This document shows positions 1 through 64,000 of a stretch of DNA of 64,000 nucleotides, piece by piece. The notes under the pieces were generated by a model. That model ran no database searches. It saw nothing but the letters and a program-made list of their open reading frames with translations, and was not told the origin of the DNA. The stretch's first letter is position 1; each line of letters opens with the position of its first letter. This DNA is from a virus: positions 1 to 64,000 of the IMG/VR virus record IMGVR_UViG_3300038465_000039; one strand, given 5' to 3'. A program made the translations under genes and the position numbers.

Positions 1-138
1 ACGGCCAACGAGCCTGATGGTCAGGTCCGCGGCATCCGCTATCAGCAATTGACCGCAATCCTTGCCGGGGCTATTCAGGAATTGAAGGCTGACAACGACA
101 ACCTGCGAGCGCGGCTTGACAAGCGTGCGGCAAACTGA
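1..138 (+). CDS. C-terminal end of a tail fibre protein (S74 chaperone tail), partial
   Basis: The window opens inside a reading frame of 45 codons that ends with TGA at 136-138. Its end (RYQQLTAILAGAIQELKADN, then DNLR) matches the last residues of the large fibre at 13457-18376, which has YQRLTAPIIEALRELKADN followed by DNLR. That segment is the final coiled coil of an intramolecular S74-type chaperone, which trims itself off after the fibre trimer folds. The gene is therefore most likely a second tail fibre whose body lies upstream of the window. The small gene at 151 follows after 12 bases. Confidence 0.7.
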   Translation, partial: TANEPDGQVRGIRYQQLTAILAGAIQELKADNDNLRARLDKRAAN

Positions 139-150
139 GGGAGAGACATC

Positions 151-507
151 ATGAAGCGACTATTTCTGGCGCTGGCGATTCTCTCCATGATCGGCCCCGC
201 AGCCCGCGCCGATATCCTGTTGCCGCCGGAGCGGTTCGACCATCCTTATCCCGATACGCGGGTACAGGAAATGTCCCTGCAAGAAGTCGAGCAGACCTGC
301 GACATGGAAAACCGGCACTCCGGCATCATGGCCTGCGTGCTGTTCTGGAGTTCGTACAAGGTCGGGGATACCTGCATTCAGGTGCTGCCGGTCATCGGGC
401 CGGGCGGGGTTTCGTTGCGCGATCGCGCACTGCTGCGGCGGCATGAGGACGGGCACTGCAATCAGGGGCCGCGCACGGGGCAGGAAGATCACGAGGGATG
501 GCGATGA
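151..507 (+). CDS. Secreted small protein with an HExGH metal-binding-like motif
   Basis: The 118-residue product starts with a clear Sec signal peptide (MKRLFLALAILSMIGPAARA), so it should be exported. The mature part has four Cys residues and a C-terminal RRHEDGHCNQGP segment. HEDGH fits the HExxH pattern of zinc metallopeptidases, but no third zinc ligand is obvious and the protein is much shorter than known peptidases. A GGGAGAG ribosome site lies 8 bases before the ATG. It overlaps the next gene by ATGA. The function is unknown; a role at the envelope during adsorption or lysis would fit the location. Confidence 0.6.
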   Translation: MKRLFLALAILSMIGPAARADILLPPERFDHPYPDTRVQEMSLQEVEQTCDMENRHSGIMACVLFWSSYKVGDTCIQVLPVIGPGGVSLRDRALLRRHEDGHCNQGPRTGQEDHEGWR

Positions 508-626
508 TTTGGCACACGTTCATGCTGCTGGTTTTGGTACTTGCAGCGGTGATGCTTGCGCCGATCCGGATCAAAGGTGATGCCGAGATCGCCGATGACA
601 TCCGCGAAGACTTAATCGGCGACTGA
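504..626 (+). CDS. Tiny single-span membrane protein
   Basis: This 40-residue ORF starts at the ATGA overlap with the preceding gene, which suggests translational coupling. Residues 4-20 (HTFMLLVLVLAAVMLAP) form one membrane span, followed by a short acidic tail (IADDIREDLIGD). No family is recognised. It may belong with the secreted protein upstream. Confidence 0.5.
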   Translation: MIWHTFMLLVLVLAAVMLAPIRIKGDAEIADDIREDLIGD

Positions 627-637
627 AAAATAACATC

Positions 638-1384
638 ATGGTCCCATCGGTCACCGAAAGCGCGGTCAACACCGCGCTCGGCAACCTGTTGCAGGCGATG
701 CTGCCGCAGTTCGCGGCTGGACAGATCGTCGTCGGACAGACCAATCGTGTTGCGTCTCCGGAAGGTGACTACCTGGTGTTCTGGCCGCTTCGGCGGCCGC
801 GGCTCGGTACCGACATCGAGACACCAGTCGACGCGGTATTCACAGGCACCATCACGCCTATCGATGCCAACACGGCAACACTCGACATCACCGCGGTCAA
901 CCCGAATTTCAGCGGCGAACTATCGATCGGTTCCGTCATCTTCGGCGTCAACGTAGCAAGCAACACGACGGTCACCGCTCTGGGAACCGGTACCGGGGGC
1001 ATCGGGACCTATATCGTCAAGCCCTCGCAGACCATCGGCAGCGAGACACTTTCCGCTGGTGTGATCGATATCGACCAGTCGACTGAGATCGTTTTTCAAA
1101 TTGATTGCCATGGACCCAGCAGTGGTGACACGGCTCAGGTGATATCGACGCTGTTCCGCTCAAGCTTCGCGACGACGTATTGTGCGCAGAACAGCCCGAT
1201 CATTTCACCGCTCTACTGCGCTGATCCAAGGCAGATGGTGTTCACTACGGCAGCTCAGCAATTTGACGAGCGATATATTGTCGAGGCGCATCTTCAAATC
1301 GTTCCCGTGATTGCGATTCCGCAAGAGTTCGCTGCGGCAGCAACTGTTGACGTCGTGAACGTCGAAGCAACCTATCCAGAATAG
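638..1384 (+). CDS. Tail terminator / neck protein, gp12-like (LIC_12616 family)
   Basis: The 248-residue protein has the start (VNTALGNLLQAMLP, then GQIVVGQTNRV) and end (FDERYIVEAHLQIVP) typical of the phage neck terminator family, which caps the tail tube and joins it to the head. It sits directly before the sheath gene, as expected. Residues about 67-142 are a foreign-looking insert ending in [19 protein letters not shown]. Relatives of this beta-rich module are also inserted in the sheath and baseplate J proteins. The core family call is from pattern recognition only. Confidence 0.65.
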   Translation: MVPSVTESAVNTALGNLLQAMLPQFAAGQIVVGQTNRVASPEGDYLVFWPLRRPRLGTDIETPVDAVFTGTITPIDANTATLDITAVNPNFSGELSIGSVIFGVNVASNTTVTALGTGTGGIGTYIVKPSQTIGSETLSAGVIDIDQSTEIVFQIDCHGPSSGDTAQVISTLFRSSFATTYCAQNSPIISPLYCADPRQMVFTTAAQQFDERYIVEAHLQIVPVIAIPQEFAAAATVDVVNVEATYPE

Positions 1385-1407
1385 GCTTTCCCGAGAGGAC
1401 CAGAAAA

Positions 1408-3405
1408 ATGTCGAGTATACCGGCTTCATACAGCGTCATCTCGCAGCCGAGCGTCCTTAACCAGGGCGGCAATGCGCTGAACCTGAACGGGCTCTGTGTG
1501 TCCGAAAACACCAGAATCCCGATCGGGGTCGTGCTGTCGTTCCCGACCGGGGCGGCGGTGACATCATACTTCGGTTCGGCTTCCGCGGAATCCGTTCTCG
1601 CCAACGGCGGTCAAACCGGAGCCGGGAACCCGGCCGGAACCGGCTATTTCGGCGGTTCCCTCGGTGCCACGGCTACTCCTGGGGCGATGTTGTTCGCACA
1701 ATACCCCGCCACGGCCGTAGCAGCGTATCTCAGAGGGGGAAACGTCGCGGCGGCACTTACCCTAGCCCAACTCCAAGCCCTCTCAGGGAGCCTTACAGTC
1801 GTCATGGACGGCTACTCCCATGTCATCAGTTCGATCAATTTTGCCGCCGACAACAGCTTCTCGGCGGTGGCGGCGGCAATCCAAGCCGCTTTCACGGATC
1901 CAACCGAGGCATCCTTCACGGCGTCGATCGGTGCCAGCTTCACGGGTTCGCAGTCCGGGACCAATCTGACCACGACATCGGTCACCGGCCTGATTTCGAT
2001 CGGCGACGTCATCGCCGGCACCGGAGTTGCTAGTGGTACAACGATCGTCTCGCAAACTTCGGGGACGACCGGGGGTGCAGGGGTGTATGTCACAAGCTTG
2101 TCCGGTACGGCCTCGAGCGCTTCCTGCACGGCTACCTCTACCGTTCTGGATGTCACCGTAGAGGCCAGTGGTACGATTGCGATCGGTCAGACATTGGCCG
2201 GCACCAGCGTCACGGGCACGCCGGTCATCACCGCGCAACTGGGCGGCACGACCGGTGGCGTTGGCACCTACCGTATCAGCGGGACCGGTTTGCAGATCGC
2301 CAGCGAGGCCATGACAGCGATCGCCACGGCACCCGTGGTCACCTATGATTCGGTCTCAGGGGCCTTCGTCATTACATCCGGCATCACCGGTGTTCCGTCG
2401 ACGTCGGCCTACGCCACCGGGACGCTTGCCGCATCGCTTCTGCTGACATCGGCCACCGGTGCTGTTCTGTCACAAGGTGCCGCGGCAACTACACCCGCCG
2501 CGTTCATGGCATCGATCCTGAATCTGACGACCAATTGGGCGACGTTCTTTACGTCATTCGATCCGGATGGTGGTTCGGGCAACACGCAGAAGCTCGCCTT
2601 CGCGGCTTGGACCGACAGTGTTGCACCTCGTTATGCTTACCTGGCGTGGGATACCGACATCACGCCAACCGCAAGCGTGCCGGCGAGCTCATCGCTCGGC
2701 TATCAGGTCACGCAGACCCTGAACTATTCCGGTACAGCCCCGATTTACGAACCCGTCGATCTCAATCACGCTGCGTTTGTTTCTGGAGCAATCGCCGCGA
2801 TTGATTTCAACGCTCCGAATGGTCGGACGACTCTGGCTTACCGAACCCAGACCGGACTCGGTGCGGCTGTCACCACACAAACCGCAGCGGTCAATCTTGG
2901 CGGCAACCCACTTTCCAATGGATCATTCGGCAACGGCTACAACTTCGTCGGGTTCTTTTCTCTTCCGAACCAGAACTCGATCAACTTTCAGCGTGGCACG
3001 ATTTCGGGGCCGTATCAATGGATTGATTCCTACGTCAATCAGATATGGTTGTCGTCGCTGTTACAGAGCACCGCCTACAACTACATGCTTGCCGTCAAGT
3101 CGTTTCCTTACACGACTTCCGGTTATGCTAATTTCGAGTTGGCATTCAACGGACCGATCCAGCAAGGTTTGACCTTCGGTGCTTATTCCGCGGGGGTCAC
3201 GCTGTCATCGGCACAGATCGCGGAGGTCAATCTTCAGGCCGGCGCCAACATCGCGCCGACGCTCCAGACACAAGGATACTATTTCCAAGTTATCGATCCC
3301 GGTGCAACGATCCGCGCTTCAAGAGGGTCGCCGATTGTAACATTTTGGTATGTAGATTCTGGCTCGGTGCAGTCATTGACGATTGGCTCTGTCGCAGTTG
3401 GATGA
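1408..3405 (+). CDS. Contractile tail sheath protein, DUF3383 family
   Basis: At 665 residues this protein carries the DUF3383 signature in its C-terminal half, for example NGRTTLAYRTQTGLGA, ANGYNFVG-like GNGYNFVGFF and PYQWIDSYVNQIWL. DUF3383 proteins are sheath subunits of myoviruses such as Pam3 and BcepB1A-like phages. The N-terminal part matches the family start. Residues about 169-307 are two tandem beta-rich inserts of the GTTGGAGVY type, which make this sheath longer than a bare DUF3383 protein and would decorate the tail surface. A GAGAGG ribosome site precedes the ATG. The next structural gene is separated by an HNH endonuclease gene. Confidence 0.85.
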   Translation: MSSIPASYSVISQPSVLNQGGNALNLNGLCVSENTRIPIGVVLSFPTGAAVTSYFGSASAESVLANGGQTGAGNPAGTGYFGGSLGATATPGAMLFAQYPATAVAAYLRGGNVAAALTLAQLQALSGSLTVVMDGYSHVISSINFAADNSFSAVAAAIQAAFTDPTEASFTASIGASFTGSQSGTNLTTTSVTGLISIGDVIAGTGVASGTTIVSQTSGTTGGAGVYVTSLSGTASSASCTATSTVLDVTVEASGTIAIGQTLAGTSVTGTPVITAQLGGTTGGVGTYRISGTGLQIASEAMTAIATAPVVTYDSVSGAFVITSGITGVPSTSAYATGTLAASLLLTSATGAVLSQGAAATTPAAFMASILNLTTNWATFFTSFDPDGGSGNTQKLAFAAWTDSVAPRYAYLAWDTDITPTASVPASSSLGYQVTQTLNYSGTAPIYEPVDLNHAAFVSGAIAAIDFNAPNGRTTLAYRTQTGLGAAVTTQTAAVNLGGNPLSNGSFGNGYNFVGFFSLPNQNSINFQRGTISGPYQWIDSYVNQIWLSSLLQSTAYNYMLAVKSFPYTTSGYANFELAFNGPIQQGLTFGAYSAGVTLSSAQIAEVNLQAGANIAPTLQTQGYYFQVIDPGATIRASRGSPIVTFWYVDSGSVQSLTIGSVAVG

Positions 3406-3418
3406 TAACAAATGATGC

Positions 3419-4168
3419 ATGAAAAATTGCATCGAATGCGGCAAGGAAATTGTAGGCAGGCGCAAGCATGCCAAACGGTGCCTTGCGTGCTCGGAAGTCA
3501 GGAACAAATCCAAACGTCGCGAAGGAAGATCGCGTCGGTGGAGAGAGAGGCCCAAAAGGCTTTGGAAATGTGTTGACTGCGGAGATGACGCCGATGAAAG
3601 GTCTAAGCGGTGTCCGGCATGCAAGAAAGCTAGAAATTCTATCACTCGCAAAGAGGCTTCGAAACGCTGGCAACTCAGGAACCCGGAGAAGGTTGCCGCC
3701 CAAAACCGCGCGCCATCGAAGAAAGTATATAATGACGGATATCGCGATAGAAATAGAGCGAAGTGCAACGAGAGAGTGGCGACTTGGGCTGAGAACAATC
3801 GGGAACGACGGAAAGCAACTCAAAAAATTTACTATGAAAATAACAAAGACGAGATAAAGCGCAAATATCAAATTTGGACAATCGACAATCGAGACAAGAA
3901 CTGCGCGCGAGCCGCGCGTAGGCGTGCAGCCAAGATGCAGGCCACGCCGTCATGGGCTGACATCGACAAGATAGGTTTCATTTATGCTGAAGCTCAGCGT
4001 ATCTCGCGCGAGACAGGTATCGTTCATCACGTGGATCATATCTATCCTCTCCGGTCCAAATTCATGTGTGGGCTTCACGTCGAGACCAACCTGCAGATTC
4101 TTCCCGCCAAAGAAAACCTGTCTAAATCGAATCATCGGTGGCCTTCCCAGCCATGCGACAAACTTTGA
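3419..4168 (+). CDS. HNH homing-type endonuclease inserted in the tail gene cluster
   Basis: The 249-residue protein begins with two zinc-ribbon-like CxxC pairs (NCIECGKE, CLACS) and a third and fourth pair (CVDCGDD, CPACKK), followed by a very basic linker rich in Arg and Lys. The C-terminus has a compact HNH core: HHVDHIYPLRS, then HVETNLQILPAKENLSKSN. Free-standing genes of this kind are homing endonucleases that cut uninvaded relatives and spread by gene conversion. It sits between sheath and tube genes, which are normally adjacent, and its DNA is richer in A and T than its neighbours, both signs of recent insertion. Confidence 0.85.
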   Translation: MKNCIECGKEIVGRRKHAKRCLACSEVRNKSKRREGRSRRWRERPKRLWKCVDCGDDADERSKRCPACKKARNSITRKEASKRWQLRNPEKVAAQNRAPSKKVYNDGYRDRNRAKCNERVATWAENNRERRKATQKIYYENNKDEIKRKYQIWTIDNRDKNCARAARRRAAKMQATPSWADIDKIGFIYAEAQRISRETGIVHHVDHIYPLRSKFMCGLHVETNLQILPAKENLSKSNHRWPSQPCDKL

Positions 4169-4180
4169 GGAGCCGTCGTC

Positions 4181-4618
4181 ATGTCGATAACCAGCGCTAA
4201 TTCCAGCATTAACATCTCCGTTCCGATCATCTATCCTAACGGTTACGAGCTACAGCGATTCTCAACCGACGACATCTATAGTGCGGGCCAGGTCCGCCGA
4301 AACATCACGAAGATGGGCGTCGATGGTTACCAGTCGGCAGGTAAGGTTTGGGTGTCTAGATCGGTCACCTATCATTTTCAGCCGGATTCGCCATCATGCG
4401 ATTTCTTCGATGTCTGGGGTCAGACCGAGGACCAACTCAACGATACATTGATCGCGAGCGGTCTCATCGTGCTGCCAGGTATCCAGAAGAAATTCACGAT
4501 GGTCCGCGGCGCTCTTGGTGAATGCTCTCCAATTCCCGGGGCTGGACAGACATTGAAGGAACGGACTTTTGAGGTCGTCTGGAATCTTCTGATCCCGGCG
4601 CCATATACCGGAATCTGA
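4181..4618 (+). CDS. Putative tail tube protein
   Basis: This 145-residue protein lies in the tube position of a DUF3383-type tail cluster, after the sheath and before the tail assembly chaperones. Its sequence is beta-rich with no signal peptide or membrane span (for example SAGKVWVSRSVTYHFQ). I do not recognise a named domain with certainty, so the call rests mainly on gene order and size, both normal for tube proteins. The ribosome site is GAGGAG before the ATG. Confidence 0.55.
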   Translation: MSITSANSSINISVPIIYPNGYELQRFSTDDIYSAGQVRRNITKMGVDGYQSAGKVWVSRSVTYHFQPDSPSCDFFDVWGQTEDQLNDTLIASGLIVLPGIQKKFTMVRGALGECSPIPGAGQTLKERTFEVVWNLLIPAPYTGI

Positions 4619-4619
4619 T

Positions 4620-5060
4620 ATGCGGAAAGAACTCTACGTCACCATTGATGAGCCCGGACGTGACATCGGCAAGGTCTACAAACTCATCGAGGCTCCCGCG
4701 ATTCAGGCCGACAAATGGGGCATCCGCGCCATGTTGGCGCTGAATCGCACTGGTGCGCAGATTCCAGATGAGATCATGAAGCTGGGCTTGATCGGAATTT
4801 TGGTCGTCGGTGTCCACAAGCTCAAGGGTGTCCTCTGGGAAGATCTTGAACCGCTGATCGATGAGATGTTGTCGTGTGTCGAGATAGTCCCGACACCATC
4901 GCAGCGAAACGTCACCCGGAAATTGTTCACCGCTCCGGATGATATCGAGGAAGTCTCGACGCTTTCAACACTGCGCATGGAGGTGTTCAGGCTACACACA
5001 AATTTTATTCAGAGCGACAACCCATCGAAATCCCAAGACGGAGCGGCGGCCGCAGCGTAA
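4620..5060 (+). CDS. Tail assembly chaperone, upstream frame (G-like)
   Basis: The 146-residue product lies between tube and tape measure, the standard place for tail assembly chaperones, and ends in a low-complexity Ala tail. Near its 3' end the heptamer AAATTTT (5000-5006) is read as A AAT TTT, the canonical X XXY YYZ slippery pattern. From there the -1 frame is open into the next ORF, so a G-GT type fusion can be made. The 0-frame protein would be the G-like form. It would coat the tape measure protein during tail assembly. Confidence 0.7.
   Translation: MRKELYVTIDEPGRDIGKVYKLIEAPAIQADKWGIRAMLALNRTGAQIPDEIMKLGLIGILVVGVHKLKGVLWEDLEPLIDEMLSCVEIVPTPSQRNVTRKLFTAPDDIEEVSTLSTLRMEVFRLHTNFIQSDNPSKSQDGAAAAA
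5000..5006 (+). promoter_or_regulatory. Candidate -1 programmed ribosomal frameshift site
   Basis: AAATTTT sits in frame as A AAT TTT within the chaperone gene. A slip by one base leads into the frame of the ORF at 5060-5227, and I read that frame codon by codon from 5003 to 5062 with no stop. Lambda-like and many myovirus tail chaperone pairs use the same mechanism. Confidence 0.65.
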
Positions 5061-5227
5061 TGGACTACCCGAATGCGTCTTCTGTAATTGCAGCGGCACT
5101 TTCCACCGGAATGACGACGATGGGCGAACTCTCGACGGTTTTGTCGATCGAGGACTGCTATCTGATGATCGAGGTTTCGGCGGTCAACAATTATAATAGT
5201 CGGCCACCTGAGACGAAGACGAGGTAG
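5060..5227 (+). CDS. Tail assembly chaperone, second frame (T-like extension)
   Basis: This 55-residue ORF starts at a TAATG overlap with the first chaperone frame. Its sequence (LSTVLSIEDCYLMIEVSAVN) resembles the T-like segment of tail chaperone pairs, which recruits other tail proteins. It is reached either by reinitiation or, more likely, by the -1 frameshift at 5000-5006, giving a fusion with the upstream frame. Being in the -1 frame and directly before the tape measure gene supports that reading. Confidence 0.6.
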   Translation: MDYPNASSVIAAALSTGMTTMGELSTVLSIEDCYLMIEVSAVNNYNSRPPETKTR

Positions 5228-5231
5228 TCAA

Positions 5232-6926
5232 GTGGATATTGACGAACTTGTCGTAAAACTTTCGTTGGACCCGTCAAAATTTACCGCCGGCCAGAAAGAA
5301 GCGCTCGACTCGTTTCGTAAAACCGAAGAGGAGTTCACGAAGCGCCTCTCCAATCTCGAAGCTAAAAACAAGAACGTCGCCTATTCGTTCGGTGATGTCA
5401 CGCATGCCGCAGAGGGATTGTTCGGAGCACTCGCCGGTGCCGGCATGGTGGCGTTCGCACATGATGCGATAAATTCTGCGGCGGCCTCTCAGCGAATGGC
5501 GACGAACATCGGTATAGCCCGCAATGAACTCGATGCTTTTGGAAAAGTCATCGAGCGTAACGGTGGCAACGCCGACAGCGCCGCTGCATCTCTCAAGTCT
5601 TATGCCGACGCTGTTCAGAAATGGAGAACCGGGCACGGAGATACTGAGTTCTTGACAGGCATCAGTCAGATCGGTGGAGCAGATATCAACAAGGCAAGCC
5701 CGCTGGAGATAGTCGAAAAGTTTGCAAAATTTGCCGAAACTCATAACGCGCAACAGATAAACCAGACCGGTGCCAGACTTGGCATGTCGCAGGAAATAAT
5801 CAACACAGTTATCGGTGGATTGAAGAGGTTTCAGGATCAGTATCAGGACGCGATGAAGGTTGTTCTCAGTCCCGAACAAAATAAGAGGTTGGCGGACAAT
5901 CAGGAGGCTTGGGTTAAGCTTGGTCAGGCACTCGAGTTTGTATCGAAGAGCGGACTTTCCGATATTGCGCCGGCATTGAAGGGTTTTGCGACTGAAGCCG
6001 AATATCTCATACGTCAGAATCCAGCCCTAGCCAAAGGCACTTTGGCTGTTTCAGCTGGTATAATCGCGATCTCCACATCGCTTGCAACACTTTCCGCGAC
6101 GCTGGCAGTATTCGGCGCACGAACGCCGGCGTTGTGGGTTTTGCGATTACTTGGGCTGGTGAGCCTGCCCGCTGCAGCAGTTGCCGTGAGCGCCGGTGCC
6201 GCGGCTGGAATTACAAGCCAAGTGATGGGTGACGCCAAAGCAAAGGAATGGGATGACGCTCATCCATGGCTCAAAAAAATAGACGCATTCTTTGGTTTGG
6301 CTGGCGCTGGCGGTGCGCCAACTCCCGGAGGCGGCGGCGGTGGGTCGGTGCGCGATGCTGGTATGGCCTATTTCAAGTCGCAGGGATGGAGTGATGTACA
6401 CGCCGCGGCGATCATGGCGAACGCACAAGGGGAAAGCTCGTTCAATCCTAACGCGAGCAACGATGTCGGCGGTGGCCACAAAGGACTTTTCCAGTGGGGC
6501 AAGAGTCGTCGGCAACAGATACTTGCGGGGACTGGAATCGACGTCTGGAATGCTACGGCGCAGAAGCAGTTCGAGGCCGCTCAGTGGGAGTTAACTCACA
6601 CCGAGAAAGCGTCCGGGGAAGGGCTAAAGAAATACAACGATCCCGGCATGGGTGCGGCGTTCTTTGATTATTCCTTTGAGCGCAGCGGAGATAGTACCGA
6701 GCAGCAAGCGAAACGTGGGCGGATGGCGCGAAATATATTCGACCAGCACCGCCTCTCCGGAGACGGAGGCGGTAACACCATGCAGATAGCCTCAGTCTCG
6801 GTCAACATCACGCCGCCTCCCGGTACGACTAATCCTCGCGAGTTCGGCCGGTTGACCGGCCAAGCGCTTCAGGACTATGCGAAGTCGATCGCCAACAACG
6901 CCAACAGCGGCCAAACGAAGCAGTAG
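5232..6926 (+). CDS. Tail tape measure protein with tail lysozyme domain
   Basis: At 564 residues this is a short tape measure, implying a short tail if length scales as usual. The N-terminal part is helical and charged. Residues about 266-333 are strongly hydrophobic and Ala-rich, typical of tape measures. Residues about 368-493 match the phage tail lysozyme domain: GWSDVHAAAIMANAQGESSF is the helix with the likely catalytic Glu, followed by GHKGLFQWG. The lysozyme would cut peptidoglycan locally during DNA injection. Translation starts at GTG, 4 bases after the chaperone stop. Confidence 0.85.
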   Translation: MDIDELVVKLSLDPSKFTAGQKEALDSFRKTEEEFTKRLSNLEAKNKNVAYSFGDVTHAAEGLFGALAGAGMVAFAHDAINSAAASQRMATNIGIARNELDAFGKVIERNGGNADSAAASLKSYADAVQKWRTGHGDTEFLTGISQIGGADINKASPLEIVEKFAKFAETHNAQQINQTGARLGMSQEIINTVIGGLKRFQDQYQDAMKVVLSPEQNKRLADNQEAWVKLGQALEFVSKSGLSDIAPALKGFATEAEYLIRQNPALAKGTLAVSAGIIAISTSLATLSATLAVFGARTPALWVLRLLGLVSLPAAAVAVSAGAAAGITSQVMGDAKAKEWDDAHPWLKKIDAFFGLAGAGGAPTPGGGGGGSVRDAGMAYFKSQGWSDVHAAAIMANAQGESSFNPNASNDVGGGHKGLFQWGKSRRQQILAGTGIDVWNATAQKQFEAAQWELTHTEKASGEGLKKYNDPGMGAAFFDYSFERSGDSTEQQAKRGRMARNIFDQHRLSGDGGGNTMQIASVSVNITPPPGTTNPREFGRLTGQALQDYAKSIANNANSGQTKQ

Positions 6927-6929
6927 CGC

Positions 6930-7526
6930 ATGGCAAATGGTCTTCCTCCGCTTCCTCCCGGCGTCAACGTTTTTGTCGATGTCGCGCTGCTGACTGCGGA
7001 TGCGGTATCGTTGCCGAGTCAAGCAAACCAGGAATGGGGTCTCTATCTCAATGGTGTCCCCGTTGTCGTCGCCGACAACTTACTGACGTTCGGGTTCAAG
7101 AAGGGTGCCAGAATATCGAAGTACCCGCAGGAGCAGGGAGCCTTTGCGAGCTACAACAAAGTGACGAACCCGGCTGAACCAACGCTTCGTTACTCGACGG
7201 GCGGATCGGTTGCAGATCGAAAGGTGTTCTTGGCTTCGGTCGCACCGCTGATCAACGATCTAAATCTCTATGATATCGTGACACCGGAAGTTACCTATCC
7301 GAACTACAACGTCATCGACTACGACTACGACCGCAACGCCGATAACGCAGGTCTCTTGGAAGTCGATGTCCGGGTCGAGGAGATCGTCGTCGCCGGCGCT
7401 TCGACTTTCAGCAATACGTCCCAACCGAGCGATCAATCTCAGGTCGATCAGGGCACGCTGAATCCAGGAATAGCGATCAATCCGATCAATGCCACTTTTG
7501 ACCAACGATTCGGCGCGATTGGATAG
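6930..7526 (+). CDS. Baseplate/tail protein, possibly Dit-like
   Basis: The 198-residue protein follows the tape measure by 3 bases and precedes the plug protein, the place of a distal tail or hub-ring protein in Pam3-like phages. It contains WGLYLNGVPVVVADNLLTFG and a region poor in Cys that looks beta-rich. I recognise no decisive motif, so the Dit-like reading is an inference from position. Confidence 0.5.
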   Translation: MANGLPPLPPGVNVFVDVALLTADAVSLPSQANQEWGLYLNGVPVVVADNLLTFGFKKGARISKYPQEQGAFASYNKVTNPAEPTLRYSTGGSVADRKVFLASVAPLINDLNLYDIVTPEVTYPNYNVIDYDYDRNADNAGLLEVDVRVEEIVVAGASTFSNTSQPSDQSQVDQGTLNPGIAINPINATFDQRFGAIG

Positions 7527-7532
7527 AGATAA

Positions 7533-7841
7533 ATGCTGATCGTTCCATTGCAACCTATTCCAAATCAGACATTGCAAATAGTGCTGGCAAATCAAAACTG
7601 TCAGCTATCGGTCTACCAGACGCCGGGCGGTCTCTTTATGGATGTCGAGGTCAACGATGCACCGATCAAGATCGGAACGATTTGCCAGAACTTGAATCGC
7701 ATCATCAGAAATCTCTACCTCGGTTTTGTTGGCGATTTTGTTTTCTTCGATAACAGCGGGACTGACGATCCTGTCTATTCCGGTCTGGGTTCACAGTTTC
7801 AGCTTTACTACCTGACTGCTGCCGAGGCCGGTGACGTATGA
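7533..7841 (+). CDS. Baseplate plug protein, Pam3 gp18-like
   Basis: This 102-residue protein matches the small plug family by its layout: an N-terminal IVPLQPIPNQTLQIVL strand, then CQLSVYQTPGGLFMDVEV and a C-terminal GFVGDFVFFDNSGTDDPVYS. In cyanophage Pam3 the plug closes the baseplate centre. The stop overlaps the next ATG (ATGA), so it is translated together with the hub protein. Confidence 0.7.
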   Translation: MLIVPLQPIPNQTLQIVLANQNCQLSVYQTPGGLFMDVEVNDAPIKIGTICQNLNRIIRNLYLGFVGDFVFFDNSGTDDPVYSGLGSQFQLYYLTAAEAGDV

Positions 7842-8749
7842 GTTTCGTAAAACGAAATCTTGGGTTCACATTCCAGTTCGGGATCGGGACCAACGGTGCC
7901 GGTGGTTACAATACCGTCCAACTCCCGGACGGTCTTTGGGCAACGGTGAAGATCACTCAACAAGGTGGTCCGGCTTTCAATGAAGCCAACATCCGTATCT
8001 TTGGAATGCAGCAGTCCACGATGAACCGTCTATCGCGCATCGGCCTCCAGCCGGCTGCGATGAAGAACAATATCGTAACTGTGACCGCAGGAGAACTCGG
8101 CGGCAATATGCCGATAGCTTTTGTCGGCGGCATCAAGGAAGCATTCCCGGATTTTTCCAATCCGACTGAAGCCGCGATGACAATCAGCGCTGATACCGGA
8201 ACACTTGATGCGTTGAAACCGTGCTTGCCGACGAGCTATGCGGGTAGCACAAACGTCGTCGATATCATGCAGTCTCTTGCAAAGCAGATGGGCTACACGC
8301 TGGAAAACAATGGCGTCACCGGGCAACTGACTGACCCGTATCTTCCAGGCAGCGCCAGAGATCAGGCCGTCGCAGCCGCAGCGCAAGCCGGCATCTACGT
8401 CTACTTCGAAAATACCAATGGCGTGATGTCGATTGTGCCGATGGATAGTTCAAGAAACACAACGGCACCGACAATATCACCCAACCAGGAAATGGTCGGC
8501 TATCCGGCTTATGTCGGCCCCGGAATGATCTCTCTGAAAACCGAGTACAATCAAAATATCAAAGTGCTTGGGAATATTGTCGTCAAGGATTCTATCGTTA
8601 ACAGTTCTGGTTCGGGTAGGGGTGCCAACACATCGAATGGCGCCAACGGGACGTGGCGCGTCATGCAACTAGCTCATGATCTTTCGACGTTGCCTGATGG
8701 GCCGTGGTTCACCGAGATTCCGTTAGCGCAACTAACGTCGCTTCAATAG
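7838..8749 (+). CDS. Baseplate hub protein
   Basis: The 303-residue protein lies between the plug and spike genes. Features typical of hub proteins of the gp27/gp44 kind are visible: an early FGMQQSTMNRLSRIG segment, a central stretch on solving a short cyclic domain (TNVVDIMQSLAKQMGYTLEN) and a C-terminal region with EYNQNIKVLGNIVVKDS. It probably forms the trimeric ring that carries the spike. The family is inferred from these features and gene order. Confidence 0.65.
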   Translation: MSFVKRNLGFTFQFGIGTNGAGGYNTVQLPDGLWATVKITQQGGPAFNEANIRIFGMQQSTMNRLSRIGLQPAAMKNNIVTVTAGELGGNMPIAFVGGIKEAFPDFSNPTEAAMTISADTGTLDALKPCLPTSYAGSTNVVDIMQSLAKQMGYTLENNGVTGQLTDPYLPGSARDQAVAAAAQAGIYVYFENTNGVMSIVPMDSSRNTTAPTISPNQEMVGYPAYVGPGMISLKTEYNQNIKVLGNIVVKDSIVNSSGSGRGANTSNGANGTWRVMQLAHDLSTLPDGPWFTEIPLAQLTSLQ

Positions 8750-8750
8750 A

Positions 8751-9404
8751 ATGGGAGCCAATCAAGACGGCTACATGGGGCAAGCCGACCCCATGGCGTG
8801 GGCACATCCGTATAATGCGCTGAGTTTTATGATCAACCAAGTGATCGCCGGGAAGTGGACGATCACGCTAGGTCAGATCAAAAGTGTTAGTGGTGGTGGC
8901 ATCGGTTCACCATGTATCGTCGGCGTTCAACCGATGGTCAACGAGATCGATGGATACGGAAATCCGACTCCGCACGGCATCATCAATGGCGTTCCCGCCT
9001 TTCGTCTTGGCGGAGGAACCGGAGCGTTCATCGCCGACCCGGTCGTCGGCGATATCGGTATCCTCGCCTGTGCCAGCAGCGACATCTCTGCGGTCAAGAA
9101 CAACCGAGCTCCATCAAACCCGGGTTCTTTTCGAACATTCGATCCAGCGGACGCCATGTATCTCGGTTCCCTGCTGGGCTCGGCTCCGGAACAATACGTC
9201 CAGATCACGCCACAAGGCATCACCATTCAGTTTGGGGCCGGGATCAGTATTACCCTAGCCTCGACCGGAATAACGCTCCAGGCAGGCTCCGCGGCCATCC
9301 TGATAGCCACTGACGGGACGATCACGATCAACGGTATCGTGTGGGATACGCATCTGCATGCTGTGACGACAGCTCCCGGAGTGACCGGCGTTCCGGAGGC
9401 GTAG
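8751..9404 (+). CDS. Baseplate spike protein, Gp138/GpV-like
   Basis: The 217-residue protein shows a Gp138-like OB domain (WTITLGQIKSVSGGG, then VGVQPMVN and VGDIGILACASSDIS) followed by short beta-helix-like repeats (ITPQGITIQFGAGISITLAS, then TGITLQAG). It ends in WDTHLHAVTTAPG, close to the H-x-H metal-binding tip of phage spikes. The spike punctures the outer membrane. The start codon follows the hub stop after 1 base. Confidence 0.8.
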   Translation: MGANQDGYMGQADPMAWAHPYNALSFMINQVIAGKWTITLGQIKSVSGGGIGSPCIVGVQPMVNEIDGYGNPTPHGIINGVPAFRLGGGTGAFIADPVVGDIGILACASSDISAVKNNRAPSNPGSFRTFDPADAMYLGSLLGSAPEQYVQITPQGITIQFGAGISITLASTGITLQAGSAAILIATDGTITINGIVWDTHLHAVTTAPGVTGVPEA

Positions 9405-9405
9405 G

Positions 9406-9762
9406 ATGGCTGGAAATTCTACCCTGCTTTTGGATGCCGATCTCTGGGATTTGGCGGTCGATTCTGCGGGGAACATCGCGGTAGCCGGACCGCCGTATTC
9501 TCAGGCTCAGGATGCATCAAGTGCGATCCGTCTGTTTCTCGGCGAACTCTATTACGACACGACCAAGGGTGTGCCGTATGAGAACATCCTTGCTCAGGCA
9601 CCGAATTTCCCGCTGCTGAAATCCTACATGGTGGCGGCGGCTCTGACCGTTCCAGGTGTTGTTTCCGCGGTCTGTTTTATTTCTTCAATCGTTGATCGCA
9701 ATGTCTCCGGACAGGTCACGATCACGAATTCCGCGGGTCAGACAGCAACGGCGGGATTCTGA
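9406..9762 (+). CDS. Baseplate wedge protein, gp25/GpW-like
   Basis: The 118-residue size, the [20 protein letters not shown] motif and the following YENIL segment are typical of gp25/GpW lysozyme-like wedge proteins, which hold the first sheath ring to the baseplate. The stop overlaps the baseplate J start by one base (TGATG). Confidence 0.8.
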
Positions 9763-11639
9763 TGCCAACAAATGTGCCTCAGGTCAGTTTTGGTGCGAAT
9801 GGTTTTTCGGCGCCGAGCACGACGCAGGTTTTAACGGGCGTCATCGCGGACATCCAGGCCGCGTTTGGCAACACGCTCAATCTTTCAATCACGGATACCG
9901 ATTCTCTCGCCACGCCACAGGGGCAGTGGGCGACGAGTTGGTCCGCTCAGATAACGAACACGAATAACGCGTTCCTGCTTCAGTCACAAATGACCGATCC
10001 GAGCTATGCTTTCGGAATCTGGCAGGATGCGATTGGTGAAATCTACTTCATTCAGAGAAAGCCGTCACAACCGACCGCGCTACAGATCGCGTGTAATGGT
10101 GCTCAAGGTGTCCCGATTCCGATTTCCCCGGTAGCGGCTACAGTCAAGGACAACGCCGGAAACATCTATCAGTGCATCCAGGCCGGGACGATTCCGGCCG
10201 GTGGATCGATTACACTTGCATTTGCCTGTACTGTTCCGGGTCCGATCACGGTCCCCGCAACTGTTACTCCCTATCAAACGATTCCTGGCTTCGACAGCGC
10301 GACCGTTGTATCGGGTGTTCAGGGCATCAATGTCGAAAGCCGTTCGGAGTTCGAAGCCCGCCGGCAGGATTCAGTTGCCGGAAACAGTTTCGGTGCCATC
10401 GGTTCAATCATCGGCGCCGTGGCCTCGGTATCCGGTGTCATCGATTATTACGGCTACAACAACAACACGGCCGGATCAGTTACGATCAATGGCGTCTCGA
10501 TTGCTCCTTATTCGATCTATATCTGCGTCGCCGGTGGTGCACCGTCGTCGGTAGCACAGGCTATCTTCTCCAAGAAGGGACCAGGCGCTCCCATGACGGG
10601 GAGCGAGACCGTCACGGTCTATGACAGCAATCCTCTCTATGCGTCGCCGCAACCCTATACAATCAAGTATCAGATCGCGGTACCGCTTCAGTTTCTGTTC
10701 GCCGTCACGATTGCTGCCGGTCCGAACGTTCCATCGAATGCACTGGCCCAGGTTCAGAGTGCTTTGCTTGCGGCATTCACCGGCAATGCGCTTGCGGCGA
10801 GCTTCACCGGATCTATTGCTGGTACGATTCTAACGGTCTCCGCCATCGCTTCCGGAACTCTTGCCATTGGACAGGTCATTTCTGATCTAACCGGCAACGT
10901 CACGGCCTTGACCGCCATCATCGCACTTGGAACCGGGACAGGTGGGATAGGGACGTATCAGGTCAACACGACCCAGAACGTGCTTTCAGAGGCGATGACG
11001 TCGGAAGCTCCACCGGCCCAGGTCACCGTCCCCCGTGCAAGGATCAATTCGACCGTCATTGCAGTCCAGTATGTTCCGGCGATCGCCGCTCTTGGTCCAT
11101 GGGCGCTCGTCAAATCGATCTTTGCGGGTTCAGCCAACGAGTCCGATGCGGTTGTCGTCGGTCATATCAACGGGAATCTTCTGACGGTGACTTCCGTTAC
11201 ATCGGGGACGATCTTAAACGGTGATACCCTTTTCGATACCTCGGGACTGATTCCGAACGGGACCAACATCACATCATTCGGAACCGGAAGTGGTGGGACC
11301 GGTACATACAACATCAACAATCCGCTGACCGTTGGCGCAACCTTCACCGGAAGCGGATCAGGAACGAACCTCACCGTGAGCGCTGTTACCGGCACCCTCT
11401 TGGTGGGACAAGTTCTGGTCGGGACAGGAATCCCGGGAGGCACCACGATTCTGTCGCAGACCTCGGGGACGACTGGTGGGGCCGGTGTTTACGTGACAAG
11501 CGGATCAACGACGGCATCAGGATCGTGTTCATCGAACGAGACAATCACTTGCGCATCCGCGGATCAGAACGCCGTGCAGGTCAACGCAAATCAGATACCC
11601 CAACTCGTCGCTCCTAACATCACGTTGGCGCTGTCGTGA
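9762..11639 (+). CDS. Baseplate J-like wedge protein with beta-domain inserts
   Basis: The first 340 residues follow the GpJ pattern: an N-terminal [17 protein letters not shown] segment, then [20 protein letters not shown] and a [12 protein letters not shown] stretch. The remaining part carries three beta-rich modules at about residues 345-416, 458-526 and 527-600, each with a GTGTGG or GTTGGAGVY core like those in the terminator and sheath. The last module shares DNA-level similarity with the sheath copy near 2050-2100. The protein is about twice the size of a simple J protein because of these inserts. Confidence 0.8.
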
Positions 11640-12298
11640 GCGATACGGGGCCGCCTTACCCTCCGAGTCCGGTTTCCGGCTCGAACGGAATCGGAGTTGG
11701 CGCGATCGGCATCATGTCGATCGGTGCTATCCCTGCTTACGATCCTTGGCCGAAAATAATCAGTCAGTACAAAAATTCGCCACGAATGGACGCGATGATT
11801 CTCGCCTTCAATGCGGCGATGGATCAGACCGAGAACATCTCAAACCTATTCGATTTTTGCTGGAACGTCCAAACCGCAGTCGGTTATGGCCTCGACGTGT
11901 GGGGTCGTATCGTTGGCGTCAGTCGCATCCTTTCTTTCCCGAGCGGTGTCGCCTATCTCGGATTCGAGGAAGCCAACAGTTGGACCGGATTCGGGCAGGG
12001 AGGCTTCTACACGGGTTCCGGGGTTTCGACCAACTATGTCCTGTCGGACTCCGATTTCCGCACCCTGATCCTCGCCAAGGCCGCCGGCAACATATCTGGC
12101 GGGACCATTGAAGAAATCAACGAAATCCTGCTGACGCTCTTTCCCAACCGCGGTCCTTGTTACGTTGCGGATGGCCTCAACATGAGCTGCACGCTGACAT
12201 TCAAGTTTGCGCTCACGCCCGTCGAGTTGGCGATCATCGAACAGGCCAACGTTCTTCCGATTCCGTGTGGCGTCGTCGTCAACATCAGTCAGCTATGA
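11636..12298 (+). CDS. Baseplate wedge protein, DUF2612/GpI-like
   Basis: This 220-residue protein starts at a GTG that overlaps the J stop (GTGA). It has [20 protein letters not shown] and [20 protein letters not shown], motifs of DUF2612, which is the GpI-like wedge or fibre-attachment protein next to J in many phages. It probably links the fibres encoded downstream to the baseplate. Confidence 0.75.
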
Positions 12299-12308
12299 GA
12301 AAAAATCC

Positions 12309-13460
12309 ATGAAGAGATTTTTGGCGATCTTCGCATTAGTGTTTGCGACGGGTCCAGCGCTTGCGCTGACGCAAGGAAGTCCCCCGCCTGCGTTTCCGAT
12401 TCCGTGGGGTAACTCGGCTGGCAGTTCATATATAAGATCGATACCGGTCCCATCACAAATAGGGACACAAAATTGTGCAGCTTCTTTAACCGATGGCTTT
12501 CCGCCCCTTAGCTTCGTCCCATCCGTCGCCGGTGGTTGTCCGCCTTTTGGTGCTGACTTCAACGGCATCCTGAAGCAGATCACGCAATGGTCGCAGTGGC
12601 AGAAAGCGGGTGGTCCCGTATTCTACGATTCGGCTTTCGCGTCTGGCGGTAGTGGTGGCTACCCGAGTGGCGCTATCGTGATGTCGGCAGTTGTTCCCGG
12701 TGATCACTGGATGTCGACCGCGGACAACAACACGACGAACCCTGACGCCGGCGGAGCGAATTGGGTCCAGGCTCCAGGTGAAATACCGATCGGAACGCCG
12801 GTTCAATCGATCATCGCGACGGTTCCAACGGGCTATGTTTCCGCGAACGGCAAGACGATCGGCAACGGGTCATCGAACGGGACGCAACGCTCCAACGCCG
12901 ACACTCAGTTTCTGTTCTCCCTGCTGTGGAGCGGTTGCGCGTCGTGCCAGCTCTACAACAGCGCCGGGACGCCGATCTCGAGGGGTGCCACAGCCGCGGC
13001 CGACTTCGCGGCCAATGATGCGATTGCGACAACCAACCTGAACGGCAAAGGGTTGATGGGAGCGGACTCGCAAAACGGTTCAACCTCGAGCAATCTGACC
13101 GGTGTTCCAGTCACCAGCGGCAACACGACGACACCGGGGTCGATCGTCGGAGAGAACCTGCATGCGCTGGTGACCGGCGAACTCGCCGCGCACACCCATT
13201 CGATCACTGATCCAGGACACAACCATGCGATCACTGATCCAGGCCATACTCACACATTGACGAGTGCCATTGGCGGTCAGCACGGCGGCAGCGGCGTCAA
13301 TGGTGGCCAACTGACATCCGGCATAACCAATTCGGCAACGACCGGTATCACGATCAATACGGCAACAACCGGCATCACGGCGACGAACAGTACTGGCTCC
13401 GGTACCGGTCACAACACGGTTGAACTCAGCGCCCTCGTTTGGTGGAATCTCAAATTATGA
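12309..13460 (+). CDS. Tail fibre/collar-like protein with an N-terminal signal peptide
   Basis: The chosen ATG at 12309 gives 383 residues. The open frame extends further up, but that part overlaps the wedge gene in another frame. The product begins with a convincing Sec signal peptide (MKRFLAIFALVFATGPALA), odd for a virion protein. The C-terminal part has metal-binding-like HTHSITDPGHNHAITDPGHT repeats, as in tail collar and fibre tips. It probably forms a short receptor-binding fibre. It overlaps the next fibre gene by ATGA, which implies coupled production. Confidence 0.7.
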   Translation: MKRFLAIFALVFATGPALALTQGSPPPAFPIPWGNSAGSSYIRSIPVPSQIGTQNCAASLTDGFPPLSFVPSVAGGCPPFGADFNGILKQITQWSQWQKAGGPVFYDSAFASGGSGGYPSGAIVMSAVVPGDHWMSTADNNTTNPDAGGANWVQAPGEIPIGTPVQSIIATVPTGYVSANGKTIGNGSSNGTQRSNADTQFLFSLLWSGCASCQLYNSAGTPISRGATAAADFAANDAIATTNLNGKGLMGADSQNGSTSSNLTGVPVTSGNTTTPGSIVGENLHALVTGELAAHTHSITDPGHNHAITDPGHTHTLTSAIGGQHGGSGVNGGQLTSGITNSATTGITINTATTGITATNSTGSGTGHNTVELSALVWWNLKL

Positions 13461-16400
13461 TACGCTCTTTCAAATCTGCCATCGCTGGATTGATCGCGCT
13501 CGTCGCGATTCCGTGCGCTGCATATGCTCAAACGAGTCCAAATTTTACGTTTGGTCAGGTCCCCACGCCGGCGCAGTGGAATGCTGCGTTCGCCGGAAAA
13601 CAGGATGTTTTCGCGTCAACACCCTGTCTCACCATCGGATGCACTTTTACCGGCGGTATAATCACGGCGCCCTCAGCCACCTATTCCGCAGGCATCAATC
13701 TCCCCCCCGGCACGGCACCGACATTGCCGATCGATGGCGATTTGTGGACGACTACTGCTGGGCTCTACGCTCGGATCAACGGATCGACGATTGGACCGCT
13801 CGGAACCGCGGCATGCCCGACTTGCGCGGTGACGAATGCAACTAACACGTTCACGGCGGCGCAGATCATCAATCTCAATTCGGCGACCTTGCCCGCCGCA
13901 CAAACCGGGACGGCCTTGCAGATCGGCGGCGCGGCAGGAACGACGGTGCGCGCGGAGTTGGACGCCTTTGCGGCCACACCTCGCTTTACCTGCGTGCGGA
14001 CGGATGGAACGATTGCAGCTAAGACAACATTGCAGAGCGGCGACGAAATCTGCTCACTCAATGCGTTCGGCTACAACGGCAGCGCCGTGGTCGGCCCGCA
14101 GGCCGCCATCCGCACCTACGCCGCGCAGAATTGGGTTGCAGGGAGTGCTCTCGGCACGAACATGCGCCTCGGGGTCACTGCCAACGGGGCAACGGCGCTG
14201 ACCGACGCGCTGGGGATTGAGCAGGACGGTGGGATCACCGCAGGTTCTTTGATCGGAACCAGCATGGGCGCGGGCAACTTCAATGCGCTCGGCTACTATG
14301 TCAGCGGCACCAAGGTTGCCACCAGCGCCAGCACACCAATTGTTCTCACCGCTGGCGTCCTGACATGCCCGACCTGCGCGACCGTCCCGGGCGGCCCGAC
14401 GACGATCGGCGACATCGCGATCTTCAGTTCGACGTCCGGCGTGGTCGGCGACGCCGGCGGCGGCATCCCGAACCTTCCGCTGGTTCACCCATCGTCCGGA
14501 AATAACTTCGGGGCCGGCTGCAATGGGACCGCGCATCAAGCATGGTGGGTCGATCAAAATCTTTGTAGCACGGCCGACGTCTTGCAGGTCGTCAGCAACG
14601 ATCCGAGCGCGCTCGCGGTTTTCACGTTAGGCGGAACGCCAGTTTCGGGCCACGTCTATACCTTCAACCTGATCTATGGCGGCACGACTAAGACCGTCAC
14701 CTACACGGTGCAGCCTGGCGACGGACTCAATAACGTCACGGCCGGTCTCGTCTGCGCGATCGCCAGCAACACGACGCTGTTCAACCTTAACGGCGGATCG
14801 TGCTCCGGCGGCGTCATCACGCCCGCGACCCCGACGACCTCCTACGGCGGCTATGCCGGCGGAAAGCAGATCGGCTACACGGTCATCAATACCAACACGT
14901 CGTTCGCGTTCGACTACAACAGCGCGAACGACATGCAGATGAGCTATTCGGTCTCCGGCGGCGGGACCGAAACCATTACGTCACCGGCCGGATGGTTCTC
15001 CGGAACGCTTTACAGCGCCGGTACTTCGACGGGCTCCGCGAACGCTCAGGTGATCGCGGCGAGTGGCTTCACGCTGGCGGCCGGAAAATCCATCAACTTT
15101 ACGGCTGGCTTCAGCAATTCCGGCGCTGCGACGCTGAACGCTCAATCGACCGGTGCCGTCGCGATTCAGAAGTACGTTAACGGTGCGCTAACGGCCCTGA
15201 CGGGTGGCGAGATCGCCGCGGGAACGAACTACACGGTCGCCTACAACGGTTCGACCTATACGCTGAACCTGAACGCCGTTCATGTCGCGGGCGGCAGCAC
15301 GGCCAGCACGAACTATCAGTTGCCGAACGCCTTCGACAACAATCCCGCGCTTGTGACCGGACGCGGTCCTGGCGGCATCCCGCCCGCGCCCGGAAGTGCG
15401 ATCTTCGCGCTGTATGCGACCGGAGCGCAGACGGGTAGCTCCCCGACGGCCCGGACCGTCAACTACGGCGTGATCGCGAACTTCGTTAATAATTCCAGCA
15501 CCGGCGCGCTCAAGAACGCGTGGATCTTGCAAAACGCGAACGGCAGCGGGACGTTCTTCGGCGACGGCGTTTATTCAAATTACGGGTGCGAGGGCGTCTT
15601 CGGAATCTCAGCGGCCTGCGTCGTCGACAAGGGACAGGCGACCTTCAACGCCGGCGTCGGTTATTGGATTTCCGGGACATTGGACGGGAACGGCGCCGAA
15701 CTCTACAAGAGCGCCAGCACGATCCGGCTCGACACGTTCTCGACCGGCTGGCCTATCATCCTGAACTCGAGCGGAGGCGTCGGCATCAACGCGACCCCGA
15801 CCGCAAACGGAGAGTTCAACAGCGCGCTAGGCGGATTTTTCTCCGGCTCTCAGGTCCCGGCGACCGGGACCGGAATCGCGATCGGGCTGAACTCCGGAAA
15901 CGGCTACATGATCGCGGAGAACTTCGGGACATCGACGTTCCAGCAGTTGATATTTCAGGGCTCCCAGGTTCAGCTAGCGCCGAATGGCATCAGTGCTAAC
16001 GGCGTTTCAATGATTTCCAACGAGTTGTTTCCAATCACTGACAACCAAGTCTTGCTAGGCGACACGGCAATTCCGCATCGCTTCATCAGCGTATCGTCGA
16101 TGGCGTATAACTTCGGCGGTTCGACGAGCGGCAACCAGCAGCAGAAGACGGCCGCGATCACGAGCGGGACTATTACGTGGCCGGCCGGAACCGTCGATTT
16201 TAGCGCGACAGGGGGAACGTCGCAGGTCGTCAAGCAGACCAGCGCGGGCGGAATCTTTACGGTCGCGCGTCTGGCTTGCGCCGATCTTTCCGATTCAAGC
16301 ACGGGATGTTCGGCGGCTTCCGGTATTACGGCCATAACCGGCGATGGTACCGCGACCGGACCTGGCTCAGCAGCCTTCACGCTAGCGACCGTCAACGCCA

Positions 16401-18376
16401 ATACCGGGGCGTGGGGAAGCGCAACGCAATCGCCGCAGTTTACCGTCAACGGCAAAGGTCTGATCACCGCAGCCGCGAACGTCACTATCACGCCGGCGGT
16501 CGGCAGCATCACGGGGCTCGGAACCGGGGTAGCGACCGCGCTCGGCGTCAACGTCGGGACCGCGGGCTCTCCCGTTATTAACGGTGGTGTGCTCGGAACT
16601 CCTTCGTCGGGCGTCGCCACCAATCTGACCGGGACCGCATCTGGTCTAACGGCCGGCAATGTGACTACCAACGCGAATCTGACAGGTCCGATCACGTCGA
16701 TCGGCAATGCGACTTCAATCGCGGCGCAGACTGGAACCGGAACCACGTTCGTGATGTCGGCCGCTCCGTCGATCGCAGGCGGTACGCATACCGCGATCAC
16801 GTCGCTAGGTATTCGCGACACCAGCGCGGCATTCGACGTGACGCTGGCGGCGGTTTCGTCCACGGCGCTGACGGCGGGCCGAACCTTAACGTTCGACGTC
16901 GGCAACGTCGCGCACACGCTGAAGCTCGGAACTACCGCGAACACGATCACGTTCCCGAATGCGGCCTCTTACAATGTTTTAACGGATGCTGCTGCGGTTA
17001 CGGGCGCGCAGGGTGGCACTGGTCTGACGACCGCTGCAATCGGCGACATCATGTACGCGTCCGCCACGACGCCGGTGTGGGCCCGGCTCGCGGATGTCGC
17101 GACCGGTAGCGTCTTGGTCTCGGGTGGAGTCAATACCGCGCCAGCCTATAGCGCGACGCCGTCGGTCACGAGCATCAATGTCGCGAGCGCCGGTAGCTAC
17201 CAGCAGAACGGCTCGACGATCCTGACGACCACCGGGTCGGCCACGTTCACGACTTCGGTTGGTATTGGTGCCAATGCTGCGAACACTACTGGCGGGAATC
17301 ACAACACCGCTGTCGGTTACCATGCCCTAAATATCAATCAGACAGGCACCGACAACACTGCGCTTGGCTACCTAGCGCTGGCTGCTAACAATTTAGACTC
17401 AGGAGTGCATGGGATACAGAATACTGCTATTGGGTCGAACGCGCTAGCTGCGAATACGACCGGATATAACAACGTTGCGGTTGGCGCAGCCGCGCTTACC
17501 TCGCATCTGAGCGGCAACAACAATATGGGTGTCGGTCAGGCAGCTTTGCAAAATCTTACGACCGGAACCGACAACTCCGCGATTGGCAATGCATCGCTTC
17601 AGACGTTGGTCAGCGGTTCTCAAAATACGTCGATCGGCTCTGCTGCAGGCCAAGGAACGACCGCCGGCGATAATACCTACGTGGGATATGCGGCGGGCTT
17701 CAGCGACACCAGCGGCGCGAACAACATCGTTGTCGGAGCTAATCCGAACGTCAACCGAGGTCCGACGACCGGAAGCAACAATATCCTAATTGGATACGAT
17801 CAGGACTTGGTCTCACACACGGCCTCGAATCAAATGTCCATCGCCAATGCCATCTTCGGCACCGGTCTGACGGGTACCGGAACGACGATCGCCGGTAAAA
17901 TCGGCATCTTGAACAACAATCCTTCGGTGGAGTTGGACGTGACAGGAGCCATCAAGGCGAGCTTGACCTTGACGGTTGTCGGCATGAGCAACACCGCGAC
18001 GACGAGCGCGGTCTGCTACAACACCGGCACCGGACTTTTGACCTACGACGGTACGATCGGCACCTGCACGGTGTCGGACGAACGCCTGAAGAACATGGGC
18101 GCGCGCATCGCGAACGCGCTCGACAAGCTGCTTCTGATCAACGGCGTGAACTACACTTGGAAGGACTCGGCCTATGGCTCCGGTCCACAAATCGGCGTCG
18201 GCGCGCAAACCGTCGAGAGGGTGTTTCCCGAGCTAGTTCAGACCGGCTCCGATGGCTATAAGAGCGTCGATTATCAGCGCCTGACCGCACCGATCATTGA
18301 GGCTTTGCGGGAACTAAAGGCCGACAACGACAATCTCCGCGAAGAAGTCTCGCAAATTAAAAGGGTACGGCGATGA
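13457..18376 (+). CDS. Large tail fibre with YadA-like repeats and S74 chaperone
   Basis: Starting at the ATGA overlap, this protein has 1639 residues. It opens with a signal-peptide-like segment (SAIAGLIALVAIPCAAYAQ) and the fibre motif VPTPAQWNAAFAGKQD. The body is rich in Gly, Thr and Asn. Residues about 1269-1431 are a row of YadA-head-like repeats (NTAVGYHAL, NTALGYLAL, NTAIGSNAL, NVAVGAAAL and more), forming a left-handed beta roll. From about 1540 comes the intramolecular chaperone with the self-cleavage site VSDERLKNM and a final coiled coil. It is likely the main receptor-binding fibre. Confidence 0.85.
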   Translation: MIRSFKSAIAGLIALVAIPCAAYAQTSPNFTFGQVPTPAQWNAAFAGKQDVFASTPCLTIGCTFTGGIITAPSATYSAGINLPPGTAPTLPIDGDLWTTTAGLYARINGSTIGPLGTAACPTCAVTNATNTFTAAQIINLNSATLPAAQTGTALQIGGAAGTTVRAELDAFAATPRFTCVRTDGTIAAKTTLQSGDEICSLNAFGYNGSAVVGPQAAIRTYAAQNWVAGSALGTNMRLGVTANGATALTDALGIEQDGGITAGSLIGTSMGAGNFNALGYYVSGTKVATSASTPIVLTAGVLTCPTCATVPGGPTTIGDIAIFSSTSGVVGDAGGGIPNLPLVHPSSGNNFGAGCNGTAHQAWWVDQNLCSTADVLQVVSNDPSALAVFTLGGTPVSGHVYTFNLIYGGTTKTVTYTVQPGDGLNNVTAGLVCAIASNTTLFNLNGGSCSGGVITPATPTTSYGGYAGGKQIGYTVINTNTSFAFDYNSANDMQMSYSVSGGGTETITSPAGWFSGTLYSAGTSTGSANAQVIAASGFTLAAGKSINFTAGFSNSGAATLNAQSTGAVAIQKYVNGALTALTGGEIAAGTNYTVAYNGSTYTLNLNAVHVAGGSTASTNYQLPNAFDNNPALVTGRGPGGIPPAPGSAIFALYATGAQTGSSPTARTVNYGVIANFVNNSSTGALKNAWILQNANGSGTFFGDGVYSNYGCEGVFGISAACVVDKGQATFNAGVGYWISGTLDGNGAELYKSASTIRLDTFSTGWPIILNSSGGVGINATPTANGEFNSALGGFFSGSQVPATGTGIAIGLNSGNGYMIAENFGTSTFQQLIFQGSQVQLAPNGISANGVSMISNELFPITDNQVLLGDTAIPHRFISVSSMAYNFGGSTSGNQQQKTAAITSGTITWPAGTVDFSATGGTSQVVKQTSAGGIFTVARLACADLSDSSTGCSAASGITAITGDGTATGPGSAAFTLATVNANTGAWGSATQSPQFTVNGKGLITAAANVTITPAVGSITGLGTGVATALGVNVGTAGSPVINGGVLGTPSSGVATNLTGTASGLTAGNVTTNANLTGPITSIGNATSIAAQTGTGTTFVMSAAPSIAGGTHTAITSLGIRDTSAAFDVTLAAVSSTALTAGRTLTFDVGNVAHTLKLGTTANTITFPNAASYNVLTDAAAVTGAQGGTGLTTAAIGDIMYASATTPVWARLADVATGSVLVSGGVNTAPAYSATPSVTSINVASAGSYQQNGSTILTTTGSATFTTSVGIGANAANTTGGNHNTAVGYHALNINQTGTDNTALGYLALAANNLDSGVHGIQNTAIGSNALAANTTGYNNVAVGAAALTSHLSGNNNMGVGQAALQNLTTGTDNSAIGNASLQTLVSGSQNTSIGSAAGQGTTAGDNTYVGYAAGFSDTSGANNIVVGANPNVNRGPTTGSNNILIGYDQDLVSHTASNQMSIANAIFGTGLTGTGTTIAGKIGILNNNPSVELDVTGAIKASLTLTVVGMSNTATTSAVCYNTGTGLLTYDGTIGTCTVSDERLKNMGARIANALDKLLLINGVNYTWKDSAYGSGPQIGVGAQTVERVFPELVQTGSDGYKSVDYQRLTAPIIEALRELKADNDNLREEVSQIKRVRR

Positions 18377-19215
18377 AGCACCCATTCGAAGTCCTTCGGC
18401 CGGAATACTCGCAGCTGCTGGCCGCCATGCGGGTCCGGCCGGAATGCAAGAAGCTCGTCGACGAGGTCGCTGTGAAGCTCGTCGGCTATAAGACCCGCTA
18501 CCAGGCGGTGACCGACGCCGACGGCGTGCCGGTCGTGTTCATCGGCCCGTCGAATGAGCGTGAGGACAATAGCGACTTCACGAAGAACCCCGCGCAGGGC
18601 TGGCCGCTGCATGCTGTGTCGAAATGGATTCCCCACAATGGTCCCTTCCCGGACTGGAAGACCGCGGCGATCGCGGCCTACCGGCTGAACGGACTCGACC
18701 GGATCGGCGCCGCGAACTGGACGTGGGAGTTGATCTGCTTCTACGGCGAGATGTTCAACGGCTTCGGCTACCGCGACTTCCACCGCATGCACTCGCCCTA
18801 CCTGTGGGGCGGCACGAACATCCAGATGGTCGGGAAGTACACATCAGACGGTGAGTTCGATGCCGGCCACATGGACACCCAGCTCGGCATCATCCCGATC
18901 GCGCGCCGCATGGTCGAGCTCGACCCGTCGCTGGCGCTCCCGGACGCGCCCTACGTGCCGGCGCCGCCGATCGCGTCCGGCATCGCGGCAGAACCGGACG
19001 CCGACGCCAAATGGGTGCAGCAGACTTTGAACGCCCTCGGCTTCGACCCGCCCGTGAAGGCCACCGGCAACTACGACCGCTCGACCAAGCTCGCGGTCGA
19101 GCGCTTCCAGGACAGTTGGGGGCTGGCCGACGTCGACGGTTTAGTCGGGGACAAGACTACCGCGGCGCTGCGCAAGGCGCTGGAGAACCACCAGGCGGCG
19201 GAGAAACCGAAATGA
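18373..19215 (+). CDS. Endolysin with C-terminal peptidoglycan-binding domain
   Basis: The 280-residue protein starts at the ATGA overlap with the fibre gene. Residues 1-190 match the lysozyme-like domain common in Hyphomicrobiales phages: KTRYQAVTDADGVPVVFIG, then SNEREDNSDF with candidate catalytic Glu62/Glu64, then a conserved FNGFGYRDFHRMHSPYLWGG. Residues about 216-275 form a PG_binding_1 domain (WVQQTLNALGFDPPVKATG). No signal peptide is visible, so it would depend on a holin for export. It degrades the cell wall at lysis. Confidence 0.85.
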   Translation: MKHPFEVLRPEYSQLLAAMRVRPECKKLVDEVAVKLVGYKTRYQAVTDADGVPVVFIGPSNEREDNSDFTKNPAQGWPLHAVSKWIPHNGPFPDWKTAAIAAYRLNGLDRIGAANWTWELICFYGEMFNGFGYRDFHRMHSPYLWGGTNIQMVGKYTSDGEFDAGHMDTQLGIIPIARRMVELDPSLALPDAPYVPAPPIASGIAAEPDADAKWVQQTLNALGFDPPVKATGNYDRSTKLAVERFQDSWGLADVDGLVGDKTTAALRKALENHQAAEKPK

Positions 19216-19433
19216 TGACCAAGCAGGAGCAGGATGACGTGTTCAAACAGTCGGTGAAGGACGCCGCCTCTGACCTCGTCAAGCGCATGATTGACGTCGC
19301 TGGATCGAGCGCGATCAATGGCGACTCGGACGAAATGATCATCGGACGCGCCAGGCGCGGCCTCAATGAGTTTGTAAGAGGCGCAAAATTAGTTCGATCT
19401 GCAGTGGATGTTGAACTATCAACACCAGAGTAG
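19212..19433 (+). CDS. Small hypothetical protein of the lysis region
   Basis: A 73-residue ORF overlaps the endolysin stop by ATGA. It is helical and charged (MTKQEQDDVFKQSVKDAASD) with no membrane span. No family is recognised. Tight coupling to the endolysin suggests expression in the same late operon. Confidence 0.55.
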   Translation: MMTKQEQDDVFKQSVKDAASDLVKRMIDVAGSSAINGDSDEMIIGRARRGLNEFVRGAKLVRSAVDVELSTPE

Positions 19434-19442
19434 GAGGTTCCT

Positions 19443-19628
19443 ATGCGCTGCGCGGTCGTCGTAGTCGTGCTATTATTCGTTGTGCCAGCTCACGCAGACA
19501 ACAACCCATTTTCCGGTGCGCGATCAATCAAGGTTTCGATGCGCCACGTTCATCATCCGAAATGGTGCGTGCGGCATTGGAACTATGACTACGATCAGAA
19601 TGTGCCAATCCGGTGCGAGGACAAATGA
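19443..19628 (+). CDS. Small secreted protein, His-rich
   Basis: The 61-residue product has a signal peptide (MRCAVVVVVLLFVVPAHA) and a short mature part with HVHHPKWCVRHWNYDYD and two Cys. A TAGGAGG ribosome site precedes the ATG. Unknown function; first of a chain of six overlapping small secreted or membrane ORFs. Confidence 0.55.
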   Translation: MRCAVVVVVLLFVVPAHADNNPFSGARSIKVSMRHVHHPKWCVRHWNYDYDQNVPIRCEDK

Positions 19629-19747
19629 GCAAAAAATTTTGGATCACGATATCAGTGCTGATCATCGCTATCGCCGCGATTGATATTGCGCTTGATCGCG
19701 CGACTGATGAAGTCTTGGCCGTCAGGATAGGGGCGCAGGCGCGATGA
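19625..19747 (+). CDS. Tiny membrane protein
   Basis: A 40-residue ORF joined to its neighbours by ATGA at both ends. Residues 5-21 (FWITISVLIIAIAAIDI) form a membrane anchor with a short tail. Size and place would suit a spanin-like or holin-accessory peptide, but nothing proves it. Confidence 0.5.
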   Translation: MSKKFWITISVLIIAIAAIDIALDRATDEVLAVRIGAQAR

Positions 19748-20013
19748 AACGGATCATTATTTTGGTTGCTCTGCTGGCGAGCCCGGCAGCACATGGAGCG
19801 GATTGGACCGTTACCAAAACCGTCAAGTGGTCGCTACTGGATCGCGTAGCACAAGCCCTATGTGAAGCCGAGCGAGATGATTGCGATGCAGATTGGCGTT
19901 GCGGTATCAACCCTGCTTGGACAACATGCCTGACGATAGGAGTTACAGGCAGCGCGGCGGTATGGACACAATATCGCGACAAAGCACAGCGGGCATTGGA
20001 GGCAACAAAATGA
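19744..20013 (+). CDS. Small secreted protein
   Basis: 89 residues with a signal peptide (MKRIIILVALLASPAAHG) and a mature part with four Cys (LCEAERDDCDADWRCGINPA, then TTCLTIG), which could form disulfides in the periplasm. It overlaps both neighbours by ATGA. Family unknown. Confidence 0.55.
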   Translation: MKRIIILVALLASPAAHGADWTVTKTVKWSLLDRVAQALCEAERDDCDADWRCGINPAWTTCLTIGVTGSAAVWTQYRDKAQRALEATK

Positions 20014-20276
20014 ATTACATATTCGCCGCAATCTTCATGCTGCTGCTGGCGAGTCCGGCGATGGCGCAGATCGCCGGCCAGCCAGCGCATCGCGATTTGA
20101 CCCCGGACGGTTTCCCAGCTGGAAAGCAGGGGCATTGTTGGGCCTGCATGCACGGCTGCACTCCAAAGCAGGACGCCGAATTTTGCGGATGGCCTGTGCG
20201 CAACACCGTCAACCAGCCAATGGAGCCGGAAGCGGACCGTCGTTGTGGCCCCTATGGCTGCATGGGGGAGAAATGA
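20010..20276 (+). CDS. Small secreted Cys-rich protein
   Basis: 88 residues with a signal peptide (IFAAIFMLLLASPAMAQ). The mature domain has six Cys (GHCWACMHGCTPKQDAEFCG and RRCGPYGC). ATGA overlaps join it to both neighbours. No family is recognised; a periplasmic disulfide-bonded role is likely. Confidence 0.55.
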   Translation: MNYIFAAIFMLLLASPAMAQIAGQPAHRDLTPDGFPAGKQGHCWACMHGCTPKQDAEFCGWPVRNTVNQPMEPEADRRCGPYGCMGEK

Positions 20277-20431
20277 TCCACGCCATCTCAACGTGCGTGT
20301 TGATGGCGGGGTTGCTTCTTTGGTGGGTCTCTGACTGTGCCAACGTTGCTTATGGACAAAAGGGCTATTGTGCCGGTCCCGGTTGCACGCCTAACGGCTG
20401 CGGTCACTGGACTTTGGGGACAATGGGATGA
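20273..20431 (+). CDS. Small membrane or secreted Cys-rich protein
   Basis: 52 residues: an N-terminal hydrophobic segment (TCVLMAGLLLWWV), then CANVAYGQKGYCAGPGCTPN with five Cys in the whole chain. It overlaps its neighbours by ATGA. The Cys just after the hydrophobic part could suggest a lipoprotein, but no proper lipobox is present. Confidence 0.45.
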   Translation: MIHAISTCVLMAGLLLWWVSDCANVAYGQKGYCAGPGCTPNGCGHWTLGTMG

Positions 20432-20571
20432 GCACACTTCTTGCCTACGCCGATCTTTCTCCGGGCCTCGACGTCGACGGCATCGTGCGGGATTTTGTCG
20501 TAGGCATCAGCTTCCTGGGCGTTGGCTTGCTGGCGCTCGCAGGACTGGCCTTTGTGTGTTTGCGCCGATGA
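20428..20571 (+). CDS. Tiny membrane protein
   Basis: 47 residues with one strong C-terminal membrane span (FLGVGLLALAGLAFVCL) ending in RR. It starts and ends at ATGA overlaps. The layout (periplasmic N-terminus, positive C-terminus) is compatible with a pinholin-like or accessory peptide. Confidence 0.45.
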   Translation: MSTLLAYADLSPGLDVDGIVRDFVVGISFLGVGLLALAGLAFVCLRR

Positions 20572-20708
20572 CGTGCTGCGATGCCATCACATGGGCCGTC
20601 GTGGTCGCGGTGATCGGGGCCGCGCTCTACGTCTCGCCCGACTTCATCGGCTGGCTGCAATTCGCTTGGTATTGCCGGAATGGCTGTGCGGCGAGCTTCG
20701 GCGGCTGA
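20568..20708 (+). CDS. Tiny membrane protein
   Basis: 46 residues with one span (ITWAVVVAVIGAALYVSP) and a C-terminal Cys-containing tail. It overlaps the previous gene by ATGA and lies one base before the cysteine hydrolase start. No family is recognised. Confidence 0.45.
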   Translation: MTCCDAITWAVVVAVIGAALYVSPDFIGWLQFAWYCRNGCAASFGG

Positions 20709-20709
20709 C

Positions 20710-21189
20710 ATGATCCGGCTCCGCTTCGTCGAAGGCCAGGGCATCGCCTCCGATCTAATTGAGATACGCGAATCGGTTTGCATGCCGATCATCCCCTCTC
20801 ATGTCGAGTGCGTCGATCCTGAGACCGGAAAATATATCGGTCAGCACGCATCGGGCGGAATGCTGGCGCGTCTCCCGGGCTATGATGCACCATTCAAGGG
20901 GGAGTGCTTCGTCGACCTGCCCTGCACGCCGGAGCAGGAGAAGGCATTCTACGATGCAGCCCGAGCGTCTATCGGCGAGCCTTATGACCTTGTGGCGATT
21001 CTCGGCTTCGCGGTTCCCGGTCACTTCCACGACAAATTTCACGCGATCTGCTCGGCAAAAATGACGCTGCTGCTGCGCGACAAGGCCAACTGGTTTCCCA
21101 GCAAGGTCCCCTTGGCCGTGCCGTTCCATGATATTGATCCGCGCGACTTGCTTTTGATGCTAAGCTGCATCGTCGAGATTCCGCACTGA
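20710..21189 (+). CDS. YiiX/NlpC-P60-like cysteine hydrolase candidate
   Basis: From the ATG at 20710 the product has 159 residues. SHVECVDPETGKYIGQHASG near the N-terminus and FHAICSAKMTLLLRD further on recall the permuted papain-fold YiiX/YaeF group, in which an early His and a later Cys form the active site. The GEPYDLVAILGFAVPG stretch also fits. Such enzymes act on peptide or amide bonds in cell-wall or lipid substrates, so a second lytic enzyme is plausible. The family call is tentative. Confidence 0.5.
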   Translation: MIRLRFVEGQGIASDLIEIRESVCMPIIPSHVECVDPETGKYIGQHASGGMLARLPGYDAPFKGECFVDLPCTPEQEKAFYDAARASIGEPYDLVAILGFAVPGHFHDKFHAICSAKMTLLLRDKANWFPSKVPLAVPFHDIDPRDLLLMLSCIVEIPH

Positions 21190-21213
21190 CCACTTACCAA
21201 CCAGGAGCATCAC

Positions 21214-21657
21214 ATGGCTTCCGTCACCGACACCGCCAACAAGGTCAACGTCGCGCTGCGCTATCTCGGGTCGAACGCCACCGGCGCGCTCACGCTGGCT
21301 GTCGCGCTCGGAAGCCTCTCGCCTGACCAGTCGGCCCTGATCATCTCCAAGATCCATGTCATGTACCAGGCGACGCAGGACTTCGTCGGCGCGTTCGCGA
21401 GCATCTGGTACATCGTGTTCCCGATCATCGCGGCGTGGCTCATGAAGATGGGCGTCAACTCATCCGGCTTCGGAAACATGATGGACAGAATCTTCGCTGC
21501 GGCCAAGGCGGGCAACGTCGACGCGAAGGTCGCGATCGTGAACGCGGCGGCATCTCCGGAGATCGGATCAACTGGCGTTGTCAATCCTGCGATGGCGGCC
21601 AATCCAGCGACCTCAGCCAATGTGGTTTCGTCGGCTTTGTCACTTCCAAAGACGTGA
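21214..21657 (+). CDS. Holin candidate
   Basis: The 147-residue protein has a hydrophobic N-terminal half (ALTLAVALGSL, then FASIWYIVFPIIAAWLMKMG) and a soluble Ala- and Asn-rich C-terminal tail. The pattern resembles holins of Pam3-like and Hyphomicrobiales phages. It stands in the lysis cassette, after its own AGGAG ribosome site. It would form the membrane lesion that releases the endolysin. Confidence 0.5.
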   Translation: MASVTDTANKVNVALRYLGSNATGALTLAVALGSLSPDQSALIISKIHVMYQATQDFVGAFASIWYIVFPIIAAWLMKMGVNSSGFGNMMDRIFAAAKAGNVDAKVAIVNAAASPEIGSTGVVNPAMAANPATSANVVSSALSLPKT

Positions 21658-21772
21658 TGCTAAAAGGCAACACGCCAGCATAATCGTTCCATTGCCGCTT
21701 CAAGAGGCTTGCAGTGCATCGGTGCGAGAGTAGCGTCCGCGCACTCTGCAACCCTCAATTTTGGAGACGGCA

Positions 21773-22522
21773 ATGAAACGAATTGTTCTCGCGGCACTCG
21801 CCGCTTCTCTGCTGATCGCGCCGCTGGCGCGGGCGGCTGATCTTCCTGCAAAGGCCCCGGCTGCGGCCACCATCAACTTCACGTATCCGACGCTCAACGG
21901 ACTCATCGTTGAAGTTTTCACCGAAGGCGGCGGCAGCTCCGTCGTCGCATCGGTCCCCGGTATTCCGCCGGCCAGCCTATCGACCACCACCGCCGGCATC
22001 GGCGGCACGCTCGGCTACATGTGGACTCCGAAGCTCAGCCCCGTATCGTTTTCGTTCGAAGGTCATCTTGAAGCTCAGAACTTCAACGGCAACAACGCGG
22101 GCATCAGCGTACAAGGGCCGCTGCGGCTTGAAGCCGCGGTCATCGCCTGGGCGCCGTGGTCGAGGGTCTTCGCGGCGCTGCCGTCTCTCTGGAATCCCTT
22201 CGCATCTCTGTCGCCGTTCACGCTGCCGGCTGGCTTCACGGCGCAGGGCAACGCGCTTGCCGGCCTCGGCCTATACGGCACCGGCGCCGACATCTCCACC
22301 GCCTATCAGGGCCTTCAGGCCGGCAAGGTGTGGCGCGTGAACCCGGGACTCGAGGCGATTACGGCGCAGCCGTTGGTCGGCGGCGGTGCGATTCGTATCT
22401 TCGCGAAGTGGGACTTCCTCGGCAACTCGAAGATTTTCGGAAGCGTTCCAGCGAACAGCAACCCTACCATTTCGACTCTCGGTACCAATGGTTACCGCGC
22501 TGGTGTCGGCTACGCGTTCTAA
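21773..22522 (+). CDS. Phage-encoded outer-membrane beta-barrel protein
   Basis: The ATG at 21773 follows a GGAGACGG ribosome site and gives 249 residues. A signal peptide (IVLAALAASLLIAPLARA) is followed by ADLPAKAPAAATINFTY, the style of mature Bradyrhizobium outer-membrane proteins. The rest is amphipathic beta-rich and ends in GYRAGVGYAF with a terminal Phe, the standard signal for barrel assembly. Lom-like phage outer-membrane proteins alter host surface or block superinfection. A strong terminator follows at 22545. Confidence 0.65.
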   Translation: MKRIVLAALAASLLIAPLARAADLPAKAPAAATINFTYPTLNGLIVEVFTEGGGSSVVASVPGIPPASLSTTTAGIGGTLGYMWTPKLSPVSFSFEGHLEAQNFNGNNAGISVQGPLRLEAAVIAWAPWSRVFAALPSLWNPFASLSPFTLPAGFTAQGNALAGLGLYGTGADISTAYQGLQAGKVWRVNPGLEAITAQPLVGGGAIRIFAKWDFLGNSKIFGSVPANSNPTISTLGTNGYRAGVGYAF

Positions 22523-22544
22523 ACTGCATCGATTCTGTGCTACG

Positions 22545-22574
22545 AAAGGCCGGGGCCATCGCCCCGGCTTTTTC
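22545..22574 (+). terminator. Rho-independent terminator after the outer-membrane protein gene
   Basis: GCCGGGGC and GCCCCGGC form a perfect 8-bp stem around the loop CATC, extended by A-T pairs, and are followed by TTTTTC. It should end transcription of the upstream late genes, although the next gene starts only 21 bases later. Confidence 0.8.
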
Positions 22575-22594
22575 ATTTTTTGAGGAACGCCAGC

Positions 22595-22972
22595 ATGTCA
22601 TTCCAGCAGATGCTGATCGACGGCCTGCTTCACACGGTTGCGTCGATTCACCCGGACTACAAACCGCTGATCGACTTCGCACTCGCACACGAGGACCAAC
22701 TTGAGAAGGTTGGGCCCGTCATCAAGGCCGCGGCTGAGGAAGGTCCCGGCGCATTCGCCGCGGCCGAGAAGGCAGCTCCGGAACTCGCCAAGGCAATTCG
22801 CAATCTGGCCGCGTCGATCGACGACATGCCGATGAACTCATCGACGCCGCCTGGAGTGGTCGAAGACCTTCACGCCGAGAATGTCACCCGACAGATCGTC
22901 GGCTTTCAGAAGATGACATCCGTAGAGGAGCGCGCCTGGATGGACCAGAAAACTACGGGCGTCGGATCGTGA
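22595..22972 (+). CDS. Hypothetical helical protein
   Basis: 125 residues from the ATG at 22595, which has a TGAGGA ribosome site just downstream of the terminator. Ala-, Glu- and Lys-rich helices dominate (AAAEEGPGAFAAAEKAAPEL). No signal peptide or membrane span. Unknown function. Confidence 0.55.
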   Translation: MSFQQMLIDGLLHTVASIHPDYKPLIDFALAHEDQLEKVGPVIKAAAEEGPGAFAAAEKAAPELAKAIRNLAASIDDMPMNSSTPPGVVEDLHAENVTRQIVGFQKMTSVEERAWMDQKTTGVGS

Positions 22973-22981
22973 GGTTGGCGA

Positions 22982-23194
22982 GTGACCGACATGCAATGGA
23001 TGGATCTTGCGACGAAGGGCGGCGCCTATGTCGCACCATTCCTGATGGGGGCAATTTTATGGCTGCTGGTGGATCGCAAGCGATTGGTCGAAGAGAACAA
23101 GCAGAAGGATATTCGTCTCGTCGATTTGGCCGAGCGCGCGATCGCGGTGAATGCCGAGATCAGGATGTTCCTGTTTCAAGAGCGCAAGGCGTAA
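22982..23194 (+). CDS. Small membrane protein with cytoplasmic coiled coil
   Basis: 70 residues from a GTG start. One span (GAYVAPFLMGAILWLLV) is followed by a charged helix (DRKRLVEENKQKDIRLVDLA). This N-in anchor plus coiled coil layout is common in phage lysis-region proteins, including i-spanin-like and XhlA-like proteins. No outer-membrane spanin partner is evident. Confidence 0.5.
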   Translation: MTDMQWMDLATKGGAYVAPFLMGAILWLLVDRKRLVEENKQKDIRLVDLAERAIAVNAEIRMFLFQERKA

Positions 23195-23211
23195 CAGGGC
23201 TGCTTCGCCGC

Positions 23212-23439
23212 ATGTTCGGCTGTCGTGCCGAGGCGAAGGGAGACGCCGCCTACCGCGAGGCAATGAAGGTGAGCGGCGATCTCATCCGAAGAATGCGCGA
23301 GACGTCGAATTCGACGGATGCTGCTCGTGCAATCATGGCAGACATCTGGCACCAAAATCACAACATTCCGTTCCTGACCACGGTCTATGAAGCGGTCCAG
23401 GAAGCAAAATCCGGTGAGGACCAGAAGCCCGGTCAATGA
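23212..23439 (+). CDS. Small hypothetical protein
   Basis: 75 residues from the ATG at 23212; the frame is open further upstream but that part overlaps the membrane protein. It starts with MFGCRAEAKGDAAYREAMKV and is helical. It overlaps the next gene by ATGA. Family unknown. Confidence 0.45.
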   Translation: MFGCRAEAKGDAAYREAMKVSGDLIRRMRETSNSTDAARAIMADIWHQNHNIPFLTTVYEAVQEAKSGEDQKPGQ

Positions 23440-23927
23440 CAGATCCGGCCCTCATTCTGGAAACCCTGAACGGGGCGGCGATCGTGCCCGGCGTCATCTG
23501 CACCATTCTCTTCACGCGTTACATGGTGAAGGAAACGCACCGACGCGGTCTCCGCGGGCTGGACTGGTTTCATCTCCCGCCGAGCATGGACCTCATTCTG
23601 GCGATGTTCCTGTTTAATTCAGCGGTCCTCGGTGAGCGCGTCGTGAAATGGATATGGCGCCGTTTCTTCGGCGCCGATGATGTAAACGCCGGTGAAGCCG
23701 CAGGTATGATCCTGTTCGGATCGGTCATCATCATTGCATCCCTCTGCAAGATCCGTGCTCTCACGCGACCGGACTACGGCAACGGCCCGTGGATGGCATC
23801 GGTGGTTATGACGATCGGCGCGATCGTGGCGTTAATGATGCCTACGACGATCGGCGCACTCGCGGCGTTGGTGGTGGCTGCAACGATTGCAGCGTTGATT
23901 CTCATGTCATTGATACGGACCAGGTGA
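23436..23927 (+). CDS. Multi-span membrane protein
   Basis: 163 residues with four likely membrane spans (LNGAAIVPGVICTILFT, LPPSMDLILAMFLFN, GMILFGSVIIIASLC, and a long C-terminal MTIGAIVALMM to LILMSL block). It may be a holin-type or exclusion protein. It is the last rightward gene before the TnpB element. Confidence 0.55.
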   Translation: MTDPALILETLNGAAIVPGVICTILFTRYMVKETHRRGLRGLDWFHLPPSMDLILAMFLFNSAVLGERVVKWIWRRFFGADDVNAGEAAGMILFGSVIIIASLCKIRALTRPDYGNGPWMASVVMTIGAIVALMMPTTIGALAALVVAATIAALILMSLIRTR

Positions 23928-23945
23928 CGTGCTTAGGGAGGGGAT

Positions 23946-25130
23946 TTATATACATGACACCCTTACGGGTATCCAGCATATCTTTCCATCGGCACGCTTG
24001 TCGCACTCGACTGCGTTAAGCCGAAACGGACCAATCCCGGCCCGCTGTAGAACGACCTTCGCCGCGGCGACATCTCGGTTAAGGACACAGCCGCAGGGAC
24101 ACGAATGTGTCCGTTCGGAGAGTTCCTTTTTCTTGACGACACCACACTCAGGACAAGTCTGCGAAGTGAACTTAGGATCAACCTCAATGAGCGCGCCACC
24201 AGTTTTTTCGACTTTGTAGCGCAGGAAGTTGACCAACTTTCCCCAAGACGCATCGCGGACTTCGCGTGCCAGCATCCCGGCAGCGAGGCCCTTGATGTTT
24301 AGTTTCTCAACTGCGATCAGACCAAACTCTCGGACCAATGCGGCCGAGACTTGGTGCAGGTAGGTGTCACGTTGTCTGGCTATCTTGGCATGTGCAGCGG
24401 CAAGCCGATCTTTAACCTTGCCCCTCCGCTTTGACCCCCGTTTGCACCGCGCCAAGGCGCGGGACCGGCGCCGCACCTCTTTCTGAGCGCGCTTGGACGG
24501 CTTTGTGTTCGGGATCAGGTCACCGTTCGAAAGTGCTGCCAGTGTTGAGATGCCCAAGTCGACACCAACGGCGGGACTTGTATGATCCGTCGAGCACGGC
24601 ACTTCGACCGAAAAAAGAGCGTACCAGTGCTTTCCTTCGCGCTTGATCTTGAGTGCGATCGGATTGGACGGTAACTCGCGGTGGATGTGGACACGGACGG
24701 AACCGATGCCCTTTATGCGAAGGCGGCAACCCTTCAGCTTCCATCCGCCACGATCGGAGAACCCAAAAGTCTTGAACCATTCGCGACCACGGAATCTAGG
24801 GAAACCAGCCTTTGAGGCGCTTGATTTCACTCGTCGGAAGAATGCTGAAAATGCAAGATCGACCTGCTTCAGAGGCCAGCGCTGTAGAGCCACTGGATAT
24901 GCAGTCCATGCCGGATCGACCCGCAACTCGGTCAAAGCCTTACACTGATCCGGCCACGTACGACCTCTGCCAGTTTTCTGGTAGCAGTCGATGCGCTCCT
25001 GAAGCGCGGCGTTGTAGAGATCTCGGGTGTGATCCAGCGCGGCGCGCAAGTGCGCATGCTGTGCCGCGCTAGGAAGCAAGCGGCACTTGTACGTTAGAAC
25101 TTGCGTGGATATGATTTCGTCAGCCGACAT
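23946..25130 (-). CDS. tnpB: TnpB-type RNA-guided nuclease, intact (IS605/IS1341 group)
   Basis: From the ATG at 25130 the protein has 394 residues. The RuvC-like active site is complete: Asp191 in VGVDLGIS, Glu275 in AVEKLN and Asp353 in NRDVAAAK, with the zinc finger CPECG/CPCGC between the last two. The N-terminal helical region (LYNAALQERIDCYQK) is present. TnpB proteins use an RNA made from the element's right end to cut the donor site and so keep the element in place. No tnpA is nearby. Earlier in-frame starts would fall upstream of the predicted promoter. Confidence 0.9.
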   Translation of the reverse strand: MSADEIISTQVLTYKCRLLPSAAQHAHLRAALDHTRDLYNAALQERIDCYQKTGRGRTWPDQCKALTELRVDPAWTAYPVALQRWPLKQVDLAFSAFFRRVKSSASKAGFPRFRGREWFKTFGFSDRGGWKLKGCRLRIKGIGSVRVHIHRELPSNPIALKIKREGKHWYALFSVEVPCSTDHTSPAVGVDLGISTLAALSNGDLIPNTKPSKRAQKEVRRRSRALARCKRGSKRRGKVKDRLAAAHAKIARQRDTYLHQVSAALVREFGLIAVEKLNIKGLAAGMLAREVRDASWGKLVNFLRYKVEKTGGALIEVDPKFTSQTCPECGVVKKKELSERTHSCPCGCVLNRDVAAAKVVLQRAGIGPFRLNAVECDKRADGKICWIPVRVSCI

Positions 25131-25193
25131 GGAATTCATTCTTCCATCGAGGTTAGGGCTGAGTTGGCGTTGCAAGCGCCGCTCGGCCCGATT

Positions 25194-25223
25194 GTTATGT
25201 TCCCGCATCGGCTGGGGTGTCAA
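25194..25223 (-). promoter_or_regulatory. Candidate tnpB promoter
   Basis: On the minus strand TTGACA (25218-25223) and CATAAC (25194-25199) are 18 bp apart, upstream of the chosen tnpB start. The -35 box is part of the element's inverted repeat. Confidence 0.4.
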
Positions 25224-25235
25224 GTATATAATTTC

Positions 25236-25539
25236 CTTAGGGAGCGGGGGTGCGGTAGCGCCTCGTTCGGCAATGTGCAGCGTGGCGCTGCAAGTTCGGG
25301 CGTGACACCCATTCTGGCGTCAAGCGCTATGCCGCGGTGGTCGACGCCATGAGCTGACCGGCGTTGCGCGCCGTCCGGTCTAAGAACCGTCGATCTGAAG
25401 ACCAGAAAGCCCCCGGTCCGGTTCCTCTCAGGAGGGCCGGCCGGGGGCTTTTTTGCGTTTGTGGGGTACCGAGATAGGCCACGACCCCACAAACCGCACC
25501 GGTGACGCTCTCAGGGCCGGGAAATGGCCTTCTGGCGCC
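25236..25539. other. Gene-free stretch between the TnpB element and the leftward genes
   Basis: About 300 bases without a convincing gene. It holds a 9-bp direct repeat at its left edge and a strong hairpin at 25406-25454. A short plus-strand frame ending at about 25354 (DTHSGVKRYAAVVDAMS) looks gene-like but has no start; it may be a remnant. No tRNA is visible. Confidence 0.4.
25406..25454 (+). terminator. Long GC-rich hairpin terminator
   Basis: AAGCCCCCGG and CCGGGGGCTT pair around a partly paired inner region with CCTCTCAGGAGG, followed by TTTTTT. The T-run lies on the plus strand, so it would stop rightward transcripts. It stands where the rightward late genes meet the leftward early genes. 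Confidence 0.65.
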
Positions 25540-26070
25540 CTACTTGTCCCTGATCTTCCAGAGCAGATTGAGGGTCGTGCCCGGGAGATCGGGGTCGAGG
25601 TCGGCGGCGTTGATGTGCTCCAGCTGGAGCGTGCACGGAAGTTTCACGTAATCCGCCATCCGTTGATCGAACGTGATGGCCTCAAGGGTGCCGGCCTTGA
25701 CCGGCGCCGACGGATCTTCCGAACTTGTCCGGCGGCTCATGATGTCGAGTTGGGCTTTTCGGTTTGCATCCTGTGCCTCCAATTGAATCTGTTGAAGCAG
25801 AAACAGATTGTGGCCCTGGATATCGCGGACCTTGGAGGAAAGCTTGTAGTGCAGGGCGGTGACCGATTCCGAAGGTTTGCCGGCCGCCACCACGGCCGTA
25901 TAGGGCTCGTCGAGCGCTTGAAGTCCGCGCGCGACACTCAGGCAGTCGCTTATCGTCATCTTGTTCGGTTTCAGTGCTTCGGTAGAGTCTTGCTTGACGG
26001 GGGCTTCTGCCGCGAAAGCTGGCGCGATCAGGAACGTGGCGAATAGGATCGTGAAAAAAAGGCGTCGCAT
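25540..26070 (-). CDS. Secreted hypothetical protein
   Basis: From the ATG at 26070 the product has 176 residues with a signal peptide (RRLFFTILFATFLIAPAFAA). The mature part is helical with LHYKLSSKVRDIQGHNLFLL and only a few Cys. Upstream is a GGAGAG ribosome site. It is the most distal gene of the leftward region. Function unknown. Confidence 0.6.
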   Translation of the reverse strand: MRRLFFTILFATFLIAPAFAAEAPVKQDSTEALKPNKMTISDCLSVARGLQALDEPYTAVVAAGKPSESVTALHYKLSSKVRDIQGHNLFLLQQIQLEAQDANRKAQLDIMSRRTSSEDPSAPVKAGTLEAITFDQRMADYVKLPCTLQLEHINAADLDPDLPGTTLNLLWKIRDK

Positions 26071-26272
26071 CTGTAGTTCTCTCCTCTGTGGTGAAGCTGC
26101 CGCGGCAGCGGGTGGTTGGTAGTTCTTGCCCAACTGCGCTAAATGACGTGAGCCCCCAAAATACTTTGTTGATATCGTGCATCAGATGCTCCAAGGCCAA
26201 ATCAAAAGCCATCCCCCGGCAGTAGCCGCAACGCCTGTACCAACGGTAAACTTCGACAGCCTCGCGCAGCAT
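25682..26272 (-). CDS. Small hypothetical ORF, C-terminus uncertain
   Basis: The first 40 codons from the ATG at 26272 look like a real gene (AVEVYRWYRRCGYCRGMAFD, then HLMHDINKVFWG), with a CxxC pair. The frame then runs on through the secreted protein gene in a different frame, where composition is unlike a normal protein. The true end may be near 26100, with a frameshift or lost stop. Confidence 0.3.
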   Translation of the reverse strand: MLREAVEVYRWYRRCGYCRGMAFDLALEHLMHDINKVFWGLTSFSAVGQELPTTRCRGSFTTEERTTDATPFFHDPIRHVPDRASFRGRSPRQARLYRSTETEQDDDKRLPECRARTSSARRALYGRGGGRQTFGIGHRPALQAFLQGPRYPGPQSVSASTDSIGGTGCKPKSPTRHHEPPDKFGRSVGAGQGRHP

Positions 26273-26276
26273 CTCG

Positions 26277-26510
26277 TCATTCTCCTTGCACGTCAGGGGA
26301 GCGGGCGCGGAGGGCGGCCTCAATTTCCTCGGCCATATCGTTGCACATGGCGTTCGCGGATTCGTCGTCGGCCGGGCAGAGCCAGTCGTCATAAGAGCCT
26401 CCGGCCGCGACTGCTTTCCCGGTCAAATAGCTACAGATGATCCGAGCGACCTTGTTCACGACTTGGGGCTCCGCAAGATCAAGCAAGACGCTGGTTTCAG
26501 GGGCGGTCAT
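26277..26510 (-). CDS. Small hypothetical protein
   Basis: 77 residues from the ATG at 26510, preceded by AGGGAG. It overlaps the upstream gene's stop by ATGA. Sequence features: LAEPQVVNKVARIICSYLTG and an acidic C-terminal helix (NDMAEEIEAALRARS). Such acidic small proteins are common in phage early operons. No family is recognised. Confidence 0.5.
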   Translation of the reverse strand: MTAPETSVLLDLAEPQVVNKVARIICSYLTGKAVAAGGSYDDWLCPADDESANAMCNDMAEEIEAALRARSPDVQGE

Positions 26511-26800
26511 TCGATCTCCCTTCCGGTATCGACCCAGATCAAGACCGTCGGCGGAAGGCCGCGAGCGACGACGCGAGCGCAGTGCTTGCACAGGTTCGGA
26601 TCATCGGTCTGAAATTCGGAGTCCATCAAAAGCCAGTCCCCCGCGTCGATGTAGCAGAGCGTAAAGAGCTTGCCGGGATGCCGCGCATGATGAACGTCCC
26701 GGCGCCAATGCTGGTTGCCCTTCGCACCCTTCTGCACGGCCGGGCGAGGTTTGTTCGAGCAAACCAGCTCCACGGTGACAGGAGAACACCGCTCAATCAT
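26507..26800 (-). CDS. Small protein with Cys/His pairs
   Basis: 97 residues from the ATG at 26800. It has a WLLMDSEFQTDDPNLCKHCA segment with a CxxC pair and a basic N-terminal half (RPAVQKGAKGNQHWRRDVHH). It may bind zinc. It overlaps neighbours on both sides, as in the rest of the operon. Confidence 0.5.
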   Translation of the reverse strand: MIERCSPVTVELVCSNKPRPAVQKGAKGNQHWRRDVHHARHPGKLFTLCYIDAGDWLLMDSEFQTDDPNLCKHCARVVARGLPPTVLIWVDTGREIE

Positions 26801-27098
26801 AGCCGTACGACCTCGAAATGCGCTTCCACTCCGCATAGCCAGCGTGACGGGGGTCGTCCAAATTGTTCGGATCGCCGGGCTGCGTCGATATTTCCGAGAG
26901 AGGCGTGCCGAGCGGCCGATCTCCGCGAAACTCCTTCGCCGTCATGATTGGAACGTCGCCTTCCATCGGTTCGCGCTGGTAGTCGTCTCCGGCCGCCAGA
27001 TCGCAGGCGTCGCAATACCAGCCGCCGCAGATTCCGACCGATGGATCATCAGGCTCGTAGCTGTCTCGGATATCGGCGTCGCATTTCGGGCAATTCAT
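26793..27098 (-). CDS. Zinc-ribbon protein
   Basis: 101 residues. The start MNCPKCDADIRD and the later GGWYCDACDLAAGDD form a clear two-CxxC zinc ribbon, followed by an acidic, mostly polar tail. This layout is frequent among phage early proteins of unknown role. ATGA-type overlap with the gene upstream. Confidence 0.55.
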   Translation of the reverse strand: MNCPKCDADIRDSYEPDDPSVGICGGWYCDACDLAAGDDYQREPMEGDVPIMTAKEFRGDRPLGTPLSEISTQPGDPNNLDDPRHAGYAEWKRISRSYGYD

Positions 27099-27421
27099 GC
27101 GTAGACTCCCTGAATTTCGGACGCTTTCTTTTCAGTGGCTTCGCCAAGAATGAACTGCACGTCGATCACGTCGCCGTCGCTCAGATCGTCCCAATGCTTG
27201 AGGATGTAGAGGTGCGCGTGGTGATAGGTCCGCGACCGCCAATCGAAAGCGTTGTAGGTCGCCTCGCCCTTATGGAGGTGTTGCAGGATGATGCAACGGC
27301 TTTCGCCGTAACCAGCACGCCTCAAAACGGCGGCCTGCTTGCCATTGGCTGGGGTGGCTTCCGTTGCCATCGCCGGGATGCAAGTTCCTTCGTCTCGAAT
27401 TTCAAGTAGCTTAGTGAGCAT
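27095..27421 (-). CDS. Conserved phage hypothetical protein
   Basis: 108 residues. The pattern EIRDEGTCIPAMATEAT, then AVLRRAGYGESRCIILQHL and a C-terminal DGDVIDVQFILGEATEKKAS is one I recognise as a recurring family in alphaproteobacterial phages and prophages, without known function. It is the first gene behind the promoter at 27477-27505 and has an AGGAGG ribosome site. Confidence 0.6.
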   Translation of the reverse strand: MLTKLLEIRDEGTCIPAMATEATPANGKQAAVLRRAGYGESRCIILQHLHKGEATYNAFDWRSRTYHHAHLYILKHWDDLSDGDVIDVQFILGEATEKKASEIQGVYA

Positions 27422-27472
27422 TTCATCCTCCTGTTAATAAATTCAGCAGTTTGCAGACGGAGCCAGCGTTCG

Positions 27473-27505
27473 TAACCTTATAGGTTAGTCAGCGCGTTAT
27501 ATCAA
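27473..27505 (-). promoter_or_regulatory. Leftward early promoter with palindromic operator
   Basis: On the minus strand TTGATA (27500-27505) and TATAAG (27477-27482) are 17 bp apart, a good sigma-70 layout. The inverted repeat TAACC/GGTTA (27473-27487) covers the -10 box, so a bound regulator would block it. GACTAACCTATAAG recurs upstream of the gene at 39928, and the -35 context GGCTTGA recurs at three other leftward promoters. Confidence 0.65.
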
Positions 27506-27527
27506 GCCCCTTTAACCCCCAATTGCT

Positions 27528-29252
27528 TCAACGCATCGTTCGCGCCTTCTTAACCGGTTTCGGCTTCTTCGCGGCGTCGAGTTCGACCGGGCCAGAATAA
27601 TGGCAGGTCCGAAGCTGTTTCGGTAGCCAGCCTTTGGCTGGAATGTGGGTGGCGCAGAACTTCGCCGCGTCACCCTTCTTCATCTTCGACACCTTAGCCG
27701 CGTGGTCGTCTCCCATGGAACAGCGTACAACCGCGACACACGCATCGAGGTTGACTGCGTCGAAGTAGCCCTTGGCGTCGAAGTTTTCCGCGAGTGCTTT
27801 GTTCAGCGCCTTCGGGTCCATTTTGGCGACGATGGCCTGTAGACCGAGACCGTCGATCGGGGATTTGGCGTCAGCGCTGTGGATCTGGATGCTGATGGCC
27901 TCGGCCGCGATTTTCGTGAGCATGACGACGCGCGCTTCCGGAGATGCCTTCAGCGCGCCATCGAAGACCTGGACGAAATTCTTCTCGCCGTCTTTCGGGC
28001 GGTTGAATCCACCACCACCAATACCGACGTCGACCACATGACCGTCACTCGCAAAGCCGGCAATCAGGGCCGCAATCGCGACATGCGGTGATGCGCCTAT
28101 CGCCGATGCAATCGCCTCCTCCAAGTCCTCGGAAAGCCGCTCAGCCAGCTTGTTCGTCAGCGAGTCCTTTTTCGGCTTGGCCTTCTTGCCCGGGTTGATG
28201 GTTAACTGCTTTCTCTCCGCTGGCTTCAATCGACCCATGTCGATCTTGAGTTGACCATCAGGCGCGATGTCGAGGATGCAGCCAGACTTTTTCTTCTGAG
28301 CGTCGGTGAAGACGCCCTTCTTGCCTTCCGGCTGCGTATGACCGTAGGCGTAATAGCTCATATTTTCGATATCGGATCGGTTGACGACCCACGACCAGCC
28401 CTGCTCAAGCAGAACGTGGGCAGATTCAACAAGCTTGGCGTCGGCCATCTTCTTGACCGCCTTCATGTCGGTGACGATATGATTAGTCGAGAACCAATCC
28501 CGCTGTTTGATAAGCCCGGCCGCGTCGATGTGGTCGACGCCGACAAATTCGATCAACTTGCCGAGTTCGCGCTGGGAATCCGGGATGAGTCGCGAGCGGA
28601 CTTCGTAGACTGTAGGCGGACCGCCTGCCTGCTTTCGTGCGGCAGCAAAGACCTTTTCTTGCTCCGCCTGATTGTCGGTCATCGTCAACGCCTGCGCGAC
28701 CGCGCCGTCCATCTCGTTGGCCCGCCATTTATCGCGGAGCGACGGCGCCAGGCTCCCGAGCTTCATCGTCTGATGGTACTGGCGCTCGGTCATGCCGAAC
28801 CTAAGCATCGCATCCGTGTGCGACATACCTTCGCCGACCAGAGCAGCGATGACCTCGTATCGGTCAACAGGATGCGGCGGCAGCGCGACGTTGGTCGCCA
28901 TCGCGATCTCTCTTGGATCACCTGCATAGGCATCGGAATCCACGGTGGGGACCATCACATCAAGACTGGGATGAATGGCGCGAAGTATCTTCAGGCGCCG
29001 ATTGCCCGCGGTGACGTACAGCTTGCCTTTGTGCGCCTTGGTTACCAGCGGGACGATGACACCATGAGCGCGGATCGACGCCTCAAGCGTCGGTAGGCCT
29101 TCCTCGTCATTGCTTTTGCGGACCTGGAGCCCGAGTTCTTTCGGTGCATCTGAGGCAAAGAGCAGATCGGATATCGGGATCATGGTAACGGTTGGCGGGG
29201 CGACGGGCGTCATCGGCGGGGCGTCTCTTTTGGCGGCAGCAGTTTTCGGCAT
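27528..29252 (-). CDS. ParB-like DNA-binding protein
   Basis: 574 residues. The N-terminal 200 residues have the ParB/Spo0J core: TLEASIRAHGVIVPLVTKAH, then GKLYVTAGNRRLKILRAI (the CTP-binding-type box region) and an HTH with GMSHTDAMLRFGMTERQYHQ. The C-terminal 350 residues are long, Lys-rich and not recognised. No ParA lies next to it, so partition is not shown. Phage ParB-like proteins may instead regulate or shield DNA. It is also much longer than the usual 300-residue ParB. Confidence 0.8.
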   Translation of the reverse strand: MPKTAAAKRDAPPMTPVAPPTVTMIPISDLLFASDAPKELGLQVRKSNDEEGLPTLEASIRAHGVIVPLVTKAHKGKLYVTAGNRRLKILRAIHPSLDVMVPTVDSDAYAGDPREIAMATNVALPPHPVDRYEVIAALVGEGMSHTDAMLRFGMTERQYHQTMKLGSLAPSLRDKWRANEMDGAVAQALTMTDNQAEQEKVFAAARKQAGGPPTVYEVRSRLIPDSQRELGKLIEFVGVDHIDAAGLIKQRDWFSTNHIVTDMKAVKKMADAKLVESAHVLLEQGWSWVVNRSDIENMSYYAYGHTQPEGKKGVFTDAQKKKSGCILDIAPDGQLKIDMGRLKPAERKQLTINPGKKAKPKKDSLTNKLAERLSEDLEEAIASAIGASPHVAIAALIAGFASDGHVVDVGIGGGGFNRPKDGEKNFVQVFDGALKASPEARVVMLTKIAAEAISIQIHSADAKSPIDGLGLQAIVAKMDPKALNKALAENFDAKGYFDAVNLDACVAVVRCSMGDDHAAKVSKMKKGDAAKFCATHIPAKGWLPKQLRTCHYSGPVELDAAKKPKPVKKARTMR

Positions 29253-29276
29253 CTGATCTTCCTCTGGTCTTTGTTT

Positions 29277-29585
29277 TCAGAATTCGGTTTCGTCGTATAT
29301 TTGGTTTTCGAGCTGCAATCGAGACGGCGGCTCATAAGGCTTGTTGCGCTTCATGACCGTGGCCTCGTCGGTCAGCGAATAGGAGAAGATCGACGGGCCG
29401 CCGTAGAGGTGCGTTGTCCAGCCCTTTGCAGGATCGCCAGAGATCGGCACGTCAACGCGGATCATCTTCGCGCCGAACTTCTCGACCTCGATACATCGAC
29501 CCCAATGCGAGCGATGCCCCATAATTTCGATAAAAGCCCACTCCCATTCCGGTGCTTCGATCGGTTGGATTGTTTCGTCGTTCAT
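29277..29585 (-). CDS. Hypothetical protein
   Basis: 102 residues from the ATG at 29585 with an AGGAAG ribosome site. Beta-rich pattern (WGRCIEVEKFGAKMIRVDVP, then HLYGGPSIFSYS). I do not recognise a family, although proteins starting with WEWAFIEIMGHR-like strings recur in phage early regions. Confidence 0.5.
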   Translation of the reverse strand: MNDETIQPIEAPEWEWAFIEIMGHRSHWGRCIEVEKFGAKMIRVDVPISGDPAKGWTTHLYGGPSIFSYSLTDEATVMKRNKPYEPPSRLQLENQIYDETEF

Positions 29586-29626
29586 GTCTTCCTCCATGGG
29601 TAGAATAAAATAGGCGTGGTCGAGGT

Positions 29627-30499
29627 TCATTCCGCGTCGGTGCAATGGGTGCCGCACTCGACATCGTAGTCAGAGTCTTCATCGGCGCCGTCGAACAGCG
29701 TCGGCGAGACGCGAACTTGCTCGATCAGTTCGGAGACGGTATCGCGCTTATCGAACCAGCCGCTTTGCTCGCGCTCTCGATCAGCCCACCACGTCGCCAC
29801 TGTTGCGTCATCGCGTATAAGGCGCTTGCGGATGCCTTTGCCTTTTTGGAAACAAAAGTCGCAGTTGCCTTCCCATGGATACAGGCCAAGGTCGAAGCCC
29901 TGCGGGAGCGGCACCGTGAGTGCTTTGGGATCGATATTGTCGCCCAGCCAGAATTTGAGGACGTTGGCTTTCCGAACCTTGGCCTTCGCCAGCATATAAC
30001 GGACGGTTCTGCCGTCCTTCTCAGCGCGCTCCATTCCGTTGAGGATGCGCAGCCCCTCATCATCGCGGAGCCCGATGATCTCAGTATATTGCCCAGGCTC
30101 TAAGCCAAGCGTCGAGCGCATGAATGCGAACATGGGCATCACCTTGAGATATTGCGTGCACCATCGCTCGTGAGTGTTCGGAAGGCGCTGCTTCGATTTG
30201 ATCAACGCCTCGAACGGCTCGCCCTTACGACTGGCGCTATTATACCCGACCTCGGCAAAGCCCTCCTTGCCAGCGCGCCACTCAACCCAATGGACGCGGA
30301 CGTTCCAGCGTGTCGAACATTCATGAACGAAGCGGAGCGTTTCTTCCTTCTCCTTGCCAGTGTTCGCAAAGACGGCATAAACGTCTCTCGGCAGGCCTCC
30401 ATTAACGCGCAAAATCTCGTGCAGCATATAGGCCGACGTGCGACCGCCGCTAAATGAGATCATCGCCGGGCCGTCAAGGATGATGTAGCTCAACGTCAC
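29627..30499 (-). CDS. PP-loop ATPase, PAPS reductase-like family
   Basis: From the GTG at 30499, which overlaps the upstream stop as GTGA, the product has 290 residues. The PP-loop MISFSGGRTSAYM binds ATP. Later come ERWCTQYLKVMP and NCDFCFQKG, Cys motifs of phage PAPS-reductase-like proteins. In this family ATP pyrophosphatase chemistry activates a substrate (sulfate transfer, thiolation or a nucleic-acid modification). Phage members are not functionally settled; the extra Cys pair suggests a metal site. AGGAA precedes the start. Confidence 0.8.
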   Translation of the reverse strand: MTLSYIILDGPAMISFSGGRTSAYMLHEILRVNGGLPRDVYAVFANTGKEKEETLRFVHECSTRWNVRVHWVEWRAGKEGFAEVGYNSASRKGEPFEALIKSKQRLPNTHERWCTQYLKVMPMFAFMRSTLGLEPGQYTEIIGLRDDEGLRILNGMERAEKDGRTVRYMLAKAKVRKANVLKFWLGDNIDPKALTVPLPQGFDLGLYPWEGNCDFCFQKGKGIRKRLIRDDATVATWWADREREQSGWFDKRDTVSELIEQVRVSPTLFDGADEDSDYDVECGTHCTDAE

Positions 30500-31191
30500 T
30501 GTTCCTTCCGGGTGAGGTAGTATTTCGCGGTCGCGCGAATGTCGCGGTCCTTGATATCGCTCTTTTCCAAAATCCAAGAAAGATACGACTTATCGACCTG
30601 CGACCACTTCTCGCCGAAGTGCTTTCCGAACCGGACATTCGCGAGAAGTGCCGGACCGCTGCTCCATCTAATGATTTGTTCAATCGTCGTTTCCTTCAGG
30701 ATGCGACGAAACAGATGCGCGGTGACATAAGAATCCGGGCCGGACCGATGCGGGGGCACTGCAAGGTCGGGATCAAAATCGACAGCGTCGTCGAGGTCCA
30801 GATAATACCGCAGGACTTGGTTTTTGTGGCTCGGGCAATCTGGCCAAATGCGAAGTGCCGCCTTGTAGGCACACAGCATCGGCTTGCCGCCTCCTCCGAA
30901 AAACTGTTCATCGAACGCCATATTGAAAGCGCCGAACATCTCGGCGCCGTCCATCATCGTCATGCAGGCGCGCTCGATCGCTGGCGCGTTTTCGACATCG
31001 CTGTTTCGTATGTGATGGATTGCCATCGCCTCTACCGGAATAGGACGATGCGGATTCACGATCACGGCTTTCGGTTCACTGATGCGGCCCGTCGCGATAT
31101 CGAAGTCGGTCCAGCCGAACTCGACAGCGGAGTGCTTCTCGGTTTCGGATGGGATGCCGGTAGATTCGGTGTCGAATACGCGAATTTTCAC
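30496..31191 (-). CDS. DnaQ-like 3'-5' exonuclease
   Basis: The DEDD set is visible: RVFDTESTG near the start (first Asp and Glu), AFNMAFDEQFF (second Asp) and HRSGPDSYVTA (His and third Asp, HxxxxD type). IHHIRNSDV is the usual inner motif. About 231 residues from the GTG at 31191, which forms GTGA with the HNH gene stop; an ATG at 31206 is an alternative. The C-terminal 70 residues carry an added domain found in phage relatives (FGKHFGEKWSQVDKSYLSWI). It may degrade or proofread DNA in phage replication. Confidence 0.85.
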   Translation of the reverse strand: MKIRVFDTESTGIPSETEKHSAVEFGWTDFDIATGRISEPKAVIVNPHRPIPVEAMAIHHIRNSDVENAPAIERACMTMMDGAEMFGAFNMAFDEQFFGGGGKPMLCAYKAALRIWPDCPSHKNQVLRYYLDLDDAVDFDPDLAVPPHRSGPDSYVTAHLFRRILKETTIEQIIRWSSGPALLANVRFGKHFGEKWSQVDKSYLSWILEKSDIKDRDIRATAKYYLTRKEQ

Positions 31192-31784
31192 GGGAAGTTC
31201 TTCCATGTGTGGCCCCTTATAATTGCTCTGACAACATCGCCAGACACGCCAAAATCGGCACCAACTGCCCTCATTGATTCCAGTGATGTATCGTGCTTCC
31301 CGACGCCGACTAACGGACGATTGCCAATCCGATTCCGAATGGCGGCAACGTCCGATGCTGTAAGTTTGGCATTCCAGTTGTCGGAACCTATTGGCTTCTT
31401 CCCGTTGCGAACTGCATCACTGAGGTTCTTGGACCGTGTTCCCCATCCGAGGTTCTCCAGTCTGTTGTCGTTTGGTACGTCGTTATCATGGCAGCACTCA
31501 TGCCCCTTTGGGCATGGGCTGACAAATGCCGTAAGGACTAGGATGTGGACATCGTAGCTTTTGGCCGGGTGTCCGAGCGCTACGCTGACGTGACCGCTAG
31601 CCCTTGCGCCGGGCCGCAGTATTCTTTCCTTGCAGCGGCGCTCAACGGTCAAAATATTTTTATTATCGCTGTACTGATCGACGCGTTGATAAATCTCAAC
31701 TCTTGCGAGACTCTTGACGCGGCCAAGATCGCTGACCTCGTATCGGCCTTCAAATCCGACAACTGGTTTCCAAATTTCAGACAT
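31188..31784 (-). CDS. NUMOD4-HNH homing endonuclease
   Basis: 198 residues from the ATG at 31784 behind a GAGGGAG ribosome site. NUMOD4 is clear in EIWKPVVGFEGRYEVSDLGR. The HNH core is HILVLTAFV, then HDNDVPNDNRLENLGWGTR. The C-terminal part has an HTH-like segment (MRAVGADFGVSGDVVRAIIR) for site recognition. It lies between DUF5131 and the exonuclease genes, with a structured leader upstream. Confidence 0.9.
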   Translation of the reverse strand: MSEIWKPVVGFEGRYEVSDLGRVKSLARVEIYQRVDQYSDNKNILTVERRCKERILRPGARASGHVSVALGHPAKSYDVHILVLTAFVSPCPKGHECCHDNDVPNDNRLENLGWGTRSKNLSDAVRNGKKPIGSDNWNAKLTASDVAAIRNRIGNRPLVGVGKHDTSLESMRAVGADFGVSGDVVRAIIRGHTWKNFP

Positions 31785-31798
31785 CACAAGTCTCCCTC

Positions 31799-31861
31799 GC
31801 GCCTGGCCTATCAAGCCAGGAAAGCGCGAATCCGGGGTCACATTTCTGCGACACCAGGCGC
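31799..31861 (-). promoter_or_regulatory. Structured leader upstream of the HNH gene
   Basis: Two mutually exclusive pairings are possible: a local hairpin CCTGGC/GCCAGG at 31802-31820, and a long-range 8-bp stem GCGCCTGG (31799-31806) with CCAGGCGC (31854-31861). They compete for the same bases just upstream of the ribosome site, as in a translational switch. I found no intron core, and both flanking genes are complete. Confidence 0.35.
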
Positions 31862-31936
31862 AAGGAAGTTGTGGAGGGTGCCGCGCTTTTGTCGCGTTGA
31901 TAGCCGCGAGTGGCACTGTCATATCTCAGTTTCTCT

Positions 31937-32731
31937 CTAAATGTCTGGAAATTCCCGCCGCATCAGATAGTCTGGTATTGGAATCTTGCCGGGCTTCTCG
32001 CCTGAAAGCTGCTTCATGAAGAAGGGGATGTGGAAGTGCTCGCAGACATATTTTATCTGACGAGGCCAGTCTGGATTCATAGGTCGGTAGCCGCGGCCGC
32101 TCTCGCCGCCACAAATTATCCAATCAGGGTAAGGACCGATAGCACCAAGTTCTTCCAGCGGCCCAATCGCTGGCTCGTAGCTGACGAATTTTACGCAAGC
32201 AGGGATGTATCTCAGGATCGGCCATCGCTTGTTATAGGCATTCTGATCTTCAGCGGTGATACCCAGCCAAACATTCGGCCAAAAATCATTTCCTGATTTG
32301 CCGCCCCAACCATCAGGCAGCATCTTTTCAATATTTTCCGGTCGCTTCGTTAGCAACAACCAATCGAGGTTTGGCGTGGAGTCGATCAGACTCCAGAGAT
32401 CGTCTCGCCACTGCGGATCCCATTGATTGTCGAAGACATCGGATAACGAAGCGCAGAACACGCGCTGGCGGTGGCCGTGCTTGGCCTGGAATGCCGCGTG
32501 GTGCTTGTTCCAAGTGAGAGGCTGTCGCCAGTAAGCGTCTGACGTGCGCGCGCGAGTGCCGACGCTCGGCACCGTCTCATCGGTCTTGCGCTGTCCCCAC
32601 TTCACGCGGTGATAGCGCGTATCCATCAGAGTCTCGGCATAGCAATTATCGCAACCCGACGAGACCTTCATGCAGCCCAAAACCGGATTGAAAGTTGAGT
32701 CGGCCCAGGAAATATTTGTCGTCTCAGCCAT
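31937..32731 (-). CDS. DUF5131 (Gp37/Gp68) protein, radical-SAM-like
   Basis: 264 residues from the ATG at 32731. ISWADSTFNPVLGCMKVSSG followed by CDNCYAE is the family mark: Cys residues suitable for an iron-sulfur cluster, as in spore photoproduct lyase relatives. LDWLLLTKRPENIEKMLP, GITAEDQNAYNKRWPIL and VKFVSYEPAIGPL are further family blocks. The reaction is unknown; a DNA- or nucleotide-directed radical reaction is possible. It overlaps the upstream gene stop by TGATG. Confidence 0.85.
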   Translation of the reverse strand: MAETTNISWADSTFNPVLGCMKVSSGCDNCYAETLMDTRYHRVKWGQRKTDETVPSVGTRARTSDAYWRQPLTWNKHHAAFQAKHGHRQRVFCASLSDVFDNQWDPQWRDDLWSLIDSTPNLDWLLLTKRPENIEKMLPDGWGGKSGNDFWPNVWLGITAEDQNAYNKRWPILRYIPACVKFVSYEPAIGPLEELGAIGPYPDWIICGGESGRGYRPMNPDWPRQIKYVCEHFHIPFFMKQLSGEKPGKIPIPDYLMRREFPDI

Positions 32732-33063
32732 CACGCCTCTCCCGGATAGACACCAGTCGACCGCCAAATCCTGATCTTCACCAGCCGACGCTGGTTTCGC
32801 CGGATGCCTTCTTTCCACAAGCCAACGGCGTATTCGATGGTGCAGAGGGAAGGATCGCGAAGACGTCCGCGATTTTCCCTGATGCGGCGCAGCGCGTTGC
32901 GGGTCTCGACGCGGACTTGTTGAGCAAGCGTTAGACTGTCGTACCAGCGCTCGTATTTGGACATCTCGCGCTCGATCTCAGCGTGTTGCTGCGCATCGGT
33001 CATACCCATCCACTCGGCCATGGCTACGTCGTCGTCTAGCATGTCGTCATCTTCGTCAGCCAC
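32731..33063 (-). CDS. Hypothetical helical protein
   Basis: Starting at the GTG at 33063 (GGAGACG ribosome site) gives 110 residues. Acidic start (ADEDDDMLDDDVAMAEWMGM), then a charged helix (QQHAEIEREMSKYERWYDSL) and a basic end. The ATG starts further up overlap the zinc-finger gene and are less likely. Family unknown. Confidence 0.5.
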   Translation of the reverse strand: MADEDDDMLDDDVAMAEWMGMTDAQQHAEIEREMSKYERWYDSLTLAQQVRVETRNALRRIRENRGRLRDPSLCTIEYAVGLWKEGIRRNQRRLVKIRIWRSTGVYPGEA

Positions 33064-33328
33064 AGATCGTCTCCTTAATCCAGCCGCCGGCGCCGTCGCA
33101 ACGAGCGCACCGATCATATTGAATCGGCACAGGTTCATTCGGACACTCCCGCGCAAGGACGTGCAGGACCTTCGGCGAAAGCAGCAGCGTTGCCTTCGTG
33201 AAGCCTCGACCTTTGCAGTCTGAGCACTGTTGAAACGGCAGGCGCACATTCGCCGCCGCTTGCTGAAGGCTCAGTGACGGTTTTTCGCAGCGGCGCCTTT
33301 CCTCGATCTGATCGAATGTATCAGCCAC
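33056..33328 (-). CDS. DnaJ-type zinc-finger protein
   Basis: 90 residues with two CxxCxGxG repeats, CSDCKGRG and CARCDGAG, the arrangement of the DnaJ central zinc domain. There is no J domain. Such short proteins may bind protein partners or RNA. It overlaps neighbours on both sides. Confidence 0.65.
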   Translation of the reverse strand: MADTFDQIEERRRCEKPSLSLQQAAANVRLPFQQCSDCKGRGFTKATLLLSPKVLHVLARECPNEPVPIQYDRCARCDGAGGWIKETICG

Positions 33329-33479
33329 GGTCGCGCTCCTCTTTCTTCGGAGGATCAGTCATCAGGACCGCGACCAACGTCTCGGCTTGTGTTCGGTCCA
33401 TGAAGAACGGAGTTTCCATCCGCTTGCGGACTTCGGCTTCGTAAAGCGCTCTCGTCTCAGGTTTTGAAAAATCAGTCAT
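33321..33479 (-). CDS. Tiny hypothetical protein
   Basis: 52 residues from the ATG at 33479, overlapping both neighbours. Highly charged helix (FSKPETRALYEAEVRKRMET). Function unknown. Confidence 0.45.
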   Translation of the reverse strand: MTDFSKPETRALYEAEVRKRMETPFFMDRTQAETLVAVLMTDPPKKEERDRG

Positions 33480-33747
33480 GTTCAAAGTACCCCTTAAGTC
33501 GCCATTGAAATCGCGCGATGCCGTCGACGTAAAGCGTGATCGTTGAATGATCTCGGCTATCGATGATTTGCATTCGATCAAGCGATACTCCGCATTCGTA
33601 AAAACACCGGATATGTTTTTCGAGTTCTGTGTACCGGCTTGCGAGAATTGATTTAACCCAATCCTGATGGCTAGGGCTCAGTCGAGTCATTTGAGCCATA
33701 GCATCGACCGCAGGCCAATCGATCACGTATGGTAGTTCTTGAGCCAT
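33472..33747 (-). CDS. Hypothetical protein
   Basis: 91 residues with ELPYVIDWPAVDAMAQMTRL and a C-terminal beta part (STITLYVDGIARFQWRLKG). It has no signal peptide or known motif. It overlaps the upstream ORF by 25 bases, so its start may be somewhat further in. Confidence 0.45.
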   Translation of the reverse strand: MAQELPYVIDWPAVDAMAQMTRLSPSHQDWVKSILASRYTELEKHIRCFYECGVSLDRMQIIDSRDHSTITLYVDGIARFQWRLKGYFEHD

Positions 33748-33950
33748 TGCCGACTTGCCTCCATGCGCGCATCTTCGAACGTCGGGCCCGGCGCCGGCGG
33801 CGCGAACTCGTTCATGGTGTGGCGGATGTCTTCGCCTCGTTGTCGCGCGCCGAACAGATAGGCGCGGAACTGATCTTCCGACATGCAGCCCGCTCGATAT
33901 TCAGCACCGCGGGCATCGATGCGCTCCTGGCGCTCTTTCCAGTCAAGCAT
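33723..33950 (-). CDS. Hypothetical protein
   Basis: 75 residues, mostly polar and helical (DWKERQERIDARGAEYRAGC, then QFRAYLFGARQRGEDI). It begins 3 bases after the helicase stop. The segment MSEDQFRAYLFGARQRG recalls small proteins often found next to phage helicases, but no function is known. Confidence 0.5.
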   Translation of the reverse strand: MLDWKERQERIDARGAEYRAGCMSEDQFRAYLFGARQRGEDIRHTMNEFAPPAPGPTFEDARMEASRQWLKNYHT

Positions 33951-33953
33951 TTT

Positions 33954-35168
33954 TCAAACCGCTATGATGAGCGCTTCAGCAGCGCGAGTGATTGCTGTGT
34001 ATCTCCATCGCCTCGGAATGTCGTCGCGGTCTCCGCGACCTCCGAACACATCACCTTCGTCGATCACAACGACCTTGTCCCACTGCGATCCTTGAGCCTT
34101 GTGAACAGTCGTGCAATACGCATAATCGAACTCATCGTAGTGACTGCGCTGCATCTTCTCCGGAAGGCGAAGGTCGTTTTCCTTGTTGTTCCAGAACCAA
34201 TAGGCGTGCGGAACAGCGACGAATTCGGAGAAGTTCTCCTGGTCGATTGAATCTACCTCCAGATAGCTGACGTCCGGACGGCCCTTGCGCTTGGCCGCGA
34301 AGTCGCGGTCGCGCAATTCCTTCACCGTCCACATCGCGCCGTTCAGCAGGCCGCGGTCGCGTTTGTTCTTCAGGCAAATGACGCGGTCACCGACCACTGG
34401 CAGATGGTCGCCGGCGGGAAGCTTGCCCTGTGCGCGCAGTTCGTTGCGAATACGTCGATTGATCGTGACGCGGCTGTCATTTTTGCCGCACAAGATTTGC
34501 TCGGCCGCAAGTTCGCTGGACAGCTTCAGGTCGCCGCGGCGCAGGATTGAAACGCCTTGGCCGGCGCGCAGTCCCCTATGGCTGCCGATCGACAGCGTCT
34601 TGCCGAGCCGCACGTCGGTGGCGATGCGCACGATCGGGTTGTCGGCCGCCTGCCGGTGGATCTCGGTCAGCATGACGTCCGGAGTTTTGACCTCGGTAAA
34701 GAAACCGGCGCCGCTGATGGGTGGTAACTGTGCGGGATCGCCGAGCACCAGGATGGGTGTGCCGAACGATGTGACGTCCTTGCCCAAATCTTCCGACACC
34801 ATTGACGCCTCGTCGATTATAAGGAGCGCGGCACCGCGCAGCGCGCTATCCGGGTTGATCTCCCACATCGGTATCTCGCGGTCCTTTTCCTCGTCCTCGC
34901 GATTCTTGCGGCGCGGCTTGTAGATCAGCGAGTGCAGCGTCGAGGCACCGTGGCATCCCTTCTTGCGCATGACGAGGGCGGCTTTGCCTGTGAACGAGGC
35001 GAACAGCGTATCGCCGTCGCACATGCGCGCGATCTCGATTGCCAACGTCGTCTTGCCGGAGCCGGCGTATCCGAACAGGCGGAATATCTGCGGGCGACGT
35101 TCGGCGTCCATGTCCAGCCACTTCTGGACCGATACGAGGGCTTCGTGCTGTTGCGGGGACCACTGCAT
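33954..35168 (-). CDS. RecD/Dda-like SF1B DNA helicase
   Basis: From the ATG at 35168 the product has 404 residues. Walker A GYAGSGKTT, Walker B LLIIDEAS, motif III LVLGDPAQLPP, and C-terminal DYAYCTTVHKAQGSQWD and RRWRYTAITRAAE (motifs V and VI) make a complete SF1B helicase with a UvrD_C_2-like end. Such enzymes unwind 5'-to-3' in phage replication and recombination. The ATG overlaps the stop of the small repeat protein gene. Confidence 0.9.
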   Translation of the reverse strand: MQWSPQQHEALVSVQKWLDMDAERRPQIFRLFGYAGSGKTTLAIEIARMCDGDTLFASFTGKAALVMRKKGCHGASTLHSLIYKPRRKNREDEEKDREIPMWEINPDSALRGAALLIIDEASMVSEDLGKDVTSFGTPILVLGDPAQLPPISGAGFFTEVKTPDVMLTEIHRQAADNPIVRIATDVRLGKTLSIGSHRGLRAGQGVSILRRGDLKLSSELAAEQILCGKNDSRVTINRRIRNELRAQGKLPAGDHLPVVGDRVICLKNKRDRGLLNGAMWTVKELRDRDFAAKRKGRPDVSYLEVDSIDQENFSEFVAVPHAYWFWNNKENDLRLPEKMQRSHYDEFDYAYCTTVHKAQGSQWDKVVVIDEGDVFGGRGDRDDIPRRWRYTAITRAAEALIIAV

Positions 35169-35308
35169 CAGACGCTGCTGTTCCCCCGCGCCACGACGCT
35201 GCTGTTCCCCCACGCCACGACGCTGCAGCCGATCACGACGGCGATATTGCCAAGATTTATGCAGGCGTCGAATTCAGCCTGACTGCGGACTTCGGTTCTC
35301 TTCTTCAT
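35168..35308 (-). CDS. Mini protein with right-handed beta-helix-like repeats
   Basis: 46 residues ending in VVAWGNSSVVARGNSSV, two copies of a WGNSSVVA type repeat that in longer phage and bacterial proteins stacks into a beta helix. The DNA holds a matching tandem repeat of 24 bases (gacgctgctgttcccccg-like units at 35169-35220 on the plus strand). It may be a truncated version of a longer repeat protein. The stop overlaps the helicase ATG. Confidence 0.55.
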   Translation of the reverse strand: MKKRTEVRSQAEFDACINLGNIAVVIGCSVVAWGNSSVVARGNSSV

Positions 35309-35328
35309 CGCATTTCTCCGTTCTGGTT

Positions 35329-36699
35329 TTACTGGTTTTTTAGCTTGAGCGCTCTCAACTTGGCTTCCTTGTCCTTGGTCAGTTCGTCGATCTGCTGCGG
35401 GGAAAGCAACTCATTCCGGTCGGCCCTGGTCGAGCCCCAAAGGTCGGTCACGGCCGCCTTGCTGGTGGCGGCGTCGAAGCTGTCCCTCATGAAGGTCATG
35501 TAGCCGGCAGCATCGTCGTAAGGTGTCTCGTCCGTCGTTTCGGTCTTTGCCGAGCCTGGGGAGGCCGTCTGTGCGGGTTCCTTCATGGCCGGGCTGTTGC
35601 GCCCGTCGTCCGGCGAGCCCTGTTCAGTGACTTCCGCAGCGGCTCCGGAGGCCTTGTCACTTTTTGCCCCGTCGTTTGAGGCCGTTTCGGACCTTTCTTG
35701 CGCCATAGCTTGTGCGCCTTGCGTCACCTTGTCGGCGTTTCGTGCAATGGTCTCGCTGATCCCGGAACTGATCGGGTCCGGCCCTGGCATAGCCTTCCGG
35801 AGGAATTCCTGTTCATCAATCGCCAGATCGGCAATTTTCCCGGTAGCGGGCCTTTCGGCCGGCGGGTCGTCTTTGCCGGGTCGATTATCCGTCGCCGGGT
35901 CGTCCTTGAGCGGGTTCTTGACCACGTCATGCGCCGGGCCTGGCTTGCCGAACAGGCTGTCGATCGTCTCGGTCCCGTCCCGAAGCGCCGTCCACATGCC
36001 GATCAGCCGCGGCATGTGCTCCAGCGTGATCGCCTCCTCGCCGGCGACATCGAGCGCTGCGAACACGCGGTCCGGCTCAACTCCCATCTTCTGGAACGCC
36101 TCGACCGATGAGCGGCGCCGGGTCGCCAAGGTCTTCTGGTCGCCCTGCAGCACCGCCAGCACGCCTTTCCAGGCAGCACCCCAAATCGACTTCGGTACGG
36201 TCTTGAGGATGGCCTCGCGGCGCGCGATCGCCGCGCCAGCCGAAAAGGCTATATTCGTCATGTCGGCGTTGAAGATGCCCTTGCGCCCGGTAATACTGCG
36301 GCGAACGGGAACGGTCTGGCCGTTGTTCATCTGCATGTCGATGCAGACGCCCTCGATGATGACGGCCGCGCGCGCCGGATCCTTGGTGTCGAGCTCGACG
36401 AAGCGGGCGCCAGCGCGCATGTTGCCGTAGGACGCAAACACGAGCTCGGCGAAGCGCACACTCGGTCCCACGATATCTTTGCCGGCGCGCGGGAGGGAAT
36501 AGCAGCACTCGGCGGCGGTCTCCTCGTCCAGCGTGGCCCGGCTCATGATCTCGACCGAGATCGCCTTGTCGGTGCGGCGCGGATAGCGCTTGGCGGTCGC
36601 GACCTGTTGGCTGATCTCGGCAGCGACGGCGCCGGACATCATTTCCACAGGCTCGTAGCCGGTGACTTCGCCTGTCTCGTTATCGATGATCTCGCTCAT
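35329..36699 (-). CDS. Phage recombination-associated protein, candidate annealing protein
   Basis: 456 residues. Residues 1-230 form the conserved part: ISVEIMSRATLDEETAAECC, YSLPRAGKDIVGPSVRFAEL and RREAILKTVPKSIWG. This family occurs in many alphaproteobacterial phages near RecE-like exonucleases. The C-terminal half is long, polar and Pro-, Asp- and Lys-rich, probably disordered, ending in a short folded piece. The next RecE-like gene lies 2.2 kb away in the same operon. A role as single-strand annealing protein is an inference; no RecT/Erf motif is unmistakable. Confidence 0.6.
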   Translation of the reverse strand: MSEIIDNETGEVTGYEPVEMMSGAVAAEISQQVATAKRYPRRTDKAISVEIMSRATLDEETAAECCYSLPRAGKDIVGPSVRFAELVFASYGNMRAGARFVELDTKDPARAAVIIEGVCIDMQMNNGQTVPVRRSITGRKGIFNADMTNIAFSAGAAIARREAILKTVPKSIWGAAWKGVLAVLQGDQKTLATRRRSSVEAFQKMGVEPDRVFAALDVAGEEAITLEHMPRLIGMWTALRDGTETIDSLFGKPGPAHDVVKNPLKDDPATDNRPGKDDPPAERPATGKIADLAIDEQEFLRKAMPGPDPISSGISETIARNADKVTQGAQAMAQERSETASNDGAKSDKASGAAAEVTEQGSPDDGRNSPAMKEPAQTASPGSAKTETTDETPYDDAAGYMTFMRDSFDAATSKAAVTDLWGSTRADRNELLSPQQIDELTKDKEAKLRALKLKNQ

Positions 36700-36712
36700 G
36701 GCTTGCTCGCTT

Positions 36713-36928
36713 TCAAAAGATTTGCATCAAAAGTTCCTCGCAGCCGAACACTTGCTCGGCTCCGCATGATTCGCATTCGTAATTTTGTGCGTCCGGTTCA
36801 ACGCCATCGACCTCGAGGCCGCAGATCAGACAGAACCCGGGATTGTCGAGCGAGTTACCGCGGCGCTCGCATGCGGCGACGATAGCAGCGTCAGTGAGCA
36901 TCGGGTGCCAAAGCTTCCGCGCAATCAT
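36713..36928 (-). CDS. Small zinc-ribbon protein
   Basis: 71 residues from the ATG at 36928, which follows AGGAAA. Two CxxC pairs (GFCLICGLEVDG and YECESCGAEQVFG) form a zinc ribbon. I recognise the pattern from other phage early regions, without known function. Confidence 0.6.
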   Translation of the reverse strand: MIARKLWHPMLTDAAIVAACERRGNSLDNPGFCLICGLEVDGVEPDAQNYECESCGAEQVFGCEELLMQIF

Positions 36929-36949
36929 CCTGTTTTCCTTTCGGGTGTG

Positions 36950-37093
36950 TCACGTCTTCGGCGCGCGCCATGCACTCGCTGACCTGCTTGTGATGTCGGC
37001 TGGCGAATTCCTTGCGTGCGGCAAGCTGCTCATGGCCTGGATGTATTCCTGCGGCACGTCGACGTGCCAGCACTGATAGGTGTATGTGCTCAT
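36950..37093 (-). CDS. Tiny hypothetical protein
   Basis: 47 residues from an ATG that forms an ATGA overlap with the upstream gene. It starts MSTYTYQCWHVDVPQEYIQA and ends in a basic tail. No family is recognised. Confidence 0.4.
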   Translation of the reverse strand: MSTYTYQCWHVDVPQEYIQAMSSLPHARNSPADITSRSASAWRAPKT

Positions 37094-37380
37094 GACGAAC
37101 ACCACGCGCCGATCATCCAGTGAGCGACTCCGTCCTTTAGGAAGGTGACCACTTTCGCGTCCTCCCACTTGTTGCAATTTTCGTCCAGCCACGCACGCGC
37201 GTCGGTATCACGGTCGAAGGTTTTGTCAGCAAATGAGAGGCCAGTAGCCATTCCAAAGCCGCCGGAATAGGAATGGCCATTTTCGTACCGATCCTCGTCC
37301 TGAGCTTTCGCGAAGGCTTCTTTCACCTCGTTGCGAGTCAGTGTGCCGACGAGCACCATTTCTTGAAACTCGGCTCCCAT
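37090..37380 (-). CDS. Hypothetical protein
   Basis: 96 residues with a mixed fold pattern: LVGTLTRNEVKEAFAKAQDE, then YENGHSYSGGFGMATGL and a C-terminal WEDAKVVTFLKDG. Domain resemblance is not clear. It starts one base after the next upstream stop. Confidence 0.5.
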   Translation of the reverse strand: MGAEFQEMVLVGTLTRNEVKEAFAKAQDEDRYENGHSYSGGFGMATGLSFADKTFDRDTDARAWLDENCNKWEDAKVVTFLKDGVAHWMIGAWCSS

Positions 37381-37381
37381 C

Positions 37382-37828
37382 TTACTGCCCCCTCGTCAGC
37401 TTCTTGAGGTTCTTGCGAACCTGCGCGTCATGCTTCTTTGTTGGGGCCTTGATCACCTTGAGAACATCAGGATCAATAAAGTCCTCCCAAAACGGCATTG
37501 AGTTTCCGCCGCTGTATGGCGGAACCTCCTGCAGCTTCGCCATCTCGGTCCAGACCCGCAGATAGGAGTCGTGAAGCGCCTTATCCGCCACGCTGGATTT
37601 GAAATTGTCATAGGTGATCCGATCGACCTCACCGCAGAGCGCAGCCTTCACGGCCTCGCGCTTCACAGGGGCTCGATAGAGATAGTCGGACTTCGTGTAG
37701 CGAGAGACCTTGGCGCCAGGGAATATCTTTTCGATATCACCCTTTCTGCGCGCCCGGATCATCAGTTCATCGCGAGCACAGTCCTTGCTCACCACTGATA
37801 AGAAAAAATCGTTTCCGCAGATCCACAC
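37382..37828 (-). CDS. Conserved phage hypothetical protein
   Basis: 148 residues. The order MWICGNDFFLSVV, then CARDELMIRARRKGDIEKIF and YLYRAPVKREAVKAAL and IDYDNFK-like ITYDNFKSSVADKALHDSYL is a recurring phage family. It is first behind the promoter at 37866-37892. Function unknown. Confidence 0.6.
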   Translation of the reverse strand: MWICGNDFFLSVVSKDCARDELMIRARRKGDIEKIFPGAKVSRYTKSDYLYRAPVKREAVKAALCGEVDRITYDNFKSSVADKALHDSYLRVWTEMAKLQEVPPYSGGNSMPFWEDFIDPDVLKVIKAPTKKHDAQVRKNLKKLTRGQ

Positions 37829-37853
37829 GAGCGTCTTCCTCCGCTTTGTGTTG

Positions 37854-37892
37854 CACTAAACTATTAGTATAGATGATTTGCCCCGACATCAA
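37854..37892 (-). promoter_or_regulatory. Leftward promoter with 19-bp operator
   Basis: On the minus strand CTTGAT and TATACT (37866-37871) are about 16 bp apart. The operator CACTAAACTATTAGTATAG (37854-37872, plus strand) contains the inverted repeat ACTAA/TTAGT overlapping the -10 box. The same 19 bases recur at 63972-63990 in the same position relative to a leftward operon. Confidence 0.65.
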
Positions 37893-37894
37893 GC

Positions 37895-38239
37895 CTAAAA
37901 CGGGATCAAATCGATGTATTTTTCGGCCGCAGCCATGGCGAGGCCCAACCGTGGCGTTGCCGCGTTGAACTGGCTCAAGGTCTTGGCCCGCAGTATGTTT
38001 TCGCAGGCCCTGTATAAGTCGGTCAACGGTACGGACGATTCCTGATCTTTCCGCCTCAATATCTCCAGATCGTTCGTTGCCGTCGTCAGTCGCTGATTGG
38101 CTTTTCCTAACTCAAGCCGCATCTCGGCAAGAAGCCTGCCGGTCTGGGCGGCCAGGTTCTCAGCCTCAGTCGTTTTGATGTGCGCAGCCGATTCGATGGA
38201 ATCAATGAGTCGCTGCAGAACAATCTTTTTCATGGACAT
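37895..38239 (-). CDS. Coiled-coil protein
   Basis: 114 residues, nearly all helical with heptad-like spacing (ENLAAQTGRLLAEMRLELGK, then ANQRLTTATNDLEILRRKD). No motif. It begins where the upstream gene ends (TAATG overlap). Confidence 0.5.
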   Translation of the reverse strand: MSMKKIVLQRLIDSIESAAHIKTTEAENLAAQTGRLLAEMRLELGKANQRLTTATNDLEILRRKDQESSVPLTDLYRACENILRAKTLSQFNAATPRLGLAMAAAEKYIDLIPF

Positions 38240-38556
38240 TATCCGTGCTCCTGGTTCTGGCGCTTCTTACGTCGGGCCAGCGCCGCCTTCCCTATCTTCG
38301 CCGCCATGTCGATACCGGCCGTCGAATGCTGTGCGAGCATCCGGATGCCGCGCGTGATCGCCTCCGCCATGTCGGCTTCCGTGCCGGCGCAGGCCGAGCA
38401 CAGCGGCGGCGTCGCGCCTTCAACCTTGACCCATGAGCACGTCAGCGGCGTCTTTCGGCCGCCGTCTTTCGGCATCAGGCAGGCGTTGTGTTCCGTGCAT
38501 TTGCAGACACGGCAAGCCGGGCCGTCGTTCTTCAAGGGCTTGTGGACCGGGGGCAT
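38239..38556 (-). CDS. Phage zinc-binding protein
   Basis: 105 residues from the ATG at 38556. CRVCKCTEHNAC, then PLTCSWVKVEG and PLCSACAG form a Cys-rich motif seen in many phage proteins, probably one or two zinc sites. The C-terminus is a basic helix (AKIGKAALARRKKRQNQ). Function unknown. Confidence 0.6.
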   Translation of the reverse strand: MPPVHKPLKNDGPACRVCKCTEHNACLMPKDGGRKTPLTCSWVKVEGATPPLCSACAGTEADMAEAITRGIRMLAQHSTAGIDMAAKIGKAALARRKKRQNQEHG

Positions 38557-38822
38557 CAGCGTTCCCCCACTGTTGCCACGGGTTGCCGTCGCAGGCATTC
38601 GTCGAACCTTGACAGGATAGCCCGGCGCATCTGCTTATTCAGCGGCTGGATAGCAAAAAACGCCGCCGCCGATACCAGGACAACGTCGAACAGTTCTTCG
38701 GCGTCGGGTGCTGTTAGAGCATTGATCGCGGCATCAATTCCTTCGCTGATCTTGCTTGCCGCATGTTGGACCGCAGGACTAACCGGGCGATCGAACGTGA
38801 ATTTGGTAATTGATCTATCCAT
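38556..38822 (-). CDS. Small helical protein, paralogue of 42565 and 42815 genes
   Basis: 88 residues from the ATG at 38822. VVLVSAAAFFAIQPLNKQMR, then RAILSRFDECLRRQ resembles the helical pattern of the proteins at 42565-42810 and 42815-43006 (alanine-rich helix, Glu/Lys loop, then a second helix with Arg). This suggests a small duplicated family within the operon. Confidence 0.5.
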   Translation of the reverse strand: MDRSITKFTFDRPVSPAVQHAASKISEGIDAAINALTAPDAEELFDVVLVSAAAFFAIQPLNKQMRRAILSRFDECLRRQPVATVGER

Positions 38823-38935
38823 TTTGCGATCTTCCTCACGATGCCAAAGGATTTCAAAAAAGAGCCGGGGACCCATTCGCGGCGTCCCCGGCAGTTGCCG
38901 CCTTGGCCGTGCGGGCCTTCGACGGTCGCGGAAGT

Positions 38936-39928
38936 TCAGCGCGCCCTCGGCGACAACTTGCCGAACGCATATGGTAGTTGCGCGATATCGAGCTCGGTCA
39001 CTTCGTGACCGGGCAGCCATCGATCAGTACCGTGCTTTTCCTTCGCCATTTTGTAGAGGCTGATGGCGATATCGATGTCCTGGCGCGCGCCTTCGAGAAT
39101 CGGATTACCCGGTGACAGCACGCACGACCACGCATCCGGAGCGCCCTTCTTTGGAATGAAAACCAGTTGGAAGGCGAAGGTCTTTTGACCGACGCATCGA
39201 GCGAGGAAGCTGAGAAGTTGGTCGGCACCCTCAGTCTCCGGTCCAACGATTTCACCGTCGCCCATAAAAACAAAACCCGCATCAAGTAACGCCGGCATTT
39301 GGCGGCGCCCCTCCATGTAGTGCTCGGCCGGAATGTCGTAGCGATAGGTCGAGATATCGAGGAGGCATGCCTGATCGAGCGGCCGTTCCCGCTCGTTGGC
39401 GATTGTCTTGATATCTCCGATGCCTTTGATCTTCAGTTTGTCGAGCCGTGCCTTGCAGCGGACGCCATCCTTGCGCGTCCAGAAGATCGAGACTTCGGAC
39501 AGGCCGTTGTCGAGACAGCCCTTGAGTTCGGGGTCGGCATCGAGAACCTGCTTGCAGCCGAGAACGAAATCATAATCTTCTTGTGCGAGGAGTTCCTGAT
39601 CTTCCATCAGCTTTGCCTTCGCGGCCTTGGTAAGCTGCGCTTTTTCAGGCGGTGTTAAATCGTCGTCCGGTCCGTAAGGACCGCGGACATATTCGGCCGA
39701 GAATAGATCAAACCCATCGAGCAAAAGTCGATGTGTCGCTTGGCCCAGGATCAGCGATGGAGTTTTCTTCTCCTTCGGCCGCTTCGGGTTCATGGCCGAC
39801 TTGTGCCAGAACAGGTTCGGGCCCTTGAGCAAATCGCGGATGTTGCTCGATCCGAGCGAGTCGTCAGCATGATAGCGTTCGGAACTGAGACCGATATAGA
39901 TCCCGTCTGCAAGTTGGGTCTTCGCCAT
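38936..39928 (-). CDS. RecE-like PD-(D/E)XK exonuclease
   Basis: 330 residues from the ATG at 39928 (GAGGAAG ribosome site). LGQATHRLLLDG contains the conserved His of RecE/YqaJ-like nucleases; RCKARLDKLKIKGIGDIKT is the Asp...(D/E)xK part, with Asp in RLDKL and IGDIKT. N-terminal SSERYHADDSLGSSNIRDLL is typical of DUF3799-type RecE relatives. It would produce 3' overhangs for annealing, working with the protein at 35329-36699. Confidence 0.8.
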   Translation of the reverse strand: MAKTQLADGIYIGLSSERYHADDSLGSSNIRDLLKGPNLFWHKSAMNPKRPKEKKTPSLILGQATHRLLLDGFDLFSAEYVRGPYGPDDDLTPPEKAQLTKAAKAKLMEDQELLAQEDYDFVLGCKQVLDADPELKGCLDNGLSEVSIFWTRKDGVRCKARLDKLKIKGIGDIKTIANERERPLDQACLLDISTYRYDIPAEHYMEGRRQMPALLDAGFVFMGDGEIVGPETEGADQLLSFLARCVGQKTFAFQLVFIPKKGAPDAWSCVLSPGNPILEGARQDIDIAISLYKMAKEKHGTDRWLPGHEVTELDIAQLPYAFGKLSPRAR

Positions 39929-39962
39929 GGCTTCCTCCATTGGGCGGTTACGATTGACGCAG

Positions 39963-39990
39963 GATATACTTATAGGTTAGTCCGTTCAAG
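39963..39990 (-). promoter_or_regulatory. Leftward promoter of the RecE-like gene
   Basis: On the minus strand CTTGAA/TTGAAC and TATATC (39963-39968) are 15-16 bp apart. The spacer holds CTAACCTATAAG, identical to the operator core at 27477. The shared GGCTTGA context suggests the same regulator. Confidence 0.55.
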
Positions 39991-40240
39991 CCCCGTCCGG
40001 GACAGGTTCCAACATTTCTCGGGAGGCCCAAAACTCCCGACCGTCCTCGAATCGAATCTTGCATAGAGCAACGCCGTCGCTTCGGTCTTCCGGTTGAACT
40101 GAAAAATCGGTCAACAGCCTGCATCGCTTCCCGATGTAACGATCTCCAAAGAATAAAGCCATTTGATATGGCGCATAGATGCAAACCGCCTGATCGCCGG
40201 CGCGCGGATCGAAGTCATCTTCGGGTTTGAGTGCGGTCAT
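39986..40240 (-). CDS. Hypothetical protein
   Basis: 84 residues with a small beta fold pattern (DQAVCIYAPYQMALFFGDRY, then VALCKIRFEDGREFWASREM). Its 3' end runs into the promoter of the next gene. No known family. Confidence 0.5.
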   Translation of the reverse strand: MTALKPEDDFDPRAGDQAVCIYAPYQMALFFGDRYIGKRCRLLTDFSVQPEDRSDGVALCKIRFEDGREFWASREMLEPVPDGA

Positions 40241-40374
40241 TTTTTCTCTCGAATTTTTCTTAATCGATTTTCAAGCTTGGCCTTTTCTCGTTCCAGTCTT
40301 CGTATCTGACGAGTGACAGCAATAATTTCCTTGAGAAGGTACTGTACAAAAACCAGAGAATTATCCGGCTTCAT
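40237..40374 (-). CDS. Small coiled-coil protein
   Basis: 45 residues from the ATG at 40374, which forms ATGA with the ASCH gene stop. Basic coiled coil (IAVTRQIRRLEREKAKLENR). Similar tiny coiled coils occur in phage early regions. Confidence 0.45.
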   Translation of the reverse strand: MKPDNSLVFVQYLLKEIIAVTRQIRRLEREKAKLENRLRKIREKK

Positions 40375-40844
40375 GTCAGCGGATCCCATCGGATCAGGAC
40401 ACCCTCGAACTTGTCGACGCCGGGATGCTCGTCGCGCCAGAACGCTTTCATCTCGTCCCATGTCTCGAAACCATCGGCCTGCGCGAACAAGTGGAGGCGT
40501 TCGTCGTAAAAACAATTCTCGGCCACTTTGCCGCCGCCGACGATGGCGCTACCCCAAAAGATAAACTCCAGCTTAACAGGCAGCGCAGAAGTGCACCGAC
40601 CGTCCCCGATCTTGAAGCACTGCTTGGTCCGCATGCCGTGATAGAGTTGCACGGTCTCGCCGACGCGCGCATGCCGGCGTTTGCCGATCGCGCGGATGGT
40701 CTGACGCTTTGGCCAGATCTTAGGACCGATGCGATATCCTGCTGGCGCGGTTGGATCATCGACGATCTTGGGTTCGACCGGCAAGATTCCGAGGCCGACC
40801 CTGATCGGGTCGACGAAACGCTTTTTGAATGAATAAGCTGTCAT
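40371..40844 (-). CDS. ASCH-domain protein
   Basis: 157 residues from the ATG at 40844. KRQTIRAIGKRRHARVGETV followed by QLYHGMRTKQCFKIGDGRC is a typical phage ASCH arrangement: the GKRRHAR basic loop and the YHGMR turn face RNA or a modified base. C-terminal FWRDEHPGVDKFEGVLIRW belongs to the same family. ASCH proteins bind RNA or act on modified nucleosides; no substrate is known here. Confidence 0.7.
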   Translation of the reverse strand: MTAYSFKKRFVDPIRVGLGILPVEPKIVDDPTAPAGYRIGPKIWPKRQTIRAIGKRRHARVGETVQLYHGMRTKQCFKIGDGRCTSALPVKLEFIFWGSAIVGGGKVAENCFYDERLHLFAQADGFETWDEMKAFWRDEHPGVDKFEGVLIRWDPLT

Positions 40845-41086
40845 TTGTACGGCGGCCTCAGATGCGATGTATCCGGCTCGGCAACAACTTCCGGCTCCCA
40901 CTCCATCCCAAGTGCCTTGATGATTTCGAGAAGCCGTAGGATGGTTTCGTTTCCTTCGGGGCCATTGTACACGCCGTCGCGCGCGTAGCGCTCAATCGTC
41001 GGAAGCGTATCGGGCTCGCTAGGGTTCGGCGCGTAAAACTGGTAATCGCGTATCCCGTTCAGGATTTCGTGGATATCGGTTGCCAT
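40841..41086 (-). CDS. Hypothetical protein
   Basis: 81 residues from the ATG at 41086, overlapping the next upstream ORF by one base. Contains LPTIERYARDGVYNGPEGNE and a Trp/Glu-rich C-terminus. No family is recognised. Confidence 0.5.
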   Translation of the reverse strand: MATDIHEILNGIRDYQFYAPNPSEPDTLPTIERYARDGVYNGPEGNETILRLLEIIKALGMEWEPEVVAEPDTSHLRPPYK

Positions 41087-41271
41087 CAGAACAATCTCCC
41101 CTGTGATTCGATCGCTCGCAATTCCTGCAGCAACTCCTCGCGGTTCCGAAGTATCTCCAGAGCCCACTTCAGCGAAGTCGGGACAAGAACGTCCAGCGCG
41201 TCGAGCGCTGACCGCAAGGTGTCCGCGGTCTCGTTGTCGGCGAGCAGTTGCTGTCGATCGCGCGGCATCAA
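41086..41271 (-). CDS. Small helical protein
   Basis: 61 residues, amphipathic helix with heptads (LRSALDALDVLVPTSLKWAL, then EILRNREELLQELRAIES). Overlaps at both ends. Function unknown. Confidence 0.45.
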   Translation of the reverse strand: MMPRDRQQLLADNETADTLRSALDALDVLVPTSLKWALEILRNREELLQELRAIESQGRLF

Positions 41272-41759
41272 ATGCCTCGCCGAGTTAGGCCGTAAAAACC
41301 GGCAAGTGTATCCAGGTCGGCACCGGTATTGGTCGCCGCGAGATCATGATGCTCGATCTTCAACTTCTCCTGCTGAAGCCGCTCGCGAAGATCCGAGTCG
41401 GGTTCCGGCGGCTCACGCACGATTTCCGGACCGACCTGCATCACGTCAACAAAGTGGTGGCCGTCCGCAGATGCGCGACCGATGAAGTCCCAGGTGTGCG
41501 CCGCTGATGCGTCTCCGCACTGGCCGGTGTATCGCGCGGGCTGCCATTCGGTCTCTGGCGTCATGGCCTCGCGCTCGGAGTCAGCCACGACGCGAACCCA
41601 ATAGAAGGCGCCGGCGCGTAGCGTCGGTTTGCCGCGCACGGTATTAAATAGTTCGACGCGTTCAAGTGTTGGCAGCGGACTAACCGGAAAGCCGGCTTGC
41701 TCCTCGTCGCGCTTGACGAAAAATTCTCCGATGCTGTTGCCGTCACCATAAATTCCCAT
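41268..41759 (-). CDS. Hypothetical protein
   Basis: 163 residues from the ATG at 41759. N-terminal beta part (PTLRAGAFYWVRVVADSERE, then WQPARYTGQCG), C-terminal charged helix and an LTRRGI end. The ORF extends upstream, but that stretch overlaps the next gene in another frame. Confidence 0.5.
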   Translation of the reverse strand: MGIYGDGNSIGEFFVKRDEEQAGFPVSPLPTLERVELFNTVRGKPTLRAGAFYWVRVVADSEREAMTPETEWQPARYTGQCGDASAAHTWDFIGRASADGHHFVDVMQVGPEIVREPPEPDSDLRERLQQEKLKIEHHDLAATNTGADLDTLAGFYGLTRRGI

Positions 41760-42021
41760 GGTTGCCTCCTTTGGCGCGGCGAACGATGGAGACGGACACC
41801 GATCGCGATTGCAGATTTTGGCTAACAACCACTTCAACATCTTCGACATCTAGAATTGGGACTTGAAGGTTGTCCAGAACGTAACCGCCGCAGGCATAGA
41901 GATCGTAGATTGTGCCCTGAATGGCTGACTTGAGCCTGAATTCGGTTACTTGGGTTAACGGCTCACAGATGAAGCTGTCTGCGATGCGGTAGACCTCTGT
42001 CCAAAATTCGTCTGTCGTCAT
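41743..42021 (-). CDS. Hypothetical protein
   Basis: 92 residues from an ATG that overlaps the HTH regulator's stop (ATGA). Acidic start (TTDEFWTEVYRIADSFICEP) and a beta-rich C-terminus. Family unknown; coupling to the regulator could mean a shared role. Confidence 0.45.
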   Translation of the reverse strand: MTTDEFWTEVYRIADSFICEPLTQVTEFRLKSAIQGTIYDLYACGGYVLDNLQVPILDVEDVEVVVSQNLQSRSVSVSIVRRAKGGNHGNLW

Positions 42022-42236
42022 GGGATCAGATCCAGCGTCTTGCACTTCAGCGCCTCGGCGATCTTGACCAGCTTCACCAGCGTGATCGAGCTCTGACCGG
42101 ATTCGTATTTCGAAACCTGCATCGGCCCGACGTCGATCACTTCGCCGAGTTCGGGCTGGCTCATGCCGATCTTCTCCCGGCGCGCGCGGATACGCGCTCC
42201 GATCGCTTCATCGGTGACGGGTTTTTTCCGGGTCAT
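42018..42236 (-). CDS. XRE-family HTH regulator
   Basis: 72 residues from the ATG at 42236. The helix-turn-helix is clear: RIRARREKIGMSQPELGEVI, then PMQVSKYESGQSSITLVKLV, the HTH_3/Cro-C1 pattern. A small Cro- or C1-like repressor is likely. It is a candidate for binding the operators seen upstream of the leftward operons, but this is an inference. Confidence 0.8.
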   Translation of the reverse strand: MTRKKPVTDEAIGARIRARREKIGMSQPELGEVIDVGPMQVSKYESGQSSITLVKLVKIAEALKCKTLDLIP

Positions 42237-42568
42237 TCCTTCTCCTCGCATACGGCTGGCGGCAGGATAACGTATAGGTCGATACCGGCCATTTCCAAAT
42301 TCAAAGCTTCTGCGATCATCGTGTCCATCACGAATCCGGCCGGCGGCCGCGGCGGCCATTTCTCATAAATCCGTTTCATGGACTCGTCTACGGTCTCGGC
42401 AGGATAGTGCACCATCGCGCGGTAGTGATCGCGATTTTGGATGATGACTTTAACAGCCGCGCACCAGCCGCGCTTGAACTCGGGAGACTCTTCTCTGAAG
42501 TAGTGCTCTTGGCAAAACGCTGCCGTCGAAACAAACAGCAGTGCTCCCGTGATGATTGCTCGCATCAT
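42233..42568 (-). CDS. Secreted hypothetical protein
   Basis: 111 residues with a signal peptide (MRAIITGALLFVSTAAFCQ). The mature part has EFKRGWCAAVKVIIQNRDHY and a C-terminal acidic end. ATGA overlap with the HTH gene downstream. Exported proteins in an early operon may act on the envelope, for example against superinfection. Confidence 0.55.
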   Translation of the reverse strand: MMRAIITGALLFVSTAAFCQEHYFREESPEFKRGWCAAVKVIIQNRDHYRAMVHYPAETVDESMKRIYEKWPPRPPAGFVMDTMIAEALNLEMAGIDLYVILPPAVCEEKE

Positions 42569-42810
42569 GTCGATTTCCTTTTTTCAAGATCTTCCTTGAT
42601 CTCGGTCCGCAATTTCTGCACCACGGAATTGAAAAGTCGGAGTCGATGCTCCGGTTTGATGGCCGCCATCACCAGTGATTTGAACAGCAGGATTGAGGCT
42701 TCAAGCCTGACTTCCTCTGGGACGCCAGCCATGGTCGTGAACATCACGGAAGCTGCCTGCTTTGCCATCGCCATCTTGACGGGAACTGTTAGGGGATCAA
42801 CCACTGGCAC
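42565..42810 (-). CDS. Small helical protein, paralogue
   Basis: 81 residues with VRLEASILLFKSLVMAAIKP, then EHRLRLFNSVVQKLRTEIKE. The layout (helix, short loop with Pro/Glu, helix with Arg) matches the proteins at 42815-43006 and 38556-38822. ATGA-type overlap with the secreted protein gene. Confidence 0.5.
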   Translation of the reverse strand: MPVVDPLTVPVKMAMAKQAASVMFTTMAGVPEEVRLEASILLFKSLVMAAIKPEHRLRLFNSVVQKLRTEIKEDLEKRKST

Positions 42811-42814
42811 CTCT

Positions 42815-43006
42815 TCAGTTCATTTCACCGGCCACACTCTTGCGTAGCGTGTTGCAGAACGTCTCGACCATCTCGGCACGCTCTTCCTCGCCGATACCGG
42901 AGATCAGTGCGGTCACAAGAATGCCTACCGCGACGATCTCTGTTCGGCGTTCGGCGTCCCGCGGTAGCGCATCCGCGAGCGCCATAGCGATTTCGTTGTG
43001 GTCCAT
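42815..43006 (-). CDS. Small helical protein, paralogue
   Basis: 63 residues from the ATG at 43006 with AGGAAG upstream. VAVGILVTALISGIGEEERA, then EMVETFCNTLRKS parallels the neighbour at 42565-42810. The HD protein frame reads over this gene in another frame, so one of the two annotations ends wrongly; this gene has a good ribosome site and a sensible composition. Confidence 0.5.
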   Translation of the reverse strand: MDHNEIAMALADALPRDAERRTEIVAVGILVTALISGIGEEERAEMVETFCNTLRKSVAGEMN

Positions 43007-43529
43007 GGCAGCTTCCTTGAGAAGCCACCGCATAGGCCTGAGTCGCGAGGATCGGACAATCTGAGAGTTTAGTTATCAACCGGATGTCCACCGTCATCTT
43101 GTGCGTGCCGCGCCGATGATAGCCTGCTCGATCGCGACCGCGATGGCGGGCGATCGACGCTGTGTTGCTTACCATGTCAGCGCATTTGATCGACTGTGCT
43201 TCGGCGCCGGCTTTTGCCAGCCGGTCCAAGTTCATCCGGTTGCGTTGTAGGCGGTTGGTGCGGTTCGATGTCGGCTCATCGGTCAGATCGCGAACGATGT
43301 CGGCGATGTCCTTTCCAAACTCCATAACCAACTGTTCGTGAGTAACCGGCTGGTCCTCGACCGTGTCGTGCAGGTAGGCTGCGGCACAAGCGCGCTTGCT
43401 CAGGCCATAGCGCGCGCAAAGCTTTGCCACTTCATCGAGGTGGACAAAATACGGCTCGCCGGTGTACTTGCGCACTTGACCCCTGTGTGCACGCTCGGCG
43501 AACTTGCGGGCTTTGTCGACGATGTTCAT
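42825..43529 (-). CDS. HD-domain hydrolase, SpoT/MESH1-like
   Basis: From the ATG at 43529 the first 145 residues are a (p)ppGpp-hydrolase-like HD domain: FAERAHRGQVRKYTGEPYFV, then AAYLHDTVEDQPVTHEQL and IKCADMVSNTASI. HRGQ, HD and ED-type motifs place the manganese site. It could remove alarmones made by the host or by fused toxins. After about 43085 the frame loses protein character and runs over the next gene, while a different frame (AIAVAIEQAIIGAARTR) looks better, so a frameshift near 43140 is likely. Confidence 0.7.
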   Translation of the reverse strand: MNIVDKARKFAERAHRGQVRKYTGEPYFVHLDEVAKLCARYGLSKRACAAAYLHDTVEDQPVTHEQLVMEFGKDIADIVRDLTDEPTSNRTNRLQRNRMNLDRLAKAGAEAQSIKCADMVSNTASIARHRGRDRAGYHRRGTHKMTVDIRLITKLSDCPILATQAYAVASQGSCHGPQRNRYGARGCATAGRRTPNRDRRGRHSCDRTDLRYRRGRACRDGRDVLQHATQECGR

Positions 43530-43763
43530 GCCTCTGTGATCCCCAGCACTTCGAGATAAAGCCGCGTCAGCTTGTCGTAAGCGCCCGCGCGCGCCCGGTT
43601 CGTCATGCGAAGCTTGCCGTCGGGGCCGTTCTCGCCGCGGGCGATGGCATCGTCGGTCATCTTTGGCGGTGCCGGCGCCGCATTCGGCGTCCAGCTTCTT
43701 GCGGTAGATCGCCTCGGAAACGTCGCGGACCTGTTCAGGCGTATGTTTTGGTTTGTCGGCCAC
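43526..43763 (-). pseudogene. Small protein gene split by a frameshift
   Basis: From the GTG at 43763 the frame reads ADKPKHTPEQVRDVSEAIYR, then KKLDAECGAGTAK. After a shift near 43662 another frame continues sensibly from the ATG at 43660: MTDDAIARGENGPDGKLRMT, then NRARAGAYDKLTRLYLEVLG. Together they would make one protein of about 80 residues. Either the gene is broken, uses a frameshift, or the assembly has an indel. The second part (43526-43660, 44 residues) could also be a separate gene. Confidence 0.5.
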
Positions 43764-44094
43764 GCGCAGCCCTCCGTTTGGCGGCATCAAGCCGCGATTG
43801 AAATTCCGCCAGCCGGTCGGCGTGAGAGTCGAAGTAGCGAAAGATGACGCCGACAGGCCGCATCTGTCGGATCAACTCGCGGCACATGAAGTCATTCACA
43901 CCGATCACATCGTAGGCCATCAGCGCGCCGGGGTGTGGGACGAATTCCCCTCCGCACGCTTCGCAAAACGTCCGCAAGACGCTCTCTGATACGGAGCGAT
44001 GGACGGTTTGAAGGAAAAAATCTGCATCAGATTCCTCTTCAGCAGTTAGCTTGCCGTAACGGCCTAACACACGATCCTCAAAAGACAGGTTCAC
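43735..44094 (-). CDS. Hypothetical protein
   Basis: 119 residues. N-terminal acidic helix (KLTAEEESDADFFLQTVHRS), FCEACGGEFVPHPG with a CxxC pair, and a basic C-terminus (LDAAKRRAARGRQTKTYA). Perhaps DNA-associated. It overlaps the tiny membrane protein gene upstream. Confidence 0.5.
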   Translation of the reverse strand: MNLSFEDRVLGRYGKLTAEEESDADFFLQTVHRSVSESVLRTFCEACGGEFVPHPGALMAYDVIGVNDFMCRELIRQMRPVGVIFRYFDSHADRLAEFQSRLDAAKRRAARGRQTKTYA

Positions 44095-44231
44095 CGCAGC
44101 GCTCCCATTACGATCGCGCCGAGAAACAAGATCGACGCATAAGCAACAACAGCGCAGAATATCCTAAGGCAATTCTGTACGCGGCCGAGCGCCATGTCGA
44201 TTTTGACTATCAAATCCAGAACCGGACTCAT
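44091..44231 (-). CDS. Small membrane protein
   Basis: 46 residues from the ATG at 44231, linked to the gene upstream by ATGA. One membrane span (IFCAVVAYASILFLGAIVMG) after an amphipathic start. Small inner-membrane proteins in early regions often serve superinfection exclusion, but nothing here is specific. Confidence 0.5.
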   Translation of the reverse strand: MSPVLDLIVKIDMALGRVQNCLRIFCAVVAYASILFLGAIVMGALR

Positions 44232-44431
44232 CGCCGCTTTCCTTTACGTGCTTTTTTCTTTGCCACCTTTGCGACCTCGTTGCGTAGTTGATCGACAGTC
44301 GGTCTCTCCGGTGTCCGTGCACGCTTGGCGCCCGGCCCTTTGGTATTGTAGCGGATCAGCTTCAGCCGCTCGATGTCGGCAAGCTTGCTAGGTTTCTTCG
44401 GTTCTTCCTTTACCACTGCGATCTCCTTCAC
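44228..44431 (-). CDS. Small basic protein
   Basis: 67 residues from a GTG that forms GTGA with the stop of the first operon gene. Strongly basic (AKVAKKKARKGKRR at the end) with a helical middle. Possibly DNA-binding. No family is recognised. Confidence 0.5.
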   Translation of the reverse strand: MKEIAVVKEEPKKPSKLADIERLKLIRYNTKGPGAKRARTPERPTVDQLRNEVAKVAKKKARKGKRR

Positions 44432-44664
44432 AGGTCGCGGGGACGACGCTTCGGATGGCGGGGAGCGTGGTCGGCAATGATCTGGCGAACGCGTTCTCTG
44501 GTCACCCCCATGGCGTTGGCTATCTCCTCTAGGGTGTAGCCCGCGTGATGCTTTCGCCAACTGATGGCGTAGTTCCACCGCCACCGAATACGCTCTTCTC
44601 GACCGGTCCCTTCGACAAGGGGCAAGCATACTTCGGGGATAGTCCGCGTTTTCTTCGCCGCCAT
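44428..44664 (-). CDS. Sigma-70 region 4-like HTH protein, first gene of the leftward operon
   Basis: 78 residues from the ATG at 44664. YTLEEIANAMGVTRERVRQI matches the region 4 helix-turn-helix of sigma-70 factors, which recognises -35 elements; the N-terminal part (MAAKKTRTIPEVC) has no sigma domain. Being first behind its promoter, it could be an early regulator or an anti/alternative specificity factor. The longer upstream ORF crosses the promoter and is unlikely. Confidence 0.65.
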   Translation of the reverse strand: MAAKKTRTIPEVCLPLVEGTGREERIRWRWNYAISWRKHHAGYTLEEIANAMGVTRERVRQIIADHAPRHPKRRPRDL

Positions 44665-44668
44665 CGGT

Positions 44669-44723
44669 GTATACCTAAAGGTTAGGGTCTGCCGCATATC
44701 CTCCCTCGCCGCCTGCCTGTCAA
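44669..44723 (-). promoter_or_regulatory. Main leftward early promoter and operator
   Basis: On the minus strand TTGACA (44718-44723) and GATATG (44695-44700) are 17 bp apart. GTATACCTAAAGGTTAG (44669-44685) follows the start point and contains the CTAACCTTTAGG operator core. The leader is short and lacks a strong Shine-Dalgarno sequence. Confidence 0.6.
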
Positions 44724-44775
44724 GCCCTTGTGGGAAATAAAAAAGGTGTGGACGAAAGAATTTATTTTTCTTGAA

Positions 44776-44876
44776 CGGGTACGCGGCGGATACGAAAACG
44801 CAAGCCCTTGGTTCTTCGTCTATTTTTTGGCCTCCGCGTACCTGGTGACCGCTTCGCGTACCCGGTCGCGTACCGT
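44776..44876 (+). repeat. Array A of CGTACCCG motifs
   Basis: One inverted copy (CGGGTACG at 44776-44783) lies next to an AT-rich tract. After about 50 bases three direct copies follow: CGTACCTG (44837-44844), CGTACCCG (44857-44864) and CGTACCGT (44869-44876). The same arrangement occurs at 58576-58681. They may bind a phage initiator or regulator. Confidence 0.65.
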
Positions 44877-44896
44877 TCGGTCCTGCTTTCTCGGTC

Positions 44897-44925
44897 TTGA
44901 CAGACGTTCTCGCAATAGCGCATAT
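44897..44925 (+). promoter_or_regulatory. Candidate rightward promoter
   Basis: TTGACA (44897-44902) and GCATAT (44920-44925) are 17 bp apart, reading toward the replication module and lying just right of motif array A. The -10 match is moderate. Confidence 0.4.
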
Positions 44926-45203
44926 CGCTTTCGCGCGCGGCCACACATTCCGATAGACCGGGCGCTCATCAAGAGCGCCAAACGGCACGATCGCAGGTCT
45001 TGTCTCTACAGTAACCTGTCTCTAATGAATCGTATGCGCGCGCGAGGGCGCGCTTCATCAATCATGTCGGCAAAAACGTAAACCACCGGCTTGACGGTCG
45101 AAAATATACAGCGCACAAAACACCAGCGATTGATTCTCCCTCGATAGGTTCCATTCCCCCTTTTCACAGTTGCTGCGCCGGTTCCTATCCCCGGCCTGCA
45201 TCG

Positions 45204-45246
45204 CCCCGGTCATCTGAATCAGTCGCCTTTTTCGTGATGGCCGGGG
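45204..45246 (+). promoter_or_regulatory. Leader hairpin before the first rightward gene
   Basis: CCCCGGTCATC and GATGGCCGGGG pair with one G-T wobble around a 21-base loop that includes a CTTTTT run. The stem ends 14 bases before the GAGGGAG ribosome site of the gene at 45270. It could work as attenuator or RNA stabiliser. Confidence 0.4.
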
Positions 45247-45269
45247 CAACTAATTGAGGGAGCATCACG

Positions 45270-45824
45270 ATGGGTAAGCGAACGACGATCGAGAGCGAAA
45301 AGTCTGCCACCGGTAAGGAAATCCGCCTGCCGGCGAAGACCACGATCAAGACCTTCAATTCGGCATTCGACGAAGCAAAAAACATTATCGACGATGCCAA
45401 CGAGGTTTTGAAAACCGCCGCCGACGAAGCCAAGGCGAAGCACCTCAACCTTTGGGCTTACAAGACCTGCAAGAAGCTGTTCGATGACTTCCATGCGGCC
45501 GAGAACGAGGCCCTCGCCGCGGAAAAGCTGGCGGTCAAACTCGCCAATTTCGACGAGTGCCGGAAGCATTTCGGGCTGGACGAGATCGCAAATTTGCAGG
45601 GCCGGCTCACGGGCATAGGTGAGATCGGCAGCAAAACCGACGTCAACGGTGTGCCGCGCGAAGTCGACGAAGATGGCGAAGAAGATCCCCGGCCATCGCA
45701 TTTGAGACGACCCGGCGCCTCCGCTGCATCGGCGGTACAGGAAATGGCCGAAAAGGCCGGAGCTACGATCCCGCCGAAAGATGATCCGATGAACTCCGTT
45801 GGGCGCGGCCCGAAGCCTCACTAA
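45270..45824 (+). CDS. Hypothetical protein, first gene of the rightward operon
   Basis: 184 residues from an ATG with GAGGGAG upstream. Lys- and Ala-rich helices in the first 120 residues (SAFDEAKNIIDDANEVLKTA, then LFDDFHAAENEALAAEKLAV), a polar middle and an acidic segment. No family is recognised. As first gene of a replication operon it may be a regulator or DNA-binding protein, but no HTH is seen. Confidence 0.55.
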   Translation: MGKRTTIESEKSATGKEIRLPAKTTIKTFNSAFDEAKNIIDDANEVLKTAADEAKAKHLNLWAYKTCKKLFDDFHAAENEALAAEKLAVKLANFDECRKHFGLDEIANLQGRLTGIGEIGSKTDVNGVPREVDEDGEEDPRPSHLRRPGASAASAVQEMAEKAGATIPPKDDPMNSVGRGPKPH

Positions 45825-45838
45825 AAGGAAATTCCATT

Positions 45839-46615
45839 ATGGGTGTGGAGCTTGGACAGACGTTCGGGCATTGGACGGTTGTTGCCTTGGCGCGTGTGAT
45901 AATCCCCTCGCAGCAGTTCTGGACTTGCGAGTGCAGCTGCGGCAATCGCAGAGATGTGAGGTCGGACAATCTTCTAAATGGTCGGTCTAGGCATTGCGGT
46001 TGTTCGAAATCTCCGCGATGGGAGGATTTGTCTGGCAAAGTTTACGGCCGGCTTACGGTAGTTGCTTTCGATCATGTCACGCCATACAGGCACGGCACGC
46101 GCACGTACTGGCGTTGCAAGTGTTCGTGCGGAACCGAAAAAATAATCCGGTCTGACGGGCTAAAGGGTGGTGATAATGTTTCGTGCGGCTGCAAAAAGGT
46201 CGAGCAGCTAACAACTCATGGTGACACGGGAACGCCAGAGCATTCTGCTTGGCTCGCGCTCTTCGACCGATGCCGCAATCCGAACAACGAATCTTTCAAG
46301 GACTATGGCGCGCGCGGCATCAACATCTGCGAACGATGGGAAAATTACGAGAATTTCTTAGCTGACATGGGTCGTAAGCCTACGCCGAAGCACTCGATTG
46401 AGCGAGTACGCAATAACGACGGTTACCAGCCAGATAATTGCGTTTGGCTCCCTATGCGAGAGCAATCCTACAATCGAAGAACAACGAAAATGACGGTCGA
46501 GAAGGCCGCTGCTGTTAGGTCGCGGGCTTGTGAATCGCAGCGTGTTCTCGCAGAGGAATTTGGCGTAAGCCAGGGCACGATATCTCGAATTTTACTGGGG
46601 CAGTCATGGCTCTGA
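45839..46615 (+). CDS. Homing endonuclease candidate with zinc repeats and C-terminal HTH
   Basis: 258 residues in three parts. Two zinc-binding repeats (FWTCECSCGNRRDVRSDNLL and YWRCKCSCGTEKIIRSDGLK) each end with a second Cys pair (HCGCSK, SCGCKK). The nuclease-like middle has AWLALFDRCRNPNNESFKDY, GINICERWENYENFLADMG, and ERVRNNDGYQPDNCVWLP, the style of phage Vsr/EDxHD- or HNH-type homing enzymes. The end has an HTH (VLAEEFGVSQGTISRILLGQ). It separates the first operon gene from the RuvC-like gene. Confidence 0.75.
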   Translation: MGVELGQTFGHWTVVALARVIIPSQQFWTCECSCGNRRDVRSDNLLNGRSRHCGCSKSPRWEDLSGKVYGRLTVVAFDHVTPYRHGTRTYWRCKCSCGTEKIIRSDGLKGGDNVSCGCKKVEQLTTHGDTGTPEHSAWLALFDRCRNPNNESFKDYGARGINICERWENYENFLADMGRKPTPKHSIERVRNNDGYQPDNCVWLPMREQSYNRRTTKMTVEKAAAVRSRACESQRVLAEEFGVSQGTISRILLGQSWL

Positions 46616-47163
46616 GATGTCTTGGCGTGGACCCCGGCGTCAACGGAAGTTGCGCGCTCTATCTCGGTGAGGGCCTGATGCTCCCGCCCGAAGCGATCTT
46701 TGATATCCCCACTGTGGGCGACGGCAACAAGCGTGAAATCGACTATGCGCGCATGCGCGACATGGTGTGGGCGCTGCGACCCGATGTAGCGTTTATCGAA
46801 GTGGTCAATGCTTTTCTGCCGAAGCGAGAAAACCCCGAGACAGGCGAGAAAGAAACCGTGAATTTTGGCGCAACATCCATGTTCCGGTTCGGGGGGGCGT
46901 ATTATGCGGCGCGCGCCGTTATCTGCTGTCTGAACATTCCGCTTCGGTCGGTCGGGTCTCCGGAGTGGAAGGGCGGATTCGGGCTCAAAGGGGGAAAGGC
47001 AAACAAGGATGCTTCGCGCAAGCTGGTGATGCAGCGGTACCCGCAAACGGCTCCGTTCGTTTCGCTTGTGAAGCACGGAAACCGCGCTGAGGCTTGGCTG
47101 ATCGCATGCTACGGCGCGCGCAAGATGCGACGGGAGAACGAAAATCTCGACATCCCCGAGTGA
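46606..47163 (+). CDS. RuvC-like Holliday junction resolvase, third acidic residue altered
   Basis: 185 residues. LGVDPGVNGSCALY holds the first Asp, DVAFIEVVNAFLP the Glu, and KHGNRAEAWLIACYGARK the last motif. Phage relatives I know read K-H-D-G-R-A-E-A at this point, so the Asp seems replaced by Gly, with Asn next. TSMFRFGGAYYAARAVI and KGGKANKDASRKLVMQRYPQ are normal family blocks. It should resolve branched DNA before packaging if active. It overlaps the homing endonuclease stop by 10 bases. Confidence 0.8.
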   Translation: MALRCLGVDPGVNGSCALYLGEGLMLPPEAIFDIPTVGDGNKREIDYARMRDMVWALRPDVAFIEVVNAFLPKRENPETGEKETVNFGATSMFRFGGAYYAARAVICCLNIPLRSVGSPEWKGGFGLKGGKANKDASRKLVMQRYPQTAPFVSLVKHGNRAEAWLIACYGARKMRRENENLDIPE

Positions 47164-47185
47164 GAAACCGCGCGACATCGACTAC

Positions 47186-47440
47186 GTGTTTGATTTCCTG
47201 ATGGATCGAATCACGGATGGTCGGCGCCGGGCTCGTGCGGCGTGTCAGGAACCGACATGCGGTGCGCGGGAGCAGGGAGTGGTGATCAGTTGTTCGTCTG
47301 TGAATTGCGGGGAGAAACTCATGCACAGTGGATGGCGCCGGGAATTGCGGGCATGTTTGCTGCTACGCGGGATGGTGTTGGACCGGGAGCGGCAGGAAAT
47401 TGAACGGGCCGCGCAAGCGGACAGGAAGGCGAAGCGGTGA
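47186..47440 (+). CDS. Small zinc-finger-like protein
   Basis: 84 residues from a GTG (or 79 from the ATG at 47201). Four Cys in two groups (CQEPTCGAREQG and ISCSSVNCGEKL) suggest zinc binding; the C-terminus is a charged helix (VLDRERQEIERAAQADRKAK). Its stop overlaps the next GTG start. Confidence 0.5.
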   Translation: MFDFLMDRITDGRRRARAACQEPTCGAREQGVVISCSSVNCGEKLMHSGWRRELRACLLLRGMVLDRERQEIERAAQADRKAKR

Positions 47441-48423
47441 AACCGGAAACCGACAAAGAGGAAGCGCACTGGACCCTTTTCGAGAAGTTGCTCGAAATGT
47501 GGGACAGCGACGCGCTGGTCAAGTTTTTCTACGCTGAGTATGAGCGCGGTCACGCCGCGGGCTATACCGCCGGCTACGAGGCCGCGCGCGCCGATATTCT
47601 TGCTGATCTCGAAACGGTCGCGAAGCGGACCAAGGCGCTGATGCCGCCGGCCGACCGCAAGCCTCTGGCGGTCACGGCGATGGAACCCATAGATAGGTCC
47701 GAAACGGACCAATCTGGGACAGCAGAAACGACCGTCGCGGGGGAGTGTGAAGCGCCCGAGGCTACCCAAGTAGCCCCCGAGCCCGAAAAACGCACCAGCG
47801 AGCCCCGCAGGCCCGAGGAACGGCCTCGTATTTCCCACGGAGTGGGCCGCGTGTCAGGATACGCAAGGCCGGAAGGCATCCCGTCGAATTTCGAAATGTG
47901 CCGGCTGGTCCTGATCGACGCCGGCCGCCCGTTGACCGCAACCGAGATCCGCGACTGCGTTAAGGTCCGATGGTGGCCCGATGTTCCGGCGGACTGGAAG
48001 TCGAGCCCGTTCGGGTTCTTGGGTTCAGGCAAGCTGAAAAAAGATGAAGACGGCAAGTTCATCCTGCCGGATGACAAGCCTGTCGAGCGAAAGCCGACGC
48101 CGCAGGAGATCATCAACGCCGAGGTCGCCAAGCGCCAGGCACCGAAGCTTGGCCCTCCAGCCCGTCAGGACGGCGTAGATTTTTTATGGAACGGCAAGAC
48201 GGTCACACTGCACCAGCGAGAGGCGACGATCGCGGTCCAGTTGCGGGCCGCGATGGGGAAGGGTCACCTCGACGCGAAGCTTTTGGCAAATTCGATCGGC
48301 ATCAAGTCCGAGGCGGAATCGGTGATGCGGGATATGGTTTCGATCCTGAACCCGAAGATCGCGGAGGTCGGTTTGCGTGTGGACTACTTCAAGGGGTTCG
48401 GCTTCATCATGAAGGAAGTTTGA
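47437..48423 (+). CDS. Winged-helix-like DNA-binding protein
   Basis: 328 residues from a GTG in GTGA overlap. N-terminal acidic coiled part (WTLFEKLLEMWDSDALVKFF, then YERGHAAGYTAGYEAARADI), a disordered middle rich in Pro and Glu, a winged-helix-like block (NFEMCRLVLIDAGRPLTATE) and a second one at the end (TVTLHQREATIAVQLRAAMG, then NPKIAEVGLRVDYFKGFGFI) like a response-regulator output domain. It could be a transcription or replication factor. Confidence 0.55.
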   Translation: MKPETDKEEAHWTLFEKLLEMWDSDALVKFFYAEYERGHAAGYTAGYEAARADILADLETVAKRTKALMPPADRKPLAVTAMEPIDRSETDQSGTAETTVAGECEAPEATQVAPEPEKRTSEPRRPEERPRISHGVGRVSGYARPEGIPSNFEMCRLVLIDAGRPLTATEIRDCVKVRWWPDVPADWKSSPFGFLGSGKLKKDEDGKFILPDDKPVERKPTPQEIINAEVAKRQAPKLGPPARQDGVDFLWNGKTVTLHQREATIAVQLRAAMGKGHLDAKLLANSIGIKSEAESVMRDMVSILNPKIAEVGLRVDYFKGFGFIMKEV

Positions 48424-48426
48424 ACC

Positions 48427-48963
48427 GTGGGGAAAAGAAGCTCATTCGAGCGCGTCCCTCAAGATAAGTACATGACGACGGACCCATGGCCGGTTCGCCG
48501 ATTGCAGGCGCATCTTCCGTCACGAATGATCTTTGCAGAACCATGTGCAGGCAACGGCGATATCATAAAATCAATGGAGTGGTTCGGTCACCGCTGCGCT
48601 TATGCATGCGACATCAAACCCGGCAAAAAGACAATCGAGAAGCGCGATGCACTGACGCTTGATGGGCGATGGCGCCGGGGATCAGGCGCGGCGATGTTCG
48701 TGACGAACTTGCCCTGGTCACGTGAGGTACTTCACCCGCTGATTGATCATCTGTCCGCGCTGTTGCCGCTCTGGACAATTCTTGATGCTGATTACATGCA
48801 CACCAAGCAAGGTGCTCCCTACATCGATAAGTGCCGTCAGATCGTCAGCATCGGCCGCGTGAAGTGGATCGAGGGCAGCGACGGCGGCGGGATGGAAAAC
48901 TCTTGCTGGTATCTGTTCGACGCCAAGCATACCGGCGGCCCTAGATTCATGGGGTTGGTCTGA
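48427..48963 (+). CDS. Methyltransferase-like protein
   Basis: 178 residues from a GTG. MIFAEPCAGNGDIIKSMEWF is a SAM-binding loop of the adenine-methyltransferase kind; FVTNLPWSREVLHP stands where NPPY would be (here NLPW). The catalytic motif is thus changed, as in several phage MTase-like proteins of unclear activity. It overlaps the next MTase start by one base. Confidence 0.65.
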   Translation: MGKRSSFERVPQDKYMTTDPWPVRRLQAHLPSRMIFAEPCAGNGDIIKSMEWFGHRCAYACDIKPGKKTIEKRDALTLDGRWRRGSGAAMFVTNLPWSREVLHPLIDHLSALLPLWTILDADYMHTKQGAPYIDKCRQIVSIGRVKWIEGSDGGGMENSCWYLFDAKHTGGPRFMGLV

Positions 48964-50294
48964 TGGCGGTCAAGATCATCGTCGGCGATTCCCGCGAGCA
49001 ATTGAAACTTCTCGCCAGCGAATCCGTGCACGAGATCGTCACCTCGCCGCCCTATTGGGGCCTGCGCGATTACGGCGTCGCCGGCCAGATCGGATTAGAG
49101 GAAACGCCGCAGGCCTTTGTCGCCGAGATGGTGGCGCTGTTTGCCGAACTGCGCCGGGTGCTGCGCGCCGACGGCACGCTGTGGCTCAATCTCGGGGACA
49201 GTTATGCCACCGGCACGACTTCGGATCGTAATCCGACGGCAACCGGAAAACACGGTTACTGGGAAAACCCGGCCATCAATAAACGAATTGACGGGCGAGC
49301 CTATGGCCTCAAACCCAAAGACCTAGTCGGCATTCCCTGGATGGTGGCCTTTGCCTTGCGCGCCGATGGCTGGTATCTGCGGCAGGACATCATCTGGCAC
49401 AAGCCCAATCCGATGCCGGAAAGCGTCACCGACCGCTGCACCAAGGCGCATGAATACCTGTTCCTGCTCTCGAAAAGCGAACGGTATTTTTACGATGCGG
49501 ACGCAATCGCTGAACCGGCTTCGGAGAATACGCATTCCCGCGGCACCAAGCTAGTGACGCCCAAGAGCGCGCCGGAAGATTCGATGGTGCGCGCCAAGGA
49601 AAGCTGGCACGCCTCGACCGGCGATCACGTTTCCACCCGCAACAAGCGCAGCGTCTGGACCGTGGCCACGGCCCCCTTTGCCCAGGCCCATTTTGCCACC
49701 TTCCCGCCGGCACTGATCGAGCCCGCGATTCGGGCCGGCACATCCGAGCGCGGCTGCTGCGTGGCCTGCGGCACGCCGTGGATCAGGATCGTTGCCCGCT
49801 CGCGTTCGAATGAAAGCGGTTCGGGCCGTAGCGGCAAAAACCCGGCCGGCAAGGGCGGTCCCAACGCGCAGCACGCCGGCAGCGACGATGATATCCGAAA
49901 CGGCCCCGTGATCACTACCTCGACGCTCGGCTGGTATCCGACCTGTGACCACGATGGCCTCGCTCCGCTGCCCGCCTATCCCGACAAACCCGGCCGCGGC
50001 GACGACGACGGCCTTGAGGTGGAAGCGGCCCACGATGCAGCGACAGCGCTGTGGCGCGCCCAATGCCGCGAGGTCGACGAGAAGCGGCGAGCGCTGTGCG
50101 AGATCTCCGCGCGCCTCATCACCGCGCCCTGCACCGTGCTCGACCCCTTCGGCGGCGCCGGCACCACCGCGCTCGTCGCCGATCGTAACCAGCGCCACGC
50201 CATCCTGATCGAACTCAATCCCGAATATGCCGCGATGGCCCGCCGCCGCATCGATGGCGACGCGCCGCTATTCGCCGGTGTGGATCATCCCTGA
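48963..50294 (+). CDS. Beta-class DNA methyltransferase
   Basis: 443 residues. Catalytic motif IV TSPPYWGLRDYG precedes the target-recognition part, and motif I DPFGGAGTTALVA lies near the C-terminus, the beta-class order used by CcrM. SPPY is common in N4-cytosine and some N6-adenine enzymes. A Cys/His segment (RGCCVACGTPW, later TCDHDG) suggests an inserted zinc site. It could protect phage DNA or tune methylation-dependent promoters; a GcrA homologue is encoded at 59713. GC content is higher than in neighbouring genes. Confidence 0.85.
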   Translation: MAVKIIVGDSREQLKLLASESVHEIVTSPPYWGLRDYGVAGQIGLEETPQAFVAEMVALFAELRRVLRADGTLWLNLGDSYATGTTSDRNPTATGKHGYWENPAINKRIDGRAYGLKPKDLVGIPWMVAFALRADGWYLRQDIIWHKPNPMPESVTDRCTKAHEYLFLLSKSERYFYDADAIAEPASENTHSRGTKLVTPKSAPEDSMVRAKESWHASTGDHVSTRNKRSVWTVATAPFAQAHFATFPPALIEPAIRAGTSERGCCVACGTPWIRIVARSRSNESGSGRSGKNPAGKGGPNAQHAGSDDDIRNGPVITTSTLGWYPTCDHDGLAPLPAYPDKPGRGDDDGLEVEAAHDAATALWRAQCREVDEKRRALCEISARLITAPCTVLDPFGGAGTTALVADRNQRHAILIELNPEYAAMARRRIDGDAPLFAGVDHP

Positions 50295-52780
50295 TGGCCT
50301 TCGATCCCCGCCAACTCGACGAGATACGGAGGCGCGTTCGCGTCAGCGATGTGGTCGGCTCTGTATTTCCGCTCATCAAAAAGGGGAATGAATTTGTCGT
50401 CAAAGGCAACGAGTCGTTCACGGTCAACGATGCGAAACAAGTGTGGTGCGAATTCGGATCAGGCGGCGACGGAAAGGGCCACGACGTCTTCGAATTTCTC
50501 GTCCAGAACCAAGGGCTATCGTTCCCCGAAGCGGTCGAAGAACTCGCCAGACAAGCCGGCGTCTCCCTCAAGGACGGACCTGGACGGAGTCCTGCTTCGT
50601 CTAATGGCGCTGGAACTGCATCGGCATCCCACGCTCGAATTAACGGAAGCGGAGCGGAGAGCTCGCCGACAGGTCGAGACGATAGGCCTGACAATGGTCT
50701 GGGAAAAGCTGCAGGCGGCAAGCGTGAAGTCATAGCGACATGGGATTATCTCGATCCGGAAAACACGCTGCTTTACCAAACAGTGCGCATGCAGGAACGG
50801 ATGCCGGATGGCAGTTGGCGTCTTACAAAAGATCGCAAAATCTGGAAAACCTTTTTGCAGCGCCGACCGGCACCGACGCCGGGCGAATGGATTCTTGGTC
50901 TTGATGTCGTCGATCGAGAAACAGGCGAACCTCTTGAGTTTTTGAAGACGGCGACCGGTACTGCATGGCTACGCGTAACCGATGAACGTCTGAAGTGGAA
51001 CAACACTACACGGGCAACGTTCGCCGATCTCGGTAACGTCGAGCACTGGCTATACAATGCAAATGCAGTGATCGACGAACTCCAGGAACCGAGGGACGAC
51101 CAGCGGACTATTTTCTGTCCCGAAGGAGAAGGAAAGGTCGATGTCCTGAAAGAGTGGGGTTTGCTTGCCGTAACCAATTCCGGCGGTGCAAAGCATTTCA
51201 CCACCGCCTGCGCAGAATTCTTTAGGGGCGCAAGGCACGTCGTCATTCTACAGGACAATGATCGCGCCGGCGCCGAGGGAGCGGCCAAGAAAGCCGCGAT
51301 GCTGAAAGCTGTCGGCGTTGAACTGATACAGGCGTTGAATTTTCGCGATGTCTGGCCCAGTTGTCCGATGAAGGGCGACGTCAAGGACTGGCGCGACCAT
51401 GGCGGCACAAAGGATCAGTTGCTCGAGATCGTTGACGATCTGAAGCCATGGACTCCGGAACCCTACAAATTCAGATACGGAGCAAAGACCGCAGCCGATC
51501 TGGATGACAAACCGAAGCAGTATCCCTGGCGGATTAAATTTCTGGTGCCGCGGAATGTCGATACGCTTATCATGGGGCCGAGCAAATCGGGGAAGACATT
51601 CGAGACGCTGAATATGTGCATGCATGTCCACTTCGGAAAGGATTACGCGGGCCGACGTGTTGAACAGGGCGGTGTTGTCTATTTGACTTATGAGGGATCT
51701 GAAGGTTTCGAAAACAGATTCCGCGCCTACATGCAGCACAACGATTTAACCAAGGCTGATCTTCATTCGTTTGCATGGTTGACGCGACCGCCTGGCCTTT
51801 ATGCGAGCGAGGATGATGCTAAGGGTGTAGCGCAGGAAATATCCGAGATCGCCAAGACCTTCCGTCTTCCGCTGTCTCATTCAGTGATCGATACTCATAA
51901 CGCGGCGACCCGGGGATCGAGCGAGATCAAGAGCGAGGATTTGAACCGCATCCAGAATAATTACGGGACCGTTCGAACCATCACGGGTTGCCCTCTCTGG
52001 ATCGTCGGTCATACAAATCAGGAAGGCCGGCACCGCGGCAACGAACAGTTTTTCAACGGCATCGATGCCGCGCTGTTGATACGCAGGCTCTACACCGATG
52101 AGAAAAAAAAGATCGAAAAGCGCGATGATGATAGGCGCGTCATTCGCCGATTGAGTTCCGACAAACAGCGCGATGGCGACGACAACGTGAGCGTCGATTT
52201 TGTGTTGCAGCGGGTTGTAATCGGTAAGGACGAATTCGGTGACGATATCCCGTCGATGGTATCGACTGAACCGGCGCAGAGCGTGCCGGACAGTGTTGTA
52301 GAGGAGACTACCCGGAAAGCTGAATGGCTCGACGGGGAATATCTGATGGGGAGCAATCTGGATGTCTTCCAGGCGTTGCTGCGCAGCCTTGCAAAATCCG
52401 GACAGCCGCCTCCAAAAGAACTCGGATTGTCAAATGTCCCATTGGTGGTCGAATGGTCGCATCTCGGCAGAGAGTATAAGAAGACCGATCCGCGCGAACA
52501 GGATGAACCGATTGATAAATATCAAAATCGCATGAAGGCGAGGACGCGGCGATTCCGTGCTGACCTGCTTAGAAAAAAGGTTATAGGGGTCGCCGAGATG
52601 ATCGATCCATCAGCCGTCAACGAGAATCCGGAGAAGCCGATGATGATGCATTTTATCTGGCCGACTGGACGAAGGGTTTATGGTAAAGGCCTGCAGTGGC
52701 CGCCATTGCCGAAAAAGAAAAAGGAGCAGCCGATGATTCTGGCTCCTGGCGAAACCGAAGACGATCTTCCTCCCATATAA
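50294..52780 (+). CDS. Primase-helicase fusion protein
   Basis: 828 residues. Residues 1-95 resemble a DnaG CHC2 zinc domain (QLDEIRRRVRVSDVVGSVFP, then GHDVFEFLVQNQGLSFPEAV) but lack most zinc ligands. The middle has a Toprim-like domain (FCPEGEGKVDVLKEWGLLAV, then VVILQDNDRAGAEGAAKKAA with DND). From about residue 415 follows a RepA/RadA-like ATPase with Walker A MGPSKSGKTFE and a TGCPLWIVGHTNQEGRHRG block. It probably primes and unwinds DNA at the phage fork. It starts one base inside the methyltransferase stop. Confidence 0.8.
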   Translation: MAFDPRQLDEIRRRVRVSDVVGSVFPLIKKGNEFVVKGNESFTVNDAKQVWCEFGSGGDGKGHDVFEFLVQNQGLSFPEAVEELARQAGVSLKDGPGRSPASSNGAGTASASHARINGSGAESSPTGRDDRPDNGLGKAAGGKREVIATWDYLDPENTLLYQTVRMQERMPDGSWRLTKDRKIWKTFLQRRPAPTPGEWILGLDVVDRETGEPLEFLKTATGTAWLRVTDERLKWNNTTRATFADLGNVEHWLYNANAVIDELQEPRDDQRTIFCPEGEGKVDVLKEWGLLAVTNSGGAKHFTTACAEFFRGARHVVILQDNDRAGAEGAAKKAAMLKAVGVELIQALNFRDVWPSCPMKGDVKDWRDHGGTKDQLLEIVDDLKPWTPEPYKFRYGAKTAADLDDKPKQYPWRIKFLVPRNVDTLIMGPSKSGKTFETLNMCMHVHFGKDYAGRRVEQGGVVYLTYEGSEGFENRFRAYMQHNDLTKADLHSFAWLTRPPGLYASEDDAKGVAQEISEIAKTFRLPLSHSVIDTHNAATRGSSEIKSEDLNRIQNNYGTVRTITGCPLWIVGHTNQEGRHRGNEQFFNGIDAALLIRRLYTDEKKKIEKRDDDRRVIRRLSSDKQRDGDDNVSVDFVLQRVVIGKDEFGDDIPSMVSTEPAQSVPDSVVEETTRKAEWLDGEYLMGSNLDVFQALLRSLAKSGQPPPKELGLSNVPLVVEWSHLGREYKKTDPREQDEPIDKYQNRMKARTRRFRADLLRKKVIGVAEMIDPSAVNENPEKPMMMHFIWPTGRRVYGKGLQWPPLPKKKKEQPMILAPGETEDDLPPI

Positions 52781-52787
52781 AATCACA

Positions 52788-53309
52788 GTGCATGCAGAAC
52801 CCCAAATGATAATCAAAGAGACGGTGGCAGGCGTGGCGGCGGATGGTGACCGTCCGTCCGGTCACGGCAGGATGCTAGGCAAGGCTCTGGCGCTGATTGC
52901 TGAGATTGGCCGCCGAGATGCGCCGATGCCAATCCCTGATACTTGCCTCACCTGTGCCTTCCGCGAAGGGACGATGCCCAATCAAACGGCTGGCACGGGC
53001 GTGATGGCGCTCAATTGCGTGCTGCGGATCGACCTTGACCGATTTGCATGCCATCACGGGATGAAGGAAGGCGAGCCGCAGAAACTCTGTGCGGGTTACA
53101 TCGCCGCGATGCTTGCGCCATTTTCGCAAGTGAGGGAAATCTTGGCCGCATTTCACAATGAACTCGGCACCATTGAAGATTCGACGGACGATGAGGTGCG
53201 CACGGCCTTCGATACATGGTTGAGCCTCGCTGATCCCGAGCGTCGGCTGGACGTTTATCAGGCCGCTCGTGAGTATGCCAAAAGTCAGATGCACGGTGAT
53301 GATCAGTAG
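52788..53309 (+). CDS. Phage zinc-binding hypothetical protein
   Basis: 173 residues from a GTG; the ATG at 52806 is an alternative. The block CLTCAFREGTMPNQTAGTGV, then NCVLRIDLDRFACHHGMKEG is a Cys/His motif found in many phage proteins next to replication genes. The remainder is helical. Function unknown. Confidence 0.55.
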   Translation: MHAEPQMIIKETVAGVAADGDRPSGHGRMLGKALALIAEIGRRDAPMPIPDTCLTCAFREGTMPNQTAGTGVMALNCVLRIDLDRFACHHGMKEGEPQKLCAGYIAAMLAPFSQVREILAAFHNELGTIEDSTDDEVRTAFDTWLSLADPERRLDVYQAAREYAKSQMHGDDQ

Positions 53310-53326
53310 ATTGTGGACAGAGAACC

Positions 53327-54184
53327 ATGAGGGTACAAAAAATGCAGGGGTTGACCAGCATGAAGACTGATTCCGAGGATGTCCAAAAGGCGGTCCTCGA
53401 AGACCGCAAGCGCCGGCGCCTTGGGCTCGCCGCCGAAATGAAACAACTCGGAAAACACAAAAAGCGAATCAAGTTCAGATTGGTCGAGGGACGCTCCTGG
53501 CCGATCGATGTTGCCACTGGCGAGAATGCGGATATCGATCGCGAAGACGTCATGGCGTCGTTACCGGACGATATGAAGGCGCTGGTTGGTGACGTCGATG
53601 AAAAGATGCAGGCCATGCGCGTCGAGGCCGACAAGCACCAATCGTTTACCGAGGATACCGTGCAGGTTGACGAAGGAGTGCTTTTGCGCCGGCGGGCCGA
53701 GCGTGAGGCAGAACTTGAATCGCGCTCCAAGATACGAGGCGAGAAATGGACGCCGGAACTCGTCGAGGCGAGACTGGAAGACGCCTATCGCACGCTGTTT
53801 CGATCAAGCATCGGCGGTACGGGACCGCGTCCATTCGGCAATGCGATGCCGGCAATCATTAAGGAAGTCTCCGATCTCGTGCACCAGGCCGGCAACAAAT
53901 CGCTTCGTAATGCGATTGCTCACAGGTTCAAGGGAGTACCATCGACTGAAGAAGTCCGGCGAGCTAACGAGGCCTTGGCGTGGGCAACTGAATATCTATT
54001 AACCGAGCATCCCGATCTGCCTGGGTTCGTTCAGTTGTCGGCTTTATGGAAGGCATGGGGCGCCAAGATCAGTAAAAAGTGTGAGACTCACGGCATCAAT
54101 CGACAGGCGTTTTATCGCGATCGAAAGATAGCGTTGCAGCTGATTGTCGATGGGTTGATACGAAGCGGGAAGGCGCCGACGTGA
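53327..54184 (+). CDS. DUF6362-like DNA-binding protein
   Basis: 285 residues. The C-terminal block EKWTPELVEARLEDAYRTLF, then RANEALAWATEYL and KKCETHGINRQAFYRDRKIA resembles the DUF6362 phage family, probably an HTH regulator or terminase-related factor. The N-terminal 140 residues are charged and helical. The true start may be the later ATG at 53360. Confidence 0.6.
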   Translation: MRVQKMQGLTSMKTDSEDVQKAVLEDRKRRRLGLAAEMKQLGKHKKRIKFRLVEGRSWPIDVATGENADIDREDVMASLPDDMKALVGDVDEKMQAMRVEADKHQSFTEDTVQVDEGVLLRRRAEREAELESRSKIRGEKWTPELVEARLEDAYRTLFRSSIGGTGPRPFGNAMPAIIKEVSDLVHQAGNKSLRNAIAHRFKGVPSTEEVRRANEALAWATEYLLTEHPDLPGFVQLSALWKAWGAKISKKCETHGINRQAFYRDRKIALQLIVDGLIRSGKAPT

Positions 54185-55020
54185 GGCTTATTCGAGTCTT
54201 CCCGCGTATCACCAAGGCAACGCCGCGAGATGATCTTGCGCGTTTCGGCCCTCCAACTTTATTCGACGAGGCTGACGAGGTTCATGTGTCGGTAACGTTC
54301 AGCGAGGATAAGATGATCGCAGAACATCTTGCTGAGCAATGGAAGCACGTCGCGCCGGTCAAAATCGGTGGCGTTGCCTACGACGACGATTCGCTCGAAT
54401 TTATTCCGGGTCGCTATATCGGCCCCGGCTATACCATCACGTCGCGCGGATGTCCGCGCAAGTGCTGGTTCTGCGGCGTCTGGAAAAAATGGCCGACCGT
54501 CAACCCCATGACGATCTACCCCGGATGGAACGTTCTGGATGACAACCTGCTCGCCGCGCCGCGCTGGCACGTGGAGGCGGTATTCGAGATGCTGCGCCAA
54601 TACGACCGCAAGCAGCGCGTGACGTTCACAGGCGGCTTGGAAGCCCTCTCACTGCAGGAATATCAAGTCGAACTACTCGCGAGCCTCCGGCCCAAGCCCG
54701 CAATGTTCTGGGCCTATGATCCCGGCGACGAATTCGAGACGCTAGAGCGCGCCGCGCGGTTGATGATCGAAGCAGGCTTTACCGCCGCATCGCATCGGCT
54801 CCGCGTCTATGTCTTGATAGGCTTTCCGAAAGACACCTTCGATCTGGCGGAAAAGCGCCTCAAGCAAATGATGAGCATCGGCCTGACACCGATGGCAATG
54901 CTGTGGTCGCCGGACAAGCCATCGCAAGAGCGATACCGACCTGCGCCGGAATGGCGTGCGTTCCAGCGCCGTTGGGCGCGACCGGCAATCATACATTCTG
55001 ATCCTGAGTGCCATACATGA
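54181..55020 (+). CDS. Radical SAM-like protein
   Basis: 279 residues from a GTG overlapping the previous stop. SRGCPRKCWFCGVW gives the CxxxCxxC motif for a 4Fe-4S cluster; before it comes a segment of the B12-independent Elp3/MiaB-like style (VKIGGVAYDDDSLEFIPGRY), after it VTFTGGLEALSLQEYQVELL and LRVYVLIGFPKDTFDLAEKR, normal radical-SAM blocks. Its substrate is unknown. A phage radical SAM enzyme may modify a nucleotide or host component. Confidence 0.8.
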   Translation: MRLIRVFPRITKATPRDDLARFGPPTLFDEADEVHVSVTFSEDKMIAEHLAEQWKHVAPVKIGGVAYDDDSLEFIPGRYIGPGYTITSRGCPRKCWFCGVWKKWPTVNPMTIYPGWNVLDDNLLAAPRWHVEAVFEMLRQYDRKQRVTFTGGLEALSLQEYQVELLASLRPKPAMFWAYDPGDEFETLERAARLMIEAGFTAASHRLRVYVLIGFPKDTFDLAEKRLKQMMSIGLTPMAMLWSPDKPSQERYRPAPEWRAFQRRWARPAIIHSDPECHT

Positions 55021-55217
55021 AAAAACTCCAGAGGCTCTTGAAACTACATCAGGGCGGCGAAAAGTTTGTCCCCACTCCTATCTGCGAGTGCGTCGGCACT
55101 GCGCAGAGGATGCATGTTGACGGTCGATTTATGGGATGGACCGAAGGTAGGCGCGGTCCCAAAGGTGGTGTCTGCGGTGCTTGCGGCGGTGCGATTCCTG
55201 ATGAGAGAGGCAAGTGA
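55017..55217 (+). CDS. Small zinc-ribbon protein
   Basis: 66 residues from the ATG overlapping the radical SAM stop. Two Cys groups (PICECVG and GGVCGACGGAIPDERG). Its tight overlaps on both sides show coupling with the radical SAM and nuclease-like genes. Confidence 0.5.
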   Translation: MKKLQRLLKLHQGGEKFVPTPICECVGTAQRMHVDGRFMGWTEGRRGPKGGVCGACGGAIPDERGK

Positions 55218-55951
55218 AGAAACAACCGGCATATGCTTCTGAGGTCGCGCTCTGCGCAGCATTCCTTGCTGCCGTCGATAAGCAGAAGTGGACCGCTTAT
55301 GCCGAGAGTCTAGGATGGGACATCCTACTTGTTCGAAATCGTGACGGATTCCAGATCGGTATCCAAGCCAAACTGCGGCTCAATGTCGAAGTCATCAATC
55401 AAGCAATCGAGGAAGGTGCATGGTATAGGATCGACGAACCCGGCCCCGATTGTCGCGCAATCCTGGTCCCTCCAGATGGCGGCCCGGCCTTCGACAAGGT
55501 TTGTGATTTCATCGGACTGACAATCATCCGGATGCGCGACATGACGCATCTCAATCCGCGCTGGAACAGTGCGTTCATGCCGTCGCTGCCTGACGATCAA
55601 ATCCATGATCGGGAGTGGCACGAGATGGCGCCGACGAAACGCCACAAGCTACCGGAGTATATTCCTGATGTAGCCGCTGGATCATCGGCGCCGATCCAAC
55701 TCACACAGTGGAAAATCAAGGCGATCAAGATCGCTATTCTTTTGGAGAGCCGCGGTTATGTTACCCGCGCCGATTTTTCCTACCTACAGATAGATCATCG
55801 TCGCTGGATAACGATGGGTTGGTTGAAGATTGAGAATGGTCGATACGTAGCCAACGCTTCCCCTGACTTCAAGGCTCAGCATCCCATCGTCTACGGCCAG
55901 ATCGAATCCGATGTAGAAAAGTGGAAACCGAAACAATCGGAGATGCTATGA
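55214..55951 (+). CDS. PD-(D/E)XK-like nuclease candidate
   Basis: 245 residues from a GTG. ESLGWDILLVRNRDGFQIGI, then QAKLRLNVEVINQAI gives the order Asp...Gln-x-Lys (IQAKL), close to the PD-(D/E)XK pattern with Gln in the acidic place; relatives I know show E-x-K. The C-terminal part has a small HTH-like segment (YVTRADFSYLQIDHRRWITM). It may be a nuclease or an endonuclease-derived binding protein. Confidence 0.55.
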   Translation: MKKQPAYASEVALCAAFLAAVDKQKWTAYAESLGWDILLVRNRDGFQIGIQAKLRLNVEVINQAIEEGAWYRIDEPGPDCRAILVPPDGGPAFDKVCDFIGLTIIRMRDMTHLNPRWNSAFMPSLPDDQIHDREWHEMAPTKRHKLPEYIPDVAAGSSAPIQLTQWKIKAIKIAILLESRGYVTRADFSYLQIDHRRWITMGWLKIENGRYVANASPDFKAQHPIVYGQIESDVEKWKPKQSEML

Positions 55952-56208
55952 CAATCGATATTACATTCAACGACAGCGGCCGCACAGCGACGCAGCCATC
56001 GAACCCGAAATTTCCGGACGGTATCGATGTCGATATTTCAGCACCGGGTCGTGCATCGTGTTGTTTCAACCTGAGTCATCCAGCCCCACGCGTCGGGACG
56101 TATTCGATTGTCTGCCGGACCTGTCGTTGCACCGCGGTCATCACCGTCGCCGGACGCCCCGACGATCCGCGCACCCTAACTTTACCGTGCAAGGAGATAC
56201 GACATTGA
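55948..56208 (+). CDS. Small phage zinc-finger protein
   Basis: 86 residues from the ATG in the ATGA overlap. SHPAPRVGTYSIVCRTCRCT, then VAGRPDDPRTLTLPC is a common phage block with paired Cys. Its function is unknown. Confidence 0.55.
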   Translation: MTIDITFNDSGRTATQPSNPKFPDGIDVDISAPGRASCCFNLSHPAPRVGTYSIVCRTCRCTAVITVAGRPDDPRTLTLPCKEIRH

Positions 56209-56645
56209 GCGATCTTCCGTTTGTTGTCATGATCGACTATACGAACCACACTGGCATTCGTGCTATCCGTGAGATCGTACCAATGCCAACAAACGCGCTG
56301 CACTTCGGCTCGAATCAATGGCACCATGAACCGCAGTGGCTGATCGATGCGATCGACGTCGCGAAGAGCGACATCCGCACATTCGCAGTCAAGGATATCC
56401 ATGCATGGTCGCCAAGAGATGCGGCTACTGGTCGGTCAATGGCATCCTACGCCAAGCAGCTGCAGGCCTCGATCGAGCGGAACGCGCGCATGAAGGTACG
56501 GCTCGCGAAGGTAATCGACGTGCTCGCCGGCGTTGACGGTAGCAAGAGCGACTCGCGCAGCGAGGTTGATGAAGCTATCCGCAGAATAATTGCCGCGCAA
56601 AATGCGATCACGGCAATCATGAAGGATGAGGAGCCGGTCTGGTGA
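56205..56645 (+). CDS. Hypothetical protein, TTG start
   Basis: 146 residues from a TTG that overlaps the previous stop and has a perfect AAGGAG ribosome site 9 bases upstream. N-terminal part (LPFVVMIDYTNHTGIRAIRE, then PMPTNALHFGSNQWHHEPQW) is a WYL-like or ribosome-linked style seen in phages; the C-terminal part is a charged helix. Family unclear. Confidence 0.55.
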   Translation: MSDLPFVVMIDYTNHTGIRAIREIVPMPTNALHFGSNQWHHEPQWLIDAIDVAKSDIRTFAVKDIHAWSPRDAATGRSMASYAKQLQASIERNARMKVRLAKVIDVLAGVDGSKSDSRSEVDEAIRRIIAAQNAITAIMKDEEPVW

Positions 56646-56989
56646 AGTTGGTTATCCTGGAGAGCCCGTTCGCAGCGAAAACCTTTATCGGTCGATGGCT
56701 GAATCGTCGGTACGCGCGCCGATGTGTTCGCGATTCTCTGATGCGCGGCGAGGCGCCTATCGCTTCGCATCTGCTCTATACTCAACCGGGCATCTTGCGC
56801 GACGGCGATCCTGCCGAGCGCCAATGGGGAATCGACGCCGGACTGGCATGGGGAGACCGCGCTGACGCCACCGTTGTCTATACGGACCGCGGAACGTCGC
56901 GAGGTATGGTCTACGGCATCAACAATGCGGACCGCGCTGGCCGACCGGTCGAACTTAGGATACTGAGGCGGCATTCGAACAACGGGTGA
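56642..56989 (+). CDS. DUF7768/DUF4406-type protein (deoxyribosyltransferase-like fold)
   Basis: 115 residues from a GTG. KLVILESPFAAKTF, then LMRGEAPIASHLLYTQPGIL and ERQWGIDAGLAWGDRADATV are the marks of this phage family, which has a Rossmann-like fold related to nucleoside 2-deoxyribosyltransferases and SLOG proteins. It may bind or hydrolyse a nucleotide-derived ligand. Confidence 0.75.
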   Translation: MKLVILESPFAAKTFIGRWLNRRYARRCVRDSLMRGEAPIASHLLYTQPGILRDGDPAERQWGIDAGLAWGDRADATVVYTDRGTSRGMVYGINNADRAGRPVELRILRRHSNNG

Positions 56990-56998
56990 GGTACTGAG

Positions 56999-57469
56999 AT
57001 GGCGGGAAGCGTAAATAGGGTGATCTTGATCGGCAATCTCGGGAAGGATCCCGAGACGTTCGAGCGTAACGGCAATAAGACCGTCAAGTTCTCGATCGCG
57101 ACCAGCGAAAGCTGGCGCGACAAAGCTACCGGAGAGCGCAAGGAGGTCACGGACTGGCACAACATTGTCGTGTTCGACAAAACCGCAGCAGAGTTCGCGG
57201 AAAAATTCCTGAAGAAGGGAATGAAGGTCTACGTCGAGGGCAAGCAGAAGACGCGTAAGTGGACCGATAAAGACGGTGTTGATCGGTACACCACGGACAC
57301 CGTTATTGCAGCGTTCGGAGGACAGTTGCAAAATCTGACGCGCAGCGACGGTGCAAGCGGTGGGGCACCGAGCGAGGACGACTATGGCACGCCGTCTGAT
57401 CGAAACGGGCGCTCGGCATCGCAATCATCCAGCAGGCCCGAGGATGACGGCGGGGATATCCCCTTCTGA
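56999..57469 (+). CDS. ssb: Single-stranded DNA-binding protein
   Basis: 156 residues. The OB fold begins SVNRVILIGNLGKDPETFER and continues with VKFSIATSESWRDKATGERK and VYVEGKQKTRKWTDKDGV. The C-terminal tail is disordered and ends in the acidic tip EDDGGDIPF, which in bacterial SSB recruits partner enzymes. It protects single strands during phage replication. Confidence 0.95.
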   Translation: MAGSVNRVILIGNLGKDPETFERNGNKTVKFSIATSESWRDKATGERKEVTDWHNIVVFDKTAAEFAEKFLKKGMKVYVEGKQKTRKWTDKDGVDRYTTDTVIAAFGGQLQNLTRSDGASGGAPSEDDYGTPSDRNGRSASQSSSRPEDDGGDIPF

Positions 57470-57870
57470 TGGCCTCCCGCATTGTCCCAGAAGGTGGATG
57501 GTCGAATCTCAAACCGTTCAAGACGCCGCGAGTCGAGAAGCAATCACACCTGCGATTTGTGAAGTCGCTGATCTGTGTATGCTGTGCGGCCCAAGGTCTA
57601 ACCGTGCAGGCTGACGACCCGCTGCACATTCGGTCGATCAGCCTCATTCACGGTAAGGACGAAACAGGCGGATCGCGTAAGTCAGATGACAGGTGGACAT
57701 TGCCAGGTTGCCGAAGACATCACGATCAGCAGCACGGCATGAACGAGCGAAACTTCTGGTCGATGTACCGCATCGACCCGTTCCTGCTTGCTTTGGTTTT
57801 GTGGGGCCTGACCGGAAACGAGCATGCTGCGGTCGAGGTTATACGGCTGCATGCGAGGGGAGGAGTTTGA
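57469..57870 (+). CDS. Ref-like/DUF968 HNH nuclease
   Basis: 133 residues. HLRFVKSLICVCCA, then DPLHIRSISLIHG and KSDDRWTLPGCRRHHDQQHG and MNERNFW form a compact HNH of the DUF968/Ref style, nucleases that act at RecA-coated joints. The gene overlaps the ssb stop by one base, which supports a recombination role. Confidence 0.75.
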   Translation: MASRIVPEGGWSNLKPFKTPRVEKQSHLRFVKSLICVCCAAQGLTVQADDPLHIRSISLIHGKDETGGSRKSDDRWTLPGCRRHHDQQHGMNERNFWSMYRIDPFLLALVLWGLTGNEHAAVEVIRLHARGGV

Positions 57871-58061
57871 TGCCGCCGTTCCGCGAAGATGTCAAAACCG
57901 CTTTCGGCAATCACAATCGTTTCGCCGAGGTGCTCGGTCAGATCGCTCATGGTCGGACCGATAATGGTAGACCGCTGGCGGCTGAGAAAGTGCGCCAGAT
58001 GGCGCGGGCCGTTCTTGTCGAGTGCGGCATCAATACGTGGTCACCGGACGAAACAGCATGA
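57870..58061 (+). CDS. Small hypothetical protein
   Basis: 63 residues from the ATG overlapping the previous stop by one base, with GGAGGAG ribosome site. Polar helix (FREDVKTAFGNHNRFAEVLG). Its stop overlaps the SLOG gene start by ATGA. Confidence 0.5.
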   Translation: MPPFREDVKTAFGNHNRFAEVLGQIAHGRTDNGRPLAAEKVRQMARAVLVECGINTWSPDETA

Positions 58062-58468
58062 GGCTTCTGGTATGCGGCGGCCGCGGCTACGGTGTCGTGC
58101 CGGACTGGTATCCGCAGGAACAAGCGGCTGAGGTCCGGGCGCGTGCTGCTCGTGAATCGTTCTTCCTGCGCGAGACGCTGGATTGCCTTCACATCGAAGA
58201 TCCTGTCTCAGTGGTCATCCATGGCGGCGCACGCGGCGCCGATGCATTGGCCGGGCTATGGGCGGTCCGGAAGGGTATTGAGGTCTTAGTCTTCAGGGCG
58301 GACTGGCGAGGTTTAGGGAAGTCGGCCGGTCCCATCCGGAATGCGCGCATGATCTTCGAGGGGTTGCCGGCAATGGTCGTCGCCTTCCCAGGCGGCTCTG
58401 GAACAGCCGACATGGTGCGCCAGGCAACGGCCGCTGGTGTCCGCGTCTTTGAGGCCGGGCAAGGATAG
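58058..58468 (+). CDS. SLOG-family protein (DUF2493/YspA-like)
   Basis: 136 residues from the ATG at 58058. MRLLVCGGRGYG is the first ligand-binding loop; VIHGGARGADALAGLWAV and FRADWRGLGKSAGPIRNARM and VAFPGGSGTADMVRQA are the other SLOG blocks. SLOG proteins sense or cut nucleotide-derived ligands. As the last gene of the rightward operon before motif array B, it may act in host control or counter-defence. Confidence 0.8.
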   Translation: MRLLVCGGRGYGVVPDWYPQEQAAEVRARAARESFFLRETLDCLHIEDPVSVVIHGGARGADALAGLWAVRKGIEVLVFRADWRGLGKSAGPIRNARMIFEGLPAMVVAFPGGSGTADMVRQATAAGVRVFEAGQG

Positions 58469-58889
58469 CGGCGAGTCGGAAATAGCGCACCGGTGAGCTT
58501 CTCTGGCCCAGCGAACGGCCATCCACAGGGAAAGTTCAGGTCGTGAGACCGAAAAATAGCTACAAAAATCCTTTTCGGGTACGTGAAAATCACAACATAC
58601 TGTTTTTCCATCATATTTTGATTGTCGGCGTACCCGTCAATGGTTTCGCGTACCCGCCACGTACCCGTCATTTCGTACCCGTTTCGACGATTGCGGCGAA
58701 AATAAATATTGACGGGCCGCGACAGATTGCGACAACCATACGCACGCGAGCCCCGAAAGGGGTATTGCGTCCATCATCCCTGCGAGCGCCAGAACGCCCC
58801 CCGACGCTCGGGTATCGACCTTCCTTCGAACGCCCGGCTGCTCACGCAGTCGGGCTTCGTTGTATCCGGGGGCAGGGGGAAATCTGGGG
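58469..58889. other. Intergenic region holding motif array B
   Basis: 420 bases without a gene. An AT-rich tract (58545-58625) is interleaved with five CGTACCCG-type motifs (58576-58681). A hairpin at about 58831-58854 (GCCCGGCTGC/GCAGTCGGGC with loop TCAC) has only a short T-run after it. No promoter of high quality is seen. Confidence 0.5.
58576..58681 (+). repeat. Array B of CGTACCCG motifs
   Basis: Inverted copy CGGGTACG at 58576-58583 directly after a TTTTC run, then after about 45 bases four direct exact copies at 58629-58636, 58649-58656, 58660-58667 and 58674-58681. The layout mirrors array A at 44776-44876. Confidence 0.7.
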
Positions 58890-59231
58890 ATGGGCGACGG
58901 TCAATCGCTAGACGAGGCTTTCAAACAAATCGCTGCACTCCGGAAGACGATCGATGAGCAGCAGCGCACCATTACTCGGATGCAATCGGTCGGCGGCTTC
59001 GCCGACAGCAAACAACTATCGACGCGATCTCAGCGCCTCGAGGACCGTGTCGAGCGGCTTGAGTTCGACAGCGTGATGCACCAGGATGTCACCGCTCACA
59101 CGGTCGACCTGATGTCGCGCCACCTGCACGAGCGTCATGATCTCGATCTTGATCGGGACAATTCGCCCGACGTGATTTTCTTGCGCAAGATTCGGAAACG
59201 GTTGCGCGATTGGGCGGAAGACAAGGTCTGA
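58890..59231 (+). CDS. Coiled-coil protein
   Basis: 113 residues from the ATG at 58890. A long coiled coil (DEAFKQIAALRKTIDEQQRT, then RLEDRVERLEFDSVMHQDVT) and a charged C-terminus (FLRKIRKRLRDWAEDK). Two tiny ORFs of 22 and 18 codons follow with ATGA-type overlaps (59231-59299, 59296-59352); they are too short to call. Confidence 0.5.
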   Translation: MGDGQSLDEAFKQIAALRKTIDEQQRTITRMQSVGGFADSKQLSTRSQRLEDRVERLEFDSVMHQDVTAHTVDLMSRHLHERHDLDLDRDNSPDVIFLRKIRKRLRDWAEDKV

Positions 59232-59348
59232 TGAGCAAGTGTCGGGATATCCGCGACACCCGACAAGACGAGAACCGGCTGCGGCCGGTGTCATCATGAA
59301 TACTCGGCGCGCTCGCCGACAGGCGCGACCAGATCGAGAAGGAATGCT

Positions 59349-59537
59349 CTAGGAAGGCTGCTTACCAGCCCTCATCGCCCTGCGGCGACGCCATGAAATA
59401 TAAGGCCGCAGTCTAGGCCTGTAGTATTTCTTGTTCTCTTCGCTCTTGCGCCTTTTGTACTCCAGCGGATTCTCTTCACGTTTTCGCTTCCGATATGATC
59501 TCATGTAGATCTTGGCCTTTTCGGAATATGTCCGCAT
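59349..59537 (-). CDS. Small very basic protein
   Basis: 62 residues from the ATG at 59537. KAKIYMRSYRKRKREENPLE, then RRKSEENKKYYRPRL and ISWRRRRAMRAGKQ are like the basic N-terminal linker of phage HNH endonucleases such as the one at 3419, but no HNH core follows. It may be a remnant or a DNA-binding peptide. Confidence 0.45.
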   Translation of the reverse strand: MRTYSEKAKIYMRSYRKRKREENPLEYKRRKSEENKKYYRPRLRPYISWRRRRAMRAGKQPS

Positions 59538-59716
59538 CACATCGGCTCGTCGAGTTCGGCTTCTATCATGAGATCGTCGATAGCCTGTTGCTCGGTTTCG
59601 CCGTGGCCGATGGGCGAACCGAGATCGTAGTCGTCGAATACAGCGCTCCAATCCGCATCACGAAAAGGAACCGGCGGCGGGTCGTACTTCGTGATGATCT
59701 TGCGCGGTGGCATCAT
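59537..59716 (-). CDS. Small hypothetical protein
   Basis: 59 residues from the ATG overlapping the gcrA stop. Acidic C-terminus (TEQQAIDDLMIEAELDEPM) after a short segment (PPRKIITKYDPPPVPFRDAD) resembling phage DUF-type proteins without known role. Confidence 0.5.
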   Translation of the reverse strand: MMPPRKIITKYDPPPVPFRDADWSAVFDDYDLGSPIGHGETEQQAIDDLMIEAELDEPM

Positions 59717-60165
59717 CGTCTCCTCGGCTGCGGTGGTGTCGTGCACAGCACGTGATGCGCCATGCAGTAACTGGAGTTCTCAAGCTTCGGATGGCCGCAG
59801 AACGTCGGCGGATCACCTTCGGGATATCGACAGTCCCCCGGTAACAGATCGGCGAATGGTACTGCGAGCGGCTTGACATCGACGACACGAAGCTTGGCTA
59901 AGCTCACCGGTTCGTGTGTAATGCTGAGACGTAACCCGTTGCTGTTCGTGTTCGCGGGCGTGATCCGGATTCGTGGTCTTGTGACCGGGCTTTTCGGCGG
60001 CTTCGGATCGTTTTCTTTACGAAATAATCCGAGTCTCGAAATCTTCCCGCAGACGGCGTTTCGCGTCACACGGAATTCACCCGCGATTTCGGTTGCTGAT
60101 TTGCCCTCCGCGAACAGCGCCTTGAGACGCTCCACGCGGTCGTCAGTCCAAGCCATCGTTGTCAT
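59713..60165 (-). CDS. gcrA: GcrA-like cell-cycle regulator
   Basis: 150 residues from the ATG at 60165, chosen for its GGAG ribosome site 6-9 bases upstream. MAWTDDRVERLKALFAEGKS, then EFRVTRNAVCGKISRLGLF is the GcrA helix-turn-helix; the C-terminus GDCRYPEGDPPTFCG and NSSYCMAHH is the conserved Cys/His end that binds sigma-70. In Caulobacter GcrA activates promoters at CcrM-methylated GANTC sites. A phage copy could redirect host cell-cycle genes. A TnpB element is inserted right behind its ribosome site. Confidence 0.9.
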   Translation of the reverse strand: MTTMAWTDDRVERLKALFAEGKSATEIAGEFRVTRNAVCGKISRLGLFRKENDPKPPKSPVTRPRIRITPANTNSNGLRLSITHEPVSLAKLRVVDVKPLAVPFADLLPGDCRYPEGDPPTFCGHPKLENSSYCMAHHVLCTTPPQPRRR

Positions 60166-60183
60166 CAGAATCTCCACGAGAAA

Positions 60184-60203
60184 CCCCGGCATTCATGCCG
60201 GGG
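60184..60203 (+). repeat. Hairpin at the left end of the second TnpB element
   Basis: CCCCGGCATTCATGCCGGGG is a perfect 9-bp inverted repeat with a 2-base centre, close in form to the right-end hairpin at about 61408-61434. A second hairpin with a T-run (TTCCGGC/GCCGGAA, 60215-60231, then TGCTTTT) follows and may be a terminator. Confidence 0.5.
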
Positions 60204-60347
60204 AGGGATAGCGGTTCCGGCATTGCCGGAATGCTTTTCTTGCGCGAGCAGAGATAAGTGAGTATATTGCCGGGGCGTCGCAGCGTTGGAACCGCCGCAA
60301 CGCCCCTTGATTGCCCTCCGTTGGAACCGGAAAAGCAACCCGCCAAC

Positions 60348-61428
60348 ATGATCCTCACTTACCGCTTTCGCGTCAAGGACGCATCGAACGGAACACGCAA
60401 CGCTCTCAGAGCGCAGGCGCGGGCCGTCAATTTCGTTTGGAATTATTGCTGCCAGATCGACCGCGAAGCCCATGCGCGCTGGAAAGCCGGGCGCGTCGCC
60501 AAACGGCCATCTGCGTTCGACATCGCCAATCTTTGCCGGGGCGTGACCAAGGAACTCGGCATCCATTCCGACGCGGTTGATGCGATCTGCCGCAAGTTCG
60601 CGGACGCGCGCCAAGCATGTTTTCCGAAGACGCCGCGCTTCCGCTCCTACAAGCGCAACCTCGATTTCGTGCCGTTCTCCAACTTCAAACGTCCGGCCAA
60701 GCTCGACGGCGAGCACCTGACCGTGCTTGGTCGAACCTATCGACTGTGGCTGTCGCGCCCGATCCCGCCCGATGGGAAGCCAAAGACATTCGAGTTTTCG
60801 ACCGACGCGCGCGGGCGCTGGTACGTCAATATTCAGGTCGAATTGCCGGATGCTGAGAAGCGGGTCGGCACCAGTGTCGGCATCGACCTTGGCCTTAAAG
60901 ACCTCGCCACATTGAGCGACGGAAGCAAGATCGCCGCGCCTTTACCGCGCCAGCGAGCGGCAACTGGCGATGCACCAATCGCGCGGGCAGAAGGTCCGCG
61001 CCCGCGCCCTGTCGGCCAAGATCGCCAACAGGCGCAAGCATTTCCTCCACGTTGAAACGAGCAAGATCGCTCGTGACCATGCGGAGATTTACGTCGGAGA
61101 TGTGAATGCGTCCGGCCTCAAACGCACCAAAATGGCGAAATCCGTTGGTGACGCAGGCTGGTCTATGTTCCGTAACATGCTGTCTTACAAAGCGATTGCG
61201 CTTGGCGGCAAATGCGAAATAGTTTCCGAACGTTGGACTACCCAAACCTGTAGCTCTTGCGGTTCTTTGCCGCAAAGCAGGCCGAAAGGTATCGCAGGAC
61301 TTGGAATAAGGCATTTTGGATGTTCCGACTGCGGGGCGTTGCATGATCGCGACGTAAATGCGGCTAGAAATATTCTACGTGTCGGGGCGGAGCGTCGCCC
61401 TCTTGTTGAAGAAATCCCCGTCCTTTAG
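60348..61428 (+). pseudogene. tnpB: TnpB-type nuclease gene disrupted by a frameshift
   Basis: Frame 1 runs from the ATG at 60348 (ILTYRFRVKDASNGTRNALR) through the first RuvC part SVGIDLGLKDLATLSDGSKI. Near 60940-60960 the reading changes: APLPRQ in frame 1, while another frame gives LYRASERQLAMHQSRGQKVR and continues to the stop at 61426. A loss of bases there fits. The second half has IYVGDVNA without Glu in the usual RuvC-II place, IVSERWTTQTCSSCG with an alternative Glu before the zinc finger, and DCGALHDRDVNAARN with the last Asp. The enzyme is probably inactive now unless the shift is an assembly error. Confidence 0.8.
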
Positions 61429-61441
61429 GGCGGGGAAGACG

Positions 61442-61666
61442 TTAACGTTGCATACCTTGTGTTGCGGTTGTGGATGCAGTGAACGCTTCGTGCATACGCT
61501 TATCCGCTGCAACCTTCAGATTGTAGGCATCGCGAAGACTATCGGGAGCATCACGAAGAAACCAGTCCCATCGGGACTTGAATCCGGCCTTCTTGATCGC
61601 AGTTTCGAAAGCCTGGTCGGCTATACCTGCATCGCGCATGGCCTCGGAGATTATTCGATCAAACAT
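61442..61666 (-). CDS. Small hypothetical protein, possibly truncated
   Basis: 74 residues: MFDRIISEAMRDAGIADQAF, then KKAGFKSRWDWFLRDAPDSL and a polar end. Its stop codon TAA is contributed by bases at or next to the TnpB right end (GACGTTAACG), so the natural C-terminus may have been cut by the insertion. Confidence 0.5.
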   Translation of the reverse strand: MFDRIISEAMRDAGIADQAFETAIKKAGFKSRWDWFLRDAPDSLRDAYNLKVAADKRMHEAFTASTTATQGMQR

Positions 61667-61680
61667 CTTGTTCTCTCCGG

Positions 61681-61770
61681 TCAGGCGACAAAGAGAGTGA
61701 TGAAGATCAGCATGCCGGCGCCGATCGAGGCGAACGGGATGGTTATCGACAGGAACATTCGGTTTGACAT
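61681..61770 (-). CDS. 29-residue membrane peptide
   Basis: MSNRMFLSITIPFASIGAGM, then LIFITLFVA: a single hydrophobic span with an AGGAAG ribosome site at good distance. Real small genes of this kind are easily missed. Function unknown. Confidence 0.4.
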   Translation of the reverse strand: MSNRMFLSITIPFASIGAGMLIFITLFVA

Positions 61771-61800
61771 CGGCTTCCTCCGTTGTCGTTGGGTTGAAGA

Positions 61801-62040
61801 TCAGAACTTCCTCACGATACGAACCAATGTATCGGAGAGGTTTTCTTTCGGTAACGATGCTGTCTGCAATTGATCGAGCAGTCCCATCGAAATGCCGACA
61901 TCGTAGCGGCCGTCAGGCCGGCTGATGCCGACGCCGACGCGCGCTGGTTTCTGGTTGCACATCAGGATCAAGAAAGCCTGCACCGCATCGGCTTTGAGCG
62001 TGAGGCGGTACAGCGGCGGTTTGGTCAGGGGTTTTGGCAT
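61801..62040 (-). CDS. Small hypothetical protein
   Basis: 79 residues from the ATG at 62040. KPPLYRLTLKADAVQAFLIL, then VGVGISRPDGRYDVGISMGL and a basic end. Coupled to the upstream ORF by TGATG overlap. No family is recognised. Confidence 0.45.
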   Translation of the reverse strand: MPKPLTKPPLYRLTLKADAVQAFLILMCNQKPARVGVGISRPDGRYDVGISMGLLDQLQTASLPKENLSDTLVRIVRKF

Positions 62041-62180
62041 CAGTCTTCCTCCTCGCGTTCTTCTTGTCGGATCAGTTCTTCGACCGCTATCTCCTCGCAT
62101 TCCTCGCAGAGGTAGGCGTCGCAACGGCGGACGTAGCGTAGTTCGGCTCGGTGCCAGCAGTGCTCACAGACATGCATCAT
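62040..62180 (-). CDS. Tiny zinc-ribbon protein
   Basis: 46 residues: VCEHCWHRAELRYVRRCDAY, then LCEECEEIAVEELIRQ. Two CxxC pairs make a zinc ribbon, followed by an acidic helix. It is linked to both neighbours by overlapping start and stop codons. Confidence 0.5.
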   Translation of the reverse strand: MMHVCEHCWHRAELRYVRRCDAYLCEECEEIAVEELIRQEEREEED

Positions 62181-62398
62181 GATTGCACCTGATAGCCACA
62201 CCGGCGCTGGTCAGCCTTGTACCGGCGTTGCCAGTACGGCGTTAACTCCATCGCTTCCGACGGTCTGTCGGTCCATCCCCAATCGACGCCGCCCTGACCG
62301 GGAAGGCCGTTCGGTTTTCCGATGTAGTAGGTTTTGCCGTTAACGTGCTGTCTCCACCCGCGTCCGAGGGTATCGACACCTGCTGATAGTTTTGACAT
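62177..62398 (-). CDS. Small hypothetical protein
   Basis: 73 residues, Trp- and Gly-rich (LGRGWRQHVNGKTYYIGKPN, then GQGGVDWGWTDRPSEAMELT). AGGAAG ribosome site upstream. The fold looks small and beta-rich. Unknown function. Confidence 0.5.
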   Translation of the reverse strand: MSKLSAGVDTLGRGWRQHVNGKTYYIGKPNGLPGQGGVDWGWTDRPSEAMELTPYWQRRYKADQRRCGYQVQS

Positions 62399-62436
62399 TT
62401 GGCTTCCTCCAATTGTCGGTTGCGGGGGGATCGAAA

Positions 62437-62748
62437 TCAGTTTTCGCCCACGTCGGCGCTGTCCATGCGCTGACCGTAGAGCGGGTCACAATTGCCGTCA
62501 TCAACGGGTTGCGGCGGTTCGTCGACAAAGTTCGCAGCGTCATTGATGGCGACGACCAATCTTCCGACCAGTGCGCGGTCGATCTCTTCAAAAAATAGAT
62601 TGATCTCGACTTCGTTCGATTGGCAATCTGAGGCATCAGTATCGCCGTTGATGATGAGTTTGAGAGCAAGACCGTCATAGGAACCGGCCTTGATCTTTCG
62701 CACCCAGTGGTAGTTGGCGCTTGTCGTAATCATGAGTTTGTTGGACAT
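62437..62748 (-). CDS. Hypothetical protein
   Basis: 103 residues from the ATG at 62748. Beta start (NKLMITTSANYHWVRKIKAG, then GLALKLIINGDTDASDCQSN) and acidic end (FVDEPPQPVDDGNCDPLYGQ). No known family. Confidence 0.5.
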   Translation of the reverse strand: MSNKLMITTSANYHWVRKIKAGSYDGLALKLIINGDTDASDCQSNEVEINLFFEEIDRALVGRLVVAINDAANFVDEPPQPVDDGNCDPLYGQRMDSADVGEN

Positions 62749-62779
62749 CATCGTCTCCGTGGTCTGGTTACTGGAAATA

Positions 62780-62965
62780 TTAGCGGCGGTAGCGTTCCCG
62801 GTGGTCGATATCGTAAAGCGGCGCGGTCGGGATGGCCGCACGGACCTGTTCGAGCCAAGGCCGAAGATGTTCGGCGCCGGCCGCGACCCTGTGATCGAGT
62901 GAATCGGCGCAGGCTTCAAGAAACGCGCGGGAGCAATCCGGCAAGTCGGCCGCGGTTAGTTTCAT
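62780..62965 (-). CDS. Small hypothetical protein
   Basis: 61 residues from the ATG at 62965, which overlaps the upstream stop (ATGA). Helical with SRAFLEACADSLDHRVAAGA and a basic C-terminus (IDHRERYRR). Unknown. Confidence 0.45.
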   Translation of the reverse strand: MKLTAADLPDCSRAFLEACADSLDHRVAAGAEHLRPWLEQVRAAIPTAPLYDIDHRERYRR

Positions 62966-63405
62966 CGGTCGAGCTCCCGGGCAAGAGCGTTGGCACCGGT
63001 CAGAAGCTTTTCGAGCGCGACGTGATAGTCGCTGATGACATCCACATCGTTGCCCCAGATCAGGCGTATCCAGCAATCGTTATGGGCCGGGAAGTGGACG
63101 ATCAGGTAGTCCTCGCCGGTACTACCGAGGGCGACGAATATCTCGGTCGCATCGTTTGATCTTTTGACCGTGATATCTTCGCCGTCGTTCACGGATAGGC
63201 AAAGACCTTCGGCCAGCAAATCCTCGACGAGTTTGCCAACGATTTTCTTCTCGTTGTCCGAGGCGTCCGGGATAGGTGGCAGATCGGATTGTGCTGCAAT
63301 GCGCAGCGCGTCGATCACGGTCTCGCGGCGTTTGCCGCTGATGTCGAGCGAGCGGTTCGATGCATCGCTCTCGAATATGGCGAGTAGTTCTGTGAAGCGG
63401 TTCAT
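62962..63405 (-). CDS. Hypothetical protein
   Basis: 147 residues. N-terminal helices (RFTELLAIFESDASNRSLDI, then RRETVIDALRIAAQ) and a C-terminal mixed domain (GEDYLIVHFPAHNDCWIRLI). No known family; ATGA-type overlaps on both sides. Confidence 0.5.
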   Translation of the reverse strand: MNRFTELLAIFESDASNRSLDISGKRRETVIDALRIAAQSDLPPIPDASDNEKKIVGKLVEDLLAEGLCLSVNDGEDITVKRSNDATEIFVALGSTGEDYLIVHFPAHNDCWIRLIWGNDVDVISDYHVALEKLLTGANALARELDR

Positions 63406-63590
63406 CGGAATACTCCGTTCGCCATGCAGCCAGCTTCGTGGACGCGATCAAGTGCGGCACAGAAGCGCTTTTCGTATCCAGCAATAAACCATGGTTGAGG
63501 GTTGGCCTTGCGGACGTGGGCAAGATCGTCCCGAGCCTGCAGAAGATCGGCGCGGGCGCGAAGCAGGTTCTGTTGAAGATTGTCGTTCAT
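63402..63590 (-). CDS. Small helical protein
   Basis: 62 residues, an Arg/Gln-rich helix (LQQNLLRARADLLQARDDLA) and a short tail with two Cys. Overlaps the next gene's start. Unknown. Confidence 0.45.
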   Translation of the reverse strand: MNDNLQQNLLRARADLLQARDDLAHVRKANPQPWFIAGYEKRFCAALDRVHEAGCMANGVFR

Positions 63591-63593
63591 GGC

Positions 63594-63938
63594 TCAAGCC
63601 TCCGTACAGGTGAAAGATGCGCGGCCGTGGTTCTTGCCACCGCAGGAACATTCGCAGTTCATGGTCTTGCCCGTTGCGTTCATGCAGCGAGCGTCGCATT
63701 CGTGGCGAGATGGGTTGGACTTGAAGTTGATAATCCGCTCGACCGGCAGCAGGGTTTTGGTCCAGCCTTGACCTTGCACATAGACGGGCTTTTCTGTGGC
63801 GACGCGGCCAACCTTCATCGAGAACCCGTCATAGCGCCGCCCCTTCACGCCGGGGAAACGCTTGGCGAACTCGGCATTGCCCATCGGCTGGAGGCTGACC
63901 AGTTCAGTATCGCCGTTGAAGTAAAGGGTTTTTGACAT
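63594..63938 (-). CDS. Hypothetical Cys-rich protein, first gene of the right leftward operon
   Basis: 114 residues from the ATG at 63938 with GGAGGG ribosome site. N-terminal beta domain (KTLYFNGDTELVSLQPMGNA) and C-terminal HECDARCMNATGKTMNCECS, then CGG: six Cys, probably zinc-binding. The promoter and 19-bp operator lie directly upstream. Confidence 0.55.
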   Translation of the reverse strand: MSKTLYFNGDTELVSLQPMGNAEFAKRFPGVKGRRYDGFSMKVGRVATEKPVYVQGQGWTKTLLPVERIINFKSNPSRHECDARCMNATGKTMNCECSCGGKNHGRASFTCTEA

Positions 63939-63971
63939 TTGAGCCCTCCGGGCTATTCCAGTGGTTTGTTC

Positions 63972-63990
63972 CACTAAACTATTAGTATAG
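63972..63990 (-). promoter_or_regulatory. Leftward promoter/operator, second exact 19-bp copy
   Basis: CACTAAACTATTAGTATAG on the plus strand, identical to 37854-37872, with TATACT as -10 on the minus strand. The -35 region would lie at the very edge of the window and is cut off. Confidence 0.65.
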
Positions 63991-64000
63991 CATCGCGCCG

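Follow-up and report, generated by a model that had tools for sequence, protein, structure and literature searches.

The alpha protein of P4 is a primase-helicase with a C-terminal DNA-binding domain, and P4 has two separate cis sites, ori1 and crr, which are composed of short direct and inverted iterons (about six in each). At iteron plasmid origins the iterons are usually 17-22 bp long and are found with DnaA boxes in one site, which can overlap the rep operator, while P1 parS has boxes on both sides of an IHF site. The origins of SaPIs are located directly downstream of rep, and SaPI Rep is reported to use its C-terminal domain to bind their iterons, apparently in the form of two hexamers (PMC7581432). 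The locus described here is a real, conserved and paired cis element of a phage group without a close named member. It was analysed in the first 64,000 bases (the window) of a virus record of 89,260 bases.

The element consists of two intergenic arrays, A and B, of the motif CGTACCCG. Exact copies number seven in the window, compared with 1.62 +/- 1.28 in 100 dinucleotide shuffles (maximum 5), and eight in the whole 89,260-bp record; seven of these eight fall inside the arrays and the eighth, at 89139, is isolated, so that the rest of the record is not rich in the motif. An initial annotation of this DNA had proposed two arrays with the same layout, and exact positions were recovered for both (Table 1). 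It was also right that the direct copies are exact in B and variable in A, where CGTACCTG and CGTACCGT stand beside an exact CGTACCCG. Its single inverted copy per array applies to B; in A it had missed a second inverted site, CGTATCCG. That the arrays flank the replication module is correct and can be stated more precisely, as each array lies upstream of one rightward operon: array A has leftward genes on one side and the replication operon on the other, and array B lies between the end of the replication operon and the next rightward (late/packaging) operon, which runs toward the terminase large subunit.

Table 1. Positions in the window of the array sites, the adjoining promoter-like elements and the genes discussed in the text
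Feature	Coordinates	Strand	Basis or remark
Array A, extra inverted site, exact CGTACCCG	44776..44783	-	61 bp before first direct site
Array A, inverted site CGTATCCG	44787..44794	-	conserved slot, exactly 50 bp before first direct site
Array A, direct site 1, CGTACCTG	44837..44844	+	sequence, spacing
Array A, direct site 2, exact CGTACCCG	44857..44864	+	sequence, spacing
Array A, direct site 3, CGTACCGT	44869..44876	+	sequence, spacing
Putative -35 TTGACA, replication-operon promoter	44897..44902	+	invariant in 7/7 aligned A arrays
Element CTTTCGCGCGCGG	44928..44940	+	about 31 bp past TTGAC; conserved 3' of A arrays
Replication operon gene 1, 184 aa	45270..45824	+	homologous and first in all checkable relatives
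Primase-helicase (CHC2 zinc ribbon, AAA_25 RecA-type helicase), candidate binder	50294..52780	+	domain and fold matches
Primase-helicase C-terminal domain, residues 685-828	52346..52777	+	predicted H-b-H-H-b-b, low to moderate model confidence
Helix 3 of C-terminal domain, residues 740-760, with KARTRRFR	52511..52573	+	changes with DNA motif
Array B, inverted site, exact CGTACCCG	58576..58583	-	motif search
Array B, direct site 1, exact CGTACCCG	58629..58636	+	motif search
Array B, direct site 2, exact CGTACCCG	58649..58656	+	motif search
Array B, direct site 3, exact CGTACCCG	58660..58667	+	motif search
Array B, direct site 4, exact CGTACCCG	58674..58681	+	motif search
Putative -35 TTGACG, late-operon promoter	58709..58714	+	sequence
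Leader hairpin CCCCGAAAGGGG	58751..58762	+	conserved 3' of B arrays in four genomes
Gene 1 after array B, 123 aa	58860..59231	+	conserved in several relatives; leads toward terminase genes

Relatives of this phage (G000) were collected from IMG/VR by using its primase-helicase, to which theirs are 40-67% identical: G001 (65.5 kb), G005 (74 kb), G006 (71.8 kb), G007 (95.5 kb), G008 (69 kb) together with two fragments, L173 and L148. G019 (70.5 kb), the ninth record, came from a scan for the DNA layout only; among the 30 match records searched, it alone had the primase-helicase. Together, this phage and its eight relatives contain 17 arrays. Conservation in related phages, which had been named as a check on the arrays, was found, with both arrays kept in eight records and B present in L148, a fragment that covers the B side only. 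The primase-helicase genes sit between the arrays in records with both (in G005 the operon spans the contig ends), and A and B are 7.3-13.8 kb apart, in the same orientation, in every genome measured. G001, G006 and G008 are probably complete circles, because they have 127-base terminal overlaps. Almost no structural genes are common to G001 and G000, yet the arrays are in both, which indicates that arrays and replication/regulation module move together.

Read in the orientation of the operon, the inverted site is followed after 48-53 bp (start to start, in arrays with a recognisable inverted site) by direct sites in up to five slots, with spacings of 7-8, 11-12, 11-12 and 13-14 bp. Multiple short sites in this fixed geometry keep the same cis position, beside the same operons, across the 17 arrays of the nine genomes, even where single copies have decayed; a decayed site leaves a spacing that is the sum of two slots (e.g., 20 = 8 + 12). 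An inverted site was not recognised in G005B, G008A, G008B, L173B and L148B. The initial annotation described an AT-rich tract beside the inverted copy; AT-richness of the gap between inverted and direct sites is not general, as this gap is 52-78% AT in most CGTACC-type arrays but 39-46% AT in G006. The gap shows a slight enrichment of IHF-like words (mean 1.7 vs 2.6 mismatches, from data that are not independent).

Wider searches were also performed. A scan of genome contigs returned a single weak, partial match, and hence no prophage relatives; a strict promoter-linked pattern returned zero matches; and a broad three-copy pattern returned 119 stretches, most of them spaced by multiples of 6, which were read as coding repeats (GTACCC = Val-Pro) and rejected. 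Among named records, the closest whose primase-helicase relative is near full length (31% identity over 82%) is Microcystis phage Mae-JY30 (PP438422), which has the same module order as this phage. Unlike here, a CGTACC array was not found in it, and a single loose cluster of TGTCAC lies near where B is placed. The presence of a GcrA homologue suggests an alphaproteobacterial host.

In both G006 and G019, which are 74% identical, both arrays are written CGTCACCG, and in G008 the motif is (T/C)GTA(T/C)CCG. The arrays that switch together are 7-8 kb apart. Because both change motif together, the sequences imply that one trans-acting protein in each phage reads both arrays; this is the strongest inference that we draw, and it holds whatever function is assigned to the element.

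The sequence TTGAC follows the last site in 15 of the 17 arrays, against a background expectation of 0.049 per 50-base stretch; the other two are L173B (TTGCTT instead) and G008B. It begins 8-37 bp from the start of the last site, with distances that cluster at 8, 16-18, 28 and 35-37 bp and are quasi-periodic at about 9.5-10 bp (near 8, 17, 28 and 36 bp; p 0.02 on distinct distances). The sites never overlap the -35, and most arrays lack a -10 element or have a weak one. Beyond TTGAC, A arrays have CTTTCGCGCGCGG, or a sequence close to it, and a leader hairpin rich in GC. In four genomes B arrays have GAGCCCCGAAAGGGGTATT or a sequence close to it, and in most a second hairpin lies directly before the first gene (hairpin pairing was read by eye). 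The association of array and promoter-like element is fixed, and the promoter is a prediction from the sequence.

Six genomes were compared, and the proteins that all of them conserve, besides enzymes, are the primase-helicase, a Cro-type HTH_3 protein and a ParB-like protein. The best candidate binder of both arrays is most likely the C-terminal domain of the primase-helicase, as judged from sequence covariation and structure prediction. The RecA fold of this protein matches T7 gp4 and Twinkle. For the C-terminal domain, two predictions (pLDDT about 56-58) gave the order H-b-H-H-b-b, which is that of a winged helix; a fold search with the domain alone returned no significant match, and a profile search of PDB sequences returned only weak matches to ETS domains (winged helix, E about 0.7-1), such that a winged helix is suggested by the predicted order of secondary structure only. 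Helix 3 reads KARxRRFR in 6/6 CGTACC genomes and AQTKRFR in 2/2 CGTCACCG genomes (G006 and G019). G006 differs at only three of the 12 invariant positions of this helix, all of them arginines (R746K, R750Q, R752K), and G019 carries the same three changes; in G008, R750 is kept, as is GTA in the motif. The rest of the C-terminal domain has also changed more than the helicase core in the CGTCACCG genomes. As G006 and G019 are 74% identical, the helix change counts effectively as one evolutionary event seen in two genomes, and this covariation lends moderate support to the domain as the putative binder.

Three other proteins were considered as binders and rejected. Genomes with the same motif differ in the recognition region of the HTH_3 protein (42018-42359), and those sharing CGTACCCG differ in the HTH of the ParB-like protein (27528-29252); a small sigma-region-4-like protein encoded to the left of A was seen in this phage alone. 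Seven genomes were searched for two polymerase families, family A and the Pol III alpha subunit, and neither was found. Since a primase-helicase is present without either, these phages probably use the host polymerase and would need to load their own helicase, by analogy with P4 and SaPIs. This phage also encodes an SSB.

Evidence for an origin was sought in base composition and in DnaA boxes. In five of six genomes the cumulative GC skew is lowest at A, and in most it peaks mid-genome; the apparent minimum, which bore on the origin proposed in the initial annotation, was lost once coding bias was removed by using fourfold-degenerate sites of correctly oriented genes (an intermediate fit was spoiled by spurious antisense ORFs and discarded). 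GC skew was therefore not used as evidence for an origin. DnaA boxes are not conserved, with no box at up to one mismatch in 4/7 A regions and in none of the eight B regions.

We favour, with confidence just short of even, a twin iteron/initiator system of P4/SaPI-like type that is coupled to promoters. Each array, with its inverted site, a gap of ~42 bp and as many as five direct sites of 8 bp set about a helical turn from one another, would be a nucleoprotein docking module just upstream of the promoter of each rightward operon. Both arrays would be bound by a single phage protein; the likeliest is the primase-helicase, acting through its predicted C-terminal winged-helix domain in a manner modelled on P4 alpha and SaPI Rep at their iterons. 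The hexameric helicase would occupy up to six sites per array, a number that we infer to suit a hexamer, and would load itself there; array A would be the replication origin, with array B as an additional cis site, for which ori1 and crr of P4 offer a comparison. Binding would also feed back on the adjoining promoters, and the initiator and transcriptional roles could apply both at once. The iteron origin and the operator of the initial annotation are both plausible: the C-terminal helix of the replication protein tracks the motif, yet the TTGAC that follows 15/17 arrays points to transcription. A more far-reaching version, in which one self-loading primase-helicase at two six-site modules forms a shared switch for replication at A and for transcription of both operons at A and B, and so sets copy number and the early-to-late step in phages probably of alphaproteobacteria, appears unlikely.

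In the main rival the arrays serve transcription only: some phage regulator, not the primase-helicase, would bind both of them and activate or repress the two rightward promoters, so that the replication and late genes would be regulated together, and replication would start elsewhere. We regard this as quite possible. The frequency of TTGAC past the last site, the conserved leader elements and hairpins downstream, the position of both arrays ahead of the first gene of an operon and the lack of an origin in GC skew all fit it, and the quasi-periodic distances are as helical phasing with RNA polymerase would give. However, of the regulators that can be recognised only the HTH_3 protein is shared by all six genomes, and it varies in its recognition region as described above; the sites never overlap the -35, the internal geometry is rigid yet the distance to the promoter varies, and most arrays have weak -10 elements or none.

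The remaining alternatives carry less weight. In one, which we consider improbable, A and B are a pair bridged by their bound protein, so that the replication operon between them would be looped out and thereby insulated or timed; two identical modules in the same orientation whose motif changes together are compatible with this, but the data are compatible with independent use of the arrays too, and the A-B distance varies nearly two-fold. As to the paired operator proposed initially, the conservation of both arrays and their joint switch of motif support one protein at two sites. A partition site for the ParB-like protein, with boxes on either side of an IHF site as in P1 parS, is very improbable and the initial proposal of such a site is disfavoured: the protein is conserved in all six genomes, inverted and direct boxes surround a bendable gap and this gap has the enrichment of IHF-like words noted above, yet a ParA-type ATPase (PF13614) and a tyrosine integrase were found in 0/6 genomes, the HTH of the ParB-like protein varies among genomes with the same motif, and there are two sites, both at promoters. 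Chance or base composition, for which the GC-rich motif and the many unrelated stretches matched by a loose pattern (mostly six-base repeats) might be cited, has a negligible probability, because no shuffle reached the count in the window and array geometry and position are kept in eight relatives; it is refuted by this conservation.

The analysis defines a pair of cis elements for these phages and suggests a link between a replicative primase-helicase and its DNA sites through two natural specificities (CGTACCCG and CGTCACCG) that appear to track three arginine positions. If the primase-helicase also controls the promoters next to the arrays, a single protein would couple replication to the early-late switch. 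The element would work like a twin iteron or operator system, and its membership of the P4/SaPI type is not established. Like P4, with alpha, ori1 and crr, it combines a primase-helicase with two separate cis sites of direct and inverted iterons, the binding being predicted here; it differs in its motif, in having a RecA-type (AAA_25, T7 gp4/Twinkle-like) helicase rather than an SF3 helicase, and in that both arrays adjoin promoters. Iteron plasmids share direct repeats about one helical turn apart upstream of a replication-protein operon; here the sites are 8 bp long, there are two arrays and DnaA boxes are not conserved. With P1 parS it shares asymmetric boxes on both sides of a bend and an encoded ParB-like protein, but here no ParA was found, there are two copies, these are promoter-proximal and the box length differs. 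Compared with SaPI Rep and SCCmec Cch2, the helicase families differ and two arrays lie several kb up- and downstream; the features that would be shared are a C-terminal domain, here a candidate from sequence, that reads an origin of multiple short iterons, and apparent binding as hexamers (PMC7581432).

A hairpin-rich leader lies past each of the putative promoters that follow arrays A and B. The form of the A-leader hairpin is constant between genomes while its sequence varies. In several genomes a hairpin resembling a terminator closes the B leader; both leaders may act as leader RNAs or conditional terminators. The first gene product of the replication operon has two types of N-terminal half, and all versions share the C-terminal peptide RPxHLRxPGAS. 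Because one stretch of the operon's DNA methyltransferase is 88% identical to Bordetella phage vB_BbrM_PHB04, with no other match to that phage within window 44400-58900, this stretch is an apparent recent exchange.

Among the six phages compared, the GcrA homologue was found only in this phage (G000), where it suggests an alphaproteobacterial host. The 78-aa protein was not found in the relatives. A tiny Cys-rich protein (CxCGAxRLxCGCCHxxCxCPxH), kept in 6/6 phages close to packaging genes, is possibly a zinc protein.

Features near the arrays and in the IMG/VR relatives (G001, G005-G008)
Feature	Location	Strand	Details
78-aa protein	window 44428-44664	-	sigma-70 region 4 HTH; directly left of array A
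A leader	window 44940-45060		hairpin-rich
Replication operon, first gene	window 45270-45824	+	
DNA methyltransferase	window 48963-50294	+	
B leader	window 58745-58860		hairpin-rich
GcrA cell-cycle regulator homologue	window 59713-60192	-	PF07750, E 1.6e-27
Cys-rich protein, G000	record 64102-64374 (in L010)	-	
Cys-rich protein, relatives	G001 13108; G005 61143; G006 21632; G007 53074; G008 30381		

Microcystis phage Mae-JY30 (PP438422) carries a TGTCAC repeat cluster with one inverted copy at 24062-24150, flanked by the replication operon on one side and ParB/terminase genes on the other and followed downstream by TTGACC, and this cluster could be a distant version of array B.
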